A stretch of 44,082 nt of DNA from a virus, in the IMG/VR virus record IMGVR_UViG_3300027851_000049, positions 1 to 44,082 of that record. One strand, given 5' to 3'. Under the pieces are notes generated by a model. That model worked only from the letters and a program-made list of their open reading frames with translations, was not told where the DNA came from and did not search any database. Below, one piece after another: positions 1 through 44,082 of the stretch; positions within the stretch are counted from its first letter, which is position 1, and each line of letters begins with the position of its first letter. Made by a program: the position numbers and the translations under genes.

Positions 1-164
1 GCGCCAAGGAATGCTTCCGCACCTTTTGGATTGCACCTTCCATACATCCGGACAGCTTTCATAATCTTGCCCCATGCCTCGTCTGCCGTTTGGGAAACCT
101 GCATCGTTGCCACCGCTATGCGGCTACGGATCTGGGCAATGGATGGCGGGAAGTCTGCCGTCAT
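1..164. repeat. Terminal direct repeat, left copy
   Basis: Positions 1-164 match 43919-44082 except for base 38 (t here, a at 43956). The helicase-loader-like gene reads in frame through the joined copies, so this is best explained as the overlap of a circular assembly. A true terminal repeat is possible but the mismatch and mid-gene position argue against it. Confidence 0.93.
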
Positions 165-323
165 CAGGCACGCAAGCACTGCCGCTTTCGCAGTAGCGAA
201 TGGAATGTCCGACAGGCATGCCGTCCATGTCTCCAACATCTCACGATCAAAGCTGGCAAACTTGGAAGTGGGGAAAGCATTCCCGATCACCACCATTATC
301 GATTTAGTTTCATCTCTCGTCAT
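1..323 (-). CDS. G39P-like helicase loader, N-terminal part (gene crosses the contig ends)
   Basis: The start at 323 overlaps the stop of the replisome organiser by ATGA. The reading frame leaves the left edge and continues at 43918-43699, giving a 180-residue protein. Residues 1-53 come only from this side. The pattern of a short helical domain, a Trp near residue 33 (METW-like) and a PPSIAQI motif about 25 residues later resembles the SPP1 G39P helicase loader/inhibitor family (PF11417). Those proteins bind the replicative hexameric helicase and deliver it to the replisome organiser at the origin; the neighbouring organiser gene fits that role. The family call is from pattern memory, not alignment. 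The repeat mismatch at base 38 changes residue 96: Arg in this copy, Trp in the right-hand copy. Confidence 0.7.
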   Translation of the reverse strand, partial: MTRDETKSIMVVIGNAFPTSKFASFDREMLETWTACLSDIPFATAKAAVLACLMTADFPPSIAQIRSRIAVATMQVSQTADEAWGKIMKAVRMYGRCNPKGAEAFLG

Positions 324-1084
324 AGGTCACGCACCCTTTCCGATAGCGTCTGCTTGCCTGTGTTCTGCGCACCATCCTTGTTTGCCCAGTTAAGGATCGT
401 AGCGTAGTGCGACTTATACTTCACACCCTTGCTGGCTATGTATCCGGACAGTCTCTCGATCATCTGTCCTGTCCGTTCATATCCCAGCTTCTCATTTAGC
501 TTGTCCATCTCTTCAACAGAAAGAACCACATTCCCAAACTCTCCCACATATACAGGATTTCTTACACGCTTTTTTACGGCTATATCCATATCTCTTTCTA
601 AACTATCTCTTTCTAAACTATCTCTTTCTTTATCTGCCTGTCTAACATTAGCTTTACTGTTTGTTTCACTGTTAGTTTTACAGCTTTTTGATGCTATCTG
701 TCTCTGCTTTTCACGCCTTTCCTGCATGTATGTTCGCATATAAGTGCGTTTAGACTCGATTGCGTCTAGTGTTTGATGCTTTCCCCAGTTAGGAATGGTG
801 ATAGTATCACCGATTACCTCAATCATTCCAAACGCCTCGAATGTTTTGAGTGCCATGCGGGTTGTGCTTACTGGCCTACGGAAGATGGTAGCAAGCATCT
901 CATCTGTGAAAGGAATGCGATCGTTGAGTATAAGTACGCCTGATGTGTTAACTTTACCAGCCAAGCATAAGACCTTGAACCATATGCACAGGACTGCGTC
1001 TGCGTCAGGCATACTCTCGATCAGTAAAATCTTCTCATCATCGAAAATGTCAGTCACGATCTTGATCCACTTTACGTCACTCAT
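320..1084 (-). CDS. Phage replisome organiser (Phage_rep_org_N type)
   Basis: A 254-residue initiator. Residues 1-125 match the winged-helix Phage_rep_org_N pattern: a DVKWIKIVTDIFDDEKI start, a GVLILNDRIPFTDEMLA segment and a middle ending in IPNWGKHQ. A polar linker (about 125-175) carries the repeated pentapeptide SLERD. The C-terminal region (about 195-235) has the ERLSGYIASKGVKYKSHYAT-type motif seen at the end of many Firmicutes phage organisers. Such proteins bind origin repeats, often inside their own gene, and recruit the helicase loader. The start is preceded by a GGGGGG stretch and overlaps the upstream 55-residue gene by 8 bp; the next gene, helicase-loader-like, overlaps by ATGA. 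The nucleotide repeat in the linker is a candidate origin. Confidence 0.88.
   Translation of the reverse strand: MSDVKWIKIVTDIFDDEKILLIESMPDADAVLCIWFKVLCLAGKVNTSGVLILNDRIPFTDEMLATIFRRPVSTTRMALKTFEAFGMIEVIGDTITIPNWGKHQTLDAIESKRTYMRTYMQERREKQRQIASKSCKTNSETNSKANVRQADKERDSLERDSLERDMDIAVKKRVRNPVYVGEFGNVVLSVEEMDKLNEKLGYERTGQMIERLSGYIASKGVKYKSHYATILNWANKDGAQNTGKQTLSERVRDL
589..629. repeat. 15-bp tandem repeat in the replisome organiser gene (candidate origin iterons)
   Basis: The unit tatctctttctaaac occurs at 589-603 and 604-618, and its first 11 bases again at 619-629. It encodes the SLERD repeats of the organiser linker. The flank 640-680 is AT-rich with further near-repeats around ttactgttt and cactgttag. 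Several lactococcal and lambdoid phages place their origin inside the initiator gene; that this is so here is inference. Confidence 0.55.
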
Positions 1085-1244
1085 GTGTTGGAATGCCCCC
1101 CTTTTCTAGTGCCTGTTGTGCTTTCTTTTCCCACATTCTTTTCGTGTATTCCTTTTGTTTCTCAGGATGGTCATGGTTGTATTTCCGCTGTGCTTCACGC
1201 TTCAACCTAAGGGCAATATCACTTAGAATTTTTTCATCACTCAT
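1077..1244 (-). CDS. Small basic helical protein of unknown function
   Basis: A 55-residue, Lys/Arg-rich, predicted all-helical protein (MSDEKILSDIALRLKREA...). I take the ATG at 1244 because it overlaps the HTH gene's TGA as ATGA and has GGAG about 10 nt upstream; an in-frame ATG at 1259 has its AGGA too close. It sits between an HTH protein and the replisome organiser and is translated in the early operon. I do not recognise the family. Confidence 0.75.
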   Translation of the reverse strand: MSDEKILSDIALRLKREAQRKYNHDHPEKQKEYTKRMWEKKAQQALEKGGIPTHE

Positions 1245-1438
1245 GCGCCCACTCTCCATGTTCCTGTGCCAAACAAGGCATCAAGTCTTTCCGCAAACTC
1301 GGGGGAGGGGTTTGATACCCCCCGCTCCCACGAGATGTAGGTGTTGATATGTACACCCAACACGGCTGCTGTTCCGATCTGGCTTAGACGATTCTTTTTT
1401 CTCAGTTCGTATAAGGACTGTTGCTCGATGTTTGCCAT
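1241..1438 (-). CDS. Small XRE/Cro-type HTH protein
   Basis: A 65-residue protein with a single helix-turn-helix. The helices span about residues 7-50 (LYELRKKNRLSQ, then IGTAAVLGVHINTYISWERG), and the WERG ending is typical of XRE proteins. The ATG at 1438 is preceded by AGGTGA at 5 nt and lies just after the RecT stop. It may autoregulate the early operon or serve as a replication accessory. No opposing repressor gene or genetic switch is visible, so a lysogeny role is not supported. Confidence 0.82.
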   Translation of the reverse strand: MANIEQQSLYELRKKNRLSQIGTAAVLGVHINTYISWERGVSNPSPEFAERLDALFGTGTWRVGA

Positions 1439-1442
1439 ACGC

Positions 1443-2594
1443 TCACCTATCCAACGGGAATGGAAGATCGTCGTTGTTTTCCGGCTCATACGAATCCGGA
1501 TACTCTTCTTCACGATCATCCGTCATCGGATCAACCATGCCAAGATACTCGGCTATGATCCTGTTACGCTCACGATTGGCTGCTGCATACTGGTCATCCT
1601 TGATCTCCATCTTCTCGACTACCCATGTCAGGTACTCGTCTGAGATCTCACACAGCTTGAGACCCTTATGCTTTCCAAACGTGATGGGCTTCTCGTCCTT
1701 GTGCAACCGACCGGACTTGTCCTTGTCCGAATGCACTGGCTTGGGCTGTACCACTGGCGCAGGTTCTTCGACGGGGATAGACTCCACTTCGACTGTAGAC
1801 CTTGGTGCGCTGGGATCCGGAAACTCGTCATCGATTGCTTTGACAAGTTTCTCTTTGGCAGACAGAGGCACTGTGTCCAGGCTTGTTGCGCCATGCTGCT
1901 TGAGTATGTCGGACACCCTTGCTACAGCGACCTTGTCTTTCTTGTCCACGTTCCGCGTCATGTATCCAAGCTCTGCCCTCGGAATGAAATGCACGATAGG
2001 CTCTGTGTTGCCATCCGTCACTGTGTTTCCGACGTTCTCCTGCATCTCGTCTTCGATGTACAGCCCACCAACAACTTCTGGGAATGCGTTCCTATAAGCA
2101 TGTGCCATCGCCACCTTGTGAATCATTGTAGCCGGCTTGGATTTCCAAAGCGCCTGAGACTGGTTGTACTCAGAGAAGTTGACCTCGACATACTTCGGGA
2201 CCCGTAGGCCCTTGACGTACACCCTGCACCAGCCACCGATCAGCTGTTCATCGGGAAGTAGAAGCTCACCATTGCGATGCTCGATCTGATCCTGACGATT
2301 GATGACGGTTATGCCGTCCTCTTCTCCCTCGTATCGTGGGCTTGCCTTTGCCCTGCGATTGAAGACAGCAAACGCGATAACCATCTGGGCCGCATTGTCT
2401 CCGTACTTGATTATGTATGCTTCCTTTCGATAGGGATCCAGCCCCTCGGACTCACACAGTTTCAGGAACAATGCGATCTCTTGGTTGGTTGTCTTCGGGT
2501 TTGCTGTCAGGTGCGCCCTTGCTGTGGCTGTGTCGATCGTAAACATTGCACCATTCGAAAGTTTGTAGCTGACTGTGATTAAATCATTTGCCAT
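1443..2594 (-). CDS. bet: Single-strand annealing protein, Bet/RecT family, with C-terminal FGKHKG module
   Basis: A 383-residue protein. Residues 1-195 match the phage Bet/RecT family: EIALFLKLCESEGLDPYRKE, AQMVIAFAVFNRRA, then W-KPATMIHKVAMAHAYR-AFPE and GLYIEDE. It would anneal complementary strands exposed by the nuclease encoded upstream (3634-4236). A Pro/Val/Asp linker (about 230-295) leads to a second module, FGKHKGLKLCEISDEYLTWV (about 305-330), which resembles the DUF3820 (PF12843) family of FGKYKG proteins. The extra module is not part of the minimal Bet fold. The start overlaps the previous stop (AATGATT context). The last residues are acidic and Pro-rich. Confidence 0.9.
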   Translation of the reverse strand: MANDLITVSYKLSNGAMFTIDTATARAHLTANPKTTNQEIALFLKLCESEGLDPYRKEAYIIKYGDNAAQMVIAFAVFNRRAKASPRYEGEEDGITVINRQDQIEHRNGELLLPDEQLIGGWCRVYVKGLRVPKYVEVNFSEYNQSQALWKSKPATMIHKVAMAHAYRNAFPEVVGGLYIEDEMQENVGNTVTDGNTEPIVHFIPRAELGYMTRNVDKKDKVAVARVSDILKQHGATSLDTVPLSAKEKLVKAIDDEFPDPSAPRSTVEVESIPVEEPAPVVQPKPVHSDKDKSGRLHKDEKPITFGKHKGLKLCEISDEYLTWVVEKMEIKDDQYAAANRERNRIIAEYLGMVDPMTDDREEEYPDSYEPENNDDLPFPLDR

Positions 2595-2802
2595 TGTTGG
2601 CCTCCCTTATTTGCTCCATCAGTTCGATGGGCACTGCGTAGTGATATTGTCCTGCCTTGAAAAATGCGAGCACCATCCGAAAAGGCTGGCTCTGAATCCA
2701 CGTACGATGGTATGCCTTGTGATTCCAGAATACGATCTCTTGTCCGCAGAAATTCCAGAAGTCTACGATCGGATCTCCCTCGAACCACTTCTTCTTGCTC
2801 AT
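2584..2802 (-). CDS. Conserved-looking small phage protein, unknown function
   Basis: A 72-residue protein rich in aromatic residues (WFEGDP, FWNFCGQEIVFWNH, HRTW). It overlaps the zinc-ribbon gene upstream by ATGA and RecT downstream by 11 bp, so it is firmly embedded in the recombination operon. A longer frame at 2579-2872 is a shadow. No recognisable catalytic motif. Confidence 0.75.
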   Translation of the reverse strand: MSKKKWFEGDPIVDFWNFCGQEIVFWNHKAYHRTWIQSQPFRMVLAFFKAGQYHYAVPIELMEQIREANNGK

Positions 2803-2948
2803 TGTGCGTCCTCGTCAATTTGTGGCCACAATGCCACATAGCATGAAATGCAATACGGACCGTCATGCCCAACGTACAAACTATCCTCTGTTCTACCTGC
2901 GTTTCCAGTAGGTTCTCCGCACTTGATGCAATATTCTATCTTGCTCAT
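2799..2948 (-). CDS. Small zinc-ribbon protein, 49 aa
   Basis: A 49-residue protein (MSKIEYCIKCGEPTG...) with two knuckles, C7-x2-C10 and C33-x2-C36, expected to bind one zinc. It overlaps its neighbours on both sides by ATGA (stop of the coiled-coil gene upstream, start of the 72-residue gene downstream), which is strong evidence that it is real. Function unknown; phage zinc ribbons of this size often contact nucleic acid or partner proteins. Confidence 0.82.
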   Translation of the reverse strand: MSKIEYCIKCGEPTGNAGRTEDSLYVGHDGPYCISCYVALWPQIDEDAQ

Positions 2949-3637
2949 CTGCCAACCACCAGCGTTTCCTTGGTGTAGATCTCTATGCCTGGGATCCCTG
3001 TGATACCAAGAGACAAGGCTTTCTTGATCTGCATATCGTTGACATCCCTGAGCTTGATCCCGTTGAAGTAAGCAGGGATCTTGGTATCATCGATCACTCG
3101 GAAGTCCAGAGACTTTCTTGTGTGTGTACCATCAGCCTTTACAGTAGCTGCAACAGGGGCTGGGGATGCTTCTACCAGCTCCGCGACATCGAGCAAGGCA
3201 TCCATCTTCTCCGTGTTGCCATCGGCCTCGGCTTGCATAGCCTCTTCCATCAGCCTCTGCTTCTCAGCCTCTCTCTCGGCTGCTACTCTCCGGCGTTCCT
3301 GCTCTGCCTTGCGGTCCTGCTCCTGCTTGTATGCCAGCATCAGTCCTCGGATACGCTTGTCCTCTTCGTCCACGGGTTTGATCGCTTCGTTCTCCTTGGC
3401 TGTAATCGCTTTCCAGCTATCGTATGCACGCTTCTTGATGTCGGAGAAGTATTCCACGATGTTCTTTTTGTATTTGGCAACATCCCTCAGGAATTCTCCA
3501 GCAATAGTGTACTCATGATCCGAAGCGATGTCGGTTATCATCTGGCCTATTTGCTTCATGGACATGACTGCGTCTTTGGCTTGGGTTTGCGCAAACTCTT
3601 CTGGGTTCTGGTACATTTCCAAATTCGTCTCAATCAT
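2945..3637 (-). CDS. Coiled-coil protein of the recombination operon
   Basis: A 230-residue protein starting at MIETNLEMY (ATGA overlap with the nuclease gene; GAGGAG upstream). Residues about 20-150 are helical, with a long Lys/Glu/Arg-rich coiled coil (KQEQDRKAEQERRRVAAERE). The C-terminal 60 residues hold the motif IPAYFNGIKLRDVNDMQIKK followed by GITGIPGIEIY. That ending recurs in coiled-coil proteins encoded next to RecT or RecE in many tailed phages; their function is not settled, with a host-nuclease-inhibitor (Gam-like) or structural role suggested. The operon position supports a recombination accessory. Confidence 0.8.
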   Translation of the reverse strand: MIETNLEMYQNPEEFAQTQAKDAVMSMKQIGQMITDIASDHEYTIAGEFLRDVAKYKKNIVEYFSDIKKRAYDSWKAITAKENEAIKPVDEEDKRIRGLMLAYKQEQDRKAEQERRRVAAEREAEKQRLMEEAMQAEADGNTEKMDALLDVAELVEASPAPVAATVKADGTHTRKSLDFRVIDDTKIPAYFNGIKLRDVNDMQIKKALSLGITGIPGIEIYTKETLVVGR

Positions 3638-4236
3638 TTTGTCTCCTCTTTCATGTAGGTGTGCAGTTTCATGCACGCTAGGAACATCTGATCGTTTGGT
3701 TCAAGGGTAATCAGTTCTGCTTTCTGATCGTGTAACCATAGCACTCGTATCGATGGATTAGAAAATAGGTACGAGGTATGGTGACTCAGGTATGCCATTC
3801 GATAGCCCGTCAACTGCAGTGCCCATAGCTTGTCTGCTCGTTGTGCGGAAGTCTTAAAGTCAATGATTGTCAGTCGGCTGTTCAGCCAGCATATCTCATC
3901 GACTGTTCCTGCATAGATCATGGCCTTATGGGTGATGATCTGTTCCGATGCGATCTGTCGGTACTCGGTTTGTTCTGCGACCCAGCTCTTGTATGCCTCT
4001 ACATACTCGCCATGATTGATCGAGAACCCGAATTCCTTTTCGTCTTCGATTGCCCTGTGGACAGCGCTCCCTCTCTTCGCCGCCTCTGTCATGCGTTTCT
4101 TATTGATCTCCCCATAGTGGATAGCCGATGCCGGACGAATGATTTCCGACACCGATGGAATAACCACTCTTCCGCATGTGTATACATGGTGTTCGGGTTC
4201 GAGTGATACTCCCATTGACATGTCCTTTAGTTCCAT
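3634..4236 (-). CDS. PD-(D/E)XK exonuclease, RecB/Cas4-like
   Basis: A 200-residue nuclease from the ATG at 4236 (GAGGAG 7 nt upstream; 30 bp after a strong promoter). Numbering from that ATG: H60 in GSAVH, then GTVDEICW with D113, IIDFKTS with D126 and K128, and QLTGYRMAY with Q141 and Y145. This is the H...D...DxK...QxxxY arrangement of RecB-family exonucleases. It likely resects double-strand ends to load the Bet/RecT protein, so the two form a phage exonuclease-annealase pair. First gene of the early operon. Confidence 0.87.
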   Translation of the reverse strand: MELKDMSMGVSLEPEHHVYTCGRVVIPSVSEIIRPASAIHYGEINKKRMTEAAKRGSAVHRAIEDEKEFGFSINHGEYVEAYKSWVAEQTEYRQIASEQIITHKAMIYAGTVDEICWLNSRLTIIDFKTSAQRADKLWALQLTGYRMAYLSHHTSYLFSNPSIRVLWLHDQKAELITLEPNDQMFLACMKLHTYMKEETK

Positions 4237-4265
4237 GACTGTCTCCTCTCCGACTGGATAGATCC

Positions 4266-4294
4266 ATACTACCACTGCTGTTAATAACTGTCAA
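4266..4294 (-). promoter_or_regulatory. Sigma-A-type promoter of the early operon
   Basis: On the minus strand, TTGACA (4294-4289) and TAGTAT (4271-4266) are separated by exactly 17 bp. It lies 30 bp before the nuclease start, so the leader is very short. This is the best consensus promoter in the window and explains transcription of the whole leftward early operon by host RNA polymerase. Confidence 0.88.
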
Positions 4295-4363
4295 ACTCTA
4301 TAATAATACGGGCGTGGCGGGCACATGCGCGGGCGTGCGCGGACAGACATTCATACGGGCATA

Positions 4364-4386
4364 GAAAAAGCACCCTTTCGGATGCT
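4364..4386 (-). terminator. Intrinsic terminator at the end of the late operon
   Basis: Minus-strand stem AGCATCC / GGGTGCT with a GAAA loop (4386-4369), followed by TTTTTC. It lies 10 bp after the stop of the Lys-rich gene and 70 bp before the early promoter, so it insulates late from early transcription. Confidence 0.82.
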
Positions 4387-4395
4387 CTCTCGCGA

Positions 4396-4515
4396 CTATT
4401 TCTTTTTCACGACTACCGTTTTCTTTTTGACCATCGGTTTCTTTGCGCCTTTGGCTTTCTTTGCCGCGATTGCCTTACCTAGCGGGGTGTCTGCAAACGC
4501 CATCTTCTTCGCCAT
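4396..4515 (-). CDS. 39-residue Lys-rich basic protein
   Basis: MAKKMAFADTPLGKAIAAKK... ending in a run of Lys and Val. About 40% of residues are Lys and there is almost no acidic residue. The ribosome site GGAGGAGGTGATACAT is the strongest in the window, suggesting high expression. The gene is flanked by two intrinsic terminators (4534-4566 upstream, 4364-4386 downstream). It is probably a nucleic-acid-binding or DNA-condensing protein made late; that is inference from composition. It is too short for family assignment. Confidence 0.85.
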   Translation of the reverse strand: MAKKMAFADTPLGKAIAAKKAKGAKKPMVKKKTVVVKKK

Positions 4516-4533
4516 ATGTATCACCTCCTCCCG

Positions 4534-4566
4534 AAAAGAAAAACCCCGACCTTTCGGCCGAGGTTT
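4534..4566 (-). terminator. Strong terminator hairpin just upstream of the Lys-rich gene
   Basis: Minus-strand RNA would form an 11-bp stem (AAACCUCGGCC / GGUCGGGGUUU, two G-U pairs) capped by GAAA, followed by UUCUUUUC. The ribosome site of the 39-residue gene begins only about 5 nt after the U-tract, so no promoter fits between them. It therefore either limits read-through into that gene or acts as an attenuator. Confidence 0.87.
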
Positions 4567-4654
4567 CTCCCGCATTCACAGTGGCACGAAAGGGATGCAC
4601 GTACACGAGGAGACACTCATGACCTATTCAGTCTGCGCCTCTCGGAACGCATTG

Positions 4655-4855
4655 TCAATCAGGTTTCTTTGCGTACTTGGCCGCTTCAATTCCCAGCAGT
4701 GTGCCAAGGAAAAGATCGATGGCAGCCATAGTCGCGCCGATGGGCACGGCATACGGCAATCCCCAGATGCCGGCCACCGTCAGCCAAAGTGTAGTGACAG
4801 CCGGAAGAGCAGTTGCCGCGATAAACTTGAGAGTGTCATACGTTTTGTTTGTCAT
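4655..4855 (-). CDS. Holin, Dp-1-like family
   Basis: A 66-residue protein with two membrane segments (about residues 8-28 and 36-56) separated by a short GLPYAVP turn, and a charged AAKYAKKPD tail. The pattern YDTLKFIAATALPAVTTLW and IWGLPYAVPIGATMAAI matches the pneumococcal phage Dp-1 holin family. It would form membrane lesions that time lysis. The start follows an AAGGGG ribosome site, 10 bp after the XhlA-like gene. No endolysin is adjacent; the only peptidoglycan hydrolase found is the M23 gene at 19074. Confidence 0.88.
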   Translation of the reverse strand: MTNKTYDTLKFIAATALPAVTTLWLTVAGIWGLPYAVPIGATMAAIDLFLGTLLGIEAAKYAKKPD

Positions 4856-4865
4856 AGATCCCCTT

Positions 4866-5249
4866 TCATCCGTTCAAAGATTTGCTTACGATCAACGTGA
4901 TTGTAGCAGATAGGACAGACGATGTAACCGATGTGAGTATGATCCAGATGGCATTGATTGGCCGGCCCTTGGCTTCTTTCCTCTCCTTGTCCAGACTTTT
5001 CTTGTCCTCTATCTTGGCCATCTGAACCTTGGAACACATCTCTGCTTGAAGAGCTAATGTGGATTCTAGTTTATGCAATCGTATCGGAACATTGGCAGCG
5101 TCCCATGAGTTTTTCAGTTCACCTAAGGTTGATGTTAACTTGCCCATCTCGCGGGTGAGATCGAGCAACCCCGACAACAACTGATCTTCCATACGCTTGT
5201 TACCTACTCCCTCTGTTTTTCTTCTTTCGACGAAATCCTTACCATCCAT
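4866..5249 (-). CDS. XhlA-like coiled coil with C-terminal membrane anchor
   Basis: A 127-residue protein. Residues about 18-85 are amphipathic helix with heptad character (LLSGLLDLTREMGKLTSTLG); residues about 98-122 are one hydrophobic segment (AIWIILTSVTSSVLSATITL). This resembles the haemolysin XhlA / holin-partner class placed next to holins in Firmicutes phages. It begins 1 bp after the giant gene's stop and precedes the holin, so a lysis role (holin partner or antiholin) is likely. Confidence 0.75.
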   Translation of the reverse strand: MDGKDFVERRKTEGVGNKRMEDQLLSGLLDLTREMGKLTSTLGELKNSWDAANVPIRLHKLESTLALQAEMCSKVQMAKIEDKKSLDKERKEAKGRPINAIWIILTSVTSSVLSATITLIVSKSLNG

Positions 5250-5250
5250 T

Positions 5251-8200
5251 TTACCTGCCTCCAGCCTTTATGTATTCCCGCAGTCTGGGGAATACCATCT
5301 TTTCTGTGGCCAATTTCTTCGCTAGGGTATAGGCTCCAGCGATAGCTTTGATCTTGTCTTCGTCTGCCATGCTCTTGTACTCAGGCAAAGCCATCGTCTC
5401 TTCAACAAACCGCTTGGATAACTGTCCAGTCCACATCATGTACTCGGCATGCTCTTCGCCAGACAGTGTTAGATTGACCGGACCATAATTCCCAAACTCT
5501 TCATTGTCTATGTCGAACGCCTTGATATCTGCAGAAGCAACGGGCGGCAATGCGCGGCCAGGATCGCTCTCCACATCGTGATACAATCTCAGGACTTCCA
5601 TGCTGACAGGATCCTTGTATCCATGCTCAGGATTGAACGGAAGTAGGAACGCAAACGCTGCTCTGCCAACGGCTCCAAGCGCTCCGCGATCTTCCACCTT
5701 ACGTGCTTTCATTCCCCAGACATCCACCTTGACATCGTTCTTCGTGTTGAGATAAGGCACGTTGGTAAGGAATTTGTTGTACATGTTTTCCAGCAGCCCA
5801 CCAGTGTAGATGTCGCGCTCGTATGGATCAAAGATACCAGCCATTCTGGAGAACGATGTGGCGACACTCTGAGAAGAGGCGCTGCCTATCAGATTGCTAA
5901 TGATGTCCGTTAGTCCGGACTCTTCATACGATCCGTTTGGAGATAGCGCACGCTGGATCGATGTCAGCAGTGTGCCAGTAGTCATCGCATTAAAGGCTTG
6001 AGTCCAAGCATCACCGTCTTCATCATCGCCATAGTCCGGATCAAAGTATTGCTTTGCCAGTTCAGCACCGAACATGAGCGAAGACGCGATCGGCTGTAGC
6101 CAGTTGACCGAGTACGACTTGTTCCCAAAGTGAAGCGACCAAGCCTGTCTGCCTTCCATTGCCCACGCCACTTTTTCTTTCTCTTCGTCAGGCGGGAACG
6201 TGTCGATAAACCCTAGCATGCCCAGTAGGAAACCAAGTGCGGCTTGCCCCACCGTTCCCACTAGACCCTGTGCCAGTGAGTTGTAGGCATTTGTCAGCTG
6301 GTCCGGTTTGGTTTCTTTTCCAAGCAGCATTTGTCCTTTGAACACGCCAAGTTTAATTAGGCCGGAAACGATATTGGCTGGAGAAAACTTGTACGACTCA
6401 TAGATAAGCGCGACCGGAGTGTTGATAAACGGAGCCGCGATATCAAAGGCAATGTTGAAAGTTGTTGCACCAATCTTAGCAAGAGCAGCGCGGGTAGGAT
6501 GATTCTCAGCATCAACCCTATCGGCAGCAGTTGTCATTCCTGTTTTTATTCCCTGCAGTTTCTTCGATACTGCGTTCATCTTGCGGTATGTCCGGATGGT
6601 GGCCACATCAAACGCATCGGCCAGTGCCTCAGTAACAAGCGCATCAAGATGAACTTTCTGGGCCGGATCTTTTGTCATTGCATCAGTAACACCCAGCGTC
6701 AATAGTTTGTTTCTGAATGCCGCCTGGAAATGGCGGGAGAACATATAGGAATCTCCAAGCCATCCGAATGTCTTGGTGTACCACTTGTCTGCCGCTGCCT
6801 TATCCTCATCCCTGCTGCGTTCAAACGGATGGCCCTCAGACATCATGTGCAGTGGGATCTTGAGGATCTTCTCCAACTTAGACGATCCGAATATCCGCTT
6901 CTCTGCATTTAACATACGAGAGATGGAATACTTGGCCGTGCGTGCAACAAAGATCTTGATCTTGCCTCTATTTGCATGTTTCTCAACTAGATCCTTGATG
7001 TGAGGCGGGGCTTTCTTTGCAGATACCCAGCCTGACAATGGAGCAATACGATCGGCAGGATTAACCGCACCAAAGAATGGTTCGCCCATACGGTAAAGCG
7101 CTGTCTCAACGCGGTCCATCATGTAGTAGTACGGCATAGTAGCAAGGTTAGACACACCGTTCTTAATCCACGATAGCGGATTGAACAGCATAGATGCACG
7201 CCGCCATGCGAGGAACTTCTCGTAGGCTGTGCCCTCTAGCGTCTGGCCTACACGATAGACCATGTCTTCATACATCTGGTTCTTGATCTCGTCATCCGGT
7301 TCTTTCTGGATCAGTTTCATTGTGGCGTAAATGTCTGCGACCATGTCGCTGTTCAACATGCGCACGCCAAGACGTTCTGCCCAGATCCGATTGACGTTAT
7401 CCAGCATGAGCGAGTCTTGGAACGTAGCCTTGGACAGCAGCTCGATCGTTCTTTCAGTCGGATCGGTTTTCTTTCTGGCAAGTTTTCTGGCCGGAGCCTG
7501 GGCATCGATCTTGCGAATGGTACGCCTTGCCTGTTCCTTACGTTCTTCCATGCGTACAGAGAAGCGATCCGTAATAAGATCTTGGAACACTTTCTTTTCG
7601 AGTGGGTTCTCGGACAACTTGCCATCTAGTTTCTCGTCTACCATCGCGATGAACTGTTTGATGGACTCTCCACCGTTGAAGAAATACTTCTGAGCCATGT
7701 CCATCAGCTTAACTCCGGAATCCTTGAACGTCTCAGCAATGATAGCGTCCTTGAAATTGTCGGAAAGCAGGTCGTTGTTCAGCGAATCAAAGAAACTGTT
7801 CAGCGCTGTATCGTTAGGATACTTCTCCCTGAATTCCTTGGCTACCTGATCCCGCGCCTCGATGAACTCACGCTGCATATCTCCGCGATTGAGGAGAATG
7901 TACTCAAGCCCCTCCCACACAGTATCGCCAGGGATCCGCTGGTAAAGTTTCGGGTCGATGTTCTGCCGATAGACCTTAAACATCTGGTTGATCGCCATCC
8001 TAGTCATGCGCTCTTCAAGCTCGACATTTCCACCAGCGCTCATGATCCGCTTGTAGTCATCGATAATCATGTCGCGAAGAACTTCTGATGTCTTGCGTGG
8101 TTTGCCAGGCTTCTTGTACTTATCGACACGATCTTGCACATCTTTGACTGCATCAGTCGCAGCGCCCTTGCGAAGCGCACCCAGCTTAGTCATCGTATCG

Positions 8201-11200
8201 TTGGCCAGTGTGTCGATCTTTCCCTGCTGGTCCGGAGTCATACCCTTGTCAGCTTCGGCAATCAATCGTTGTGCCCTACGCATGGGATACAGCAGATCGT
8301 AAACCTGTTTCGCACCTTGGATCATCTGGCCGGCCTCGGTCATGGTGTCAGCCAGCATACGGATAATGGAGTCAGCCCGTAGAATGCTGTTCGGATCGTC
8401 GGTATCAGCAAGCTCTTCTGCATACATGGCAAGACCAAGGAAATCATCTTTGGTGAGGATCATGCCTGGGGTTTTTGTGTACTTGTCATACAATGCGCGA
8501 CGGTTCTTCCAAGCAGCACCCTTGACCCGTTCTTTTGTGCTTTCATTGCCATATCCATACTTGTCCTTGGCTTTACGCAGCGCCTCTACATCAGTGGCCA
8601 CTTCGTAGAAGATGTCCTCAATCTTTAGGCCATCCAGTAGTCGTTTCATCTTCTCGTCTGAGCGAGACGATCCAAGCGCATCGACAAAGTTGAGCAGGAA
8701 CCGATGGTATTGGTTCTTTCCCTTGTTCCCATTCATCTTGCTCTTGATGTACTCAAGCGCGAAGCCCTCGGTTACTACGCCGGCTTCGTCATAGGTCGGT
8801 AGGATTGTGCCATCGATGCTGGTGTATTCCATGTCCGGATCAGCAAGGGCCAGCATTGTCTGGACACCCTTGGCCTGAGCAGTCTGAACCTTTTCAATCG
8901 TGTTGACTTTGGCCATCATCGCAGATAGCAGTTCGGGATCCGCTTCTAATGCCGCCGCGATCTTATCGGCAGCCGTTGTCTTGTCCTGTCTGGTCAGCTC
9001 GATTAGGTCCTGTCCTCTGGCTTGCAGTGAACGCTTGCCCTTAGATGCAGCATCGGACAAGACTGGAGGCGTAGGCGCGATACCCTCGGGTTCTGCTTTG
9101 ACCGGAACGATCTGCTCGACCGTCTTCACTTCCGAAGCAGGAGCAGCTTTCTTATTGCGCTTACGTGCTACGATCGGAGGCGCTTCGGGTTCCTTGGCCA
9201 GCACTTCCGCAACAGCCGGAGTCGGAGCGGCCTCTATAGCAGGTGTTATAGCAGGCGCTACATCGGGTGTAGCTACAGGCTCTGCAGGCGTAGCACTTGT
9301 AGCTACAGGCGTGCTAACAGCAACGGCTTTACTGCGCTTGCCTTTTGATTTCGTTGGCGCTTGGGTTGCAGTTTCTGCAGGTTTTTCCTCTGCAGGTTGC
9401 GCTATTACAGGAATCTCCTCTGCAGGTTGCACCTGATCTTGCGCAACTGGAGCGGGTGGAATCAATGAGGCTTTGTAATTCGTGAATTCAGCGCCCTTAT
9501 TACGTTCAAGATATTTAACAATATCATCATGTAAAGCATCACCAATAGACCATGCGTATACATTCCCAGCATCGTCTACAACTCGTCTAAGTCTTACTGC
9601 TTCTTCGTAATTATCTCCAACTTCATCTCTCCCGCCATTTGGAAGATCCATCGCAGATATTTGTATGCCGGCATATGAATCATCATCTTGACGATCTTCA
9701 AGCCAATCAAGTTCAGCATCAGTCGGGTTGACTGCAACTGGAAACAGGATTCCTTGTGCCCCCATCATATTAAATATGCGATGTTCTTTGTTTTCGGCAG
9801 GAGCAACTCGAGTTTCCGGAGCAGTAACACTGGCGATCGTGATATCCGCAAGCTCATTGGTTAGTTCACGAACCTTATCTTTTTCGAACGGAGTCAACGT
9901 AAGGCGCTTGGAATAGATGGCCAGCAGATTCTGGATCTGCCTAGCTCTTGCCTCTGGAGTGACTGGGATTGCTGCCTTATTTGCCTTGCGAACAGCAGGG
10001 GCAGCTACCACATTAGTTTCAGAAGCCGGAACATTCGCATCGGATACAGTAGTAGGTGCTTCAACTGCTGGAGTCGAAGTAGCCGCAATAGCTTTCGGTA
10101 TTCTTCTGACCTGTACGGCTGGTGTAATATCAACGACTTCACGGGTGGGTACTGTAGTCTCAGCCGGTATACTGGCGGGTGTTTGAGATTGGCTGGCCCG
10201 AGGACCATACTTCCTCTTATCGTTCTCGGCCACGAATTTTGTTTTGTTTTCTTTTGCCTTGTACTTAGCATCATCGTCCTTTACCTTATCCGCATCACGG
10301 ATAACCTTTCTGTATGCCATCAGAACAGGGCTGGGTTTAGTAAGCTGGGCTGTGTCGATCTCGACAAGCAACTGTTCTTTCCTTGCCTCAAGACTTTCAG
10401 CCAACGTGATAGCGTCTACATTCGGAGCAAGAGGTGCGAGTGGAATGCCTGTAGTGGACTCATATAGGAACGGGTAGTCGGCACGATTCATGGCTACGAA
10501 TGTATCAAGCCAGGACACGACATCCTCGCGATAACCATTGATCTTCTTGAAGCGATCCCCATCTAGGATCTCGAAGAAGTGTTTCTTCTTGTTAAGTTTA
10601 CTGTTAATACGCTCAATCCCGTTGACGATCGGCATCCATACAGGCTTCACTTTGCCGCGCTTGCCTCGGACAGCAGCTGCCGCCGACGTTGCCATCGTAG
10701 TGGACAGAGCAGTTTCTCCAACAGCCGTAGCATCCTTGCGATAGTTGCGGTTAAACCTCGGAAGAGATTTGCCCGTCTTGGTATCCCATTCGTGTCGTGT
10801 AATGCGTCTGAAATATTTGCGTAACTTTTCGTTAGTCTGCAGAGCATAGTGATTTTTAACCCACTCGTCATCATGCGTGAGAAAATCAATGGCGATTTGA
10901 TTTGCTTGGTCATCGGCTTTATCCTGCATCGCATCAAGTTCAGATTGCTTCATGTACGAAACATTCCAATGAACCAATTCGACGGCATCGTTATACATGC
11001 TCTCGGCCATTTGATCGATAACCTTGACTTGAATTTCAGATAGATTATCGTTGATATCCATGATCTCGCGATTGATGTAACCTTTGTTCGCTATCAATTC
11101 AAGATCTGCAGCACGTGGGAATATCTTGCTCTCAGGAGTTCCGGTCCAGTTGTTTGTCAGTTCCATGTCGCGGCCTTTGCCAACATGCAAACGGAACGTG

Positions 11201-14200
11201 GCTTCTGAATCGTCAGTAAAGAATTCCTGATACAGCATTTCCAGCGGTACATTCATTTGTATACCGCTCATACCGTTCCGGTATCCAGTTTTCAGATCTC
11301 GAACAGATCCGGTCAGCGTGGTGGTGAAGATGTAACTGCCCTCGGTCATGATGAATTTCTTTTCATCAATCATCCGTCCAGCATTCGCATTGCTAGTCAC
11401 AAGATACAGCTGGGCATAACCCTCGTTGGATACAAGTCCATTGGCTGCACGAATAGCAGCGATGTGACTCATGACTCGCTCTCTCGTATCCGGATTGGTT
11501 ACACGTTCAGACAGTGGCCGGAATCCCTTGCTGGGTTTGATGGCTTTGTCTTCGGGAGTCTGAGCCATAAGCTCTGATGGATTGAAGCGAATCGGTTCTT
11601 CGCGTTTGGCTTCGCTTGGATCCCAGAAATGATCCTTGTTTATGGTCTCAGGCTGGACCGCTTTAGATGCAGGTGCAACAGGCCAAGACACTGCCACTGC
11701 CGCATGGAATCGAGGAGACATATGAAGATGCTCAATATAGATCTCGTTTGCACGAGCCTGTTTCAATAGGTCATCGCTATAAGGCGGCTTAAATGTTCCG
11801 AATTGCTTTGTGACTTCCTTGAGCTTAATGTTTTCTGTTATGCCATCGCGATACTTATTCAGCCGTTCAGCAATCTTTTCCAGACTATCCTTGCGATTGT
11901 ATTGATAGACAAACTTGCCAGTAGCCACATCGTAAAGCCGGATAGTCCCGTCTTCCTTTGCGCCAGTCGTGAACACATCGAGCCATTCAGCACCCGGGAT
12001 GATTACTGTATGCCCGGGTACTTCGGTAAAGCTGCCGCGCTTGCCACCAATATGAAACAACTGCCGTCTTGGGTTGGCAGGATCCTTGAACATTTTCATT
12101 AGTCGCGCATGCTGTGCCTTGGTTAGCTTGCCTGGGAATCCTGGGAAATGGTTAGCCTGTGTTGCCACATCGTTCGGGGTCTTGGCCACAACTTCCAGAG
12201 CTTCTTCTGCAACGGCCTCTGGGACGATCTCAGGCGCTTTGAAGATGGAGCCATCCGGTTCTACTACAATCTCGGCCGACGCTTCGGTGACTGCTTCCAG
12301 AGCCGTTTCCTGAGCAACGACAGGCATTGCACTACGCTTGACTATGCGCTTGGCTGCAAATCCTCCGACCATGTTTGTTCCAGCGAATGCGTTGTCTCCC
12401 TCAGCGCGAATGAAGCTGGCATACGTGTCAGCTATTGGGGCATCCGGAGCGACGTTGTTTGCTTTCGACCACGCGACAAAATTATTCAGGATGACAGTCG
12501 CGTTCTGTTTGCTGGTAGCGCCGGACATCTTTTTGAATTCATCGATGGCATCGGCTGACTGCGTCTCAGTAATGGCAACGGGTTCTGGGCTGGCCACGAT
12601 GTTTTGTAACGTCTTAGAGGCCATCTTCTTTCCGCGAACCACATTGTTTACACGAGCAGATGGAGTAGCAGTCGGAGCAGCAGGAGCCGGAGTAGTGACA
12701 GCAGCAGCGATGGGCTGGGCCGGAGCCTTGAGAGCATCGGCTATCATGGTCTGGTACTCGATGACACCCATACCCATAGGACGAGCAGCTGGCAAGCTGG
12801 CAGCAGCTGATGTATCTCCATAGAATGACCGAGGTTTTGGAGTGTATGTCTCACCCTGAGAGATGGCATTGTACTTGGCTACAACTTCTCGGCCCATCTG
12901 CATTGGATCCACGAGCATTTCCTTGGCCAGATAGATTACTCGATCTGCTTGATCGTATGTGATCTTGTTCAATGGCGTGTTGAAAATCTCTCTGGAAACT
13001 GTATCCAGATATTGCCTTTGGTCGAGCTGGATTGGCAAGTCCTTGCCTAGTGCTGTACGAGCGCGGCGATCAGATTGTATCTTAGACATCGCAGTAGAGC
13101 TAAGGCCAAACAAAGCGCCAGCAATAGCGCCCACCATGCCGTTGTATCCGAAGTCTTTGTAGTTGAACTTGCTGTCTTTCAGAAAGTCAGTGATTGTGCC
13201 ATCCGGATTATCAAACGAATAGTCAACGGCAAGCTGGAGCGGATACTCAAGCATCTCTTCCGCGCCCTCGCCTCCGGCTGCTTTTATCAACGGCCAGATA
13301 ACATCGACAACACGGGGGAATGCCTTGTATCCAGGACGCAGGATCTCTCTTCCAATAAACTTCTTGGCCTGAGAGTTGATCGCTTGGGTAGCCAGCTTCA
13401 TTGGCTTGTCGAACACATCAAAGAAACTCTCGATCTTAGTTGAAATCGCAGAACTGATGGCCGCTTTGGAATAGATGCGAATGAAATCGTTGGCAGTGAC
13501 CGGACCACCCTGATCTAACTGCTCGTTTACCTGCATGCCAAGGCCAGCTACAAACATGGGACCGGAGAATTTACCCATGCCCTTTGATAGATACGTATAC
13601 GGCATCGATCCAACCACATCGCCAGCCAGTCGGGATGCAGATCCCATATTGTCCCTGTTGTTATCGACATAGTTGCCCTGTATATAGTCCTGCGCTTTTG
13701 TTCTCAGCGCATTGGCAAATCCCTCTTCATTCGCAGTCGGGGCGTATTGATCGATGACATCTTTCTTGATCCCTGAGATAGTATCTAGTAAACCTTTACC
13801 GTTAATCTTTACATTGGAGTTGATCGTGCTTCGGATATCGCTAATCGCACGTTCGGATATGCCATCTGTGAGCTGATCCAGTCCGGACCTAGCAAGACCT
13901 TTGTATATGTCTTTAACCCGCTTCATGGTTAAGCCGGAAACATCGGTATCGCCTTGGCCTGTAGCCATGAGCAGCCCAGAAGTGATAGCTTTCAGAGCAG
14001 AATCCTTGGCCGTGTAAAGTCCACGAGCAATGCCTGCCGTTGTATTGGCAAGATTACCGGCGATATACTCGGCGCTTTCCTTGGAGAAAAAGCCTTTCGG
14101 ATCTGGAACAGACGCTTCAAAGGCTTTCAGTCCCGCGTAATCGGCAGCATACTGTGATGTTCCACCAGATCCAGAGATCGGAACAGACTTAGACTTCAAC

Positions 14201-14397
14201 GACTGAGCTGCAGCGCGCTGTTCAGCAGCAGACTCGATCCGCTCCATCTGCTTGGCCTTGAGCGATGTCCGATCTGGTTCGTCTGACCTAAGGTATGCAG
14301 GAAGTTCTGGCGCGATCCCACTGTTGTAAGTGTTCCAGCCTTTAGACTTGGCTGACTGTCTATTGGTCGGAGTTGTCTGCCATTTCTTAGTAGCCAT
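5251..14397 (-). CDS. 3048-residue giant virion-associated protein (large polyvalent / internal virion class)
   Basis: One uninterrupted frame of 9.1 kb, a fifth of the genome. Layout: residues 1-470 helical with a Gly/Ala-rich hydrophobic stretch near 415-440 (YNGMVGAIAGALFGLS). From about 530 to 1790, globular blocks are joined by Ala/Pro/Thr/Val-rich linkers carrying basic clusters (KRIVKR, RGKRGKVK, GKRSKA, ARKRNKK). Residues 1800-2500 are highly charged and helical. Residues 2500-2990 hold membrane-like segments (PFINTPVALIYESY near 2666, AALGFLLGMLGF near 2723) that resemble the terminal helical domain of phage large polyvalent proteins. It follows the LysM internal-protein gene, so it is probably packed in the capsid and ejected with the DNA. 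No catalytic site is certain to me. An AAAGGGG site precedes the ATG. Confidence 0.8.
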   Translation of the reverse strand: MATKKWQTTPTNRQSAKSKGWNTYNSGIAPELPAYLRSDEPDRTSLKAKQMERIESAAEQRAAAQSLKSKSVPISGSGGTSQYAADYAGLKAFEASVPDPKGFFSKESAEYIAGNLANTTAGIARGLYTAKDSALKAITSGLLMATGQGDTDVSGLTMKRVKDIYKGLARSGLDQLTDGISERAISDIRSTINSNVKINGKGLLDTISGIKKDVIDQYAPTANEEGFANALRTKAQDYIQGNYVDNNRDNMGSASRLAGDVVGSMPYTYLSKGMGKFSGPMFVAGLGMQVNEQLDQGGPVTANDFIRIYSKAAISSAISTKIESFFDVFDKPMKLATQAINSQAKKFIGREILRPGYKAFPRVVDVIWPLIKAAGGEGAEEMLEYPLQLAVDYSFDNPDGTITDFLKDSKFNYKDFGYNGMVGAIAGALFGLSSTAMSKIQSDRRARTALGKDLPIQLDQRQYLDTVSREIFNTPLNKITYDQADRVIYLAKEMLVDPMQMGREVVAKYNAISQGETYTPKPRSFYGDTSAAASLPAARPMGMGVIEYQTMIADALKAPAQPIAAAVTTPAPAAPTATPSARVNNVVRGKKMASKTLQNIVASPEPVAITETQSADAIDEFKKMSGATSKQNATVILNNFVAWSKANNVAPDAPIADTYASFIRAEGDNAFAGTNMVGGFAAKRIVKRSAMPVVAQETALEAVTEASAEIVVEPDGSIFKAPEIVPEAVAEEALEVVAKTPNDVATQANHFPGFPGKLTKAQHARLMKMFKDPANPRRQLFHIGGKRGSFTEVPGHTVIIPGAEWLDVFTTGAKEDGTIRLYDVATGKFVYQYNRKDSLEKIAERLNKYRDGITENIKLKEVTKQFGTFKPPYSDDLLKQARANEIYIEHLHMSPRFHAAVAVSWPVAPASKAVQPETINKDHFWDPSEAKREEPIRFNPSELMAQTPEDKAIKPSKGFRPLSERVTNPDTRERVMSHIAAIRAANGLVSNEGYAQLYLVTSNANAGRMIDEKKFIMTEGSYIFTTTLTGSVRDLKTGYRNGMSGIQMNVPLEMLYQEFFTDDSEATFRLHVGKGRDMELTNNWTGTPESKIFPRAADLELIANKGYINREIMDINDNLSEIQVKVIDQMAESMYNDAVELVHWNVSYMKQSELDAMQDKADDQANQIAIDFLTHDDEWVKNHYALQTNEKLRKYFRRITRHEWDTKTGKSLPRFNRNYRKDATAVGETALSTTMATSAAAAVRGKRGKVKPVWMPIVNGIERINSKLNKKKHFFEILDGDRFKKINGYREDVVSWLDTFVAMNRADYPFLYESTTGIPLAPLAPNVDAITLAESLEARKEQLLVEIDTAQLTKPSPVLMAYRKVIRDADKVKDDDAKYKAKENKTKFVAENDKRKYGPRASQSQTPASIPAETTVPTREVVDITPAVQVRRIPKAIAATSTPAVEAPTTVSDANVPASETNVVAAPAVRKANKAAIPVTPEARARQIQNLLAIYSKRLTLTPFEKDKVRELTNELADITIASVTAPETRVAPAENKEHRIFNMMGAQGILFPVAVNPTDAELDWLEDRQDDDSYAGIQISAMDLPNGGRDEVGDNYEEAVRLRRVVDDAGNVYAWSIGDALHDDIVKYLERNKGAEFTNYKASLIPPAPVAQDQVQPAEEIPVIAQPAEEKPAETATQAPTKSKGKRSKAVAVSTPVATSATPAEPVATPDVAPAITPAIEAAPTPAVAEVLAKEPEAPPIVARKRNKKAAPASEVKTVEQIVPVKAEPEGIAPTPPVLSDAASKGKRSLQARGQDLIELTRQDKTTAADKIAAALEADPELLSAMMAKVNTIEKVQTAQAKGVQTMLALADPDMEYTSIDGTILPTYDEAGVVTEGFALEYIKSKMNGNKGKNQYHRFLLNFVDALGSSRSDEKMKRLLDGLKIEDIFYEVATDVEALRKAKDKYGYGNESTKERVKGAAWKNRRALYDKYTKTPGMILTKDDFLGLAMYAEELADTDDPNSILRADSIIRMLADTMTEAGQMIQGAKQVYDLLYPMRRAQRLIAEADKGMTPDQQGKIDTLANDTMTKLGALRKGAATDAVKDVQDRVDKYKKPGKPRKTSEVLRDMIIDDYKRIMSAGGNVELEERMTRMAINQMFKVYRQNIDPKLYQRIPGDTVWEGLEYILLNRGDMQREFIEARDQVAKEFREKYPNDTALNSFFDSLNNDLLSDNFKDAIIAETFKDSGVKLMDMAQKYFFNGGESIKQFIAMVDEKLDGKLSENPLEKKVFQDLITDRFSVRMEERKEQARRTIRKIDAQAPARKLARKKTDPTERTIELLSKATFQDSLMLDNVNRIWAERLGVRMLNSDMVADIYATMKLIQKEPDDEIKNQMYEDMVYRVGQTLEGTAYEKFLAWRRASMLFNPLSWIKNGVSNLATMPYYYMMDRVETALYRMGEPFFGAVNPADRIAPLSGWVSAKKAPPHIKDLVEKHANRGKIKIFVARTAKYSISRMLNAEKRIFGSSKLEKILKIPLHMMSEGHPFERSRDEDKAAADKWYTKTFGWLGDSYMFSRHFQAAFRNKLLTLGVTDAMTKDPAQKVHLDALVTEALADAFDVATIRTYRKMNAVSKKLQGIKTGMTTAADRVDAENHPTRAALAKIGATTFNIAFDIAAPFINTPVALIYESYKFSPANIVSGLIKLGVFKGQMLLGKETKPDQLTNAYNSLAQGLVGTVGQAALGFLLGMLGFIDTFPPDEEKEKVAWAMEGRQAWSLHFGNKSYSVNWLQPIASSLMFGAELAKQYFDPDYGDDEDGDAWTQAFNAMTTGTLLTSIQRALSPNGSYEESGLTDIISNLIGSASSQSVATSFSRMAGIFDPYERDIYTGGLLENMYNKFLTNVPYLNTKNDVKVDVWGMKARKVEDRGALGAVGRAAFAFLLPFNPEHGYKDPVSMEVLRLYHDVESDPGRALPPVASADIKAFDIDNEEFGNYGPVNLTLSGEEHAEYMMWTGQLSKRFVEETMALPEYKSMADEDKIKAIAGAYTLAKKLATEKMVFPRLREYIKAGGR

Positions 14398-14408
14398 GCG
14401 TTACCCCT

Positions 14409-16112
14409 TTAGTTTCGAGTAAGATCTACATTTGTATTGTGAGTTACCTTAGTAGTGTTTCCAGCTGTAGTCAACGAAACCGGATGGTATGTGTAGAAGT
14501 TGGGCAAGTATTCGTTCTCGGCCCACCACAGCAGCTTCTTGTACAAATCATAACCCATTGCGTTTTGAGCAGCAGGATCGTTTGCGTACAATACTAGGTT
14601 TTGCTGTGCGCTATCCACTGTATTCTTGCTGATGAAAGAATTCTGAGCCTGAACGAAACGAGTGTACTGACTCGGACTGCCAAGATCTGACGGATTGGCT
14701 TTCGCATAATCCACTTCTTCCTCGGGAGTCAGGTAGTTGTATAGCGCACCTTTCATGTACTCGGCATTGTCCAGATAATCGGACAGCTGGAACAGGCTGT
14801 TCTTTGCAGACGCAAAATATTGATCTGCATAATCAATAGCAACGCCTGTCTCATAGTTGGCAAAGCTCTGTCCCTCGTATACATTGCCTCCGAATTGATT
14901 CATGACCTCTGCTACTTTTGCGGATGCTCCAGCAGATCCGGAGTTCTCCCACTCTTCCACTGCCGCTTGGTATTCCTTGTAATCGACATCATACTTGGCC
15001 GCGCCATACTCAAGATCGGCAGCCAATCCGTTCGCTTCTTTCTGCGCTTCTACTGCAGCACGTTGGAGTGACAACGATGCCTCTTGCCTAGCATCATTGC
15101 GTCTAGCCATCTCTTGATCGAATGCAGCATCCTGTCTCTGGGCCTGAAATTGCAGCATGTTGAATTCGTTATCCCATGCGCGATCCTCGCGGCTATAGGC
15201 AAGCTCGGCAAGGCCCATCATGAAGTCGCGGTTCTCTTTGAATTTCTGATACGCTAATTCATAATACTGTCCCTCAAGTTTGAACAGCTGGTTGGTCATG
15301 GCCTTTTGGGTAAGAGAAGAGTTGATCATTCCGGCACGATTGAATGTGTTCATGACCTGCATCTTTGCGTCTTGTGCGGCCATGTTGTAGTTCTTGTCAG
15401 TGGCCGGATCCCAGAGGAAGTCGGATGTCGTGATGTCGGTGACAATGTCATCACCCATCTTATAAACGCCATTGACTAGGATACCCTTGAACCCAGAAGT
15501 TGATGGCGTAGTAGCGGCAGCAGTACCACCAGCAGTACCACCAGCAGTACCACCAGAAGTGCCACCGGTCGGAGTTGTCTTCACCGTGTTGGGTGCTACA
15601 TAATCAGGCGTTGTTCTCGTTGGAGTAACCGGAGTAGTAACTGGAGTAGGGCTACCCGACATGACACGTTCCTGATATATAGGATCTGTCTGCCCAGGCT
15701 GCGGGATTGGATTGTTCGCCATAAATGCAGCAGTGTCGATATCGGGATCTTGATTGTTCGTATCCTGATACACAGGGGCAGGAGGAGGCATAGATCCAAC
15801 AACACCGGACCTCTGGATGTCAGGCATCTGGCCTGGGAGATTTACACTCTGTCCTATCTGCAGATTGGACGGATCAACACCAGCATTGGCAGCGATTAGT
15901 TGCGCTGCGTTGATCCCGAGTTTCCTGGCAATCGCATAGAACGTATCTCCGGATTGGATCGTATATGTGCTTGGAGCAGGTGCGGTCGGACCAGAATCCA
16001 TCACACGTTCCTGATATACAGGTTCCGTTACCCCAGGCGCAGGTACAGGATTAGTATTGTAGCTTGGACCTGTATCAGTCTGCTCAAGTCGAGTTGGCAT
16101 TACGATTGGCAT
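14409..16112 (-). CDS. LysM-containing internal virion / ejection protein
   Basis: A 567-residue protein. A LysM peptidoglycan-binding domain lies at about residues 50-93 (YTIQSGDTFYAIARKLGI ... LQIGQSVNLPG). It is flanked by two copies of a P-x-YQERVM motif (TEPVYQERVMDSG near 29 and TDPIYQERVMSGS near 140). A Gly/Thr linker (TGGTSGGTAGGTAGGT) precedes a long helical, Gln/Ala/Glu-rich region (about 240-450, AYSREDRAWDNEFNMLQFQA). It lies between the fibre tip and the giant. Role inferred: an internal or tail-tip protein that engages the wall during DNA entry. The ribosome site is AAGGAGG. Confidence 0.82.
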   Translation of the reverse strand: MPIVMPTRLEQTDTGPSYNTNPVPAPGVTEPVYQERVMDSGPTAPAPSTYTIQSGDTFYAIARKLGINAAQLIAANAGVDPSNLQIGQSVNLPGQMPDIQRSGVVGSMPPPAPVYQDTNNQDPDIDTAAFMANNPIPQPGQTDPIYQERVMSGSPTPVTTPVTPTRTTPDYVAPNTVKTTPTGGTSGGTAGGTAGGTAAATTPSTSGFKGILVNGVYKMGDDIVTDITTSDFLWDPATDKNYNMAAQDAKMQVMNTFNRAGMINSSLTQKAMTNQLFKLEGQYYELAYQKFKENRDFMMGLAELAYSREDRAWDNEFNMLQFQAQRQDAAFDQEMARRNDARQEASLSLQRAAVEAQKEANGLAADLEYGAAKYDVDYKEYQAAVEEWENSGSAGASAKVAEVMNQFGGNVYEGQSFANYETGVAIDYADQYFASAKNSLFQLSDYLDNAEYMKGALYNYLTPEEEVDYAKANPSDLGSPSQYTRFVQAQNSFISKNTVDSAQQNLVLYANDPAAQNAMGYDLYKKLLWWAENEYLPNFYTYHPVSLTTAGNTTKVTHNTNVDLTRN

Positions 16113-16124
16113 TGTAAGTCCTCC

Positions 16125-16688
16125 TTATGCTGTCCGTTTCCACATATAAACAACAATACTTGGCTGGATATTATTGTGTGCGCCACCGCCTCCGGTACTA
16201 CCAATGTTAGTCGATCCGCTATTTGTATTCGTAAGTCCAAAGGCATTAACACCAGCTACCAGAGTTGCGCCATATGTAATGGCATGTGTATGTGATGGGA
16301 TCTCTGTTGTCTGGAGTGTATGCGTCTTCGCGCCTCGGGTTTCTTCAACCGTATCAAAGTCAGTGTCGCCAGAATCAATGCCGACCAGAACCTTGCCTGC
16401 AGCAAACGCTGCCCATGTACCACCGAATAATGTAGCCGGCGAAGTGGATACAACGGACATGTAAATTGCGCCAACCGGATAGACATTAAGCAATGTAGTC
16501 TTCTCAGCATCTAATTCGTTGATAGCCGCTTGTACAGTAGTGGCCGAGATGGTTCCTGCTGGAACGTTCGCAATATCGATACCAGACAATGCCCCTGCCC
16601 ACTTATTCAGCGCATCAAGAAAGAGGTTGTACTTCAACCTCATTTCCGAAACGGCTTCGCTTATGAATCTCTGAGAGAACAAAGCCAT
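16125..16688 (-). CDS. Tail fibre / baseplate tip protein with collar-type C-terminus
   Basis: A 187-residue protein. After a short helical N-terminus, residues 70-187 match the common Firmicutes phage receptor-tip module: YPVGAIYMSVVSTSPATLFG, GTWAAFAAGKVLVGIDSGDT, ETRGAKTHTLQTTEIPSHTH, then a Gly-rich loop and a closing NIQPSIVVYMWKRTA. The HTH motif resembles tail-fibre tips that bind metal through histidines. Its ATG shares a base with the nozzle stop codon (TAATG), so translation is coupled. Confidence 0.87.
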   Translation of the reverse strand: MALFSQRFISEAVSEMRLKYNLFLDALNKWAGALSGIDIANVPAGTISATTVQAAINELDAEKTTLLNVYPVGAIYMSVVSTSPATLFGGTWAAFAAGKVLVGIDSGDTDFDTVEETRGAKTHTLQTTEIPSHTHAITYGATLVAGVNAFGLTNTNSGSTNIGSTGGGGAHNNIQPSIVVYMWKRTA

Positions 16689-18382
16689 TAGCGTACTACC
16701 CCCTTGACGCGATACCGGACTTCTATCCTGTGGATCTCAATCGATACGCCATTCATGACAATAGCCAGCCGAAAGAACGGAGACATCATCTTGGTAAACG
16801 AATGCGGAAACTGAGCGCGAATGATTGTGTATAGTCCGGAAGTAACTTGAGCGACAACACTCTTCATCAAAGTGAATCCTGTCAGGTCAACGTCAGTTGT
16901 AAGAGGACTGGACACTGCACCTCCGGCCACTTCGCTAAAGTAAACGTCCATACTTGTCGTGTTCGCCCTGCAGACAATGTAGACATCAGACGGAGACATG
17001 TTCATGGACGGATAGGCACTGAATGCTTTCGTTATGAACTTGCAGATATACCCCAGATCCGGAGATGCTGGAACATACGCGACAGCAGTTGTGGTAAACA
17101 AACCGCTAGTGGAATAGTCATACGATTTGTATACCGCTGCTGAGGCTACATAGTCATAGACAGCTACTCCCCAATTCAAAACGCCAAGTCGGGAGACAGC
17201 ATGATGGACAATAAAGAACGCATTGACGCTTACTACCACATGTGGAAGAGCAGCCATCCTGAACCAAACTCGTCTACGAAAATCGAACAGGTATACCCAA
17301 CAGACCATACGTTGATTGGCCCCAGACGCAGGACCAACGGTTCTACCAAAGACATAGATAAAGTCATCGTCGGCAGCACAATCAGTCAGGATATAGCAGC
17401 GATCTGTAGGGGTGTATCTTGGATAAAGCCAGTTGAACCCGCCAGTCACGCCATTAATAGACGAGTCTCCGGACAAGACTGGAAAGTTAATGATGTTCGG
17501 AGTATCGCGTCCATTGAATTCATAAACCACATTATCGTCAATAAAATACATGACGTTGTCTTTGACGCATAGGTTAGAGGTTATGCCACATCCAACACCA
17601 GAGACGATACGCTGTAACTGAAACTGATCTGGTTCGCCGCCAGACAATACCCAGATAGATTCATCGCCAAAGAGATACAATGCTTCGCGGAAAGAAACCA
17701 GCTGACGGATCTGGTCCGTTCCAGCTATCTTTGCAAATCCAGCATCCTCATACACATATTCTTCCGTCGTTCCGCTTGCATACCAAGTGGTTGGATCCAG
17801 AAGCTGACACCACCAAAGCATGTTAGCTGTGTCAATAATGAACAGACGGTTCAAGTGTAATGCCATGGATCGAATGAATGTTCCTGGGGGAGTCACAAGC
17901 GCAGCGCCAGTAGCATCTAAAGCAGCATTGTCGAATTTCAAAAACGTAGCGGACGCTTCATTGCTGTAGCAGCTGAACGAGTCTGTTGCCCTAACAAAGT
18001 TTACAGCTTGTGTGCGATAGCCATAGTAACAATGCCAATTCAATGCGGCCAGACTTATTAGATTGTCATGCGCTTTTATCAGAGACGCTGCATGCGAATC
18101 AACCGCTGTAGTTGCAGTGGTAATGGAATACGGGACCTCGACTTCGGCTAATGTAATCCCGTTGTAGTAGGCAAACAACGTATCATAAGTAAATTCCGGA
18201 GAACCATAACGGATAACGCCTTTGACTGACATGCCATCTGTACTGATGATATTCTCCGCTCCAGACATCTGATTGTCTTGGATGGATATGGACGGCATGT
18301 ATTTATTTATTCCGCCTGCGAAAGAAGCGACAAGTTTTTCTGTCGCTCCTGGCGCTCTTGAACTCTTATACTTCGCCAACAT
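16688..18382 (-). CDS. Tail nozzle (tail tubular B-like) protein
   Basis: A 564-residue, beta-rich protein. The N-terminus has the FAGGINKYMPSISIQDNQMS pattern followed by GAENI and a conserved RYG, typical of podovirus nozzle/stabilisation proteins. The middle has propeller-like strands (REALYLFGDESIWVLSGG; VKDNVMYFIDDNVVYEFNGR). It follows the adaptor gene. The ribosome site is weak (GGGTAC); translation is probably coupled to the adaptor, whose stop is 1 bp away. It would form the distal tail tube that opens on contact with the cell. Confidence 0.8.
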   Translation of the reverse strand: MLAKYKSSRAPGATEKLVASFAGGINKYMPSISIQDNQMSGAENIISTDGMSVKGVIRYGSPEFTYDTLFAYYNGITLAEVEVPYSITTATTAVDSHAASLIKAHDNLISLAALNWHCYYGYRTQAVNFVRATDSFSCYSNEASATFLKFDNAALDATGAALVTPPGTFIRSMALHLNRLFIIDTANMLWWCQLLDPTTWYASGTTEEYVYEDAGFAKIAGTDQIRQLVSFREALYLFGDESIWVLSGGEPDQFQLQRIVSGVGCGITSNLCVKDNVMYFIDDNVVYEFNGRDTPNIINFPVLSGDSSINGVTGGFNWLYPRYTPTDRCYILTDCAADDDFIYVFGRTVGPASGANQRMVCWVYLFDFRRRVWFRMAALPHVVVSVNAFFIVHHAVSRLGVLNWGVAVYDYVASAAVYKSYDYSTSGLFTTTAVAYVPASPDLGYICKFITKAFSAYPSMNMSPSDVYIVCRANTTSMDVYFSEVAGGAVSSPLTTDVDLTGFTLMKSVVAQVTSGLYTIIRAQFPHSFTKMMSPFFRLAIVMNGVSIEIHRIEVRYRVKGVVR

Positions 18383-18383
18383 A

Positions 18384-19061
18384 TCAAGTACCCGTTGTGC
18401 TTATATGCACATGCGATCGGTTGGATCGCCACTGCCTCGATCCAGGCGCATTGTCTGGGATTTCCTTTTCGGCCTGACGCATAATCAGATCCAGAATGCC
18501 ATCGTCAAACTGCTGGGCGAATGCTGTGGCCTGAGTGTGGTCCGGTGCAGATCCAAAGCTGGCGATCTTTGCGCAAGCATAAAGAACTAGAAGTTCATGG
18601 TATGCAGAATCAAACTCCGGAGAGGCGCTTGGAGATCCTACAGCCAACGCAGTGAACGGCTTAGTGTAGTTAACGGACACGACGTAATCATCGACCGTAG
18701 GAACCGGATACAGGACCAGCCACTTCACTCCAGCGGAATCGATACGCTGATAAAAGCTACGGCCACCCGCTTTCGGGTAGTCGTTCGCATATGCCGGCTC
18801 AAACTTATCGTAGGAATACCGATCGTCCGGAGTAGTATCCCAAGACACTCCAAGCGATTGGATCTGTGAGATGTCCGTGATCCCGCTAGGCAACGCATAC
18901 GCATCGGTATCGGCCACTGTTAGGAACGTGACCATGCGTGTGTTCTGGAAATATCGCTCAAGATCCCGCTGACAAATATTCATCAGCATTACCTTGGTAG
19001 CCGCTGTCTCCGCGCTGATGTAGTAGATGTCGATCAGGGCAAGCAATTCAGTAACAGTCAT
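18384..19061 (-). CDS. Head-tail adaptor (tail tubular A-like)
   Basis: A 225-residue protein from the ATG at 19061, which has AAGGAGG 7 nt upstream (a TTG two codons earlier is less likely). It has an N-terminal helical bundle (MTVTELLALIDIYYISAETA...), a central DAYALPSGITDISQIQSLGV segment and a LVLYPVP-type strand. These are features of podovirus gp11/gp4-like adaptors that sit between portal and nozzle. The nozzle gene follows directly. Confidence 0.75.
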   Translation of the reverse strand: MTVTELLALIDIYYISAETAATKVMLMNICQRDLERYFQNTRMVTFLTVADTDAYALPSGITDISQIQSLGVSWDTTPDDRYSYDKFEPAYANDYPKAGGRSFYQRIDSAGVKWLVLYPVPTVDDYVVSVNYTKPFTALAVGSPSASPEFDSAYHELLVLYACAKIASFGSAPDHTQATAFAQQFDDGILDLIMRQAEKEIPDNAPGSRQWRSNRSHVHISTTGT

Positions 19062-19073
19062 GAGCAAGCCTCC

Positions 19074-19946
19074 TTACGGACACAGTAACTTGATCTGGGA
19101 AAGTCGGTTCGAGTAGTCGGCAATGAGCGCCTTATGAATCGTCGCTTGCTGTTCGAGATCCGAGATGTATTGCTTGGCTTCTTCCAGTTCTGCCGTCTGG
19201 TCCGGTGGGCAAACCTTATCCATCGGTGTACACCAGACAGCGCCCTGATATGTGAGCGCGATGTAACCTCGGCCTGTGTTGCCAAAGATAATGTCCTGCT
19301 CAGGATTGTCTACGATCTCAGTAATGGAGAATTCAGCACCAGCATCCATGTTGCCAACGTCTGCAGAGTTCTTGTCCGGAGACTCGCGCAGGTTGATGAA
19401 GTCCGGCTCAGTGTTCTTGAACCATGCGATGATCGCCATCTGGAACGACTCAGTAACCGGAGGATCTACCGGATTGATTACCATCGAAGCGCCCTCAAGA
19501 TACGGAGTAGGGTCCACAGTGGTCATATTCGCATAGTCGTCATAGTGGACAAGGTACATGGCATTATGACTATGTTCTCCTGCAGGTCCAGCTGGAATTG
19601 TATAGCCAGTGTATCCCTGATATCCGATCAGATCGCCATCCTTGACTTGCTGGCCGGCAAAAACGGCAAGGCTGGACATGTGCCCGACCTTATCGACAAG
19701 ATATTCATCCGGCTTATTGCCATTGGCCTGTATCGCAACATAAGACCCGCTATCCTTGCCGCCAAACGCATAGGTAGGATCGCCCCAGACAACTGCATCG
19801 CGAACAATACCATCGCAGATGGCATATAGCGGACAGCCAGGAATCTTGGGATCCGGAACCAGATCAACGCCTGGATGTGCAGCAGAATATCCGGTAGTTT
19901 GTTTGAGAAGAGACGAATCCATTTTGTACCGTTTGTTATAAGCCAT
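19074..19946 (-). CDS. M23 peptidase with SH3-like domain and coiled-coil tail (lysin)
   Basis: A 290-residue protein. An M23/LytM peptidase domain spans about residues 15-150: H24 and D28 (AAHPGVDLV), GHM at 88-90, and the HxH pair H125/H127 (GEHSHNAM), so the zinc and catalytic residues are present. Residues about 165-245 form an SH3-like cell-wall domain (INLRESPDKNSADVGNMDAG). Residues about 252-285 are a coiled coil. It would cut peptide cross-bridges in peptidoglycan. It lies among tail genes, far from the holin, so it could be a virion-bound lysin as well as the endolysin; no other wall hydrolase is visible. The ribosome site is AGGAGG at 5 nt. Confidence 0.88.
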   Translation of the reverse strand: MAYNKRYKMDSSLLKQTTGYSAAHPGVDLVPDPKIPGCPLYAICDGIVRDAVVWGDPTYAFGGKDSGSYVAIQANGNKPDEYLVDKVGHMSSLAVFAGQQVKDGDLIGYQGYTGYTIPAGPAGEHSHNAMYLVHYDDYANMTTVDPTPYLEGASMVINPVDPPVTESFQMAIIAWFKNTEPDFINLRESPDKNSADVGNMDAGAEFSITEIVDNPEQDIIFGNTGRGYIALTYQGAVWCTPMDKVCPPDQTAELEEAKQYISDLEQQATIHKALIADYSNRLSQIKLLCP

Positions 19947-19960
19947 GTGATCCTCCTATG

Positions 19961-20020
19961 TTAAATGGTGACGAGGGTCTTAACGTCGATGAGGCGGGCG
20001 AGTTGTTCGCGGAATGTCAT
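19961..20020 (-). CDS. 19-residue micro-ORF, possible relic of an IDVKS-type phage membrane protein
   Basis: MTFREQLARLIDVKTLVTI, stop. An AAAGGA ribosome site lies 9 nt upstream and the frame fills the gap between the spike and M23 genes. Small Gram-positive phage proteins with an LIDVKS-(I/L)VT start followed by a membrane helix are familiar to me, usually near lysis genes. This one stops where the helix would begin. It is either a truncated relic or a functional leader peptide. Confidence 0.55.
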   Translation of the reverse strand: MTFREQLARLIDVKTLVTI

Positions 20021-20050
20021 GGTGGTGTCCTTTCTCCGTTACTGTGCGGA

Positions 20051-21541
20051 TTAAATAGCAATAGCTCCAGACATTAAAATCACTTGACTTGTGTTGGGGT
20101 GCCCTCCGTCAAGCGTGGGAGTTACCCAGATTTCATAAGTTGACGTTGCGTCCGGGGTTACATCAAAGTTTGCCAACACATACAAATCTTTGCCGTTGTT
20201 GTAGTCATTGTGTCTAATCGCCCTTGTTTGCCCCGCCCCTGTGCCGCTAATGATTTTAAGTTGACCAATCAAATCTAGGGTTGTAGCCGCATAGGGCAAA
20301 GCGGCATCCCTGATGTAATTGAGACCAGCCGAATCCACAGTACCGCTAAACAATGCTTCTGACGATACCGCCCATTTGCCAGTCGCGGCATCTTCCACGG
20401 TAGCGGCTGTGTCAAAAACACCGTCAAGCGTTCCTCCGCTTTGGGATATCGCACCAGTTGCCGCTTGATCTTTCAGCCATGCGTTAATTCCAAGTCGTGT
20501 TGCTTCGATTGCTGACACCGTTTGATTTTCAAGCGTGAGCCATGTGTCCGTTGATGTGGTTTTGGGCACAAGTGTACAATGATATACTCTTAACCCCTTT
20601 GCTTTAAAATACTTCCATATTTTAATCAGATTTGCTTTTACCGTTGCTAATGATCCGCCATCGTCAATGTCGTTGATCCCATAATTACATATCACATCGG
20701 TGTGGTTTTTGATAAGATCGACCCTGTTATAAAGGTTTGCAAAAAACTGAACAGAACTTTCTCCGGGGGATGATATTTTTGTACAACCTATCCCTTGTGC
20801 ATAAAAATAGCGCGCGGCAAAACCGTTGTTCCCTGTACTCGCCTGTGCGTTGTCACCAGTTCCGTCGATGATACTGTCTCCACTAATTAAAAATGATCTG
20901 TAGTCACTATAAATTACACCAAAAATCCCCCTTGGACCGTAGACCGAACCCGATGGGGTGTCCGTAACCGTACCCGTGTCTGTTTTGTCTGAACCGTAAT
21001 CCAACCCATCGCTAACGCCGCTAAGGTTGACCATTGCTTTCAGTTCTATGTTGCCAGCGATATACCCACCGGAGCCAGCATCAAAATAAGTGCGGATATA
21101 TACAACGTCCGTAGGAACAACCATGCACCCAACCGGATCACTGTAAACGACTGCACCCATCCCTATTTCAATTGTCCTTTTTCCGTTAAAATATACGGGT
21201 ATAATTGACCCGTTAATTTCAACGGATGCCTTAACATTTATTACGTTTGTGTTGGCTATCAAAACACCGTTTGAATAGTGGTTGCTATACGCAATAACCA
21301 TATCTTGAAATGCGTTTTTGTGCTGTATGTGGAACCTCGTTGTTCCGGTCTGATTATCATTGCTTCGTGCGTTAAACACGGGTGTTGTGTCTCTAAGCGC
21401 AACTGGAAAAGCACCGACCTGCTTTGATCCGATCTCCTGAAACGCCCCGTTGATCGTATCCGTCGCATAATACCCGCCCGCATCCGGTATCGGAGATTCT
21501 ATGTTAAATGGAAAATTTATTATTCCGCGTCCAAGCGCCAT
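20051..21541 (-). CDS. Tail spike with SGNH/GDSL hydrolase domain
   Basis: A 496-residue protein; the ATG at 21541 is chosen because GGGGTGA lies 6 nt upstream (the frame also has a GTG three codons earlier). A beta-rich N-terminal half (1-195) precedes an SGNH hydrolase domain. The nucleophile motif is GDSI at 221-224, GESS follows near 260, GIND is at 288-291, and the catalytic DGGH is at 478-481 (D478, H481). Such spikes remove acetyl or other ester groups from host surface glycans. By eye, codons here end in A or T more often than in neighbouring genes, suggesting recent acquisition, as is common for receptor-binding proteins. Confidence 0.86.
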   Translation of the reverse strand: MALGRGIINFPFNIESPIPDAGGYYATDTINGAFQEIGSKQVGAFPVALRDTTPVFNARSNDNQTGTTRFHIQHKNAFQDMVIAYSNHYSNGVLIANTNVINVKASVEINGSIIPVYFNGKRTIEIGMGAVVYSDPVGCMVVPTDVVYIRTYFDAGSGGYIAGNIELKAMVNLSGVSDGLDYGSDKTDTGTVTDTPSGSVYGPRGIFGVIYSDYRSFLISGDSIIDGTGDNAQASTGNNGFAARYFYAQGIGCTKISSPGESSVQFFANLYNRVDLIKNHTDVICNYGINDIDDGGSLATVKANLIKIWKYFKAKGLRVYHCTLVPKTTSTDTWLTLENQTVSAIEATRLGINAWLKDQAATGAISQSGGTLDGVFDTAATVEDAATGKWAVSSEALFSGTVDSAGLNYIRDAALPYAATTLDLIGQLKIISGTGAGQTRAIRHNDYNNGKDLYVLANFDVTPDATSTYEIWVTPTLDGGHPNTSQVILMSGAIAI

Positions 21542-21542
21542 C

Positions 21543-21809
21543 TTATTCACCCCACACGATAATCATATAGGTAGCCGATGTGTCCGAAATGATAGATAGT
21601 GTACTTGTGCCAATGATCGGGAGACTTTCTTTTGGAATCAATGGAATGCCTGTAGCCTGGGCAGCTGTAATAAGTGGGTTCACCCACATGTTTCCCGTAA
21701 GACAGACGATGTCGATGTCATGCCCAGCTACGCCAGTGATGGTAGCTGCAGTCGTGACAGTTCCTCGCTTGATTTCTTTTACAGAACGATATCCAGTCTT
21801 CGTATACAT
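21543..21809 (-). CDS. 88-residue beta-rich structural protein, unknown
   Basis: MYTKTGYRSVKEIKRGTVTT..., with alternating strands (AATITGVAGHDIDIVCLTGN; LSIISDTSATYMIIVWGE). The ATG at 21809 has AAAGGAG 6 nt upstream; a longer upstream frame lacks such a site. It precedes the SGNH spike by 1 bp and follows a hairpin-containing gap. It may be a small fibre- or spike-associated subunit or a decoration protein; no family recognised. Confidence 0.72.
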   Translation of the reverse strand: MYTKTGYRSVKEIKRGTVTTAATITGVAGHDIDIVCLTGNMWVNPLITAAQATGIPLIPKESLPIIGTSTLSIISDTSATYMIIVWGE

Positions 21810-21841
21810 GAGTATCTCCTTTCGTATATGGACAAAGTTAA

Positions 21842-21878
21842 GGGGCTTACGGTCAGTATAACACTGCGCATAAGCCCC
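21842..21878 (-). promoter_or_regulatory. Intergenic hairpin between the beta-helix and 88-residue genes
   Basis: Inverted repeat GGGGCTTA / TAAGCCCC (8 bp) with a second inner stem CAGT / ACTG. No clean T-tract follows (TTAACTTTG), so it is more likely an RNA processing or stability element than a full terminator. The 100-bp gap 21810-21909 holds nothing else certain; a TATACT in the loop has no good -35. Confidence 0.5.
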
Positions 21879-21909
21879 AAAGTCAGCGGATATTCTGGAA
21901 AATGGCGAA

Positions 21910-22884
21910 TTAGATTGTGCCCTGAGCCGGATATACGACGTTGTTCGCGTCTGCTGTGGTGCATCGGTTGTCCTGAGCATACGTCAGTCCACATACAATG
22001 CAGCCGGCCATCGCTGTGCCTTTTGCGGCAGCAGTCCGGAGCCTGTTGTTTATGACGAATGTAGTGCCCAGCGCATCGTTGATACAGGCCAGCGTCGAAG
22101 AGATGACATTGTCCTTTATCATGCCGACTTTGTTGGCCGCATAGGTGACAGTCGCAGGAATGTCGATACCCATGTTCGCGCCCTGAATGAAGCAATCTTC
22201 AACACGGAAACCATCTGCCTGGCCAGCGCCCAGCTCGATAACCGCATCAGAGAAAGCGCCAGTAAAGTCGCAGCCAAGGAAGCGCAGATCCACGCAAGCG
22301 GTAGCGATGACAGCAGCGGTAGCCGCAGTCGTGCTATTGCCCCTGAACGAACAGCCGATGAACTCGATGCCGTGCTGGGAAGCCATCGTGATGATATCTC
22401 CACCAGTAGCGGTAGGACCAGAGAACTCGACATTGATGAACCGGCAGCCCTGATACGAGATCGTGTTGGGAACGACATGGTTGCCTTTTAGTGCGCCCTT
22501 GGATCTCCAGTCCATCGAGCCGACACCAATGATGTCTGTCTTCTGGGCAAACTTGGTCAGGTTTTCAACTGACGCATCGGCCTTAAAGAAGATCCGGTTC
22601 CTTGCAGCCCATCCCTTGGACGAAGCCGCGATGTCCGCATGGGACGCAGCCATTGCAACGGCCAGCGTCTTGAACGCAGAATCCCAGGACCTGCCCGAGT
22701 TGGTATCCACGCCAGCGTTGCCATCCACGAAGAAATCCGTGCCGGCCACTTCTGCAGGCTTCAACCCATACTCGTCATAGATCTTGGTCACGTTGCCGTT
22801 CCGGTCCTCGACAAGGAACGCGAAGGATTTGGTAGCAGTGTCGTACTGCCAGCCACGATGTTTTGCATCAATCATTGAACTCAT
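21910..22884 (-). CDS. Right-handed beta-helix protein (head fibre or tail spike)
   Basis: A 324-residue protein. Residues 1-45 hold a YDEYGLKPAEVAGTDFFVDG start, then the DGNAGVDTNSGRSWDSAFKT motif that opens many phage pectate-lyase-like beta-helices. Residues 120-300 show repeated short turns (GCRFINVEFSG, GCSFRGNST, GCDFTGAFSD, DCFIQGANMG) at about 20-25 residue spacing. It lies directly after the major capsid gene, separated by a strong hairpin. That position fits a capsid fibre as well as a spike. No catalytic acid pair is obvious. The ribosome site is AAAGGAAG. Confidence 0.78.
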   Translation of the reverse strand: MSSMIDAKHRGWQYDTATKSFAFLVEDRNGNVTKIYDEYGLKPAEVAGTDFFVDGNAGVDTNSGRSWDSAFKTLAVAMAASHADIAASSKGWAARNRIFFKADASVENLTKFAQKTDIIGVGSMDWRSKGALKGNHVVPNTISYQGCRFINVEFSGPTATGGDIITMASQHGIEFIGCSFRGNSTTAATAAVIATACVDLRFLGCDFTGAFSDAVIELGAGQADGFRVEDCFIQGANMGIDIPATVTYAANKVGMIKDNVISSTLACINDALGTTFVINNRLRTAAAKGTAMAGCIVCGLTYAQDNRCTTADANNVVYPAQGTI

Positions 22885-22910
22885 TTGCGATACTTCCTTT
22901 CATGAATAGG

Positions 22911-22935
22911 GGGCGGGGATTATTTCACCCCGCCC
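22911..22935 (-). terminator. GC-rich hairpin after the major capsid gene (leaky terminator or stabiliser)
   Basis: Perfect 8-bp stem GGGCGGGG / CCCCGCCC with a 9-nt loop, 14 bp after the capsid stop. It is followed by CCTATTC rather than a T-run. It probably protects or partly terminates the abundant capsid message. Confidence 0.6.
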
Positions 22936-22948
22936 ACCAGATCGCGAT

Positions 22949-23881
22949 TTAGTCCGTGCCGGCAGACGATACGATACCGTAGCCAGGAGCGCGGAAGCCG
23001 ACTGCATAACGCTCACGAGCACGTGCCCTGTAAACGTCGTTGTTGTTCTCCCACCATGTCTTGAGCTGCAGCGCTTTCTGCCATTGCAGGACGCAGCCGG
23101 CACGAGTGAGGCCCTTGTCCAGCACGTGCCACGGCGATACGCCAGTAGTCGTGTTGTAGGTCAGGCGCTTGTTCGTGACGATCTGGGTCGGCATGTACTT
23201 CTGCACGCTGTTGATGGTGTTGGTCGTTTCCATAGCCATCAGGTTGGATTCCAGCAGCTCAATGATGTAGTAGGTCTTCATGGGATGGATGACGATCGTG
23301 GTCGGTTCCGTCTCGAAGAACTCGCCGGCCTGATCTCGGATCCACATGAATTTCAGTTTGGCCGCTTTGATGTTCGCAGCAGACAACGAGCCAGTGGCGA
23401 GGTTGTCATTGAACACGAGAGCGTTGTTGTACAGCGGGTGCAGGGTCGAGGCCAGCGCCACGCCGTCAGCGCCGGTTGCCGTGAAGATCGCGTTATAGGC
23501 ATCGGCCACGAGCTTCTCACGAAGCTGGACGATCCTATCCACGAGCGGGGTTCCGAACGATTCATCGACGATCCCATACAGGTCATCGTCCATCGACTCG
23601 AGCGACGCCTCGACTGCCTTGCCTCGGGTAGACACGGTCAGGGTGGTCTTATACGCCTGTTGAATGCGGTCGAAGTTGTAGGACTGAGCCTCCATCTTCT
23701 CTTCCGCAGGACCCAGAGCGCCAAGCTGCAGATACGTTCCGGTCTTGGCAGGGCGGGTGACTTCGGTGACGAGCTGCGTGTACTGGAGCTTGCGCTCAGA
23801 CGCTAGAGCCTGATTGAAGAATTCATCAACGAGATTCTCAACCAAATCGGGGGAAATGTCAGAGGTTCTTGTTCCGGCCAT
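22949..23881 (-). CDS. Major capsid protein (HK97 fold, Mu gpT-like pattern)
   Basis: A 310-residue protein immediately downstream of scaffold and decoration genes. Helical N-terminus (DLVENLVDEFFNQALASERK), an ASLESMDDDLYGIVDESFG region like an HK97 E-loop/spine, and an NLATGSLSAANIKAAKLKF segment. The C-terminal WWENNNDVYRARARERYAVG is typical of gpT-like capsid proteins. Codons are strongly biased to C/G endings, consistent with high expression. GAGG lies 10 nt before the ATG. Confidence 0.88.
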   Translation of the reverse strand: MAGTRTSDISPDLVENLVDEFFNQALASERKLQYTQLVTEVTRPAKTGTYLQLGALGPAEEKMEAQSYNFDRIQQAYKTTLTVSTRGKAVEASLESMDDDLYGIVDESFGTPLVDRIVQLREKLVADAYNAIFTATGADGVALASTLHPLYNNALVFNDNLATGSLSAANIKAAKLKFMWIRDQAGEFFETEPTTIVIHPMKTYYIIELLESNLMAMETTNTINSVQKYMPTQIVTNKRLTYNTTTGVSPWHVLDKGLTRAGCVLQWQKALQLKTWWENNNDVYRARARERYAVGFRAPGYGIVSSAGTD

Positions 23882-23909
23882 TTGCTATGTCCTCGCTTTC
23901 TTTCTTCAA

Positions 23910-24323
23910 TTAGCTCAGGTAGATGCAGGTGTCAAGGACGCGAACGATCGCCTTGCCACGGGCATTGTCATAAGACTCCAGCACGAGGTATCCGTTCGTG
24001 GTGTCGTCTCCGTTCAGGTACATGGCGTTCGAGGCCACAACCAGATCATAGGCCGTTCCGATGTCGGTGTCGGCAAACGTCTTCTTGGTGGCACTCTGAT
24101 AGATGTCGATCTCGATCCTCTTGCCCCTAACGGGTTCGATCGAGGCAATCTCGGCTGCATCATATGCCTGATTGACGACACCCAGGATGATCTGGGTAGC
24201 GATGGCAGCGGTGGCCGCTGTAGCTCCAGAGTCGGTAATGACCAGCGTATCCTTGTACAGACCGCCAGACTTTACAGGCCAGCGAATCAATTCGCCATGT
24301 TCGGGTCCAACTACTCTCAGCAT
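23910..24323 (-). CDS. Head decoration-like protein
   Basis: A 137-residue, beta-rich protein (MLRVVGPEHGELIRWPVKSG...; DGIV-like strands IVRVLDTCIYLS). It lies between scaffold and capsid genes, the usual place of a trimeric capsid decoration protein. It has an Ala/Thr-rich segment (DSGATAATAAIATQIILGVV). The ATG overlaps the scaffold stop region (TAAATG). Assignment rests on position and secondary-structure feel. Confidence 0.65.
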   Translation of the reverse strand: MLRVVGPEHGELIRWPVKSGGLYKDTLVITDSGATAATAAIATQIILGVVNQAYDAAEIASIEPVRGKRIEIDIYQSATKKTFADTDIGTAYDLVVASNAMYLNGDDTTNGYLVLESYDNARGKAIVRVLDTCIYLS

Positions 24324-25307
24324 TTATTGTCCTCTCCTTTTTCTCTCCGCTATGCGTTGACGCATCGCGATGTATTCTGCTTCTGTGTACGTCCGGCCAA
24401 GAACCTCAGACATCTCTGCGATGTTGTTCCTGTCGGCTGCGGTCAGTACGATAGTCCGTTGCGGTGTTGCCTGAGCAGGAGCGCCTGGGACTACGGTAGG
24501 AACGATGGTAGCCGGTGTTCCAGCAGATTCGCCCCGCACGGCAGCCCGTGCCCTTGCTATGTTATCCGGTTCGGCTACACCTCCAAACATCCCCCTAAGG
24601 TACTGTTCCAGTGTAAACGTGGTCTTGGCCACGTCAGCCATGATCTCTTCTTCTTGTCCCAGCACACCATAGCGTGCCAGCATATCCCTGTTGGTGTTGG
24701 CAAATCTCAGGACTTGGATCTGATGTTCGAGCGTGTCGGTCCGGATCTTCTCCGCTGCCATGTATCCTGCGGTGTCAGGGTCATAGCCATTCTCGACAAA
24801 CTCTGCGGTCAGAAGCGCTTTCTTGTCCGACTCGATCTTCTGGGAAGCCAGCGCTGTCAGTTCTGCGATCTGTGTCAGCAGTCGTTTGTTCTCTCGCTTG
24901 ACTGCTACAAGCGCATCCTCCATGGTGGGCTTGGGTCTGGCTGCGGGTACAGTAGTCTGGTCATTAGCCGGATCTGTCTGCACTTGTGCCGCAGTCTCGA
25001 CGATCTCTTCGGCTGCAGTGGTTTGAATCACAATGGGATCTTCTTCCTCAAAGTCATCCTTTGGTTCAGCGCTCTCCATTTGTGTCGTAGCCACAACTAC
25101 AGTCGGGGATGTCCTTGCCTGATCTCCGAGGTCCTCACTCGCATCACCATCTTCGTCCATATCGTCGAAGCGTTGTGCAAGCACTAGGGATTTTCCATCA
25201 GCCGTGGCATTGGCAAGAGCAGCGGTCTGCTCTGATACCTTGCGGCCATTGGCCTCCATGATCTGCTTCACCATCTTGGCATTGTCGATTTCAAGTTGCG
25301 TTGCCAT
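24324..25307 (-). CDS. Capsid scaffolding protein
   Basis: A 327-residue protein with an acidic N-terminal half (DDMDEDGDASEDLGD; PKDDFEEEDP), a central coiled coil (about 135-180, ALVAVKRENKRLLTQIAELT), a Pro/Ala/Thr linker and a basic C-terminal helix (YIAMRQRIAERKRRGQ) able to touch the capsid inner face. It lies directly upstream of the capsid gene. No protease motif is visible. GGGAG precedes the ATG. Confidence 0.83.
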   Translation of the reverse strand: MATQLEIDNAKMVKQIMEANGRKVSEQTAALANATADGKSLVLAQRFDDMDEDGDASEDLGDQARTSPTVVVATTQMESAEPKDDFEEEDPIVIQTTAAEEIVETAAQVQTDPANDQTTVPAARPKPTMEDALVAVKRENKRLLTQIAELTALASQKIESDKKALLTAEFVENGYDPDTAGYMAAEKIRTDTLEHQIQVLRFANTNRDMLARYGVLGQEEEIMADVAKTTFTLEQYLRGMFGGVAEPDNIARARAAVRGESAGTPATIVPTVVPGAPAQATPQRTIVLTAADRNNIAEMSEVLGRTYTEAEYIAMRQRIAERKRRGQ

Positions 25308-25369
25308 TGTCTTTCTCCCTTGCTACGCCTTGCGGCGCTAATCATGGATCAATGCTCCATGCCGGCACG

Positions 25370-25394
25370 AAAAAGTCTACCTTACGATAGACTT
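25370..25394 (-). terminator. Weak intrinsic terminator / attenuator between the 220-residue gene and scaffold
   Basis: Minus-strand stem AAGTCTA / TAGACTT with an 8-nt loop, followed by TTTC. The 120-bp gap 25308-25427 also has an open stretch without a start codon just after the upstream stop. The hairpin probably tunes rather than stops late transcription. Confidence 0.6.
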
Positions 25395-25427
25395 CCCCCT
25401 GAGCATATTCATATTTGGAATGATCGT

Positions 25428-26090
25428 CTACAGCGTGCGCCTTGTAATTCGGCTATTTGTAGCTGCTTTAGCCTTGGCTGCATTGATTGGCTTGGTCACT
25501 TGTGCCCGTTCCCCAGGCTCCAGCAAGGGTTTCACCTCTCCGTCCACCACGCCTCCAGTGCCGGTTCCAGACTTTCCGGAGTCCTTGGCTGCCAGCAGTT
25601 GAGCAAGCTCATTGTCCGATAAGCCTCCCAGATCCGAAGCGCTCACCTTGAGGTCCAGCAGTTTCTTTACCAGATCATCATGATACTGCTTCTTGGCCGC
25701 TGCCTGACTTGCCTTGATCTTTTTGTTCTCTTCATCCTTTTCGGCCAGCTCTGCTTCATCCCCATACACGATGGAATAGGTAGGCGAGAACGCCGACCGG
25801 ATCACTTCACGGCCAGCTGGCGTCACCATCTTGCCATCGGTGACATACAGCGCCATGATCTCACGCACGCCCTGATTGTTGTTCTCGTCTTTCGGGCATG
25901 CGTACAATCCCAGCTCAGGGATCAACCCGATCTCCGAGCAGTTGCCGCCAAGGAATTCGTTCCTTTTCTTGCCAATCTTGGCGAGGCTAAGAAACCCGCC
26001 CTTGATGTCATCGAACGTGAACTTCCTGCTCACATGGTGGATAGGTACGACATCTGGGAATGAAAACGTCTTGGTGTTGGCATCATACAT
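25428..26090 (-). CDS. Structural-region protein of unknown function, 220 aa
   Basis: Start ATG at 26090 (AGGAGG 9 nt upstream; overlaps the MuF-like stop by 8 bp); an upstream TTG is less likely. N-terminal globular part (YDANTKTFSFPDVVPIHHVS; GNCSEIGLIPELGLYACP), a Lys/Glu-rich helix (about 120-160, AELAEKDEENKKIKAS), then a Gly/Ser/Thr linker and a basic tail. It lies between the MuF-like and scaffold genes and may be a head-assembly factor. Family not recognised. Confidence 0.72.
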   Translation of the reverse strand: MYDANTKTFSFPDVVPIHHVSRKFTFDDIKGGFLSLAKIGKKRNEFLGGNCSEIGLIPELGLYACPKDENNNQGVREIMALYVTDGKMVTPAGREVIRSAFSPTYSIVYGDEAELAEKDEENKKIKASQAAAKKQYHDDLVKKLLDLKVSASDLGGLSDNELAQLLAAKDSGKSGTGTGGVVDGEVKPLLEPGERAQVTKPINAAKAKAATNSRITRRTL

Positions 26091-26730
26091 TGGCTGTGTC
26101 CTCCTCAATCATTATGGTATCCGGATCTGCTTCGTCCTCTTCGATCTCGCGCTGGATCTCTGCCTTGGTTGTCTTGACTACGGTTTCATGCTTGATTGGC
26201 GCACCCGACACATCGGTGAACTCGCTGTACTCGCCGTCCATCTTGTGTGCCATCTTCTGCATGCGTGCCTCGATAGCTTTCTGGATGTGTCCGGTAGCCA
26301 TCGCCAGCATTCGTGCTGCAGTGAAGTCCACCACGCGATCCAGATCCTGCGGGTCCACAGCCAGCTTCTTCTGCTTGAGCTGTTCCCTGAGCCATACGCG
26401 AAACGTCACGGGATCTGTCGTGTACGCTCCACATCCGGCAGCCTCGCACTTGCACTGAGGATGGAACGCACCGCTGTGGATGATCCCGTCTTTCCAGCCG
26501 GCCAAAGACTCGCACTTGCCACACACGGGCATGTCCATCATGTCCATCGGATTCGATCCGGTCAGCAGGACCTGAGCAAAGATCGTCTTGGCTTTGAATA
26601 CCTTGTTTGCCAGCGCCGGATACAGGTTCTCCAGCATGCGCTTGAGGCCCATCGATCTGGGATCGGCCATGCGTGCCTTGTGGTTCATCATGCGATAGAC
26701 AACATCTTTTTCCGTTCTTACACTAGCCAC
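26083..26730 (-). CDS. MuF-like minor head protein with HPxCxC zinc motif
   Basis: A 215-residue protein if started at the GTG 26730, which has GAGG 8 nt upstream and overlaps the portal stop by 8 bp; the next ATGs lie 15 codons later. The centre has CGKCESL ... FHPQCKCEAAGC. It resembles the C-terminal signature of Mu gpF-type head proteins (C-x2-C ... HPxCRC) but with Lys for Arg. The C-terminal half is helical and acidic (EIQREIEEDEADPDT). Its location right after portal is where MuF proteins lie. Confidence 0.65.
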   Translation of the reverse strand: MASVRTEKDVVYRMMNHKARMADPRSMGLKRMLENLYPALANKVFKAKTIFAQVLLTGSNPMDMMDMPVCGKCESLAGWKDGIIHSGAFHPQCKCEAAGCGAYTTDPVTFRVWLREQLKQKKLAVDPQDLDRVVDFTAARMLAMATGHIQKAIEARMQKMAHKMDGEYSEFTDVSGAPIKHETVVKTTKAEIQREIEEDEADPDTIMIEEDTANV

Positions 26731-28684
26731 CCATGATACCTCGCCTGTCCGTATTCGATGCCCCAGGAGCCGTTCCAGCCAGTGCCGTGGGCAAAGGCGA
26801 GATACTGGACCCCTGTGCCGATGCCACTCCACCACCCTGCGCTACGGGGTTGATCGGCGGCCCACCCAACTGTGGTGACAAGCGCTGGGCAGTGGCCATG
26901 ACCGCTTCATCGATCAGCTGCATCTTGGCTTTCTGCTTCTCCTTGGCTGTCATCACGGGAATGCCCGTCACATCCTCAAGGTTCTGGCGAAGCGCCTCCA
27001 TTGTCATGACATACACCGGCTTGCCGTCCGGCCCGACATGTGCCATCTGGCCCTCGGTCACGATCCGGTTAAACCTGTCATGCTTGCCCTCAGGCAACTG
27101 ATCCCCGATCTTGACTTCGGACTCAAACCCCAGCGTCACATCGGCATTGCTGTCCGTCTCATACACGGGATAGTCTTCCGGCCTCGGCTTTCTGTGGTTG
27201 TCTTTCATTCGCTTGTTGATGGCGTTGAACGTCTTGGGTGTCAGCGGGACCGATGCTTTCCTTTGCGACAAGCCTTTCATGTCGATCATGGTAGGCGTGT
27301 CATCATCAACCGTGTGCCAGAACGAAGTGTCTTCCCATAGTGCCATGTTGACTTTCATGCAGAACGTCGATGCCCACTTGACTCCCTCGACCAGATCGGC
27401 TTTCTTGTTGTTCATGCCGACAGATCCCTGCATCACCTGATAGTTGGTAGCTGTCGCAGTCGTGGACGCTGCTTGCTGCTGTCCGGTCATGATGCCTCGG
27501 AATAGCGTCATGTCCTCGCTCTTCTCCTTGAGGTACTGCAGGAACGTGAACGTGATCTGGTTGATGCCTGGTCCCTGCACCATCCGGACAAACTGGTTCG
27601 GGTTCAGACAGGGGATCGGCTTGAACGGGTTGGTCCCGATCTTCTTGAAGTTTACCTTGGACCTCGGATCAATGAACATCATAGGCAGTGCGGCATAGCG
27701 TGCGGCCAGCTCGATGTCATCGGTCAGCTTGTTGATGGTTGTCTGGATGGGGTACAGCATGAGTCCATCGCCATAGCCATACAGTTGGTCAGGAAGACAG
27801 ATCCCGCGTGCCAGATGGAACGGAAGCTCGGACCCGACATACTTCATGAATGTCTTCTCCGGCTGGATCACTTTTAGCACCAGACCATTGGTGTCCATGT
27901 AGATCTGCTTCAAGTGGCCATTGTCGTTCATGTCCCGCAGCCACACGATCAGCAAATCAAAGCCCTTGAAGTCATCCTCGGTTGTCTCCTTGGCATCAAT
28001 GACTCCTACGCCGGCCAGAAGTGCGTTGGCCTTATCCTCACCAAACACCATCTTGGCATACGACAGCGGGTACTTGCCGCGCTCCACCATGATGTACTCA
28101 GCGTCCTGCACGTTGATGGAATTCTGGACACGGCCATCAATCAGCACATGCCGGACATGGACGTTGCGCATGACGCACACCTGCTTGGGCAGGACCTTGG
28201 AAGATGTCCGGTTCTCGATCACCTCGCACATCAGCCATGACACGCCGTACTTGACGTACTCTCTGGCGTAGTCCTTGAAGTTGGCAGCAAATCGGCCCAC
28301 CCTACGTGCGTAGTCCCAGCCGACATCGATCGGTTTCATGAACGCGGTATGCCCAGGATCATACGGCTTGAACCTGAACGACATGTCAAGGTTGCCCAGA
28401 TGTGACACCTGACCCTCGATGTCAGGCACGAGAGTCGGGATCATCGAGTTAGGATAGTCCGGATCGGGATCTTCCTGCCGGATCAGCTCACACGCCTCGT
28501 CGATCATCTTCCACTTGAGGTTCTCCTCGCGATAGTCGCGGTCATTGGCCAGCCCGTTATAGATGGGCAGCAGATACCGGCCAAGCTCGATCTCCTCAGG
28601 TGTGCAGACATCCTCCATGCGAATACCCGCATGCTTGTCCAGCCGGTTCGGGTCCTTGTATGGGTTGGTCACTTCGCCAGCCAT
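26723..28684 (-). CDS. Portal protein
   Basis: A 653-residue protein following the terminase and a small membrane protein. Features: a helical N-terminus (CTPEEIELGRYLLPIYNGLA), a wing region with VEVIENRTSS-like strands, LPFHLARGICLPDQLYGYGD and PIQTTINKLTDDIELAARYA (stem/clip-like), and a Gln/Ala/Thr loop (MTGQQQAASTTATATNYQV). The C-terminus is Gly/Pro/Ala-rich (about 620-653). The ATG at 28684 overlaps the previous TGA. It forms the dodecameric DNA channel and terminase docking site. Confidence 0.85.
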   Translation of the reverse strand: MAGEVTNPYKDPNRLDKHAGIRMEDVCTPEEIELGRYLLPIYNGLANDRDYREENLKWKMIDEACELIRQEDPDPDYPNSMIPTLVPDIEGQVSHLGNLDMSFRFKPYDPGHTAFMKPIDVGWDYARRVGRFAANFKDYAREYVKYGVSWLMCEVIENRTSSKVLPKQVCVMRNVHVRHVLIDGRVQNSINVQDAEYIMVERGKYPLSYAKMVFGEDKANALLAGVGVIDAKETTEDDFKGFDLLIVWLRDMNDNGHLKQIYMDTNGLVLKVIQPEKTFMKYVGSELPFHLARGICLPDQLYGYGDGLMLYPIQTTINKLTDDIELAARYAALPMMFIDPRSKVNFKKIGTNPFKPIPCLNPNQFVRMVQGPGINQITFTFLQYLKEKSEDMTLFRGIMTGQQQAASTTATATNYQVMQGSVGMNNKKADLVEGVKWASTFCMKVNMALWEDTSFWHTVDDDTPTMIDMKGLSQRKASVPLTPKTFNAINKRMKDNHRKPRPEDYPVYETDSNADVTLGFESEVKIGDQLPEGKHDRFNRIVTEGQMAHVGPDGKPVYVMTMEALRQNLEDVTGIPVMTAKEKQKAKMQLIDEAVMATAQRLSPQLGGPPINPVAQGGGVASAQGSSISPLPTALAGTAPGASNTDRRGIMGG

Positions 28685-29031
28685 CACCTGTCTACCTCCG
28701 CAAATTCATCAGTGTCTGCCGGCTCACCCTTGGGCATAGCCGCAGCCTGTGCTTCTATGATCGTGTCCAGATACCGCTGCGCATCCAGCAGCCCGTCCTT
28801 GTCCAGCCAGATAGACGGATCGTTCGGGTCCACCCTTACCTCTTGGGTAAGATCCATGACCTGCTTTTTGATCGCGTTGACTTCTACTGTCAGATCGTGG
28901 ATCGCGGAATTGATAATGACATCGATCTCCGCTTCATTGTTCTTGTGCTTGTGCTGCTGCAAATACTGATACACCATCCATATCCACAGCGACAGGATCA
29001 GGATCCCCAGCATGATAATCTCAGCCTGCAT
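28684..29031 (-). CDS. Small membrane-anchored coiled-coil protein between terminase and portal
   Basis: A 115-residue protein with one N-terminal hydrophobic helix (about residues 4-24, EIIMLGILILSLWIWMVYQY), then a His/Lys patch (QQHKHKN), a coiled coil (about 34-66, IDVIINSAIHDLTVEVNAIK) and an acidic tail. It overlaps terL by 11 bp and portal by 1 bp. A membrane protein is unexpected at this place. It might be an early-acting host-takeover or head-assembly membrane factor. No family recognised. Confidence 0.78.
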   Translation of the reverse strand: MQAEIIMLGILILSLWIWMVYQYLQQHKHKNNEAEIDVIINSAIHDLTVEVNAIKKQVMDLTQEVRVDPNDPSIWLDKDGLLDAQRYLDTIIEAQAAAMPKGEPADTDEFAEVDR

Positions 29032-30649
29032 AACGTGATCTCCTCACTTTCCTGGCGAGTGCGCCAGCTACGTGTCCCTTTTCAAAGTGTGTTTCTGCGT
29101 ACTCGTCCGCATCGTACTGTGTCACGATCCCCTCTCTCACGGCATCCTCAAGCTCCCACTCCTCCCAATCGCGTGTGATGGTACTGGTCAACTCGCCTGT
29201 TACATAATTGTCCTGCTGCTGTGTGGCCTGCAGGTTGATGGCCAGAGACATGACCAGATCATCATGCGCTCCCGACTCGGCCCCCATCCACATATTCCGG
29301 ACTTTCTTCTTCTGCTTCACGAACGACAGCATTTCCTGCAGCAGCCTTGGGTCCAGTATATCCGTGGCGTGGGACTTGCACCACTCCAGCAGCGTCAGCA
29401 GCATAGGCGTTCTGTTTCCCACATGCGTGCGGAACCCCAGCAGTGCCTGGGGATCCTCGGTCAGGTTCTCCGCACTGGTAGTCCTTTGGTAGATGTTGTC
29501 GTACTCCCAGTCCTTGAACTTGGCTGTGTAGTAGATCCCGCCATAGTTGATCTCGGGAATGAACAGCGCCATGTTGTAATGCACGCACAGGCAGTATGTC
29601 TGCACACAGCACCAGAACGAGTCCTGATTGGAATACAGGCTTGCCACGATCTTATTGGTGTAGTTGTCTCGGACCACAGCGGCATGCTTATCCTTTTGCG
29701 TCTCGCCGGCAGTATCGAGAGACACGATGTACGGGTGTCCCGCAATCACATCCTCATAAATGCAAAGATCCATCTCGCCCGAATCGGAGAACGAAATGGA
29801 TGCAGGGTCCGGCCTACCCAGATTGTCTATCGTGTCGTACCCGAACTCTCCGGCCAGGTGCGGGTGCTGCTCATAACGATCTTCCAGCTCCATCAGCTGC
29901 TTGGCTATGGCTTCACGATTGAAGATGGACTCGCCCGTAGATCCCCACTCGCCCAGCGTGTAAACCATGTAGTCATACGGGGATGTGTTCTTGAAGTCTT
30001 CCAGCATCTGGATATAGTCCAGCGGCAAGTGGTTGATGTTGTCCTTGTAGGTTGTCTTGAGGATCAGGCAATCCCGCTTGGCCCAGATATCGTACAGGAA
30101 CTTCCTCAGGATGTGTTCCTTGAACGTAGGGTTCCAAGTGTAGATCCTGCGGCACTTGTACTTCTGTGACCTCAGCCGGCGATCGATCTCCTTGAATACC
30201 TCTTCCCTATCTTCCTCGTCAACTTCTTCGTACCAGATATCAGTGACATCGCCATTGGGGAACTTGATGGACTTGATGTTCGAGATCTTGTCCACCCCGC
30301 CGAACTTCATCTCGTTCTTGTTGATCCTATTGCGCATCCTGGGCGGTGACTCGGTAATGTTCCAGACAATGTCCAAGCCCGTCTCTTCCAGCGCCAGATT
30401 GATATCGTTGTAGCAGCTGTCCATGCAGTCCGTGGCCTGCCTACGCAAACAATACAGGTTCCGTTTCGGGAAGAAAGTCAGCTGGATAGCCAGCATGTGC
30501 GCAACGAAATGACTCTTGCCGGATCCCGAACCGCCGAACAGACACATGTACGCAAACACTTTGTCCCAGAACGGTCGGTAAACCTCATTGAACGCCTCGG
30601 GGTTTACATCCAGTATGGTCAGGTCGGCCATCGAATTCTTGTTTGCCAT
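29021..30649 (-). CDS. terL: Terminase large subunit
   Basis: A 542-residue packaging motor. ATPase: Walker A GGSGSGKS at residues 39-46, and Walker B IWYEEVDE at 138-145 with catalytic Glu. A coupling-motif region lies near TWNPT (171-175). Nuclease: VSLDTAGE with D312 as first metal ligand, and later acidic residues around AHDDLVMSLAI (D-D-L-V). It cuts concatemers and pumps DNA through the portal. The start at 30649 overlaps the small Cys-rich gene stop region. Confidence 0.93.
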   Translation of the reverse strand: MANKNSMADLTILDVNPEAFNEVYRPFWDKVFAYMCLFGGSGSGKSHFVAHMLAIQLTFFPKRNLYCLRRQATDCMDSCYNDINLALEETGLDIVWNITESPPRMRNRINKNEMKFGGVDKISNIKSIKFPNGDVTDIWYEEVDEEDREEVFKEIDRRLRSQKYKCRRIYTWNPTFKEHILRKFLYDIWAKRDCLILKTTYKDNINHLPLDYIQMLEDFKNTSPYDYMVYTLGEWGSTGESIFNREAIAKQLMELEDRYEQHPHLAGEFGYDTIDNLGRPDPASISFSDSGEMDLCIYEDVIAGHPYIVSLDTAGETQKDKHAAVVRDNYTNKIVASLYSNQDSFWCCVQTYCLCVHYNMALFIPEINYGGIYYTAKFKDWEYDNIYQRTTSAENLTEDPQALLGFRTHVGNRTPMLLTLLEWCKSHATDILDPRLLQEMLSFVKQKKKVRNMWMGAESGAHDDLVMSLAINLQATQQQDNYVTGELTSTITRDWEEWELEDAVREGIVTQYDADEYAETHFEKGHVAGALARKVRRSRYAG

Positions 30650-30862
30650 CTATCCACGCCTTACACAGTGCCCGTCTTGAAACGCAGCACATTCATCAAG
30701 GATGCAACTACCAACAGTTTCCACTATCGTTATAGTTCTCCCATAACAATACGTTGCATGCTTTTCAACATTATCTTCCGTGTTTATATAATTCCACTGG
30801 TTCGTCATCGGGGGTCGTGGCTCTTCAATTTGTATTTGAGTTATCAAGTACGGACACTTCAT
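30650..30862 (-). CDS. Small Cys-rich protein preceding terL
   Basis: A 70-residue protein with five Cys (MKCPYLI; ATYCYGR; GSCILDECAAFQDGHCVRRG). The last three Cys plus Cys3 could bind zinc. GGAGGG lies 8 nt before the ATG. It is the first gene of the main late block and adjoins terL by 0 bp. It is not a recognisable small terminase. Function unknown. Confidence 0.75.
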   Translation of the reverse strand: MKCPYLITQIQIEEPRPPMTNQWNYINTEDNVEKHATYCYGRTITIVETVGSCILDECAAFQDGHCVRRG

Positions 30863-30928
30863 CTGCTATTCCCTCCATCAGCGTTATACTTACTTCATCC
30901 ACAATAGCACACACAGGAGGAGAACATA
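30863..30928. promoter_or_regulatory. Divergent intergenic region (late operon / ssb cassette)
   Basis: 66 bp between divergent starts at 30862 (-) and 30929 (+), so both promoters must lie here or overlap the genes. Rightward, TATACT is present near 30887 without a clear -35. Leftward, TATAAC lacks a good -35. Weak -35 boxes would fit activator-dependent phage promoters. Confidence 0.5.
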
Positions 30929-31495
30929 ATGCCACTAGCAAAGAAACCCAAGCCACGTGTCTCTAAAACAAAGACTGCCGCAGGCAAAAAAATGAATTTC
31001 CCAGACCCCAACTACCTCGTCATAGGCGGCCGCATCTGCTCAGAAATCGTCTACGATCCCGCACGCGAAAAGAAAGATAAGACCGGTGGTACCCATGCAC
31101 CCTATGTCCGCTTCACTATCGTCTGTAATGCCCAAGCCTACTCACGCCGCCCCACCGGTTTCTTCTTCTGCGAAGCATGGGGCAACACCGCCGAAGTATT
31201 CATGGCCAAAGGTTATACCCGCCGCTGTGGTATCTGGATCATCGGTAAGCTAAAGTCCTTCCCCATTAAAGGCGCTAAATCCATGTACACCGCCTTCTCC
31301 ATAGAAATCCTCCAGGAAACCCTAAAGTCCCTCCCAGCCCTACGTGGAGACGAAGCAGACCAAGAAGAAGCAGAACCCATCATCGACCTAGCAGACCTCA
31401 ATAACGTCTCCCAGGAGACCATAGATAGCATAAGTAACTTTATACCTATGGAAGACGATGTTCCTAGAGAACGCCTTTTGAAAAATAAAAAATAG
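30929..31495 (+). CDS. ssb: Single-stranded DNA-binding protein
   Basis: A 188-residue protein with an OB-fold over about residues 25-130: NYLVIGGRICSEIVYD, YVRFTIVCNAQ, TGFFFCEAWGNTAEVFMAKG, and GIWIIGKLKSFPI. This is the beta1-beta4 pattern of bacterial SSB with the conserved FxxV/CxxWG core. A basic N-terminal tail (AKKPKPRVSKTKTAAGKK) precedes it, an acidic segment (DEADQEEAEP) follows, and the end is basic rather than the usual acidic SSB tip. It coats ssDNA for replication and RecT annealing. Strong ribosome site AGGAGGAG. It is placed alone on the plus strand between the terminase genes. Confidence 0.85.
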   Translation: MPLAKKPKPRVSKTKTAAGKKMNFPDPNYLVIGGRICSEIVYDPAREKKDKTGGTHAPYVRFTIVCNAQAYSRRPTGFFFCEAWGNTAEVFMAKGYTRRCGIWIIGKLKSFPIKGAKSMYTAFSIEILQETLKSLPALRGDEADQEEAEPIIDLADLNNVSQETIDSISNFIPMEDDVPRERLLKNKK

Positions 31496-31697
31496 GGAGA
31501 GGGTAATACACCCCAGGGGGGGATGACGGCTGAATGCGAGGTAGCCCCCGTCTCTCGTTACGAACACGTAATAGCAAGCATACGTACAGGATTACACGCA
31601 GATCAGAGGGACGTTGCGGAAAATGACCATGCATGTTAGCTTAACGGCATAAGTCGTCACGGCAGAGACACCGGACGCAAGACCACGGAGGCACATC
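31496..31697 (+). promoter_or_regulatory. 202-bp non-coding leader with inverted repeats
   Basis: No convincing gene. A GTTACG-aaca-CGTAAT hairpin lies near 31555-31575, and a GGGGG/CCCCC pair is interrupted by GGCT/AGCC near 31516-31549. A promoter-like pair TTGCGG - 17 bp - TAGCTT with an upstream TG (about 31613-31642) might drive the 149-residue gene. The region 31630-31690 superficially resembles a tRNA D-arm but no complete tRNA folds. Confidence 0.4.
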
Positions 31698-32147
31698 ATG
31701 GCACGGAAAAACGCAAGCACAGTCACAGTCGCAACACCCGTCGTAGCAACACCTGCACCCGCATTCAAAATGCCTGCGACCATGGAAGAATTCATGGCGA
31801 TGATGGCGATGTTCGCACCCGCAGCAGCAACACCCGTAGCGCCTGTTGTTAAGGCGGCAGTCGAAACCGTCAAGGTCAAAAAGCCTAAGGTGCTCACGCC
31901 TTATGGACTCGCCTGCGAGAAAGCCGTTTCCGGCGCAAAGACGTTTGCCGAAGCGGTCAAGGCGCTTCACGCAGCCATTCCGGAGAGCGCGAAATACGAC
32001 AAGGTGCTCGTCGGGAATCACCTCGCGTTGGCTTGCAAGGCGCAAGGCGAGAAGAACGCGAAGTTCAAGGCTCCGGTCGGAATGCCGGCAGTCATGTCCC
32101 ATGCCGATGTCAAGGCGTACAAGCTCGCCAAGGCATCCAAGGCGTAA
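31698..32147 (+). CDS. Ala/Lys/Pro-rich basic protein (histone-like composition)
   Basis: A 149-residue protein. Residues 1-60 are Ala/Pro/Val/Thr low complexity with a Met-rich patch (MEEFMAMMAMFAP). Residues 65-149 are a compact, basic, helical part (KKPKVLTPYGLACEKAV; FAEAVKALHAAIPESAKYDK). GGAGG lies 6 nt before the ATG and a superb terminator follows, so it is likely abundant. C/G-rich codons resemble those of the capsid gene. Possibly a DNA-binding or virion protein; this is inference from composition. Confidence 0.78.
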   Translation: MARKNASTVTVATPVVATPAPAFKMPATMEEFMAMMAMFAPAAATPVAPVVKAAVETVKVKKPKVLTPYGLACEKAVSGAKTFAEAVKALHAAIPESAKYDKVLVGNHLALACKAQGEKNAKFKAPVGMPAVMSHADVKAYKLAKASKA

Positions 32148-32155
32148 GGCACACA

Positions 32156-32186
32156 GGGGAGGGGCTTCGGCTCCTCCCTTTTTTTT
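32156..32186 (+). terminator. Strong terminator after the basic protein
   Basis: 10-bp stem GGGGAGGGGC / GCTCCTCCCT capped by the stable TTCG tetraloop, followed by eight T. It starts 9 bp after the stop codon. Confidence 0.93.
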
Positions 32187-32226
32187 GCTCGTTACCAACA
32201 CATGCGAAACGCGAAAGGGGATTACC

Positions 32227-32349
32227 ATGAGAAAGTTTGACCGTCACCTAGGCACATACACGAAGTATCCAGCCGGAGCCGTTGCGGAATGGACACGCAA
32301 CGTACTCGGGCATTACAAACACATCACGAAAGCGAGGGCAAAGAAATGA
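32227..32349 (+). CDS. 40-residue basic protein
   Basis: MRKFDRHLGTYTKYPAGAVA..., ending ITKARAKK. An AAGGGGA ribosome site precedes the ATG; the stop overlaps the next start (ATGA). It follows a strong terminator, so it needs read-through or its own promoter. Function unknown. Confidence 0.72.
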   Translation: MRKFDRHLGTYTKYPAGAVAEWTRNVLGHYKHITKARAKK

Positions 32350-32510
32350 GCTTCGATCTCACGTATGTATGGGCGATACTCGCCTTGTTGATGCGGTACT
32401 GGTGGCTCTTTGCGATAGCACTTGTCACCATCGCGCTGGTCCTGCTCTTGCCTGACCCTGAACCCTCGCCTATCAAACGTGAATGTAGGAGGTATCGCCC
32501 TAGGCGCTGA
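32346..32510 (+). CDS. 54-residue single-pass membrane protein
   Basis: Starts MSFDLTYVW with an ATGA overlap. One hydrophobic segment covers about residues 8-36 (AILALLMRYWWLFAIALVTI...), then a Pro-rich turn and a very basic tail (KRECRRYRPRR), predicting a cytoplasmic C-terminus. Holin-like in size, but its place far from the lysis genes leaves its role open. Confidence 0.7.
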   Translation: MSFDLTYVWAILALLMRYWWLFAIALVTIALVLLLPDPEPSPIKRECRRYRPRR

Positions 32511-32537
32511 CCGTCATCGCCTATATCGCATTGACTT

Positions 32538-32571
32538 AGCCGGCTCTCGCAAGGGAACCGGCTATTTTTTT
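32538..32571 (+). terminator. Terminator closing the plus-strand ssb cassette
   Basis: Stem AGCCGG / CCGGCT extended by an inner imperfect stem around a GCAA loop, followed by ATTTTTTT. It ends 2 bp before the stop of the converging small terminase gene. Read in the minus direction it lacks a T-tract, so it acts only rightwards. Confidence 0.87.
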
Positions 32572-32573
32572 GC

Positions 32574-33083
32574 TCATTTGCCATCGCCTATCTCGCCTTG
32601 CGATACTTCGTAATTCGCACTGAGATCAACGTCCTTGCCGTTGACTGTGAGCTTGAGCATCATCACGTTGCCCGATGATAGCTTCGCATTATCATTGTAC
32701 TTGTCATCGTTATGCGACATCGCGAATATGCGTAGCAAGTCCGAGTCCTTTGCGTTGTACGATAGCAAGCCATCCTCAAGCATCTTAACACGAAGCTCAC
32801 TTATCGCATTCACGCATGCCTTGAACAGCTCATTCTGCTCGATCCATATGTATCCCTGCATAGGCGAAACGCCTACGGACACACAGCTATCAGCCATTGT
32901 TAGCCCGTTCTCCATTGCGTACAAGACTTTCTCCATCGCCCTATCGACACGTTGCAAATGCAACGCAGGTAATTTTAGCTTCACGTACTCTATAACCAAC
33001 GCCTTGGCACGATCAGGTATGTCTATATTGCGAGAGTCAGGGTCTTGTGTAGGCTTATCGAATTTTTTCTTTTGTCTAGGCAT
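32574..33083 (-). CDS. terS: Putative terminase small subunit
   Basis: A 169-residue protein from the ATG at 33083 (AAAGGAGA upstream); a longer hydrophobic upstream frame is rejected because it lacks a ribosome site and would pass through the promoter region. Basic start (MPRQKKKFDKPTQD), then a helical part with an HTH-like segment (MENGLTMADSCVSVGVSPMQ, followed by GYIWIEQNELFKACV). That order resembles small-terminase DNA-binding domains. The C-terminus is beta-rich and acidic (LKLTVNGKDVDLSANYEVS). It is separated from terL by the plus-strand ssb cassette. The call is plausible, not certain. Confidence 0.62.
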   Translation of the reverse strand: MPRQKKKFDKPTQDPDSRNIDIPDRAKALVIEYVKLKLPALHLQRVDRAMEKVLYAMENGLTMADSCVSVGVSPMQGYIWIEQNELFKACVNAISELRVKMLEDGLLSYNAKDSDLLRIFAMSHNDDKYNDNAKLSSGNVMMLKLTVNGKDVDLSANYEVSQGEIGDGK

Positions 33084-33199
33084 ACGAATGCTAGTCTCCT
33101 TTACGTGATGAATGTGATAGGCAAAGGATAACACAAAGAGAAAACCAAAGATGGATACAACGCATACACATACAATAGAAAATGATCCACATATAGGTG

Positions 33200-33212
33200 A
33201 TGACGTAGTCAT
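33200..33212. promoter_or_regulatory. Palindromic operator candidate
   Basis: Perfect inverted repeat ATGAC-GTA-GTCAT in an AT-rich stretch, 75 bp before the stronger rightward promoter and 117 bp before the leftward start. It could be the site of one of the two phage HTH proteins. Confidence 0.45.
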
Positions 33213-33286
33213 ATATATAATAAGCGAAAACGTGTACAGATGGGGGAACGCGGGACAGGGTGAGAATGCGTGCGATTGCATTCCTT

Positions 33287-33315
33287 TTGTTACTTCTTTA
33301 TGCGAGAGATAGAAT
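33287..33315 (+). promoter_or_regulatory. Rightward promoter candidate 1
   Basis: TTGTTA (33287-33292), 17-bp spacer, TAGAAT (33310-33315). The -35 matches 4 of 6 and the -10 matches 5 of 6 consensus bases. It would give a 155-nt leader before the first gene. Confidence 0.62.
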
Positions 33316-33365
33316 AGGGTCGAAACCGGATTAGCTTAGAGCCAGTGGGGTTTCCGGCTCCGTGG

Positions 33366-33394
33366 TTGACATATTTCAGGTTCTCCTGTAGCTT
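33366..33394 (+). promoter_or_regulatory. Rightward promoter candidate 2
   Basis: Perfect -35 TTGACA (33366-33371) with a 17-bp spacer but a poor -10 (TAGCTT). It may need an activator or be an alternative start to candidate 1. Confidence 0.4.
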
Positions 33395-33475
33395 GTCGAT
33401 AGACCGGACAGAGAGAGCCGGAGAATATGAGCGTGCCGAAGCGGTACGCAAGGGTACACGAAAGGAGACAGGACA

Positions 33476-33835
33476 ATGATGAGACTGGACAAGATGATAC
33501 GTGAGGTGGTGCTTTTGGGGAGCTTAGCACCCGATATCACAAGGGCAGAAGCGCTGTCGGTCCTCGTGCTTGAGGCATGGAACAAGTACAGTGCGTTGTT
33601 AGACAAGCATGGATTCTCCTATACCTGGGCACATACCAGTGCGAGAGACAAGGTTCTATGCGGATTGGAATGGTCGGAATTTCTTGTCGATCCGGATAGC
33701 GATTACAACGTGGAACTAATGGACACAGCAAGAATCAAACGTGATGTGTTGCTTGCCCAGCTTTGCGTCACTCACGATCAGTTGCATAGGGAAATGGAGA
33801 AGCGCTTCGGGCGTTTCATCAACGAGGAGGCATGA
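33476..33835 (+). CDS. First gene of the rightward operon, unknown function
   Basis: A 119-residue, helical, mixed-charge protein (MMRLDKMIREVVLLG; AEALSVLVLEAWNKYSALLD; REMEKRFGRFINEEA). AAAGGAG lies 8 nt before the ATG. Helical repeats suggest a small bundle. Leading position in the operon suggests early expression. Not recognised. Confidence 0.78.
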   Translation: MMRLDKMIREVVLLGSLAPDITRAEALSVLVLEAWNKYSALLDKHGFSYTWAHTSARDKVLCGLEWSEFLVDPDSDYNVELMDTARIKRDVLLAQLCVTHDQLHREMEKRFGRFINEEA

Positions 33836-33836
33836 C

Positions 33837-34274
33837 ATGAACACGTACAAGGCACTCAAGGACAAGCACCAAGCGGAATGCAATGCGTTCCCACTCAAGT
33901 TCGCATTCAGCCAAGAGCAGTTCGACAAGGCGATGACCGAGCTGGGTCTCAAGCCTAAGGACACGAAGAAAGTTACGTCCATTGGCTATGGCGGGTTCAC
34001 ATTGAACGACAATGCACCAAAGTGGTACGCCTTGCTGTCCAGGCAGGAACGTGAATGTGCCGAGGCAATAGCCAACGATATCGATGGCACTGGCTACATC
34101 CAAGAGATGTGGGATTACGAGCTGGCAAACCATGAGTACATCATCACCTGCGATATCAGCGATGCGCAGTCTGCTCTTGGCATAAGCGATGAACAGCTGG
34201 TCAATGACAAGCGTATCTACAATGCGATGAAGCGTGCTTGCAAGAAGCAGATGGATCGTGAAGATCTTTGGTAA
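33837..34274 (+). CDS. Unknown early protein with FAFSxEQF motif
   Basis: A 145-residue protein starting MNTYKALKDKHQAECNAFPL, then FAFSQEQFDKAMTELGL and the GYGGFTLNDNAPKW strand, and a C-terminal helix rich in Lys. The FAFS-EQF / GGF pattern is familiar from uncharacterised proteins of gut phages and mobile elements; I cannot name a function. GAGGAGG precedes the start, 1 bp after the previous stop. Confidence 0.78.
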   Translation: MNTYKALKDKHQAECNAFPLKFAFSQEQFDKAMTELGLKPKDTKKVTSIGYGGFTLNDNAPKWYALLSRQERECAEAIANDIDGTGYIQEMWDYELANHEYIITCDISDAQSALGISDEQLVNDKRIYNAMKRACKKQMDREDLW

Positions 34275-34297
34275 ACCCTGTTAAGTTAACAAGTGGG

Positions 34298-34318
34298 CTG
34301 CGCATACATATCACGCAG
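34298..34318 (+). promoter_or_regulatory. Leader hairpin, copy 1 of a covarying pair
   Basis: CTGCG - catacatatca - CGCAG, preceded by gtggg. It lies 15 nt before the start of the DUF4314-like gene. Copy 2 at 37927-37947 has GTGCG / CGCAC with a near-identical 11-nt loop, so the closing pair changed from C-G to G-C while pairing was kept. Confidence 0.6.
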
Positions 34319-34333
34319 AGAATGGGAGACACG

Positions 34334-34777
34334 ATGAGACAGGCAAGCAGAGAACAGGTGGACAGCGTGAAGAAAAGATTCCAGATTGGTGCGCAAGTAA
34401 TGTTGTTGCGCATGAGCGATCCTTACACGAAGCTCAAGTCGGGAGACAAGGGTATTGTGGACTGCGTCGATGACATGGGCACGATCTTCGTGAATTGGGA
34501 TAACGGAGAAACCCTTGGCGTAGTGTATGGCGAGGATGCCTGTGCTGTTGTTGAACATCGATGCGTTGTTGCACGAGCGATCAATGGCATTAGTCTCAAT
34601 GGATACGAGTTCGTATTGCACAATGATGACGGACAGATTTCAATCTTTTCATCCAAGACCGTCGCGATCAAATGGCTTATCGAACACGGAGTACAGTCCG
34701 AAGATATGGATTGCTTCATGTTCTTTGATTCCAAAGCATTGCTTTCCCTTGGCAAGTACGTAGAGGTGACAGTATGA
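34334..34777 (+). CDS. DUF4314-like protein
   Basis: A 147-residue protein. Residues 1-65 match the DUF4314 (PF14192) pattern: a helix (REQVDSVKKRFQIG), then AQVMLLRMSDPYTKLKSGDK, GIVDCVDDMGTIFVNWDNGE and TLGVVYGED. This is a small SH3-like barrel found in phages and conjugative elements, function unknown. The rest (75-147) is an added alpha/beta part. Start chosen at 34334, with GGGAGA just upstream; earlier in-frame starts run into the leader hairpin. Confidence 0.8.
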   Translation: MRQASREQVDSVKKRFQIGAQVMLLRMSDPYTKLKSGDKGIVDCVDDMGTIFVNWDNGETLGVVYGEDACAVVEHRCVVARAINGISLNGYEFVLHNDDGQISIFSSKTVAIKWLIEHGVQSEDMDCFMFFDSKALLSLGKYVEVTV

Positions 34778-35172
34778 GACACAAGAGAGGCGAGTACAAC
34801 ACGAGCAAGCATGGCACTGTACTGTACAGGGTGTATGCCTGCGACAACACCTACGATGGCGAGAGTTACTCTGTCAATCAGGAATACTGGCAGTTATTGC
34901 AGGTCGCACACGCTGCTACTGCACCGGACGAAGCAATCATCCATGCCATGAAACGTGTCGGGTTTCTCAAACAGCATTGCCGTTTCAGCATCATGATGTT
35001 GGAGCATGTCGATGGCGTGCCGGACAGTTGCTACATCGAGTACCGCAAGACAGGCGAGACTGTTGCTCACCTGATACAAGAGGACTGGAAAGAGATCGGG
35101 CATGGCACTGACATCATGCACCACAAGACAAGGGTAGCGTACACACGTAGGCAGAGAGGAGCAAGGGCATGA
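34774..35172 (+). CDS. Unknown operon protein, 132 aa
   Basis: Starts MRHKRGEYNTSKHGTVLYRV with an ATGA overlap. Mixed alpha/beta, with basic ends (KHKTR; TRRQRGARA) and a central helix (APDEAIIHAMKRVGFLKQ). No catalytic pattern. The tight overlap on both sides shows a coupled operon. Confidence 0.75.
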   Translation: MRHKRGEYNTSKHGTVLYRVYACDNTYDGESYSVNQEYWQLLQVAHAATAPDEAIIHAMKRVGFLKQHCRFSIMMLEHVDGVPDSCYIEYRKTGETVAHLIQEDWKEIGHGTDIMHHKTRVAYTRRQRGARA

Positions 35173-35537
35173 GCGAATTCAAGGCAGGTGACAGAGTTGT
35201 TTATCTTGGCGATAAGAACAACGAGATGCCGCAGTTCTATCCAAGGCGAGGAACAATAGGCATAGTCCAGCCTATCAAAGACGAAGATGAAGACTTCGTA
35301 TGGGTGCAATGGCCTAATGGATCTACTAGCAAGGATGATGTGTGGGTGACTGTAAGCGAGAACCTAACCCTTGCGATCGAGGTTGTCCAGACTGGTGGGT
35401 GTGGCAACTGCGGATACGAGTTGCAGTATGCGATCGATGCGATGTCGATGGTCATGGGGCACGAGCATGATGGTGAGAAGTTTCGGTACTGTCCTGTGTG
35501 TGGTAACGACTGCTTCCCAGAGAGGGATTACGTATGA
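35169..35537 (+). CDS. SH3-like barrel plus zinc-ribbon protein
   Basis: A 122-residue protein. Residues 5-60 look like a small barrel (AGDRVVYLGDKN; GTIGIVQPIKDEDEDFVWVQ; NGSTSKDDVWVTVSENL), similar in layout to DUF4314/KOW-type folds. Residues 75-118 form a zinc ribbon, C-x2-C (CGNC) and C-x2-C-x3-C (CPVCGNDC). Possibly a nucleic-acid or ribosome-binding modulator; inference. Confidence 0.76.
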   Translation: MSEFKAGDRVVYLGDKNNEMPQFYPRRGTIGIVQPIKDEDEDFVWVQWPNGSTSKDDVWVTVSENLTLAIEVVQTGGCGNCGYELQYAIDAMSMVMGHEHDGEKFRYCPVCGNDCFPERDYV

Positions 35538-35758
35538 GCGCACAGCAAAAGAACTACATGGGCATCGATCAGTATGGCAACACGTTTCATGGACTTGTTA
35601 ACCCTCGTAAAGATTTAACACAGCGCCTGTGTTGCACTCACGTTGACAAGATGTATGCCGATGGTAAGGATGGCAAGGTGTACTTCAATGGCTGCATCAT
35701 CTCCGGACATTGGATCACGTTGTACGAAGTAACCGAAGTGCGAAAGGTGGTTGACTGA
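35534..35758 (+). CDS. Small operon protein, 74 aa
   Basis: MSAQQKNYMGIDQYGNTFHG..., beta-rich, with RLCCTHVDKMYADGKDGKVY and a closing YEVTEVRKVVD. Overlaps the previous gene by ATGA. The YMGIDQYGNTFHGL start is reminiscent of small conserved gut-phage proteins; no function known to me. Confidence 0.74.
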   Translation: MSAQQKNYMGIDQYGNTFHGLVNPRKDLTQRLCCTHVDKMYADGKDGKVYFNGCIISGHWITLYEVTEVRKVVD

Positions 35759-35759
35759 C

Positions 35760-36053
35760 ATGATCGATCTCGCAACGAAGAATTGGATTCGCATACCCTG
35801 CAATCTTGCACACACCAAGAACACCAAGCGGTTCGTAACCATGTTCGTGTCTGACCCTACATGGGCACAAGCCAAGGCAGAAGTCGAACGTATCGTGAAG
35901 AAAGGAGAGAAGCATTGGACACTGCTGGATGCCAAGCTGGATCGCACAACGGATGGCTGTGTGATACGTGAGATGGACTTGATCTCGAAGAACGATGGGC
36001 TAGTGCATAAGCTGGTGGTGTCACCCACTGGCGAGTACCTGCACAAGTGGTGA
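35760..36053 (+). CDS. Small operon protein, 97 aa
   Basis: Start ATG at 35760 (GGTGG upstream; a TTG three codons earlier is rejected). Sequence features: DLATKNWIRIPCNLAHTKNT, a helix (WAQAKAEVERIVKKGEKHW) and strands to the end. Mixed alpha/beta, basic. Not recognised. Confidence 0.74.
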   Translation: MIDLATKNWIRIPCNLAHTKNTKRFVTMFVSDPTWAQAKAEVERIVKKGEKHWTLLDAKLDRTTDGCVIREMDLISKNDGLVHKLVVSPTGEYLHKW

Positions 36054-36065
36054 GAGGAGACACTC

Positions 36066-36257
36066 ATGACGGTTCAAGCGTTGGTACTGCGCCTTGTAAT
36101 GGCAAGCCCCGACAAAGACAAGATCGAGAAAGCCTTTCATGATCTCGAAAAGGTAGGCATGGACAGGATAACGGCAGCGTATTGTGCAAGGGAGATGCGC
36201 AAAAACATTCTCGATGGCATGGAACGGAAGCAAGATGCGAAAGGAGACACACAATGA
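36066..36257 (+). CDS. 63-residue helical protein
   Basis: MTVQALVLRLVMASPDKDKI..., two or three helices, with DLEKVGMDRITAAYCAREMR resembling a short helical dimer. The ribosome site is gaggagacactc, shared exactly with the gene at 39362. Stop overlaps the next start by ATGA. Unknown function. Confidence 0.74.
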   Translation: MTVQALVLRLVMASPDKDKIEKAFHDLEKVGMDRITAAYCAREMRKNILDGMERKQDAKGDTQ

Positions 36258-36595
36258 CACGAACACTGGTCAAGATGACAGGCGAGGACTTCGCAAAGCA
36301 TGTGATGGACACGCTTGCGAACGATGCGGATGCAGTGATCGACTTCTACTATGACGATACGGATGGGGGAAAGGGTGCGTATTGCATAGAGCTTTACACT
36401 TGGCGAGACAGCACGATGCTGATGATCGGTGGCTATGGCAATGACTCGGTCGGCTATTACTACAGCGATCCGGAGTATCTTCGTGATGAGATCCTGTACT
36501 ACCTAGAGGGGCACGATATGGGCAAGGAAGTTTTCCTTGAGCGTATAGAGTACGAAGCGGAAGACAACACGAAGAAAGAGGAGGCACAATCATGA
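36254..36595 (+). CDS. Acidic operon protein, 113 aa
   Basis: MTRTLVKMTGEDFAKHVMDT..., strongly acidic (DADAVIDFYYDDTDGGKG; DPEYLRDEILYYLEGHDMGK) with a beta-hairpin centre. Such acidic small proteins can mimic nucleic acid; that is only a suggestion. Overlaps both neighbours by ATGA. Confidence 0.76.
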   Translation: MTRTLVKMTGEDFAKHVMDTLANDADAVIDFYYDDTDGGKGAYCIELYTWRDSTMLMIGGYGNDSVGYYYSDPEYLRDEILYYLEGHDMGKEVFLERIEYEAEDNTKKEEAQS

Positions 36596-37698
36596 ACACA
36601 GGAAGAACGATCAACGCAGTCTGGACAGAGATCAACCGTCAGGAGACAGCACGCAGGGACTTCATTGTTCCCAGCAACAAGATGGCATTGAGGACATCGC
36701 TTCCCGATCTGTTCGGGGATGCCAAGGACATCACGCCAGTACAATTCGAGATCGTCAATGGTCGTGAGAGACTCGACCTCAATCCTACACAGCTGTTCCA
36801 TCGTCAGATCGGAACGCACACTGGTATCCCTGCTGTGTATTACGATCGCATGAAAGCGGAGTTACCGGAGTTGCTCACTCGCAATGTGAACGAGTGGCTC
36901 AGGAAGAACGAGACAAGGCAGATGATACGATCCCTCGATGGCAAGGCGAGGGCATTCCTGTCCGATCGGTATCGTCCGGTGGACAATCTGGAAGTATGCC
37001 AAGCCATCCTGCCTGTGTTGGCACAGATACGAGAGGGTGTCTTCGATAGCTGTGAGGTCACGGATGATGCACTGTATTTAAAGGTCGTGAACCCCAGGCT
37101 CCAAGGCGAGGTGCGTCCTGGCGATCTGGTACAGGCTGGCGTTGTGGTCCGGAACAGTGAGGTAGGCAAGGGCAGCGTGTCTGTTGCTCCGCTTCTGTTC
37201 CGTCTGGTCTGCTCCAATGGCATGATCGTGAACAGCTTCGGATCAAGGCAGTACCATGTCGGTGGCAGGAACACAGACAACTGGGAATTGTACACAGACG
37301 AGACGAGGGCAGCCGATAACAAGGCGTTCCTCATGAAGACAAGGGATACCGTCAAGTCTGCGGTAGACGAGGCAGTGTTCGGCAAGATCCTCGATGGCCT
37401 GCGTGAAGCAGCCGGCACGAAGATCGAGGGCAGACCTACGGAAGTGGTCGAGATGGCAGGCAGGAAGTTCGGACTGAACCAAGGCGAACAGGATGAGGTG
37501 CTAAAGAACCTGCTCCAAGGTGGTGACATGACGCTGTATGGACTGAGCAATGCGGTCACTCGCACTGCTGCTGTAGTGCCGGACTATGATCGTGCCACTG
37601 ATCTCGAGGGCATGGGTTGGGATATGGCAACGATGTCCGCTACCACATGGAAAGAGATCAACGCATCAATCGGGAAGAACAGCAGACGTTCGAAGTGA
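36592..37698 (+). CDS. DUF932-like phage/plasmid protein
   Basis: A 368-residue protein, the largest of this operon. It matches the DUF932 (PF06067) pattern: a FLSDRYRPVDNLEVCQAILP core, then CEVTDDALYLKVVNPR, GDLVQAGVVVRNSEVGKGSV, PLLFRLVCSNGMIVN and a later AAVVPDYDRATDLEG. DUF932 proteins occur on phages and plasmids, sometimes next to anti-restriction or transfer genes; their biochemistry is unknown. Complete in length. Confidence 0.88.
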   Translation: MNTGRTINAVWTEINRQETARRDFIVPSNKMALRTSLPDLFGDAKDITPVQFEIVNGRERLDLNPTQLFHRQIGTHTGIPAVYYDRMKAELPELLTRNVNEWLRKNETRQMIRSLDGKARAFLSDRYRPVDNLEVCQAILPVLAQIREGVFDSCEVTDDALYLKVVNPRLQGEVRPGDLVQAGVVVRNSEVGKGSVSVAPLLFRLVCSNGMIVNSFGSRQYHVGGRNTDNWELYTDETRAADNKAFLMKTRDTVKSAVDEAVFGKILDGLREAAGTKIEGRPTEVVEMAGRKFGLNQGEQDEVLKNLLQGGDMTLYGLSNAVTRTAAVVPDYDRATDLEGMGWDMATMSATTWKEINASIGKNSRRSK

Positions 37699-37710
37699 GA
37701 GGAGATTCGC

Positions 37711-37908
37711 ATGAGACTTTATGTGGTACTTGAGGGTGGGCTTGTCCAAGGCGTGTACACAAGCAGTGAGATGCACGCAGAGGTTATCGTCATCGATCAT
37801 GATGTACGAAAGGATAGCGCATACGATGAAGAGGAGATGAAAGAGTACGAGTTCAGGTGCAAACAGTTTGACTTAGACAGGTCGCACGAATTGTACGGGC
37901 TGTACTGA
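37711..37908 (+). CDS. 65-residue protein of YVVLEGGLVQGVY type
   Basis: MRLYVVLEGGLVQGVYTSSE, then an acidic middle (VIDHDVRKDSAYDEEEMKEY) and LDRSHELYGLY at the end. The start resembles small mobile-element proteins with a V-x-x-GG-x-V-x-x-VY strand pair. GGAGA lies 6 nt before the ATG. Function unknown. Confidence 0.76.
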   Translation: MRLYVVLEGGLVQGVYTSSEMHAEVIVIDHDVRKDSAYDEEEMKEYEFRCKQFDLDRSHELYGLY

Positions 37909-37926
37909 GATCCATCACACAGTGGG

Positions 37927-37947
37927 GTGCGCATACACACAACGCAC
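37927..37947 (+). promoter_or_regulatory. Leader hairpin, copy 2 of a covarying pair
   Basis: GTGCG - catacacacaa - CGCAC, 14 nt before the ATG at 37962. It matches copy 1 (34298-34318) in stem length, loop length and eight of eleven loop bases, with the closing base pair swapped. Confidence 0.6.
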
Positions 37948-37961
37948 GAGAGGAGACAGGC

Positions 37962-38156
37962 ATGAGATGCAATGTAAGTGAGTGCTGTTCGCAAAAAGAT
38001 TCTTTCTATGTGGTTGGAGAGAATGACGTAATAGGCGTAGTGCTTATTGAAAACTATGGGTACAGGAAAGCGGAAGTGACATTCAAAAACGGCAACGTGC
38101 TTCACTTGTACGATATCAAGAGTGCGCTTTACAGAGCGAAAGGGGAAACAGTATGA
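37962..38156 (+). CDS. 64-residue protein after leader hairpin 2
   Basis: MRCNVSECCSQKDSFYVVGE..., with three Cys near the start (residues 3, 8, 9) then beta strands (DVIGVVLIENYGYRKAEVTF). AGGAG precedes the ATG. Stop overlaps the next start. Unknown function. Confidence 0.74.
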   Translation: MRCNVSECCSQKDSFYVVGENDVIGVVLIENYGYRKAEVTFKNGNVLHLYDIKSALYRAKGETV

Positions 38157-38611
38157 ACGTAGCAGATGCAGTCAATGTGGTCAGGCTTATGGTGAAGTCA
38201 GTGTATCCGACGAACCCTCGCGAAGATATGGCTGGGTATACCGAGTCGGAGAATACCAAGGATACCCTATACGATGTGGAGCAGGCGCTCTTGCGTAAGT
38301 GTCTGATCGAGGACGAGGGCAAGTGTCGTGCATTCGTTGGGTTGGATAGCGAAGAACCTAACGTGTGCCTCATTGAGTACAAAGATTTCAGCTCGATGCT
38401 GACAGCGTTTGCTATGCAGTTGCATCGTTCTAAGCCGATCATTACAGACTTCCAATTCGAGGAAGACGGGCGATGGATCGAGGTCGTGCATGATATCGTC
38501 ATGCCAACGAGTTGTCTGTACACTGGCGTGATCCTGTTCTACGCAGGGCATACACACAATGGCATCATCGGGCACAGAGAATGGTTCGGCAAGGAAGAGG
38601 CAAAGCGATGA
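38153..38611 (+). CDS. 152-residue operon protein upstream of dockerin 1
   Basis: Alpha/beta protein (MNVADAVNVVRLMVKSVYPT; DVEQALLRKCLIEDEGKCRA; FSSMLTAFAMQLHRSKPI). No known motif. ATGA overlaps join it to the genes on both sides, so it is co-translated with the dockerin protein and may be its functional partner. Confidence 0.76.
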   Translation: MNVADAVNVVRLMVKSVYPTNPREDMAGYTESENTKDTLYDVEQALLRKCLIEDEGKCRAFVGLDSEEPNVCLIEYKDFSSMLTAFAMQLHRSKPIITDFQFEEDGRWIEVVHDIVMPTSCLYTGVILFYAGHTHNGIIGHREWFGKEEAKR

Positions 38612-38880
38612 GTTTCAAAGAAGCCATTGTTCCAATGCTGATTGTTGCGTTAATTGTTATGATGGCCTACTTCTTCTTGAATGATCCGGCCTTGGCAACG
38701 GGAGACGCGAACAAGGATGGCCGTATCAATGCTATCGATTTGACCATGATGAAGCGGCACATTATCGGGATCTACGACCTATCGCAGTGGCAGATTTTTC
38801 GATGTGACATGAATGGGAATGGAAGAGTTGACGAGATGGACTTGGAGACGGTCACAAACGTCATCCTTGGCAGGAATTGA
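38608..38880 (+). CDS. Exported type I dockerin protein 1
   Basis: A 90-residue protein. Residues 1-4 MSFK, hydrophobic core about 6-23 (AIVPMLIVALIVMMAYFF), then LNDPALA ending at 30: a signal peptide with an A-x-A site, or a membrane anchor. Residues 32-88 are two dockerin repeats. Loop 1 has D33, N35, D37, N41 and D44 (GDANKDGRINAID); loop 2 has D67, N69, N71, D75 and D78 (CDMNGNGRVDEMD). Each is followed by an F-helix (LTMMKRHIIG; LETVTNVILG). Dockerins bind cohesins in cellulosomes with calcium. Nothing but export signal and dockerin is present. ATGA overlap with the 152-residue gene. Confidence 0.9.
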   Translation: MSFKEAIVPMLIVALIVMMAYFFLNDPALATGDANKDGRINAIDLTMMKRHIIGIYDLSQWQIFRCDMNGNGRVDEMDLETVTNVILGRN

Positions 38881-38891
38881 GAGGTACAATC

Positions 38892-39086
38892 ATGATCGGT
38901 TACGTAGCAAAAGCCATGATCCACAGCAAGAATGCCATCGGGGATGTCGAGATTATCGGCATGCCGAACGAAGAACGTCAGTTCAAAATGAAAGTGCTTG
39001 AGTCTGGCGTGGTATGCCTTGGGATCTTCAACATCTTCAACGGTCTGTACTATGCAGACGATGTGTACTGCAAGGTGGTGGAGTAG
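38892..39086 (+). CDS. 64-residue protein after dockerin 1
   Basis: MIGYVAKAMIHSKNAIGDVE..., beta-rich and compact. ATG at 38892, with GAGAGG 8 nt upstream; a TTG five codons earlier overlaps the dockerin stop and is less likely. Function unknown. Confidence 0.72.
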   Translation: MIGYVAKAMIHSKNAIGDVEIIGMPNEERQFKMKVLESGVVCLGIFNIFNGLYYADDVYCKVVE

Positions 39087-39120
39087 CATGGTATTCTAAT
39101 CGCGAAAGGAAGTGATACGA

Positions 39121-39345
39121 ATGGGCAAGCGATGGGCAGTGGACAGCAAGACGTATGAGAAAGACGGACTCATTCACAGTGAGGCACGGTTACGTGAGAC
39201 GGACGAAAGCGAACCGGACTACAAGAAGTTTGAGAGTGGCACGCTGTTTCGTGTGGATGTGTACAACGATCTGGACATGGCAGAGACAAGGGTGCGTGAT
39301 GTTAATGGTCAGCGTGCAATGAAGCCGTCCGACTTCGGACTATGA
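39121..39345 (+). CDS. 74-residue charged protein
   Basis: MGKRWAVDSKTYEKDGLIHS..., mixed charge, predicted mostly beta with polar loops (RLRETDESEPDYKKF). AAGGA upstream of the ATG; a GTG three codons earlier is possible. A 34-bp gap precedes it, one of the few in this operon. Unknown function. Confidence 0.72.
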   Translation: MGKRWAVDSKTYEKDGLIHSEARLRETDESEPDYKKFESGTLFRVDVYNDLDMAETRVRDVNGQRAMKPSDFGL

Positions 39346-39361
39346 AAGCGAGGAGACACTC

Positions 39362-39604
39362 ATGCCAAGACAATTTATAGATGAACACATGGCACAGGAT
39401 AGAAGAGAAATCTGGATCGATCAGGATAGCATCGAGACGAGGCTATATAATCTGCGTGCATACGCACAAGAACGACACGATCAGGTCAAGCCTCAGACCG
39501 AACCTATTGACGATTGGTATGAGCAGGAAGAGAAGTATATCTCGCAGATCGACGATCTATTGACTGACATCCGAACGCTATTGGTTCGGATCGAGGATCT
39601 ATGA
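39362..39604 (+). CDS. 80-residue acidic helical protein
   Basis: MPRQFIDEHMAQDRREIWID..., strongly helical with an acidic C-terminal half (EEKYISQIDDLLTDIRTLLV). It uses the same gaggagacactcatg start context as the gene at 36066. Probably a coiled-coil dimer. Unknown function. Confidence 0.74.
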   Translation: MPRQFIDEHMAQDRREIWIDQDSIETRLYNLRAYAQERHDQVKPQTEPIDDWYEQEEKYISQIDDLLTDIRTLLVRIEDL

Positions 39605-39858
39605 GTAACGTCAGATGCTTCGTTGGAATGAATGGCAAGCACACAATGATCCAGCTGATCTGTGATGGACGAGGAAAGACAGTCTTGCGCATTGCAGTCC
39701 CGATTGAAACCGAATGGATACACGATGTAACGCAGCACATACAAAGACTGATTGATTCCAGACGCATAACGGAAGACAACTACGCATCAGTCGAGGTTGG
39801 CCGGCCACGCAAGGGTGGACCTTGGTTCGTCAACTTCGCAGAGAGGTTAGACACATGA
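39601..39858 (+). CDS. 85-residue alpha/beta protein
   Basis: MSNVRCFVGMNGKHTMIQLI..., strands followed by a helix (DVTQHIQRLIDSRRITEDNY) and a basic turn (VGRPRKGGPW). ATGA overlaps on both sides. No family recognised. Confidence 0.74.
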   Translation: MSNVRCFVGMNGKHTMIQLICDGRGKTVLRIAVPIETEWIHDVTQHIQRLIDSRRITEDNYASVEVGRPRKGGPWFVNFAERLDT

Positions 39859-40100
39859 GCGTGAAGCTGAACGGGGTGGAGTACCTCACGACAGACGAGT
39901 TCCTTGTGGTGTCCGGACGATCAGATATCCGATCGATCTACCATGCTCTTGCGAACGAGTTAATCCCAGGCGCTGTCAGACTTGGATGGCAGTGGATCAT
40001 CCCTGCTACAGCACACATACTGGATCGTAGAGTGCGATCAGGAAAGTATGTTGGGTATCGATTGCGTAAGAAGATGCGGGACATCGCGAACAGCGTGTGA
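39855..40100 (+). CDS. Excisionase-like HTH protein (HTH_17 type), last gene of the operon
   Basis: An 81-residue protein. Residues 8-60 follow the excisionase/MerR-like winged-helix pattern: EYLTTDEFLVVSGRSDIRSI, YHALANELIPGAVRLGWQW, then IIPATAHILDRRV. It lies at the 3' end of the operon, directly before the bidirectional terminator. As no integrase is present, a transcriptional role is more likely than excision. A terminal HTH gene that represses its own operon is a known arrangement in anti-CRISPR operons; here that is inference. Confidence 0.78.
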   Translation: MSVKLNGVEYLTTDEFLVVSGRSDIRSIYHALANELIPGAVRLGWQWIIPATAHILDRRVRSGKYVGYRLRKKMRDIANSV

Positions 40101-40113
40101 TTTTAAGGCAAAG

Positions 40114-40153
40114 AAAAAGGGGCAGTAGCCGTTGTGGTTACTGCCCCTTTTTT
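40114..40153. terminator. Bidirectional terminator between converging operons
   Basis: Stem AAAAAGGGGCAGTA + GCC / GGT + TACTGCCCCTTTTT, 17 bp with a 5-nt loop (GTTGT), with T-runs on both strands. It ends the rightward operon (stop at 40100) and the leftward early operon (RusA stop at 40169). Confidence 0.95.
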
Positions 40154-40168
40154 TTGTTCTTCTCGCGA

Positions 40169-40843
40169 TCAGGTTGGCGCTTGCACCCACTCGTATATGA
40201 ACACTTCGGTTCGTGGGTTTGCCTTGTCGTAGTCAACGTATGATCCATCATGCCGTGTCACGATGGAACACTTGTCATCTGCGATAACTCCGATCGACTT
40301 GAGTATGTCATCCGTTGCGGATATCAGGTTGTTCAGGTCTACCAGTCTTCGTGCGTCCATGTAATAGATGGCTGTCACACATAGCGATCTGGTCAACGGC
40401 AGCTTTAGCACGGGTGTCTGACGGAACACTGTCTTGCCACACTTCTTGATGTCCTTGAGTTGCTCCTTGTTCGCCGCGCTTTGCATGATGAATCTTGTGC
40501 CAATGATCTGACCGCACTTTGTACACGTTCCCTTACGATCCTTGATGCCGATCATCTGGCTGTTCTTCTGTGTGCGAGGCGGGGTAGGGAACACGAGCGA
40601 CACGAGCAGTCTGCCTTTCTGTCCAGTCACCGTTGGTTGTTGCATCAGGTGGGCATGGTAGAAGTTCGCCGCCTCGATGAAGAAGTTTACCCATGCGTAT
40701 GGCAGGTCCGGCGTTACTACTGTGCCATCGGCTGCTACTGCGTAGGTAGCTGCTGTCAGGCTGGGTGGTATGCGTCCATCGCTGTCATACCGTTGCCGTC
40801 GCGAGATCGGGAACATCAGTTCCTGTGGCTTGAGCAGATCCAT
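40169..40843 (-). CDS. rusA: RusA-like Holliday junction resolvase with zinc-knuckle insertion
   Basis: A 224-residue protein. The C-terminal half fits RusA: AIYYMDARRLVDLNNLISAT, DDILKSIGVIADDK and RTEVFIYEW, with the Asp residues of D-LNN and the DD pair as metal ligands. An insertion (about residues 105-140) carries CTKCGQII and KKCGK, possibly zinc-binding, absent from the basic fold. The N-terminal 60 residues are extra. It resolves branched DNA before packaging. GGAG lies 7 nt before the ATG at 40843. Last gene of the early operon. Confidence 0.82.
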   Translation of the reverse strand: MDLLKPQELMFPISRRQRYDSDGRIPPSLTAATYAVAADGTVVTPDLPYAWVNFFIEAANFYHAHLMQQPTVTGQKGRLLVSLVFPTPPRTQKNSQMIGIKDRKGTCTKCGQIIGTRFIMQSAANKEQLKDIKKCGKTVFRQTPVLKLPLTRSLCVTAIYYMDARRLVDLNNLISATDDILKSIGVIADDKCSIVTRHDGSYVDYDKANPRTEVFIYEWVQAPT

Positions 40844-41078
40844 CGGCTGTCTCCTTTGTGATTTCGATTACGCATAGCTGACAGTTCGCCAGCTTCCTTA
40901 GCATGTGTCGGATCGAGTCGGAATCCAGATCGATCATGAGGCTGTCCTTGAATGTGCTGGACCGGATCTCTATTCGCAAGGCATGGGTTCTCCCGTCGTG
41001 TCTCACCGTCATTACCATGCTGTGCTTGCTTATGTTCTCAAAGATCTGGGCCAGTGCTTCTTCACACTCACGATCCAT
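40785..41078 (-). CDS. 97-residue early operon protein
   Basis: MDRECEEALAQIFENISKHS..., alpha/beta with TVRHDGRTHALRIEIRSSTF and a Thr/Ala-rich tail. It overlaps RusA by 59 bp in another frame, longer than usual here; the real stop or start of one gene may differ. GAGGT precedes the ATG. Unknown function. Confidence 0.7.
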   Translation of the reverse strand: MDRECEEALAQIFENISKHSMVMTVRHDGRTHALRIEIRSSTFKDSLMIDLDSDSIRHMLRKLANCQLCVIEITKETADGSAQATGTDVPDLATATV

Positions 41079-41079
41079 C

Positions 41080-41364
41080 TCATACCTCCACGTTTGTGAT
41101 ATGGAATTCTCCTGCTTGGTTGGACACTCTGACTGCCGTTGTTACCATCGTCTCGATCAGGTCACGTTCAGTCTCCGGATCCAGTACGCCATCGCAAGAG
41201 TTCATCCGATATTCCAGAACGACTGTAGCTATCAGCATGGCGCAGGCTGTTGCCACATCCTCAAAGCAAGTGGCGTTCTCAATGTATAGGTTCATCGCAC
41301 GCTGGCCCTTTGCGTTTTTTACTAGCTCAGCCTTGAATTTCAGGTCATCAGGTATTGGTGTCAT
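41080..41364 (-). CDS. 94-residue early operon protein
   Basis: MTPIPDDLKFKAELVKNAKG..., with a central helix (ATCFEDVATACAMLIATVVL) and ERDLIETMVTTAVRVSNQAG near the end. It overlaps the upstream gene by 17 bp. No family recognised. Confidence 0.74.
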   Translation of the reverse strand: MTPIPDDLKFKAELVKNAKGQRAMNLYIENATCFEDVATACAMLIATVVLEYRMNSCDGVLDPETERDLIETMVTTAVRVSNQAGEFHITNVEV

Positions 41365-42058
41365 CGTTCTCCCCCATCAGTTCTTCCAGCGGGAATTCTT
41401 TCAGGACATCGCCTGGGCCTCCTACCCATTCTCCTTTAGCTTCGGTTGCATACTCCGGCTGCTTCTCCCCGTCCTTGTGGATCTCTTCGATGCTTAGTTG
41501 CGGATCTACCAGCAGCATGTGCCCGTTCTCGTCCCGCTTCACCATGAAGTTGTTGACCTTGCCCTTGCTGTTGATAGGCTTGTTCGCGATGTTGAGCGAC
41601 ACTGTGTGTTCCACCATGATCTCCGGAGAGAACATGTCTTTCTTGATCGTCAACTTGAGCGGGATCGTCACCTTGTTATCATCGTTTGCCAGATCAATGC
41701 CCCTCCGGATGCACATGTCCAGATCAAACATGATGTTCGCAAACCAAGGGTGAGTGATGCTGATCTCTTGGCTGGGTTCTATTGCGTCTTTCTCCTGCGT
41801 CTTGCTGTCTCCGGTCATCTGTCGAAACGCTTCATCGCTCAAGATTCCAAACGAATCGCATTCGTACACGATCCAATCGGCAATCTCTGCAAGCAGCTCT
41901 TCGTCCAAGTGGCAATACAGTTCTTCCCCGTTGTCGTCCTCTTCTGCGTTGAATTCTTTGGCGAATGTTCCCAGCCACTCGTTGATTTTTTCGACCGACT
42001 CGCTTCCCATGTACTGCATTGCGTCCACTTCGTAGGGTTTCGTCATAAACTTAGTCAT
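41348..42058 (-). CDS. 236-residue early protein with PGDYG-like N-terminus
   Basis: The N-terminal 90 residues (KPYEVDAMQYMGSESVEKIN, EIADWIVYECDSFGILSDEA, FRQMTG) resemble the small phage domain that reads K-x-V-x-A-x-Q-W ... GDWI. The remaining 145 residues are beta-rich (TIPLKLTIKKDMFSPEIMVE; NNFMVKRDENGHMLLVDPQL) with an acidic tail and look like a separate domain. GAGGAG lies 7 nt before the ATG. Function unknown. Confidence 0.74.
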   Translation of the reverse strand: MTKFMTKPYEVDAMQYMGSESVEKINEWLGTFAKEFNAEEDDNGEELYCHLDEELLAEIADWIVYECDSFGILSDEAFRQMTGDSKTQEKDAIEPSQEISITHPWFANIMFDLDMCIRRGIDLANDDNKVTIPLKLTIKKDMFSPEIMVEHTVSLNIANKPINSKGKVNNFMVKRDENGHMLLVDPQLSIEEIHKDGEKQPEYATEAKGEWVGGPGDVLKEFPLEELMGENDDTNT

Positions 42059-42308
42059 TGTCGTACTCCTCTTCTTCCTCTGCGTCTTGCGCTCCTCTGA
42101 AATCCACTTGTTCGTCCTTACTTGTTGAGAATGCGATGGCTGCTACCACATGGAATGCCTTGCCGCAATTAAAACATTCGCGCCAGGCCCCGTCAAAAAG
42201 AATCTCCAGTATCTCCACCTGCTCTACTGTCGTGACAAACTGCCTCGCCTTGCAGTATGGGCATACGATCTCCTCTGTCTCGGTTACGATCGGTTCTTCA
42301 TCTGTCAT
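42051..42308 (-). CDS. Zinc-ribbon protein with acidic tail
   Basis: An 85-residue protein with C-x2-C knuckles CPYC and CFNC about 28 residues apart, and a tail of nine consecutive or near-consecutive acidic residues (AEEEEEYDND). ATGA overlap with dockerin 2 upstream. Possibly a transcription or nuclease modulator; unknown. Confidence 0.77.
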   Translation of the reverse strand: MTDEEPIVTETEEIVCPYCKARQFVTTVEQVEILEILFDGAWRECFNCGKAFHVVAAIAFSTSKDEQVDFRGAQDAEEEEEYDND

Positions 42309-42586
42309 CTCAACATCCCCTCTACCAGAACATCAATGTCCATCTGGTCTATGCGGTGATTGTGGTTCATGTCTCCGATTCTTATTTGCGTACTATCCAG
42401 ATCATACATGCCAATGAGATGCCGCTTCATCATGGTCAGGTCCACTGCATTGACTCGGCCATCACGATTGACATCGCCTCTTGGTGTGTTGCGTTCATCA
42501 ACGACTAGGCAAACCACCCTTGCGATTAGAGAAACAAGCAGCAGCAGCAGTCCCACAATCATAAACAGTTCTCCCCGCCTTATCAT
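42305..42586 (-). CDS. Membrane-anchored type I dockerin protein 2
   Basis: A 93-residue protein from the ATG at 42586 (GAGGTGA 8 nt upstream, ATGA overlap). Residues 1-4 MIRR (positive inside), hydrophobic 7-29 (LFMIVGLLLLLVSLIARVVC), then ERNTPR and two dockerin repeats (37-93). Loop 1 has D38, N40, D42, N46 and D49; loop 2 has D72, N74, N76, D80 and D83, with His77 replacing the usual Gly. No A-x-A site and no proper lipobox, so it should stay in the membrane with the dockerin outside. It shares DLTMMKRH-x-IG-x-YDL with dockerin 1. It lies in the replication operon between zinc-ribbon genes. Confidence 0.9.
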   Translation of the reverse strand: MIRRGELFMIVGLLLLLVSLIARVVCLVVDERNTPRGDVNRDGRVNAVDLTMMKRHLIGMYDLDSTQIRIGDMNHNHRIDQMDIDVLVEGMLR

Positions 42587-42837
42587 TGTGCGCTCACCTC
42601 GTCCGTCCATCGCTTGATAGCATTGCCAGTCTCACTGCTTTTCTTCACTGGTATCCACACTCCAACGAGAGTGAGCGGACACCATGCCGGCGTTACCTTT
42701 GTGACTGTCACCCTTCGGATCTCTTTGTACTCTGCTTCGCATACTGCAGTGCGATATTCTCGGGACCCCGCCTTGTAGAAGTAGCAGTCTACGCATCGAT
42801 GTGGCTTGTCTTTCTGGCCGAAGATTATCTTGCTCAT
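42583..42837 (-). CDS. 84-residue Cys-rich protein
   Basis: Start taken at MSKIIFG (42837) by ATGA overlap; in-frame ATGs at 42843 and 42876 are less favoured. Cys pattern C-x2-C (CVDC), then C (AVCEAE) and C (AWCPL), suitable for one zinc. The sequence DCYFYKAGS followed by WCPL is common in small Firmicutes phage proteins. Function unknown. Confidence 0.76.
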   Translation of the reverse strand: MSKIIFGQKDKPHRCVDCYFYKAGSREYRTAVCEAEYKEIRRVTVTKVTPAWCPLTLVGVWIPVKKSSETGNAIKRWTDEVSAQ

Positions 42838-43022
42838 GTGCATTCCCCCAGTTCCTTTTTTATTTCTACAGAACAACCCGTGCAGACAAGGTATGGTGTA
42901 ACGTCTTCTGTGTGTCCTAGCGCATCGAAACTTGCTTGCTGAGCCATCTTTAACCCAGTGTCATAATCGCGTTCTTCCCATGAAAATTCTTTTCCGCAAA
43001 CGTGACAACGAAAATTGCTCAT
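42834..43022 (-). CDS. 62-residue zinc-ribbon protein
   Basis: MSNFRCHVCGKEFSW with C6-x2-C9, and VCTGC (C-x2-C) near residue 47. Classic two-knuckle ribbon with a helical insert (GLKMAQQASFDALGH). ATGA overlaps on both sides. Confidence 0.78.
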   Translation of the reverse strand: MSNFRCHVCGKEFSWEERDYDTGLKMAQQASFDALGHTEDVTPYLVCTGCSVEIKKELGECT

Positions 43023-43285
43023 ACTTTCTCCCTTTCCTCATATCTTCCACATGCTGGCCATTTCAATCGAACATCCGTTGCTGGGCTATGGCTATCTTTC
43101 CATTGTTTGCATTTGTAATACCCACGTCCTCGATACCCATTGTTCGTCAGGTTATTACATGATTTGCAAGTCTTTCCGGACGGTCCAGATCCGTACATTT
43201 CGATTGGCTTTTTCAGCTTTAGCGGAGACTCTGGTTCCGGAGGTTCGTACTCGTATCCTGGGAAGAAAGACTCTTGGTTCTTCAT
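43019..43285 (-). CDS. 88-residue zinc-binding protein
   Basis: Pro/Glu-rich start (GYEYEPPEPESPLKLKKPIE) then KTCKSCNNL, YYKCKQW and DVRLKWPACGRYE: four Cys as C-x2-C ... C ... C, a pattern seen in uncharacterised phage proteins near replication genes. The start is uncertain: ATG at 43285, or a TTG at 43297 that overlaps the previous stop as TTGA. Confidence 0.74.
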   Translation of the reverse strand: MKNQESFFPGYEYEPPEPESPLKLKKPIEMYGSGPSGKTCKSCNNLTNNGYRGRGYYKCKQWKDSHSPATDVRLKWPACGRYEEREKV

Positions 43286-43293
43286 TCCTAGTT

Positions 43294-43524
43294 TCAATCC
43301 TCGCTCTCTGTCGTAAATTCCTCTCCTTGCTCTGCAGACCCCTCTGGGAGACGGTTTCTTGCGTTCGATGGTACGGAGTAATAATCCGCATCTCTCTCCT
43401 CATATCCCATGCGATAGCGCCACAGCGTGCAGGATCGGATCGTACATCTTTTTACCTCAGCCTCTTGGTTTCCAGTGCAGTCCATACACTTGAGTCTGAT
43501 CGCTCGTGCCCTGTTTAATCTCAT
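43294..43524 (-). CDS. 76-residue Cys-rich protein of KCMDC type
   Basis: RLKCMDCTGNQEAEVKRCTI followed by RSCTLWRYRMG: C-x2-C ... C-x4-C with a closing LWRYRxG. This signature recurs in small proteins of Gram-positive phages; their function is unknown. ATGA overlap with the 63-residue gene upstream. Confidence 0.8.
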   Translation of the reverse strand: MRLNRARAIRLKCMDCTGNQEAEVKRCTIRSCTLWRYRMGYEERDADYYSVPSNARNRLPEGSAEQGEEFTTESED

Positions 43525-43712
43525 GCCTTGCCTCCCTTTGTGAAAGCATCGTCGATCTCTTTCGCTATCATCTGTTCTCGCATAGCAATGATACGTTCGG
43601 CTAGAGTCTTGCTCCCGATCTCGCTAGCCAGCTTATCAAGACTTCGCTTTAGATCTTTTCTTGATATCTGTATTTCCCGAGACAGTGGATGTGTTAGCTT
43701 AACGATCCCCAT
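43521..43712 (-). CDS. 63-residue helical protein after the helicase loader
   Basis: MGIVKLTHPLSREIQISRKD..., a basic, two-helix protein (LKRSLDKLASEIGSKTLAER). It overlaps the loader gene by 14 bp, so it may be a partner in helicase loading; otherwise unknown. Confidence 0.74.
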   Translation of the reverse strand: MGIVKLTHPLSREIQISRKDLKRSLDKLASEIGSKTLAERIIAMREQMIAKEIDDAFTKGGKA

Positions 43713-44082
43713 TTGTGTCGTCTCCTATCTTCCCTTGCGTTTCAACAACGCCACCCAGCAATTCCTGCACATGTTGCGGGATCTGGAGCTTCTCTTTCTC
43801 TCGTGCTATCTGTGTGTTATAGGCTGTACGAAACTGTGCAAAGTAAGTGGACTCCTTATCCATGTCCAGTTCACAGAAGTATCGCCACTCGAATCCAGTC
43901 ACAACACCCCATGTGAATGCGCCAAGGAATGCTTCCGCACCTTTTGGATTGCACCATCCATACATCCGGACAGCTTTCATAATCTTGCCCCATGCCTCGT
44001 CTGCCGTTTGGGAAACCTGCATCGTTGCCACCGCTATGCGGCTACGGATCTGGGCAATGGATGGCGGGAAGTCTGCCGTCAT
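43699..44082 (-). CDS. G39P-like helicase loader, main part (continues at the left end)
   Basis: The frame is open to the right edge; in the circular genome it continues to the ATG at 323, adding 53 residues for a 180-residue total. Visible here: DFPPSIAQIRSRIAV, a helix with DEAWGKIMKAVRMYGW (Trp96 of the full protein), then an aromatic stretch and a Glu/Lys-rich C-terminal helix. The N-terminal domain plus PPxIAxI motif match G39P-like helicase loaders/inhibitors; the C-terminal half would contact the helicase. An ATG at 44082 is internal, not the real start. Confidence 0.75.
   Translation of the reverse strand: MTADFPPSIAQIRSRIAVATMQVSQTADEAWGKIMKAVRMYGWCNPKGAEAFLGAFTWGVVTGFEWRYFCELDMDKESTYFAQFRTAYNTQIAREKEKLQIPQHVQELLGGVVETQGKIGDDTNGDR
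43919..44082. repeat. Terminal direct repeat, right copy
   Basis: Identical to 1-164 except at 43956 (a; t at 38). The unique genome length is therefore 43918 bp if circular. Confidence 0.93.

What the first reader, a model, noticed from the sequence alone, without database searches (positions are those of the whole stretch)
38608..38880. A phage-encoded secreted mini-dockerin
Residues 32-88 carry two complete calcium-loop/F-helix repeats of a type I dockerin (D33-N35-D37-N41-D44 and D67-N69-N71-D75-D78). The rest is only an export signal; ALA at 28-30 could be a signal peptidase I site, which would release a free 60-residue dockerin. Dockerins normally attach enzymes to cellulosome cohesins. 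With no enzyme attached, the simplest ideas are that it competes for cohesins, disturbs scaffoldins during infection, marks infected cells, or blocks a cohesin-rich receptor against superinfection. I recall no described phage system of this kind.
Basis: partly seen in the sequence, partly recalled or inferred. Interest (0 to 1): 0.92.

Follow-up and report, generated by a model that had tools for sequence, protein, structure and literature searches.

The report
Two exported mini-dockerins in one phage
A near-complete bacteriophage genome carries two related tiny proteins, each just a membrane/export segment plus a dockerin (the plug that attaches enzymes to bacterial cellulosomes), which suggests the virus plugs into its host's surface scaffold, although the binding partner and the benefit are untested.

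Summary
The 90-aa ORF at 38608-38880 is a hydrophobic export/anchor segment plus one complete type I dockerin (PF00404 E=2e-15). AlphaFold predicts a dockerin fold, and the 33 best PDB matches are all dockerins. The two are each other's closest relatives (98/98) and the only paralogue pair in a near-complete ~43.9-kb podovirus-like genome that has no cohesin. Between the copies, repeat 1 is strongly conserved (21/27 identical, synonymous sites saturated) and repeat 2 is not (11/29); none of 630 bacterial dockerin pairs is as asymmetric. This fits a single-faced dockerin kept for one partner. Nearest bacterial dockerins are mostly clostridial; 32 of 34 such genomes checked carry cohesins. No phage counterpart was found in the literature searched. 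Bare signal-peptide dockerins do occur on bacterial chromosomes; other viral dockerins sit in larger proteins. Best reading: exported dockerin mimics that occupy host cohesins, perhaps excluding rival phages. Binding, host and benefit are inferred; P0002 looks anchored rather than secreted.

The parts
38608..38880 (+). g50 / P0001: 90-aa export/anchor segment + type I dockerin
38623..38679 (+). hydrophobic segment, residues 6-24 (AIVPMLIVALIVMMAYFFL), predicted helix 3-24
   Evidence: Kyte-Doolittle mean 2.70 over 19 aa; helix in the model
38689..38697 (+). possible signal peptidase I motif A28-L29-A30
   Evidence: sequence only; no signal-peptide predictor available
38704..38739 (+). calcium loop 1, D33-N35-D37-N41-D44; putative recognition pair A42-I43, followed by K49-R50
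38806..38841 (+). calcium loop 2, D67-N69-N71-D75-D78
   Evidence: PF00404 E=4e-12, 46.5 bits
42503..42559 (-). hydrophobic segment of P0002, residues 10-28, after the positively charged MIRR start; no AxA motif
   Evidence: Kyte-Doolittle mean 2.91
33476..40100 (+). packed + strand run of small non-structural genes (with a DUF932 gene) holding P0001
40169..43712 (-). packed - strand run of small genes holding P0002; continues from the replication genes across the circular join
40111..40155 (.). strong hairpin between the two convergent gene runs, probably a shared terminator
   Evidence: folding z-score -6.3

Best explanation
The phage makes two exported dockerin mimics. The N-terminal hydrophobic segment sends each through the Sec route, which puts the dockerin on the outer face of the cytoplasmic membrane. 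P0002 probably stays anchored; P0001 may stay anchored or be released at ALA 28-30. With calcium bound, the conserved face of repeat 1 docks onto a cohesin of the host's cellulosome-like scaffold, so that cohesins are occupied by a dockerin that carries no enzyme. The most likely payoff is a change of the infected cell's envelope that excludes competing phages or stops progeny sticking to the scaffold. Shown here: real dockerins, duplicated within the phage lineage, selection on one face, location among non-structural genes, no cohesin in the phage. Inferred: export, host, cohesin binding, benefit. My estimate is about 0.6 that they bind a host cohesin and about 0.25-0.3 that the payoff is superinfection exclusion.
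For: PF00404 well above cut-off for both copies. Model confident in the dockerin part (pLDDT 89-96 per 10-residue block from residue 31 on); the 33 best PDB matches are all dockerins, several solved in cohesin complexes (TM-score by target 0.88 to 2ccl_B, 0.93 to 1ohz_B), while calmodulin-type EF-hands score probability 0.12 or less. P0001 and P0002 form a 98/98 clade among 34 dockerins and are the only paralogues in the genome. Repeat 1: 21/27 aa identical with pS 0.89 and dN 0.14; repeat 2: 11/29, dN 0.76. That asymmetry exceeds all 630 bacterial pairs; three of the five most asymmetric bacterial pairs are between Oscillospiraceae/Clostridia dockerins with the same NA[IV]DLT motif. Single-faced dockerins are documented in Ruminococcus flavefaciens (PMC5429695, PMC5301203). 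Genomes with the nearest dockerins have cohesins. No cohesin in the phage itself. Phage genes point to Oscillospirales/Clostridia hosts.
Against: No binding, export or expression data. The host is not known; no CRISPR spacer search was possible. Anchored dockerins would sit close to the membrane, beneath the wall, where surface cohesins may be out of reach. P0002 has His instead of the usual Gly at position 6 of loop 2. The payoff is conjecture: no relative of known function was found, and none of 80 virus records related through one gene carries such a protein.
Confidence: 0.5

Rival explanations
1. Calcium-binding membrane micro-proteins without a cohesin partner. The dockerin fold is used as a small stable extracytoplasmic head that binds a phage or envelope protein, for example as a superinfection-exclusion protein of the usual membrane type that acts on an incoming phage, not on cohesins.
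For: [quoted passage not shown] Ltp of TP-J34 and gp15 of HK97 (PMC4465916). The dockerin follows the membrane segment closely, so it is held near the membrane. Weak TM + half-dockerin proteins occur in two other viral contigs.
Against: The fold is dockerin, not generic EF-hand. The half kept constant between the copies is the half with the cohesin-type recognition residues.
Confidence: 0.25
2. Decoy that disturbs cellulosome assembly or retains scaffoldins in the envelope during infection, to loosen the cell from fibre so that progeny can spread, or to divert resources.
For: Follows from the same anatomy (bare dockerin, export segment); cohesin-dockerin affinity is high (Ka about 10^7-10^8 M^-1 in R. 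flavefaciens, PMC5429695).
Against: Nothing in the sequence favours it over exclusion; the benefit within one infection cycle is unclear.
Confidence: 0.2
3. Accessory gene captured from a host bare-dockerin gene that serves the host cell or its cellulosome, with no anti-host or anti-phage role.
For: Signal peptide + dockerin-only (or nearly so) genes exist on Oscillospirales chromosomes: L367 (91 aa, PF00404 42 bits) and L368 (118 aa).
Against: No integrase among the families shown in the scans, so long-term lysogeny is not evident. Both genes overlap neighbours by ATGA in phage gene runs and the pair arose within the phage lineage. The host genes found are only distantly similar.
Confidence: 0.15

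Closest known systems
Type I dockerins of clostridial cellulosomal enzymes (PF00404; PDB 1ohz, 2ccl, 4fl4)
   Same: Two calcium loops with F-helices, spacing, fold, NA[IV]DLT..KR-like first repeat; E=2e-15 and TM-score by target up to 0.93.
   Different: No enzyme or scaffoldin attached; phage-encoded; asymmetric repeats; hydrophobic anchor/export segment directly before the domain.
Single-binding-mode dockerins of Ruminococcus flavefaciens (groups 1, 3 and 6; PMC5429695, PMC5301203)
   Same: Only one of the two repeats carries the preserved recognition face.
   Different: The recognition residues are not exactly those described for these groups; binding not tested; carried by a phage.
Bare signal-peptide dockerin genes on Oscillospirales chromosomes (L367, L368)
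   Same: Signal peptide + dockerin and little or nothing else, about 90-120 aa.
   Different: Chromosomal, only distantly similar; function unknown.
Dockerin modules in other viral proteins (BFVD A0A8S5M688, A0A8S5UCJ3; L008)
   Same: Dockerin fold in phage proteins.
   Different: Domains of proteins of 211 to about 1800 aa, in L008 a tail-type protein, not small exported proteins.
Phage membrane superinfection-exclusion proteins (Ltp of TP-J34, HK97 gp15)
   Same: Small phage-encoded membrane proteins (by analogy only).
   Different: No sequence relation found; no dockerin; the described ones block phage DNA entry.

Membership tests
Type I dockerin (PF00404) | Profile match above the curated cut-off | tested here: met
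   57.1 bits (P0001) and 46.5 bits (P0002) against 22.9
Type I dockerin (PF00404) | Two calcium loops with ligands at positions 1, 3, 5, 9, 12 | tested here: met
   D33-N35-D37-N41-D44 and D67-N69-N71-D75-D78; P0002 D38-N40-D42-N46-D49 and D72-N74-N76-D80-D83, with H77 instead of the usual Gly
Type I dockerin (PF00404) | Dockerin fold | tested here: met
   Model of P0001 mean pLDDT 89.2; 33 best PDB matches all dockerins. The input alignment held bacterial dockerins, so this is not independent of the sequence result.
Type I dockerin (PF00404) | Module of an enzyme or scaffoldin (usual context) | tested here: not met
   The rest of each protein is only a hydrophobic segment and short spacer. 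It is a dockerin domain, not a cellulosomal enzyme.
Type I dockerin (PF00404) | Calcium-dependent binding to a cohesin | not testable with these tools
   Needs purified proteins
Single-binding-mode dockerin | Recognition residues kept in one repeat only | tested here: met
   Repeat 1 21/27, repeat 2 11/29 identical between copies; exceeds 630 bacterial pairs. The binding mode itself is not shown.
Phage superinfection-exclusion protein | Phage-encoded membrane or envelope protein | tested here: inconclusive
   Hydrophobic segments found; no signal-peptide or topology predictor available
Phage superinfection-exclusion protein | Sequence relation to a known phage protein family | tested here: not met
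   No significant PHROG match for either protein, no PADLOC match for P0002
Phage superinfection-exclusion protein | Protects the infected cell from another phage | not testable with these tools
   Needs an expression and challenge experiment

The most novel reading that the evidence does not exclude
A new class of phage envelope proteins that work by mimicry of cellulosomal enzymes: membrane-tethered and/or released dockerins that plug the host's cohesins and so exclude rival phages or free the progeny from the scaffold.
Probability: 0.25. Interest if true: 0.87.

Novelty: new variant of a known kind. Interest (0 to 1): 0.68.

Why it matters
If the proteins bind host cohesins, phages of fibre-degrading bacteria would be shown to target the cellulosome, the surface machine that defines these hosts. 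That would give a direct, calcium-dependent and easily assayed phage-host contact, link phage infection to plant-fibre digestion, and add small natural cohesin ligands to a well-used protein-engineering toolbox. The duplication with one preserved face makes the question testable with two short genes.

Tried and rejected
Contamination or chimera: rejected, because both genes overlap their neighbours (ATGA) inside packed phage gene runs and the contig ends overlap. Generic EF-hand: rejected by profile and fold. Virion protein: unlikely, as neither copy lies in the structural gene run. Close viral relatives: none by peptide patterns of P0001 or P0002, or of the terminase and capsid genes; the pair alignment found only L008, a tail-type protein with dockerin repeats. 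The loop-plus-helix DNA pattern is absent from other viral contigs. Eight 'phage' records gave dockerin-like matches; the five read are pieces of larger, apparently bacterial secreted proteins in unverified faecal scaffolds. 80 virus records related through the DUF932 gene hold no mini-dockerin; three exceed the cut-off, two with a dockerin in a larger protein at the contig edge and one with a half-dockerin in a fragment. Portal protein: no match in 394 genomes of the Ruminococcus order, five distant ones in 391 of the Acetivibrio class. Phage cohesin partner: none. Literature: no phage mini-dockerin found; VvAW1 gene 40 is only said to resemble a dockerin protein.

Full report
What is there. 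PF00404 covers residues 32-87, E=2e-15, 57.1 bits against a cut-off of 22.9; EF-hand models stay below theirs. A second match in the same record lies at 42326-42478 (-). Its gene is best read as 42305-42586 (93 aa, start MIRRGELF), with PF00404 E=4e-12, 46.5 bits. Both have a 19-residue strongly hydrophobic N-terminal segment (mean hydropathy 2.70 and 2.91), a short spacer, the dockerin, and nothing else. Each overlaps an adjacent gene by ATGA (38608-38611; 42583-42586), as expected for coupled phage genes. Only P0001 has an AxA motif; P0002 looks like a signal anchor. No predictor was available, so cleavage and topology are inference.

The genome. The ends of the 44,082-bp record overlap by 163/164 bp, so it is close to a complete unit of about 43.9 kb. 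It has SU10-type portal and adaptor, Terminase_3, RecT, a Dp-1 type holin, an M23 peptidase and a GDSL esterase. This points to a podovirus-like phage of a Firmicute. The DUF932 protein is 44-51% identical to those of Faecalibacterium phage Roos, human gut scaffolds and many virus records, and RecT is about 40% identical to that of Faecalibacterium phage Brigit over half its length. No cohesin was found. No integrase appears among the families shown. The two dockerin genes lie in two convergent runs of small non-structural genes that meet at a strong hairpin at 40111-40155, away from the structural and lysis genes.

Evolution. The two dockerins are 57% identical over 56 aa and, across the whole domain, no more than 44% identical to the 63 bacterial dockerins compared here. 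They form a 98/98 clade among 34 dockerins, and are the only paralogues in the genome apart from the two overlapping contig ends. So the pair most likely arose by duplication in the phage lineage. The first repeat (27 codons) is 21/27 identical although synonymous sites are saturated (pS 0.89, dN 0.14). The second is 11/29 (dN 0.76). The difference in identity (0.78 against 0.38) is larger than in any of 630 bacterial pairs. Three of the five most asymmetric bacterial pairs are between L144, L156, L199 and L205, which share the motif [IV]NA[IV]DLT..K; among the loci held, that motif was seen only in these, in L166, L202 and L209 (all rumen or gut Oscillospiraceae, Ruminococcus or Clostridia), and in the phage. 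This control is limited: the bacterial set was chosen by similarity to the query, the pairs are not independent and the alignments are short. Single-faced dockerins are known in Ruminococcus flavefaciens (PMC5429695, PMC5301203). The phage residues are not identical to those groups, so the partner cannot be named.

Fold. AlphaFold with 38 sequences gives mean pLDDT 89 and pTM 0.64, with helices 3-24, 42-53, 60-66 and 76-87. The dockerin part superposes on C. thermocellum dockerins (2ccl_B rmsd 0.9 A, 1ohz_B 0.8 A), and the first 33 PDB matches are all dockerins. Foldseek E-values are modest (8e-3 at best) because the domain is short, but probabilities are 1.00 for the leading hits. The alignment contained dockerins, so this agrees with, but is not independent of, the sequence result.

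Host and partner. Cohesins are present in 22 of 23 and 10 of 11 such genomes tested. A portal search found only distant relatives in the class of Acetivibrio. The host is therefore probably a cohesin-bearing clostridium, not proven.

Precedents. Signal peptide + dockerin genes with little or nothing else exist on chromosomes: L367 (91 aa) and L368 (118 aa). Viral dockerin modules exist in BFVD within proteins of 211 aa and more, and L008 encodes an 1800-aa phage protein with several dockerin matches. Searches of the paper library found no phage mini-dockerin. Some collections leave out records close to the window, so siblings may exist unseen.

Mechanism. The most economical reading is an exported mimic of an enzyme's dockerin that fills host cohesins from the outer side of the membrane. 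Selection on one face after duplication says that binding of one kind of partner matters; a cohesin is the natural candidate. Two slightly different proteins, one possibly released and one anchored, could act at two distances. Exclusion of competing phages is my preferred payoff because known exclusion proteins are membrane products of this general kind (PMC4465916), but this step is analogy. The main difficulty is reach: a dockerin a few residues from the membrane may meet only scaffoldins in transit or cohesins close to the membrane.

Verdict. Observation confirmed and extended by a paralogue; interpretation partly supported; a new variant of a known kind, interesting because it makes a phage-cellulosome contact directly testable.

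Noticed in passing
window 1-164 and 43919-44082: The two ends of the record are 163/164 identical (one mismatch), so the genome is probably circularly closed or terminally redundant.
   Followed up: yes
window 5251-14397 (-): A 3048-aa protein in the structural gene run has no PHROG match; possibly a giant internal virion protein.
   Followed up: partly
window 30860-32574: About 1.7 kb between terminase genes with a different base skew; the best ORF on the opposite strand (30929-31495, +) has a good Shine-Dalgarno and a weak single-strand-binding protein match (E=0.0018).
   Followed up: partly
L008 / G001:C1:4803-5693: An 1800-aa viral tail-type protein with several consecutive dockerin matches.
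   Followed up: partly
L070 2845-3015 and L300 1303-1668: Small viral-contig proteins with a membrane segment followed by a single dockerin-like loop, below the Pfam cut-off.
   Followed up: partly
L367 (G263:C2) and L368 (G371:C1): Chromosomal genes for little more than a signal peptide and a dockerin, function unknown.
   Followed up: partly
L297, L298 (G060, G059): Virus records related through DUF932 whose edge holds a larger protein with a C-terminal dockerin, hinting that relatives may integrate in dockerin-bearing hosts.
   Followed up: no
window 20051-21541 (-): GDSL-type esterase in the structural gene run, most similar to minor tail proteins of Gordonia phages (about 33%).
   Followed up: no
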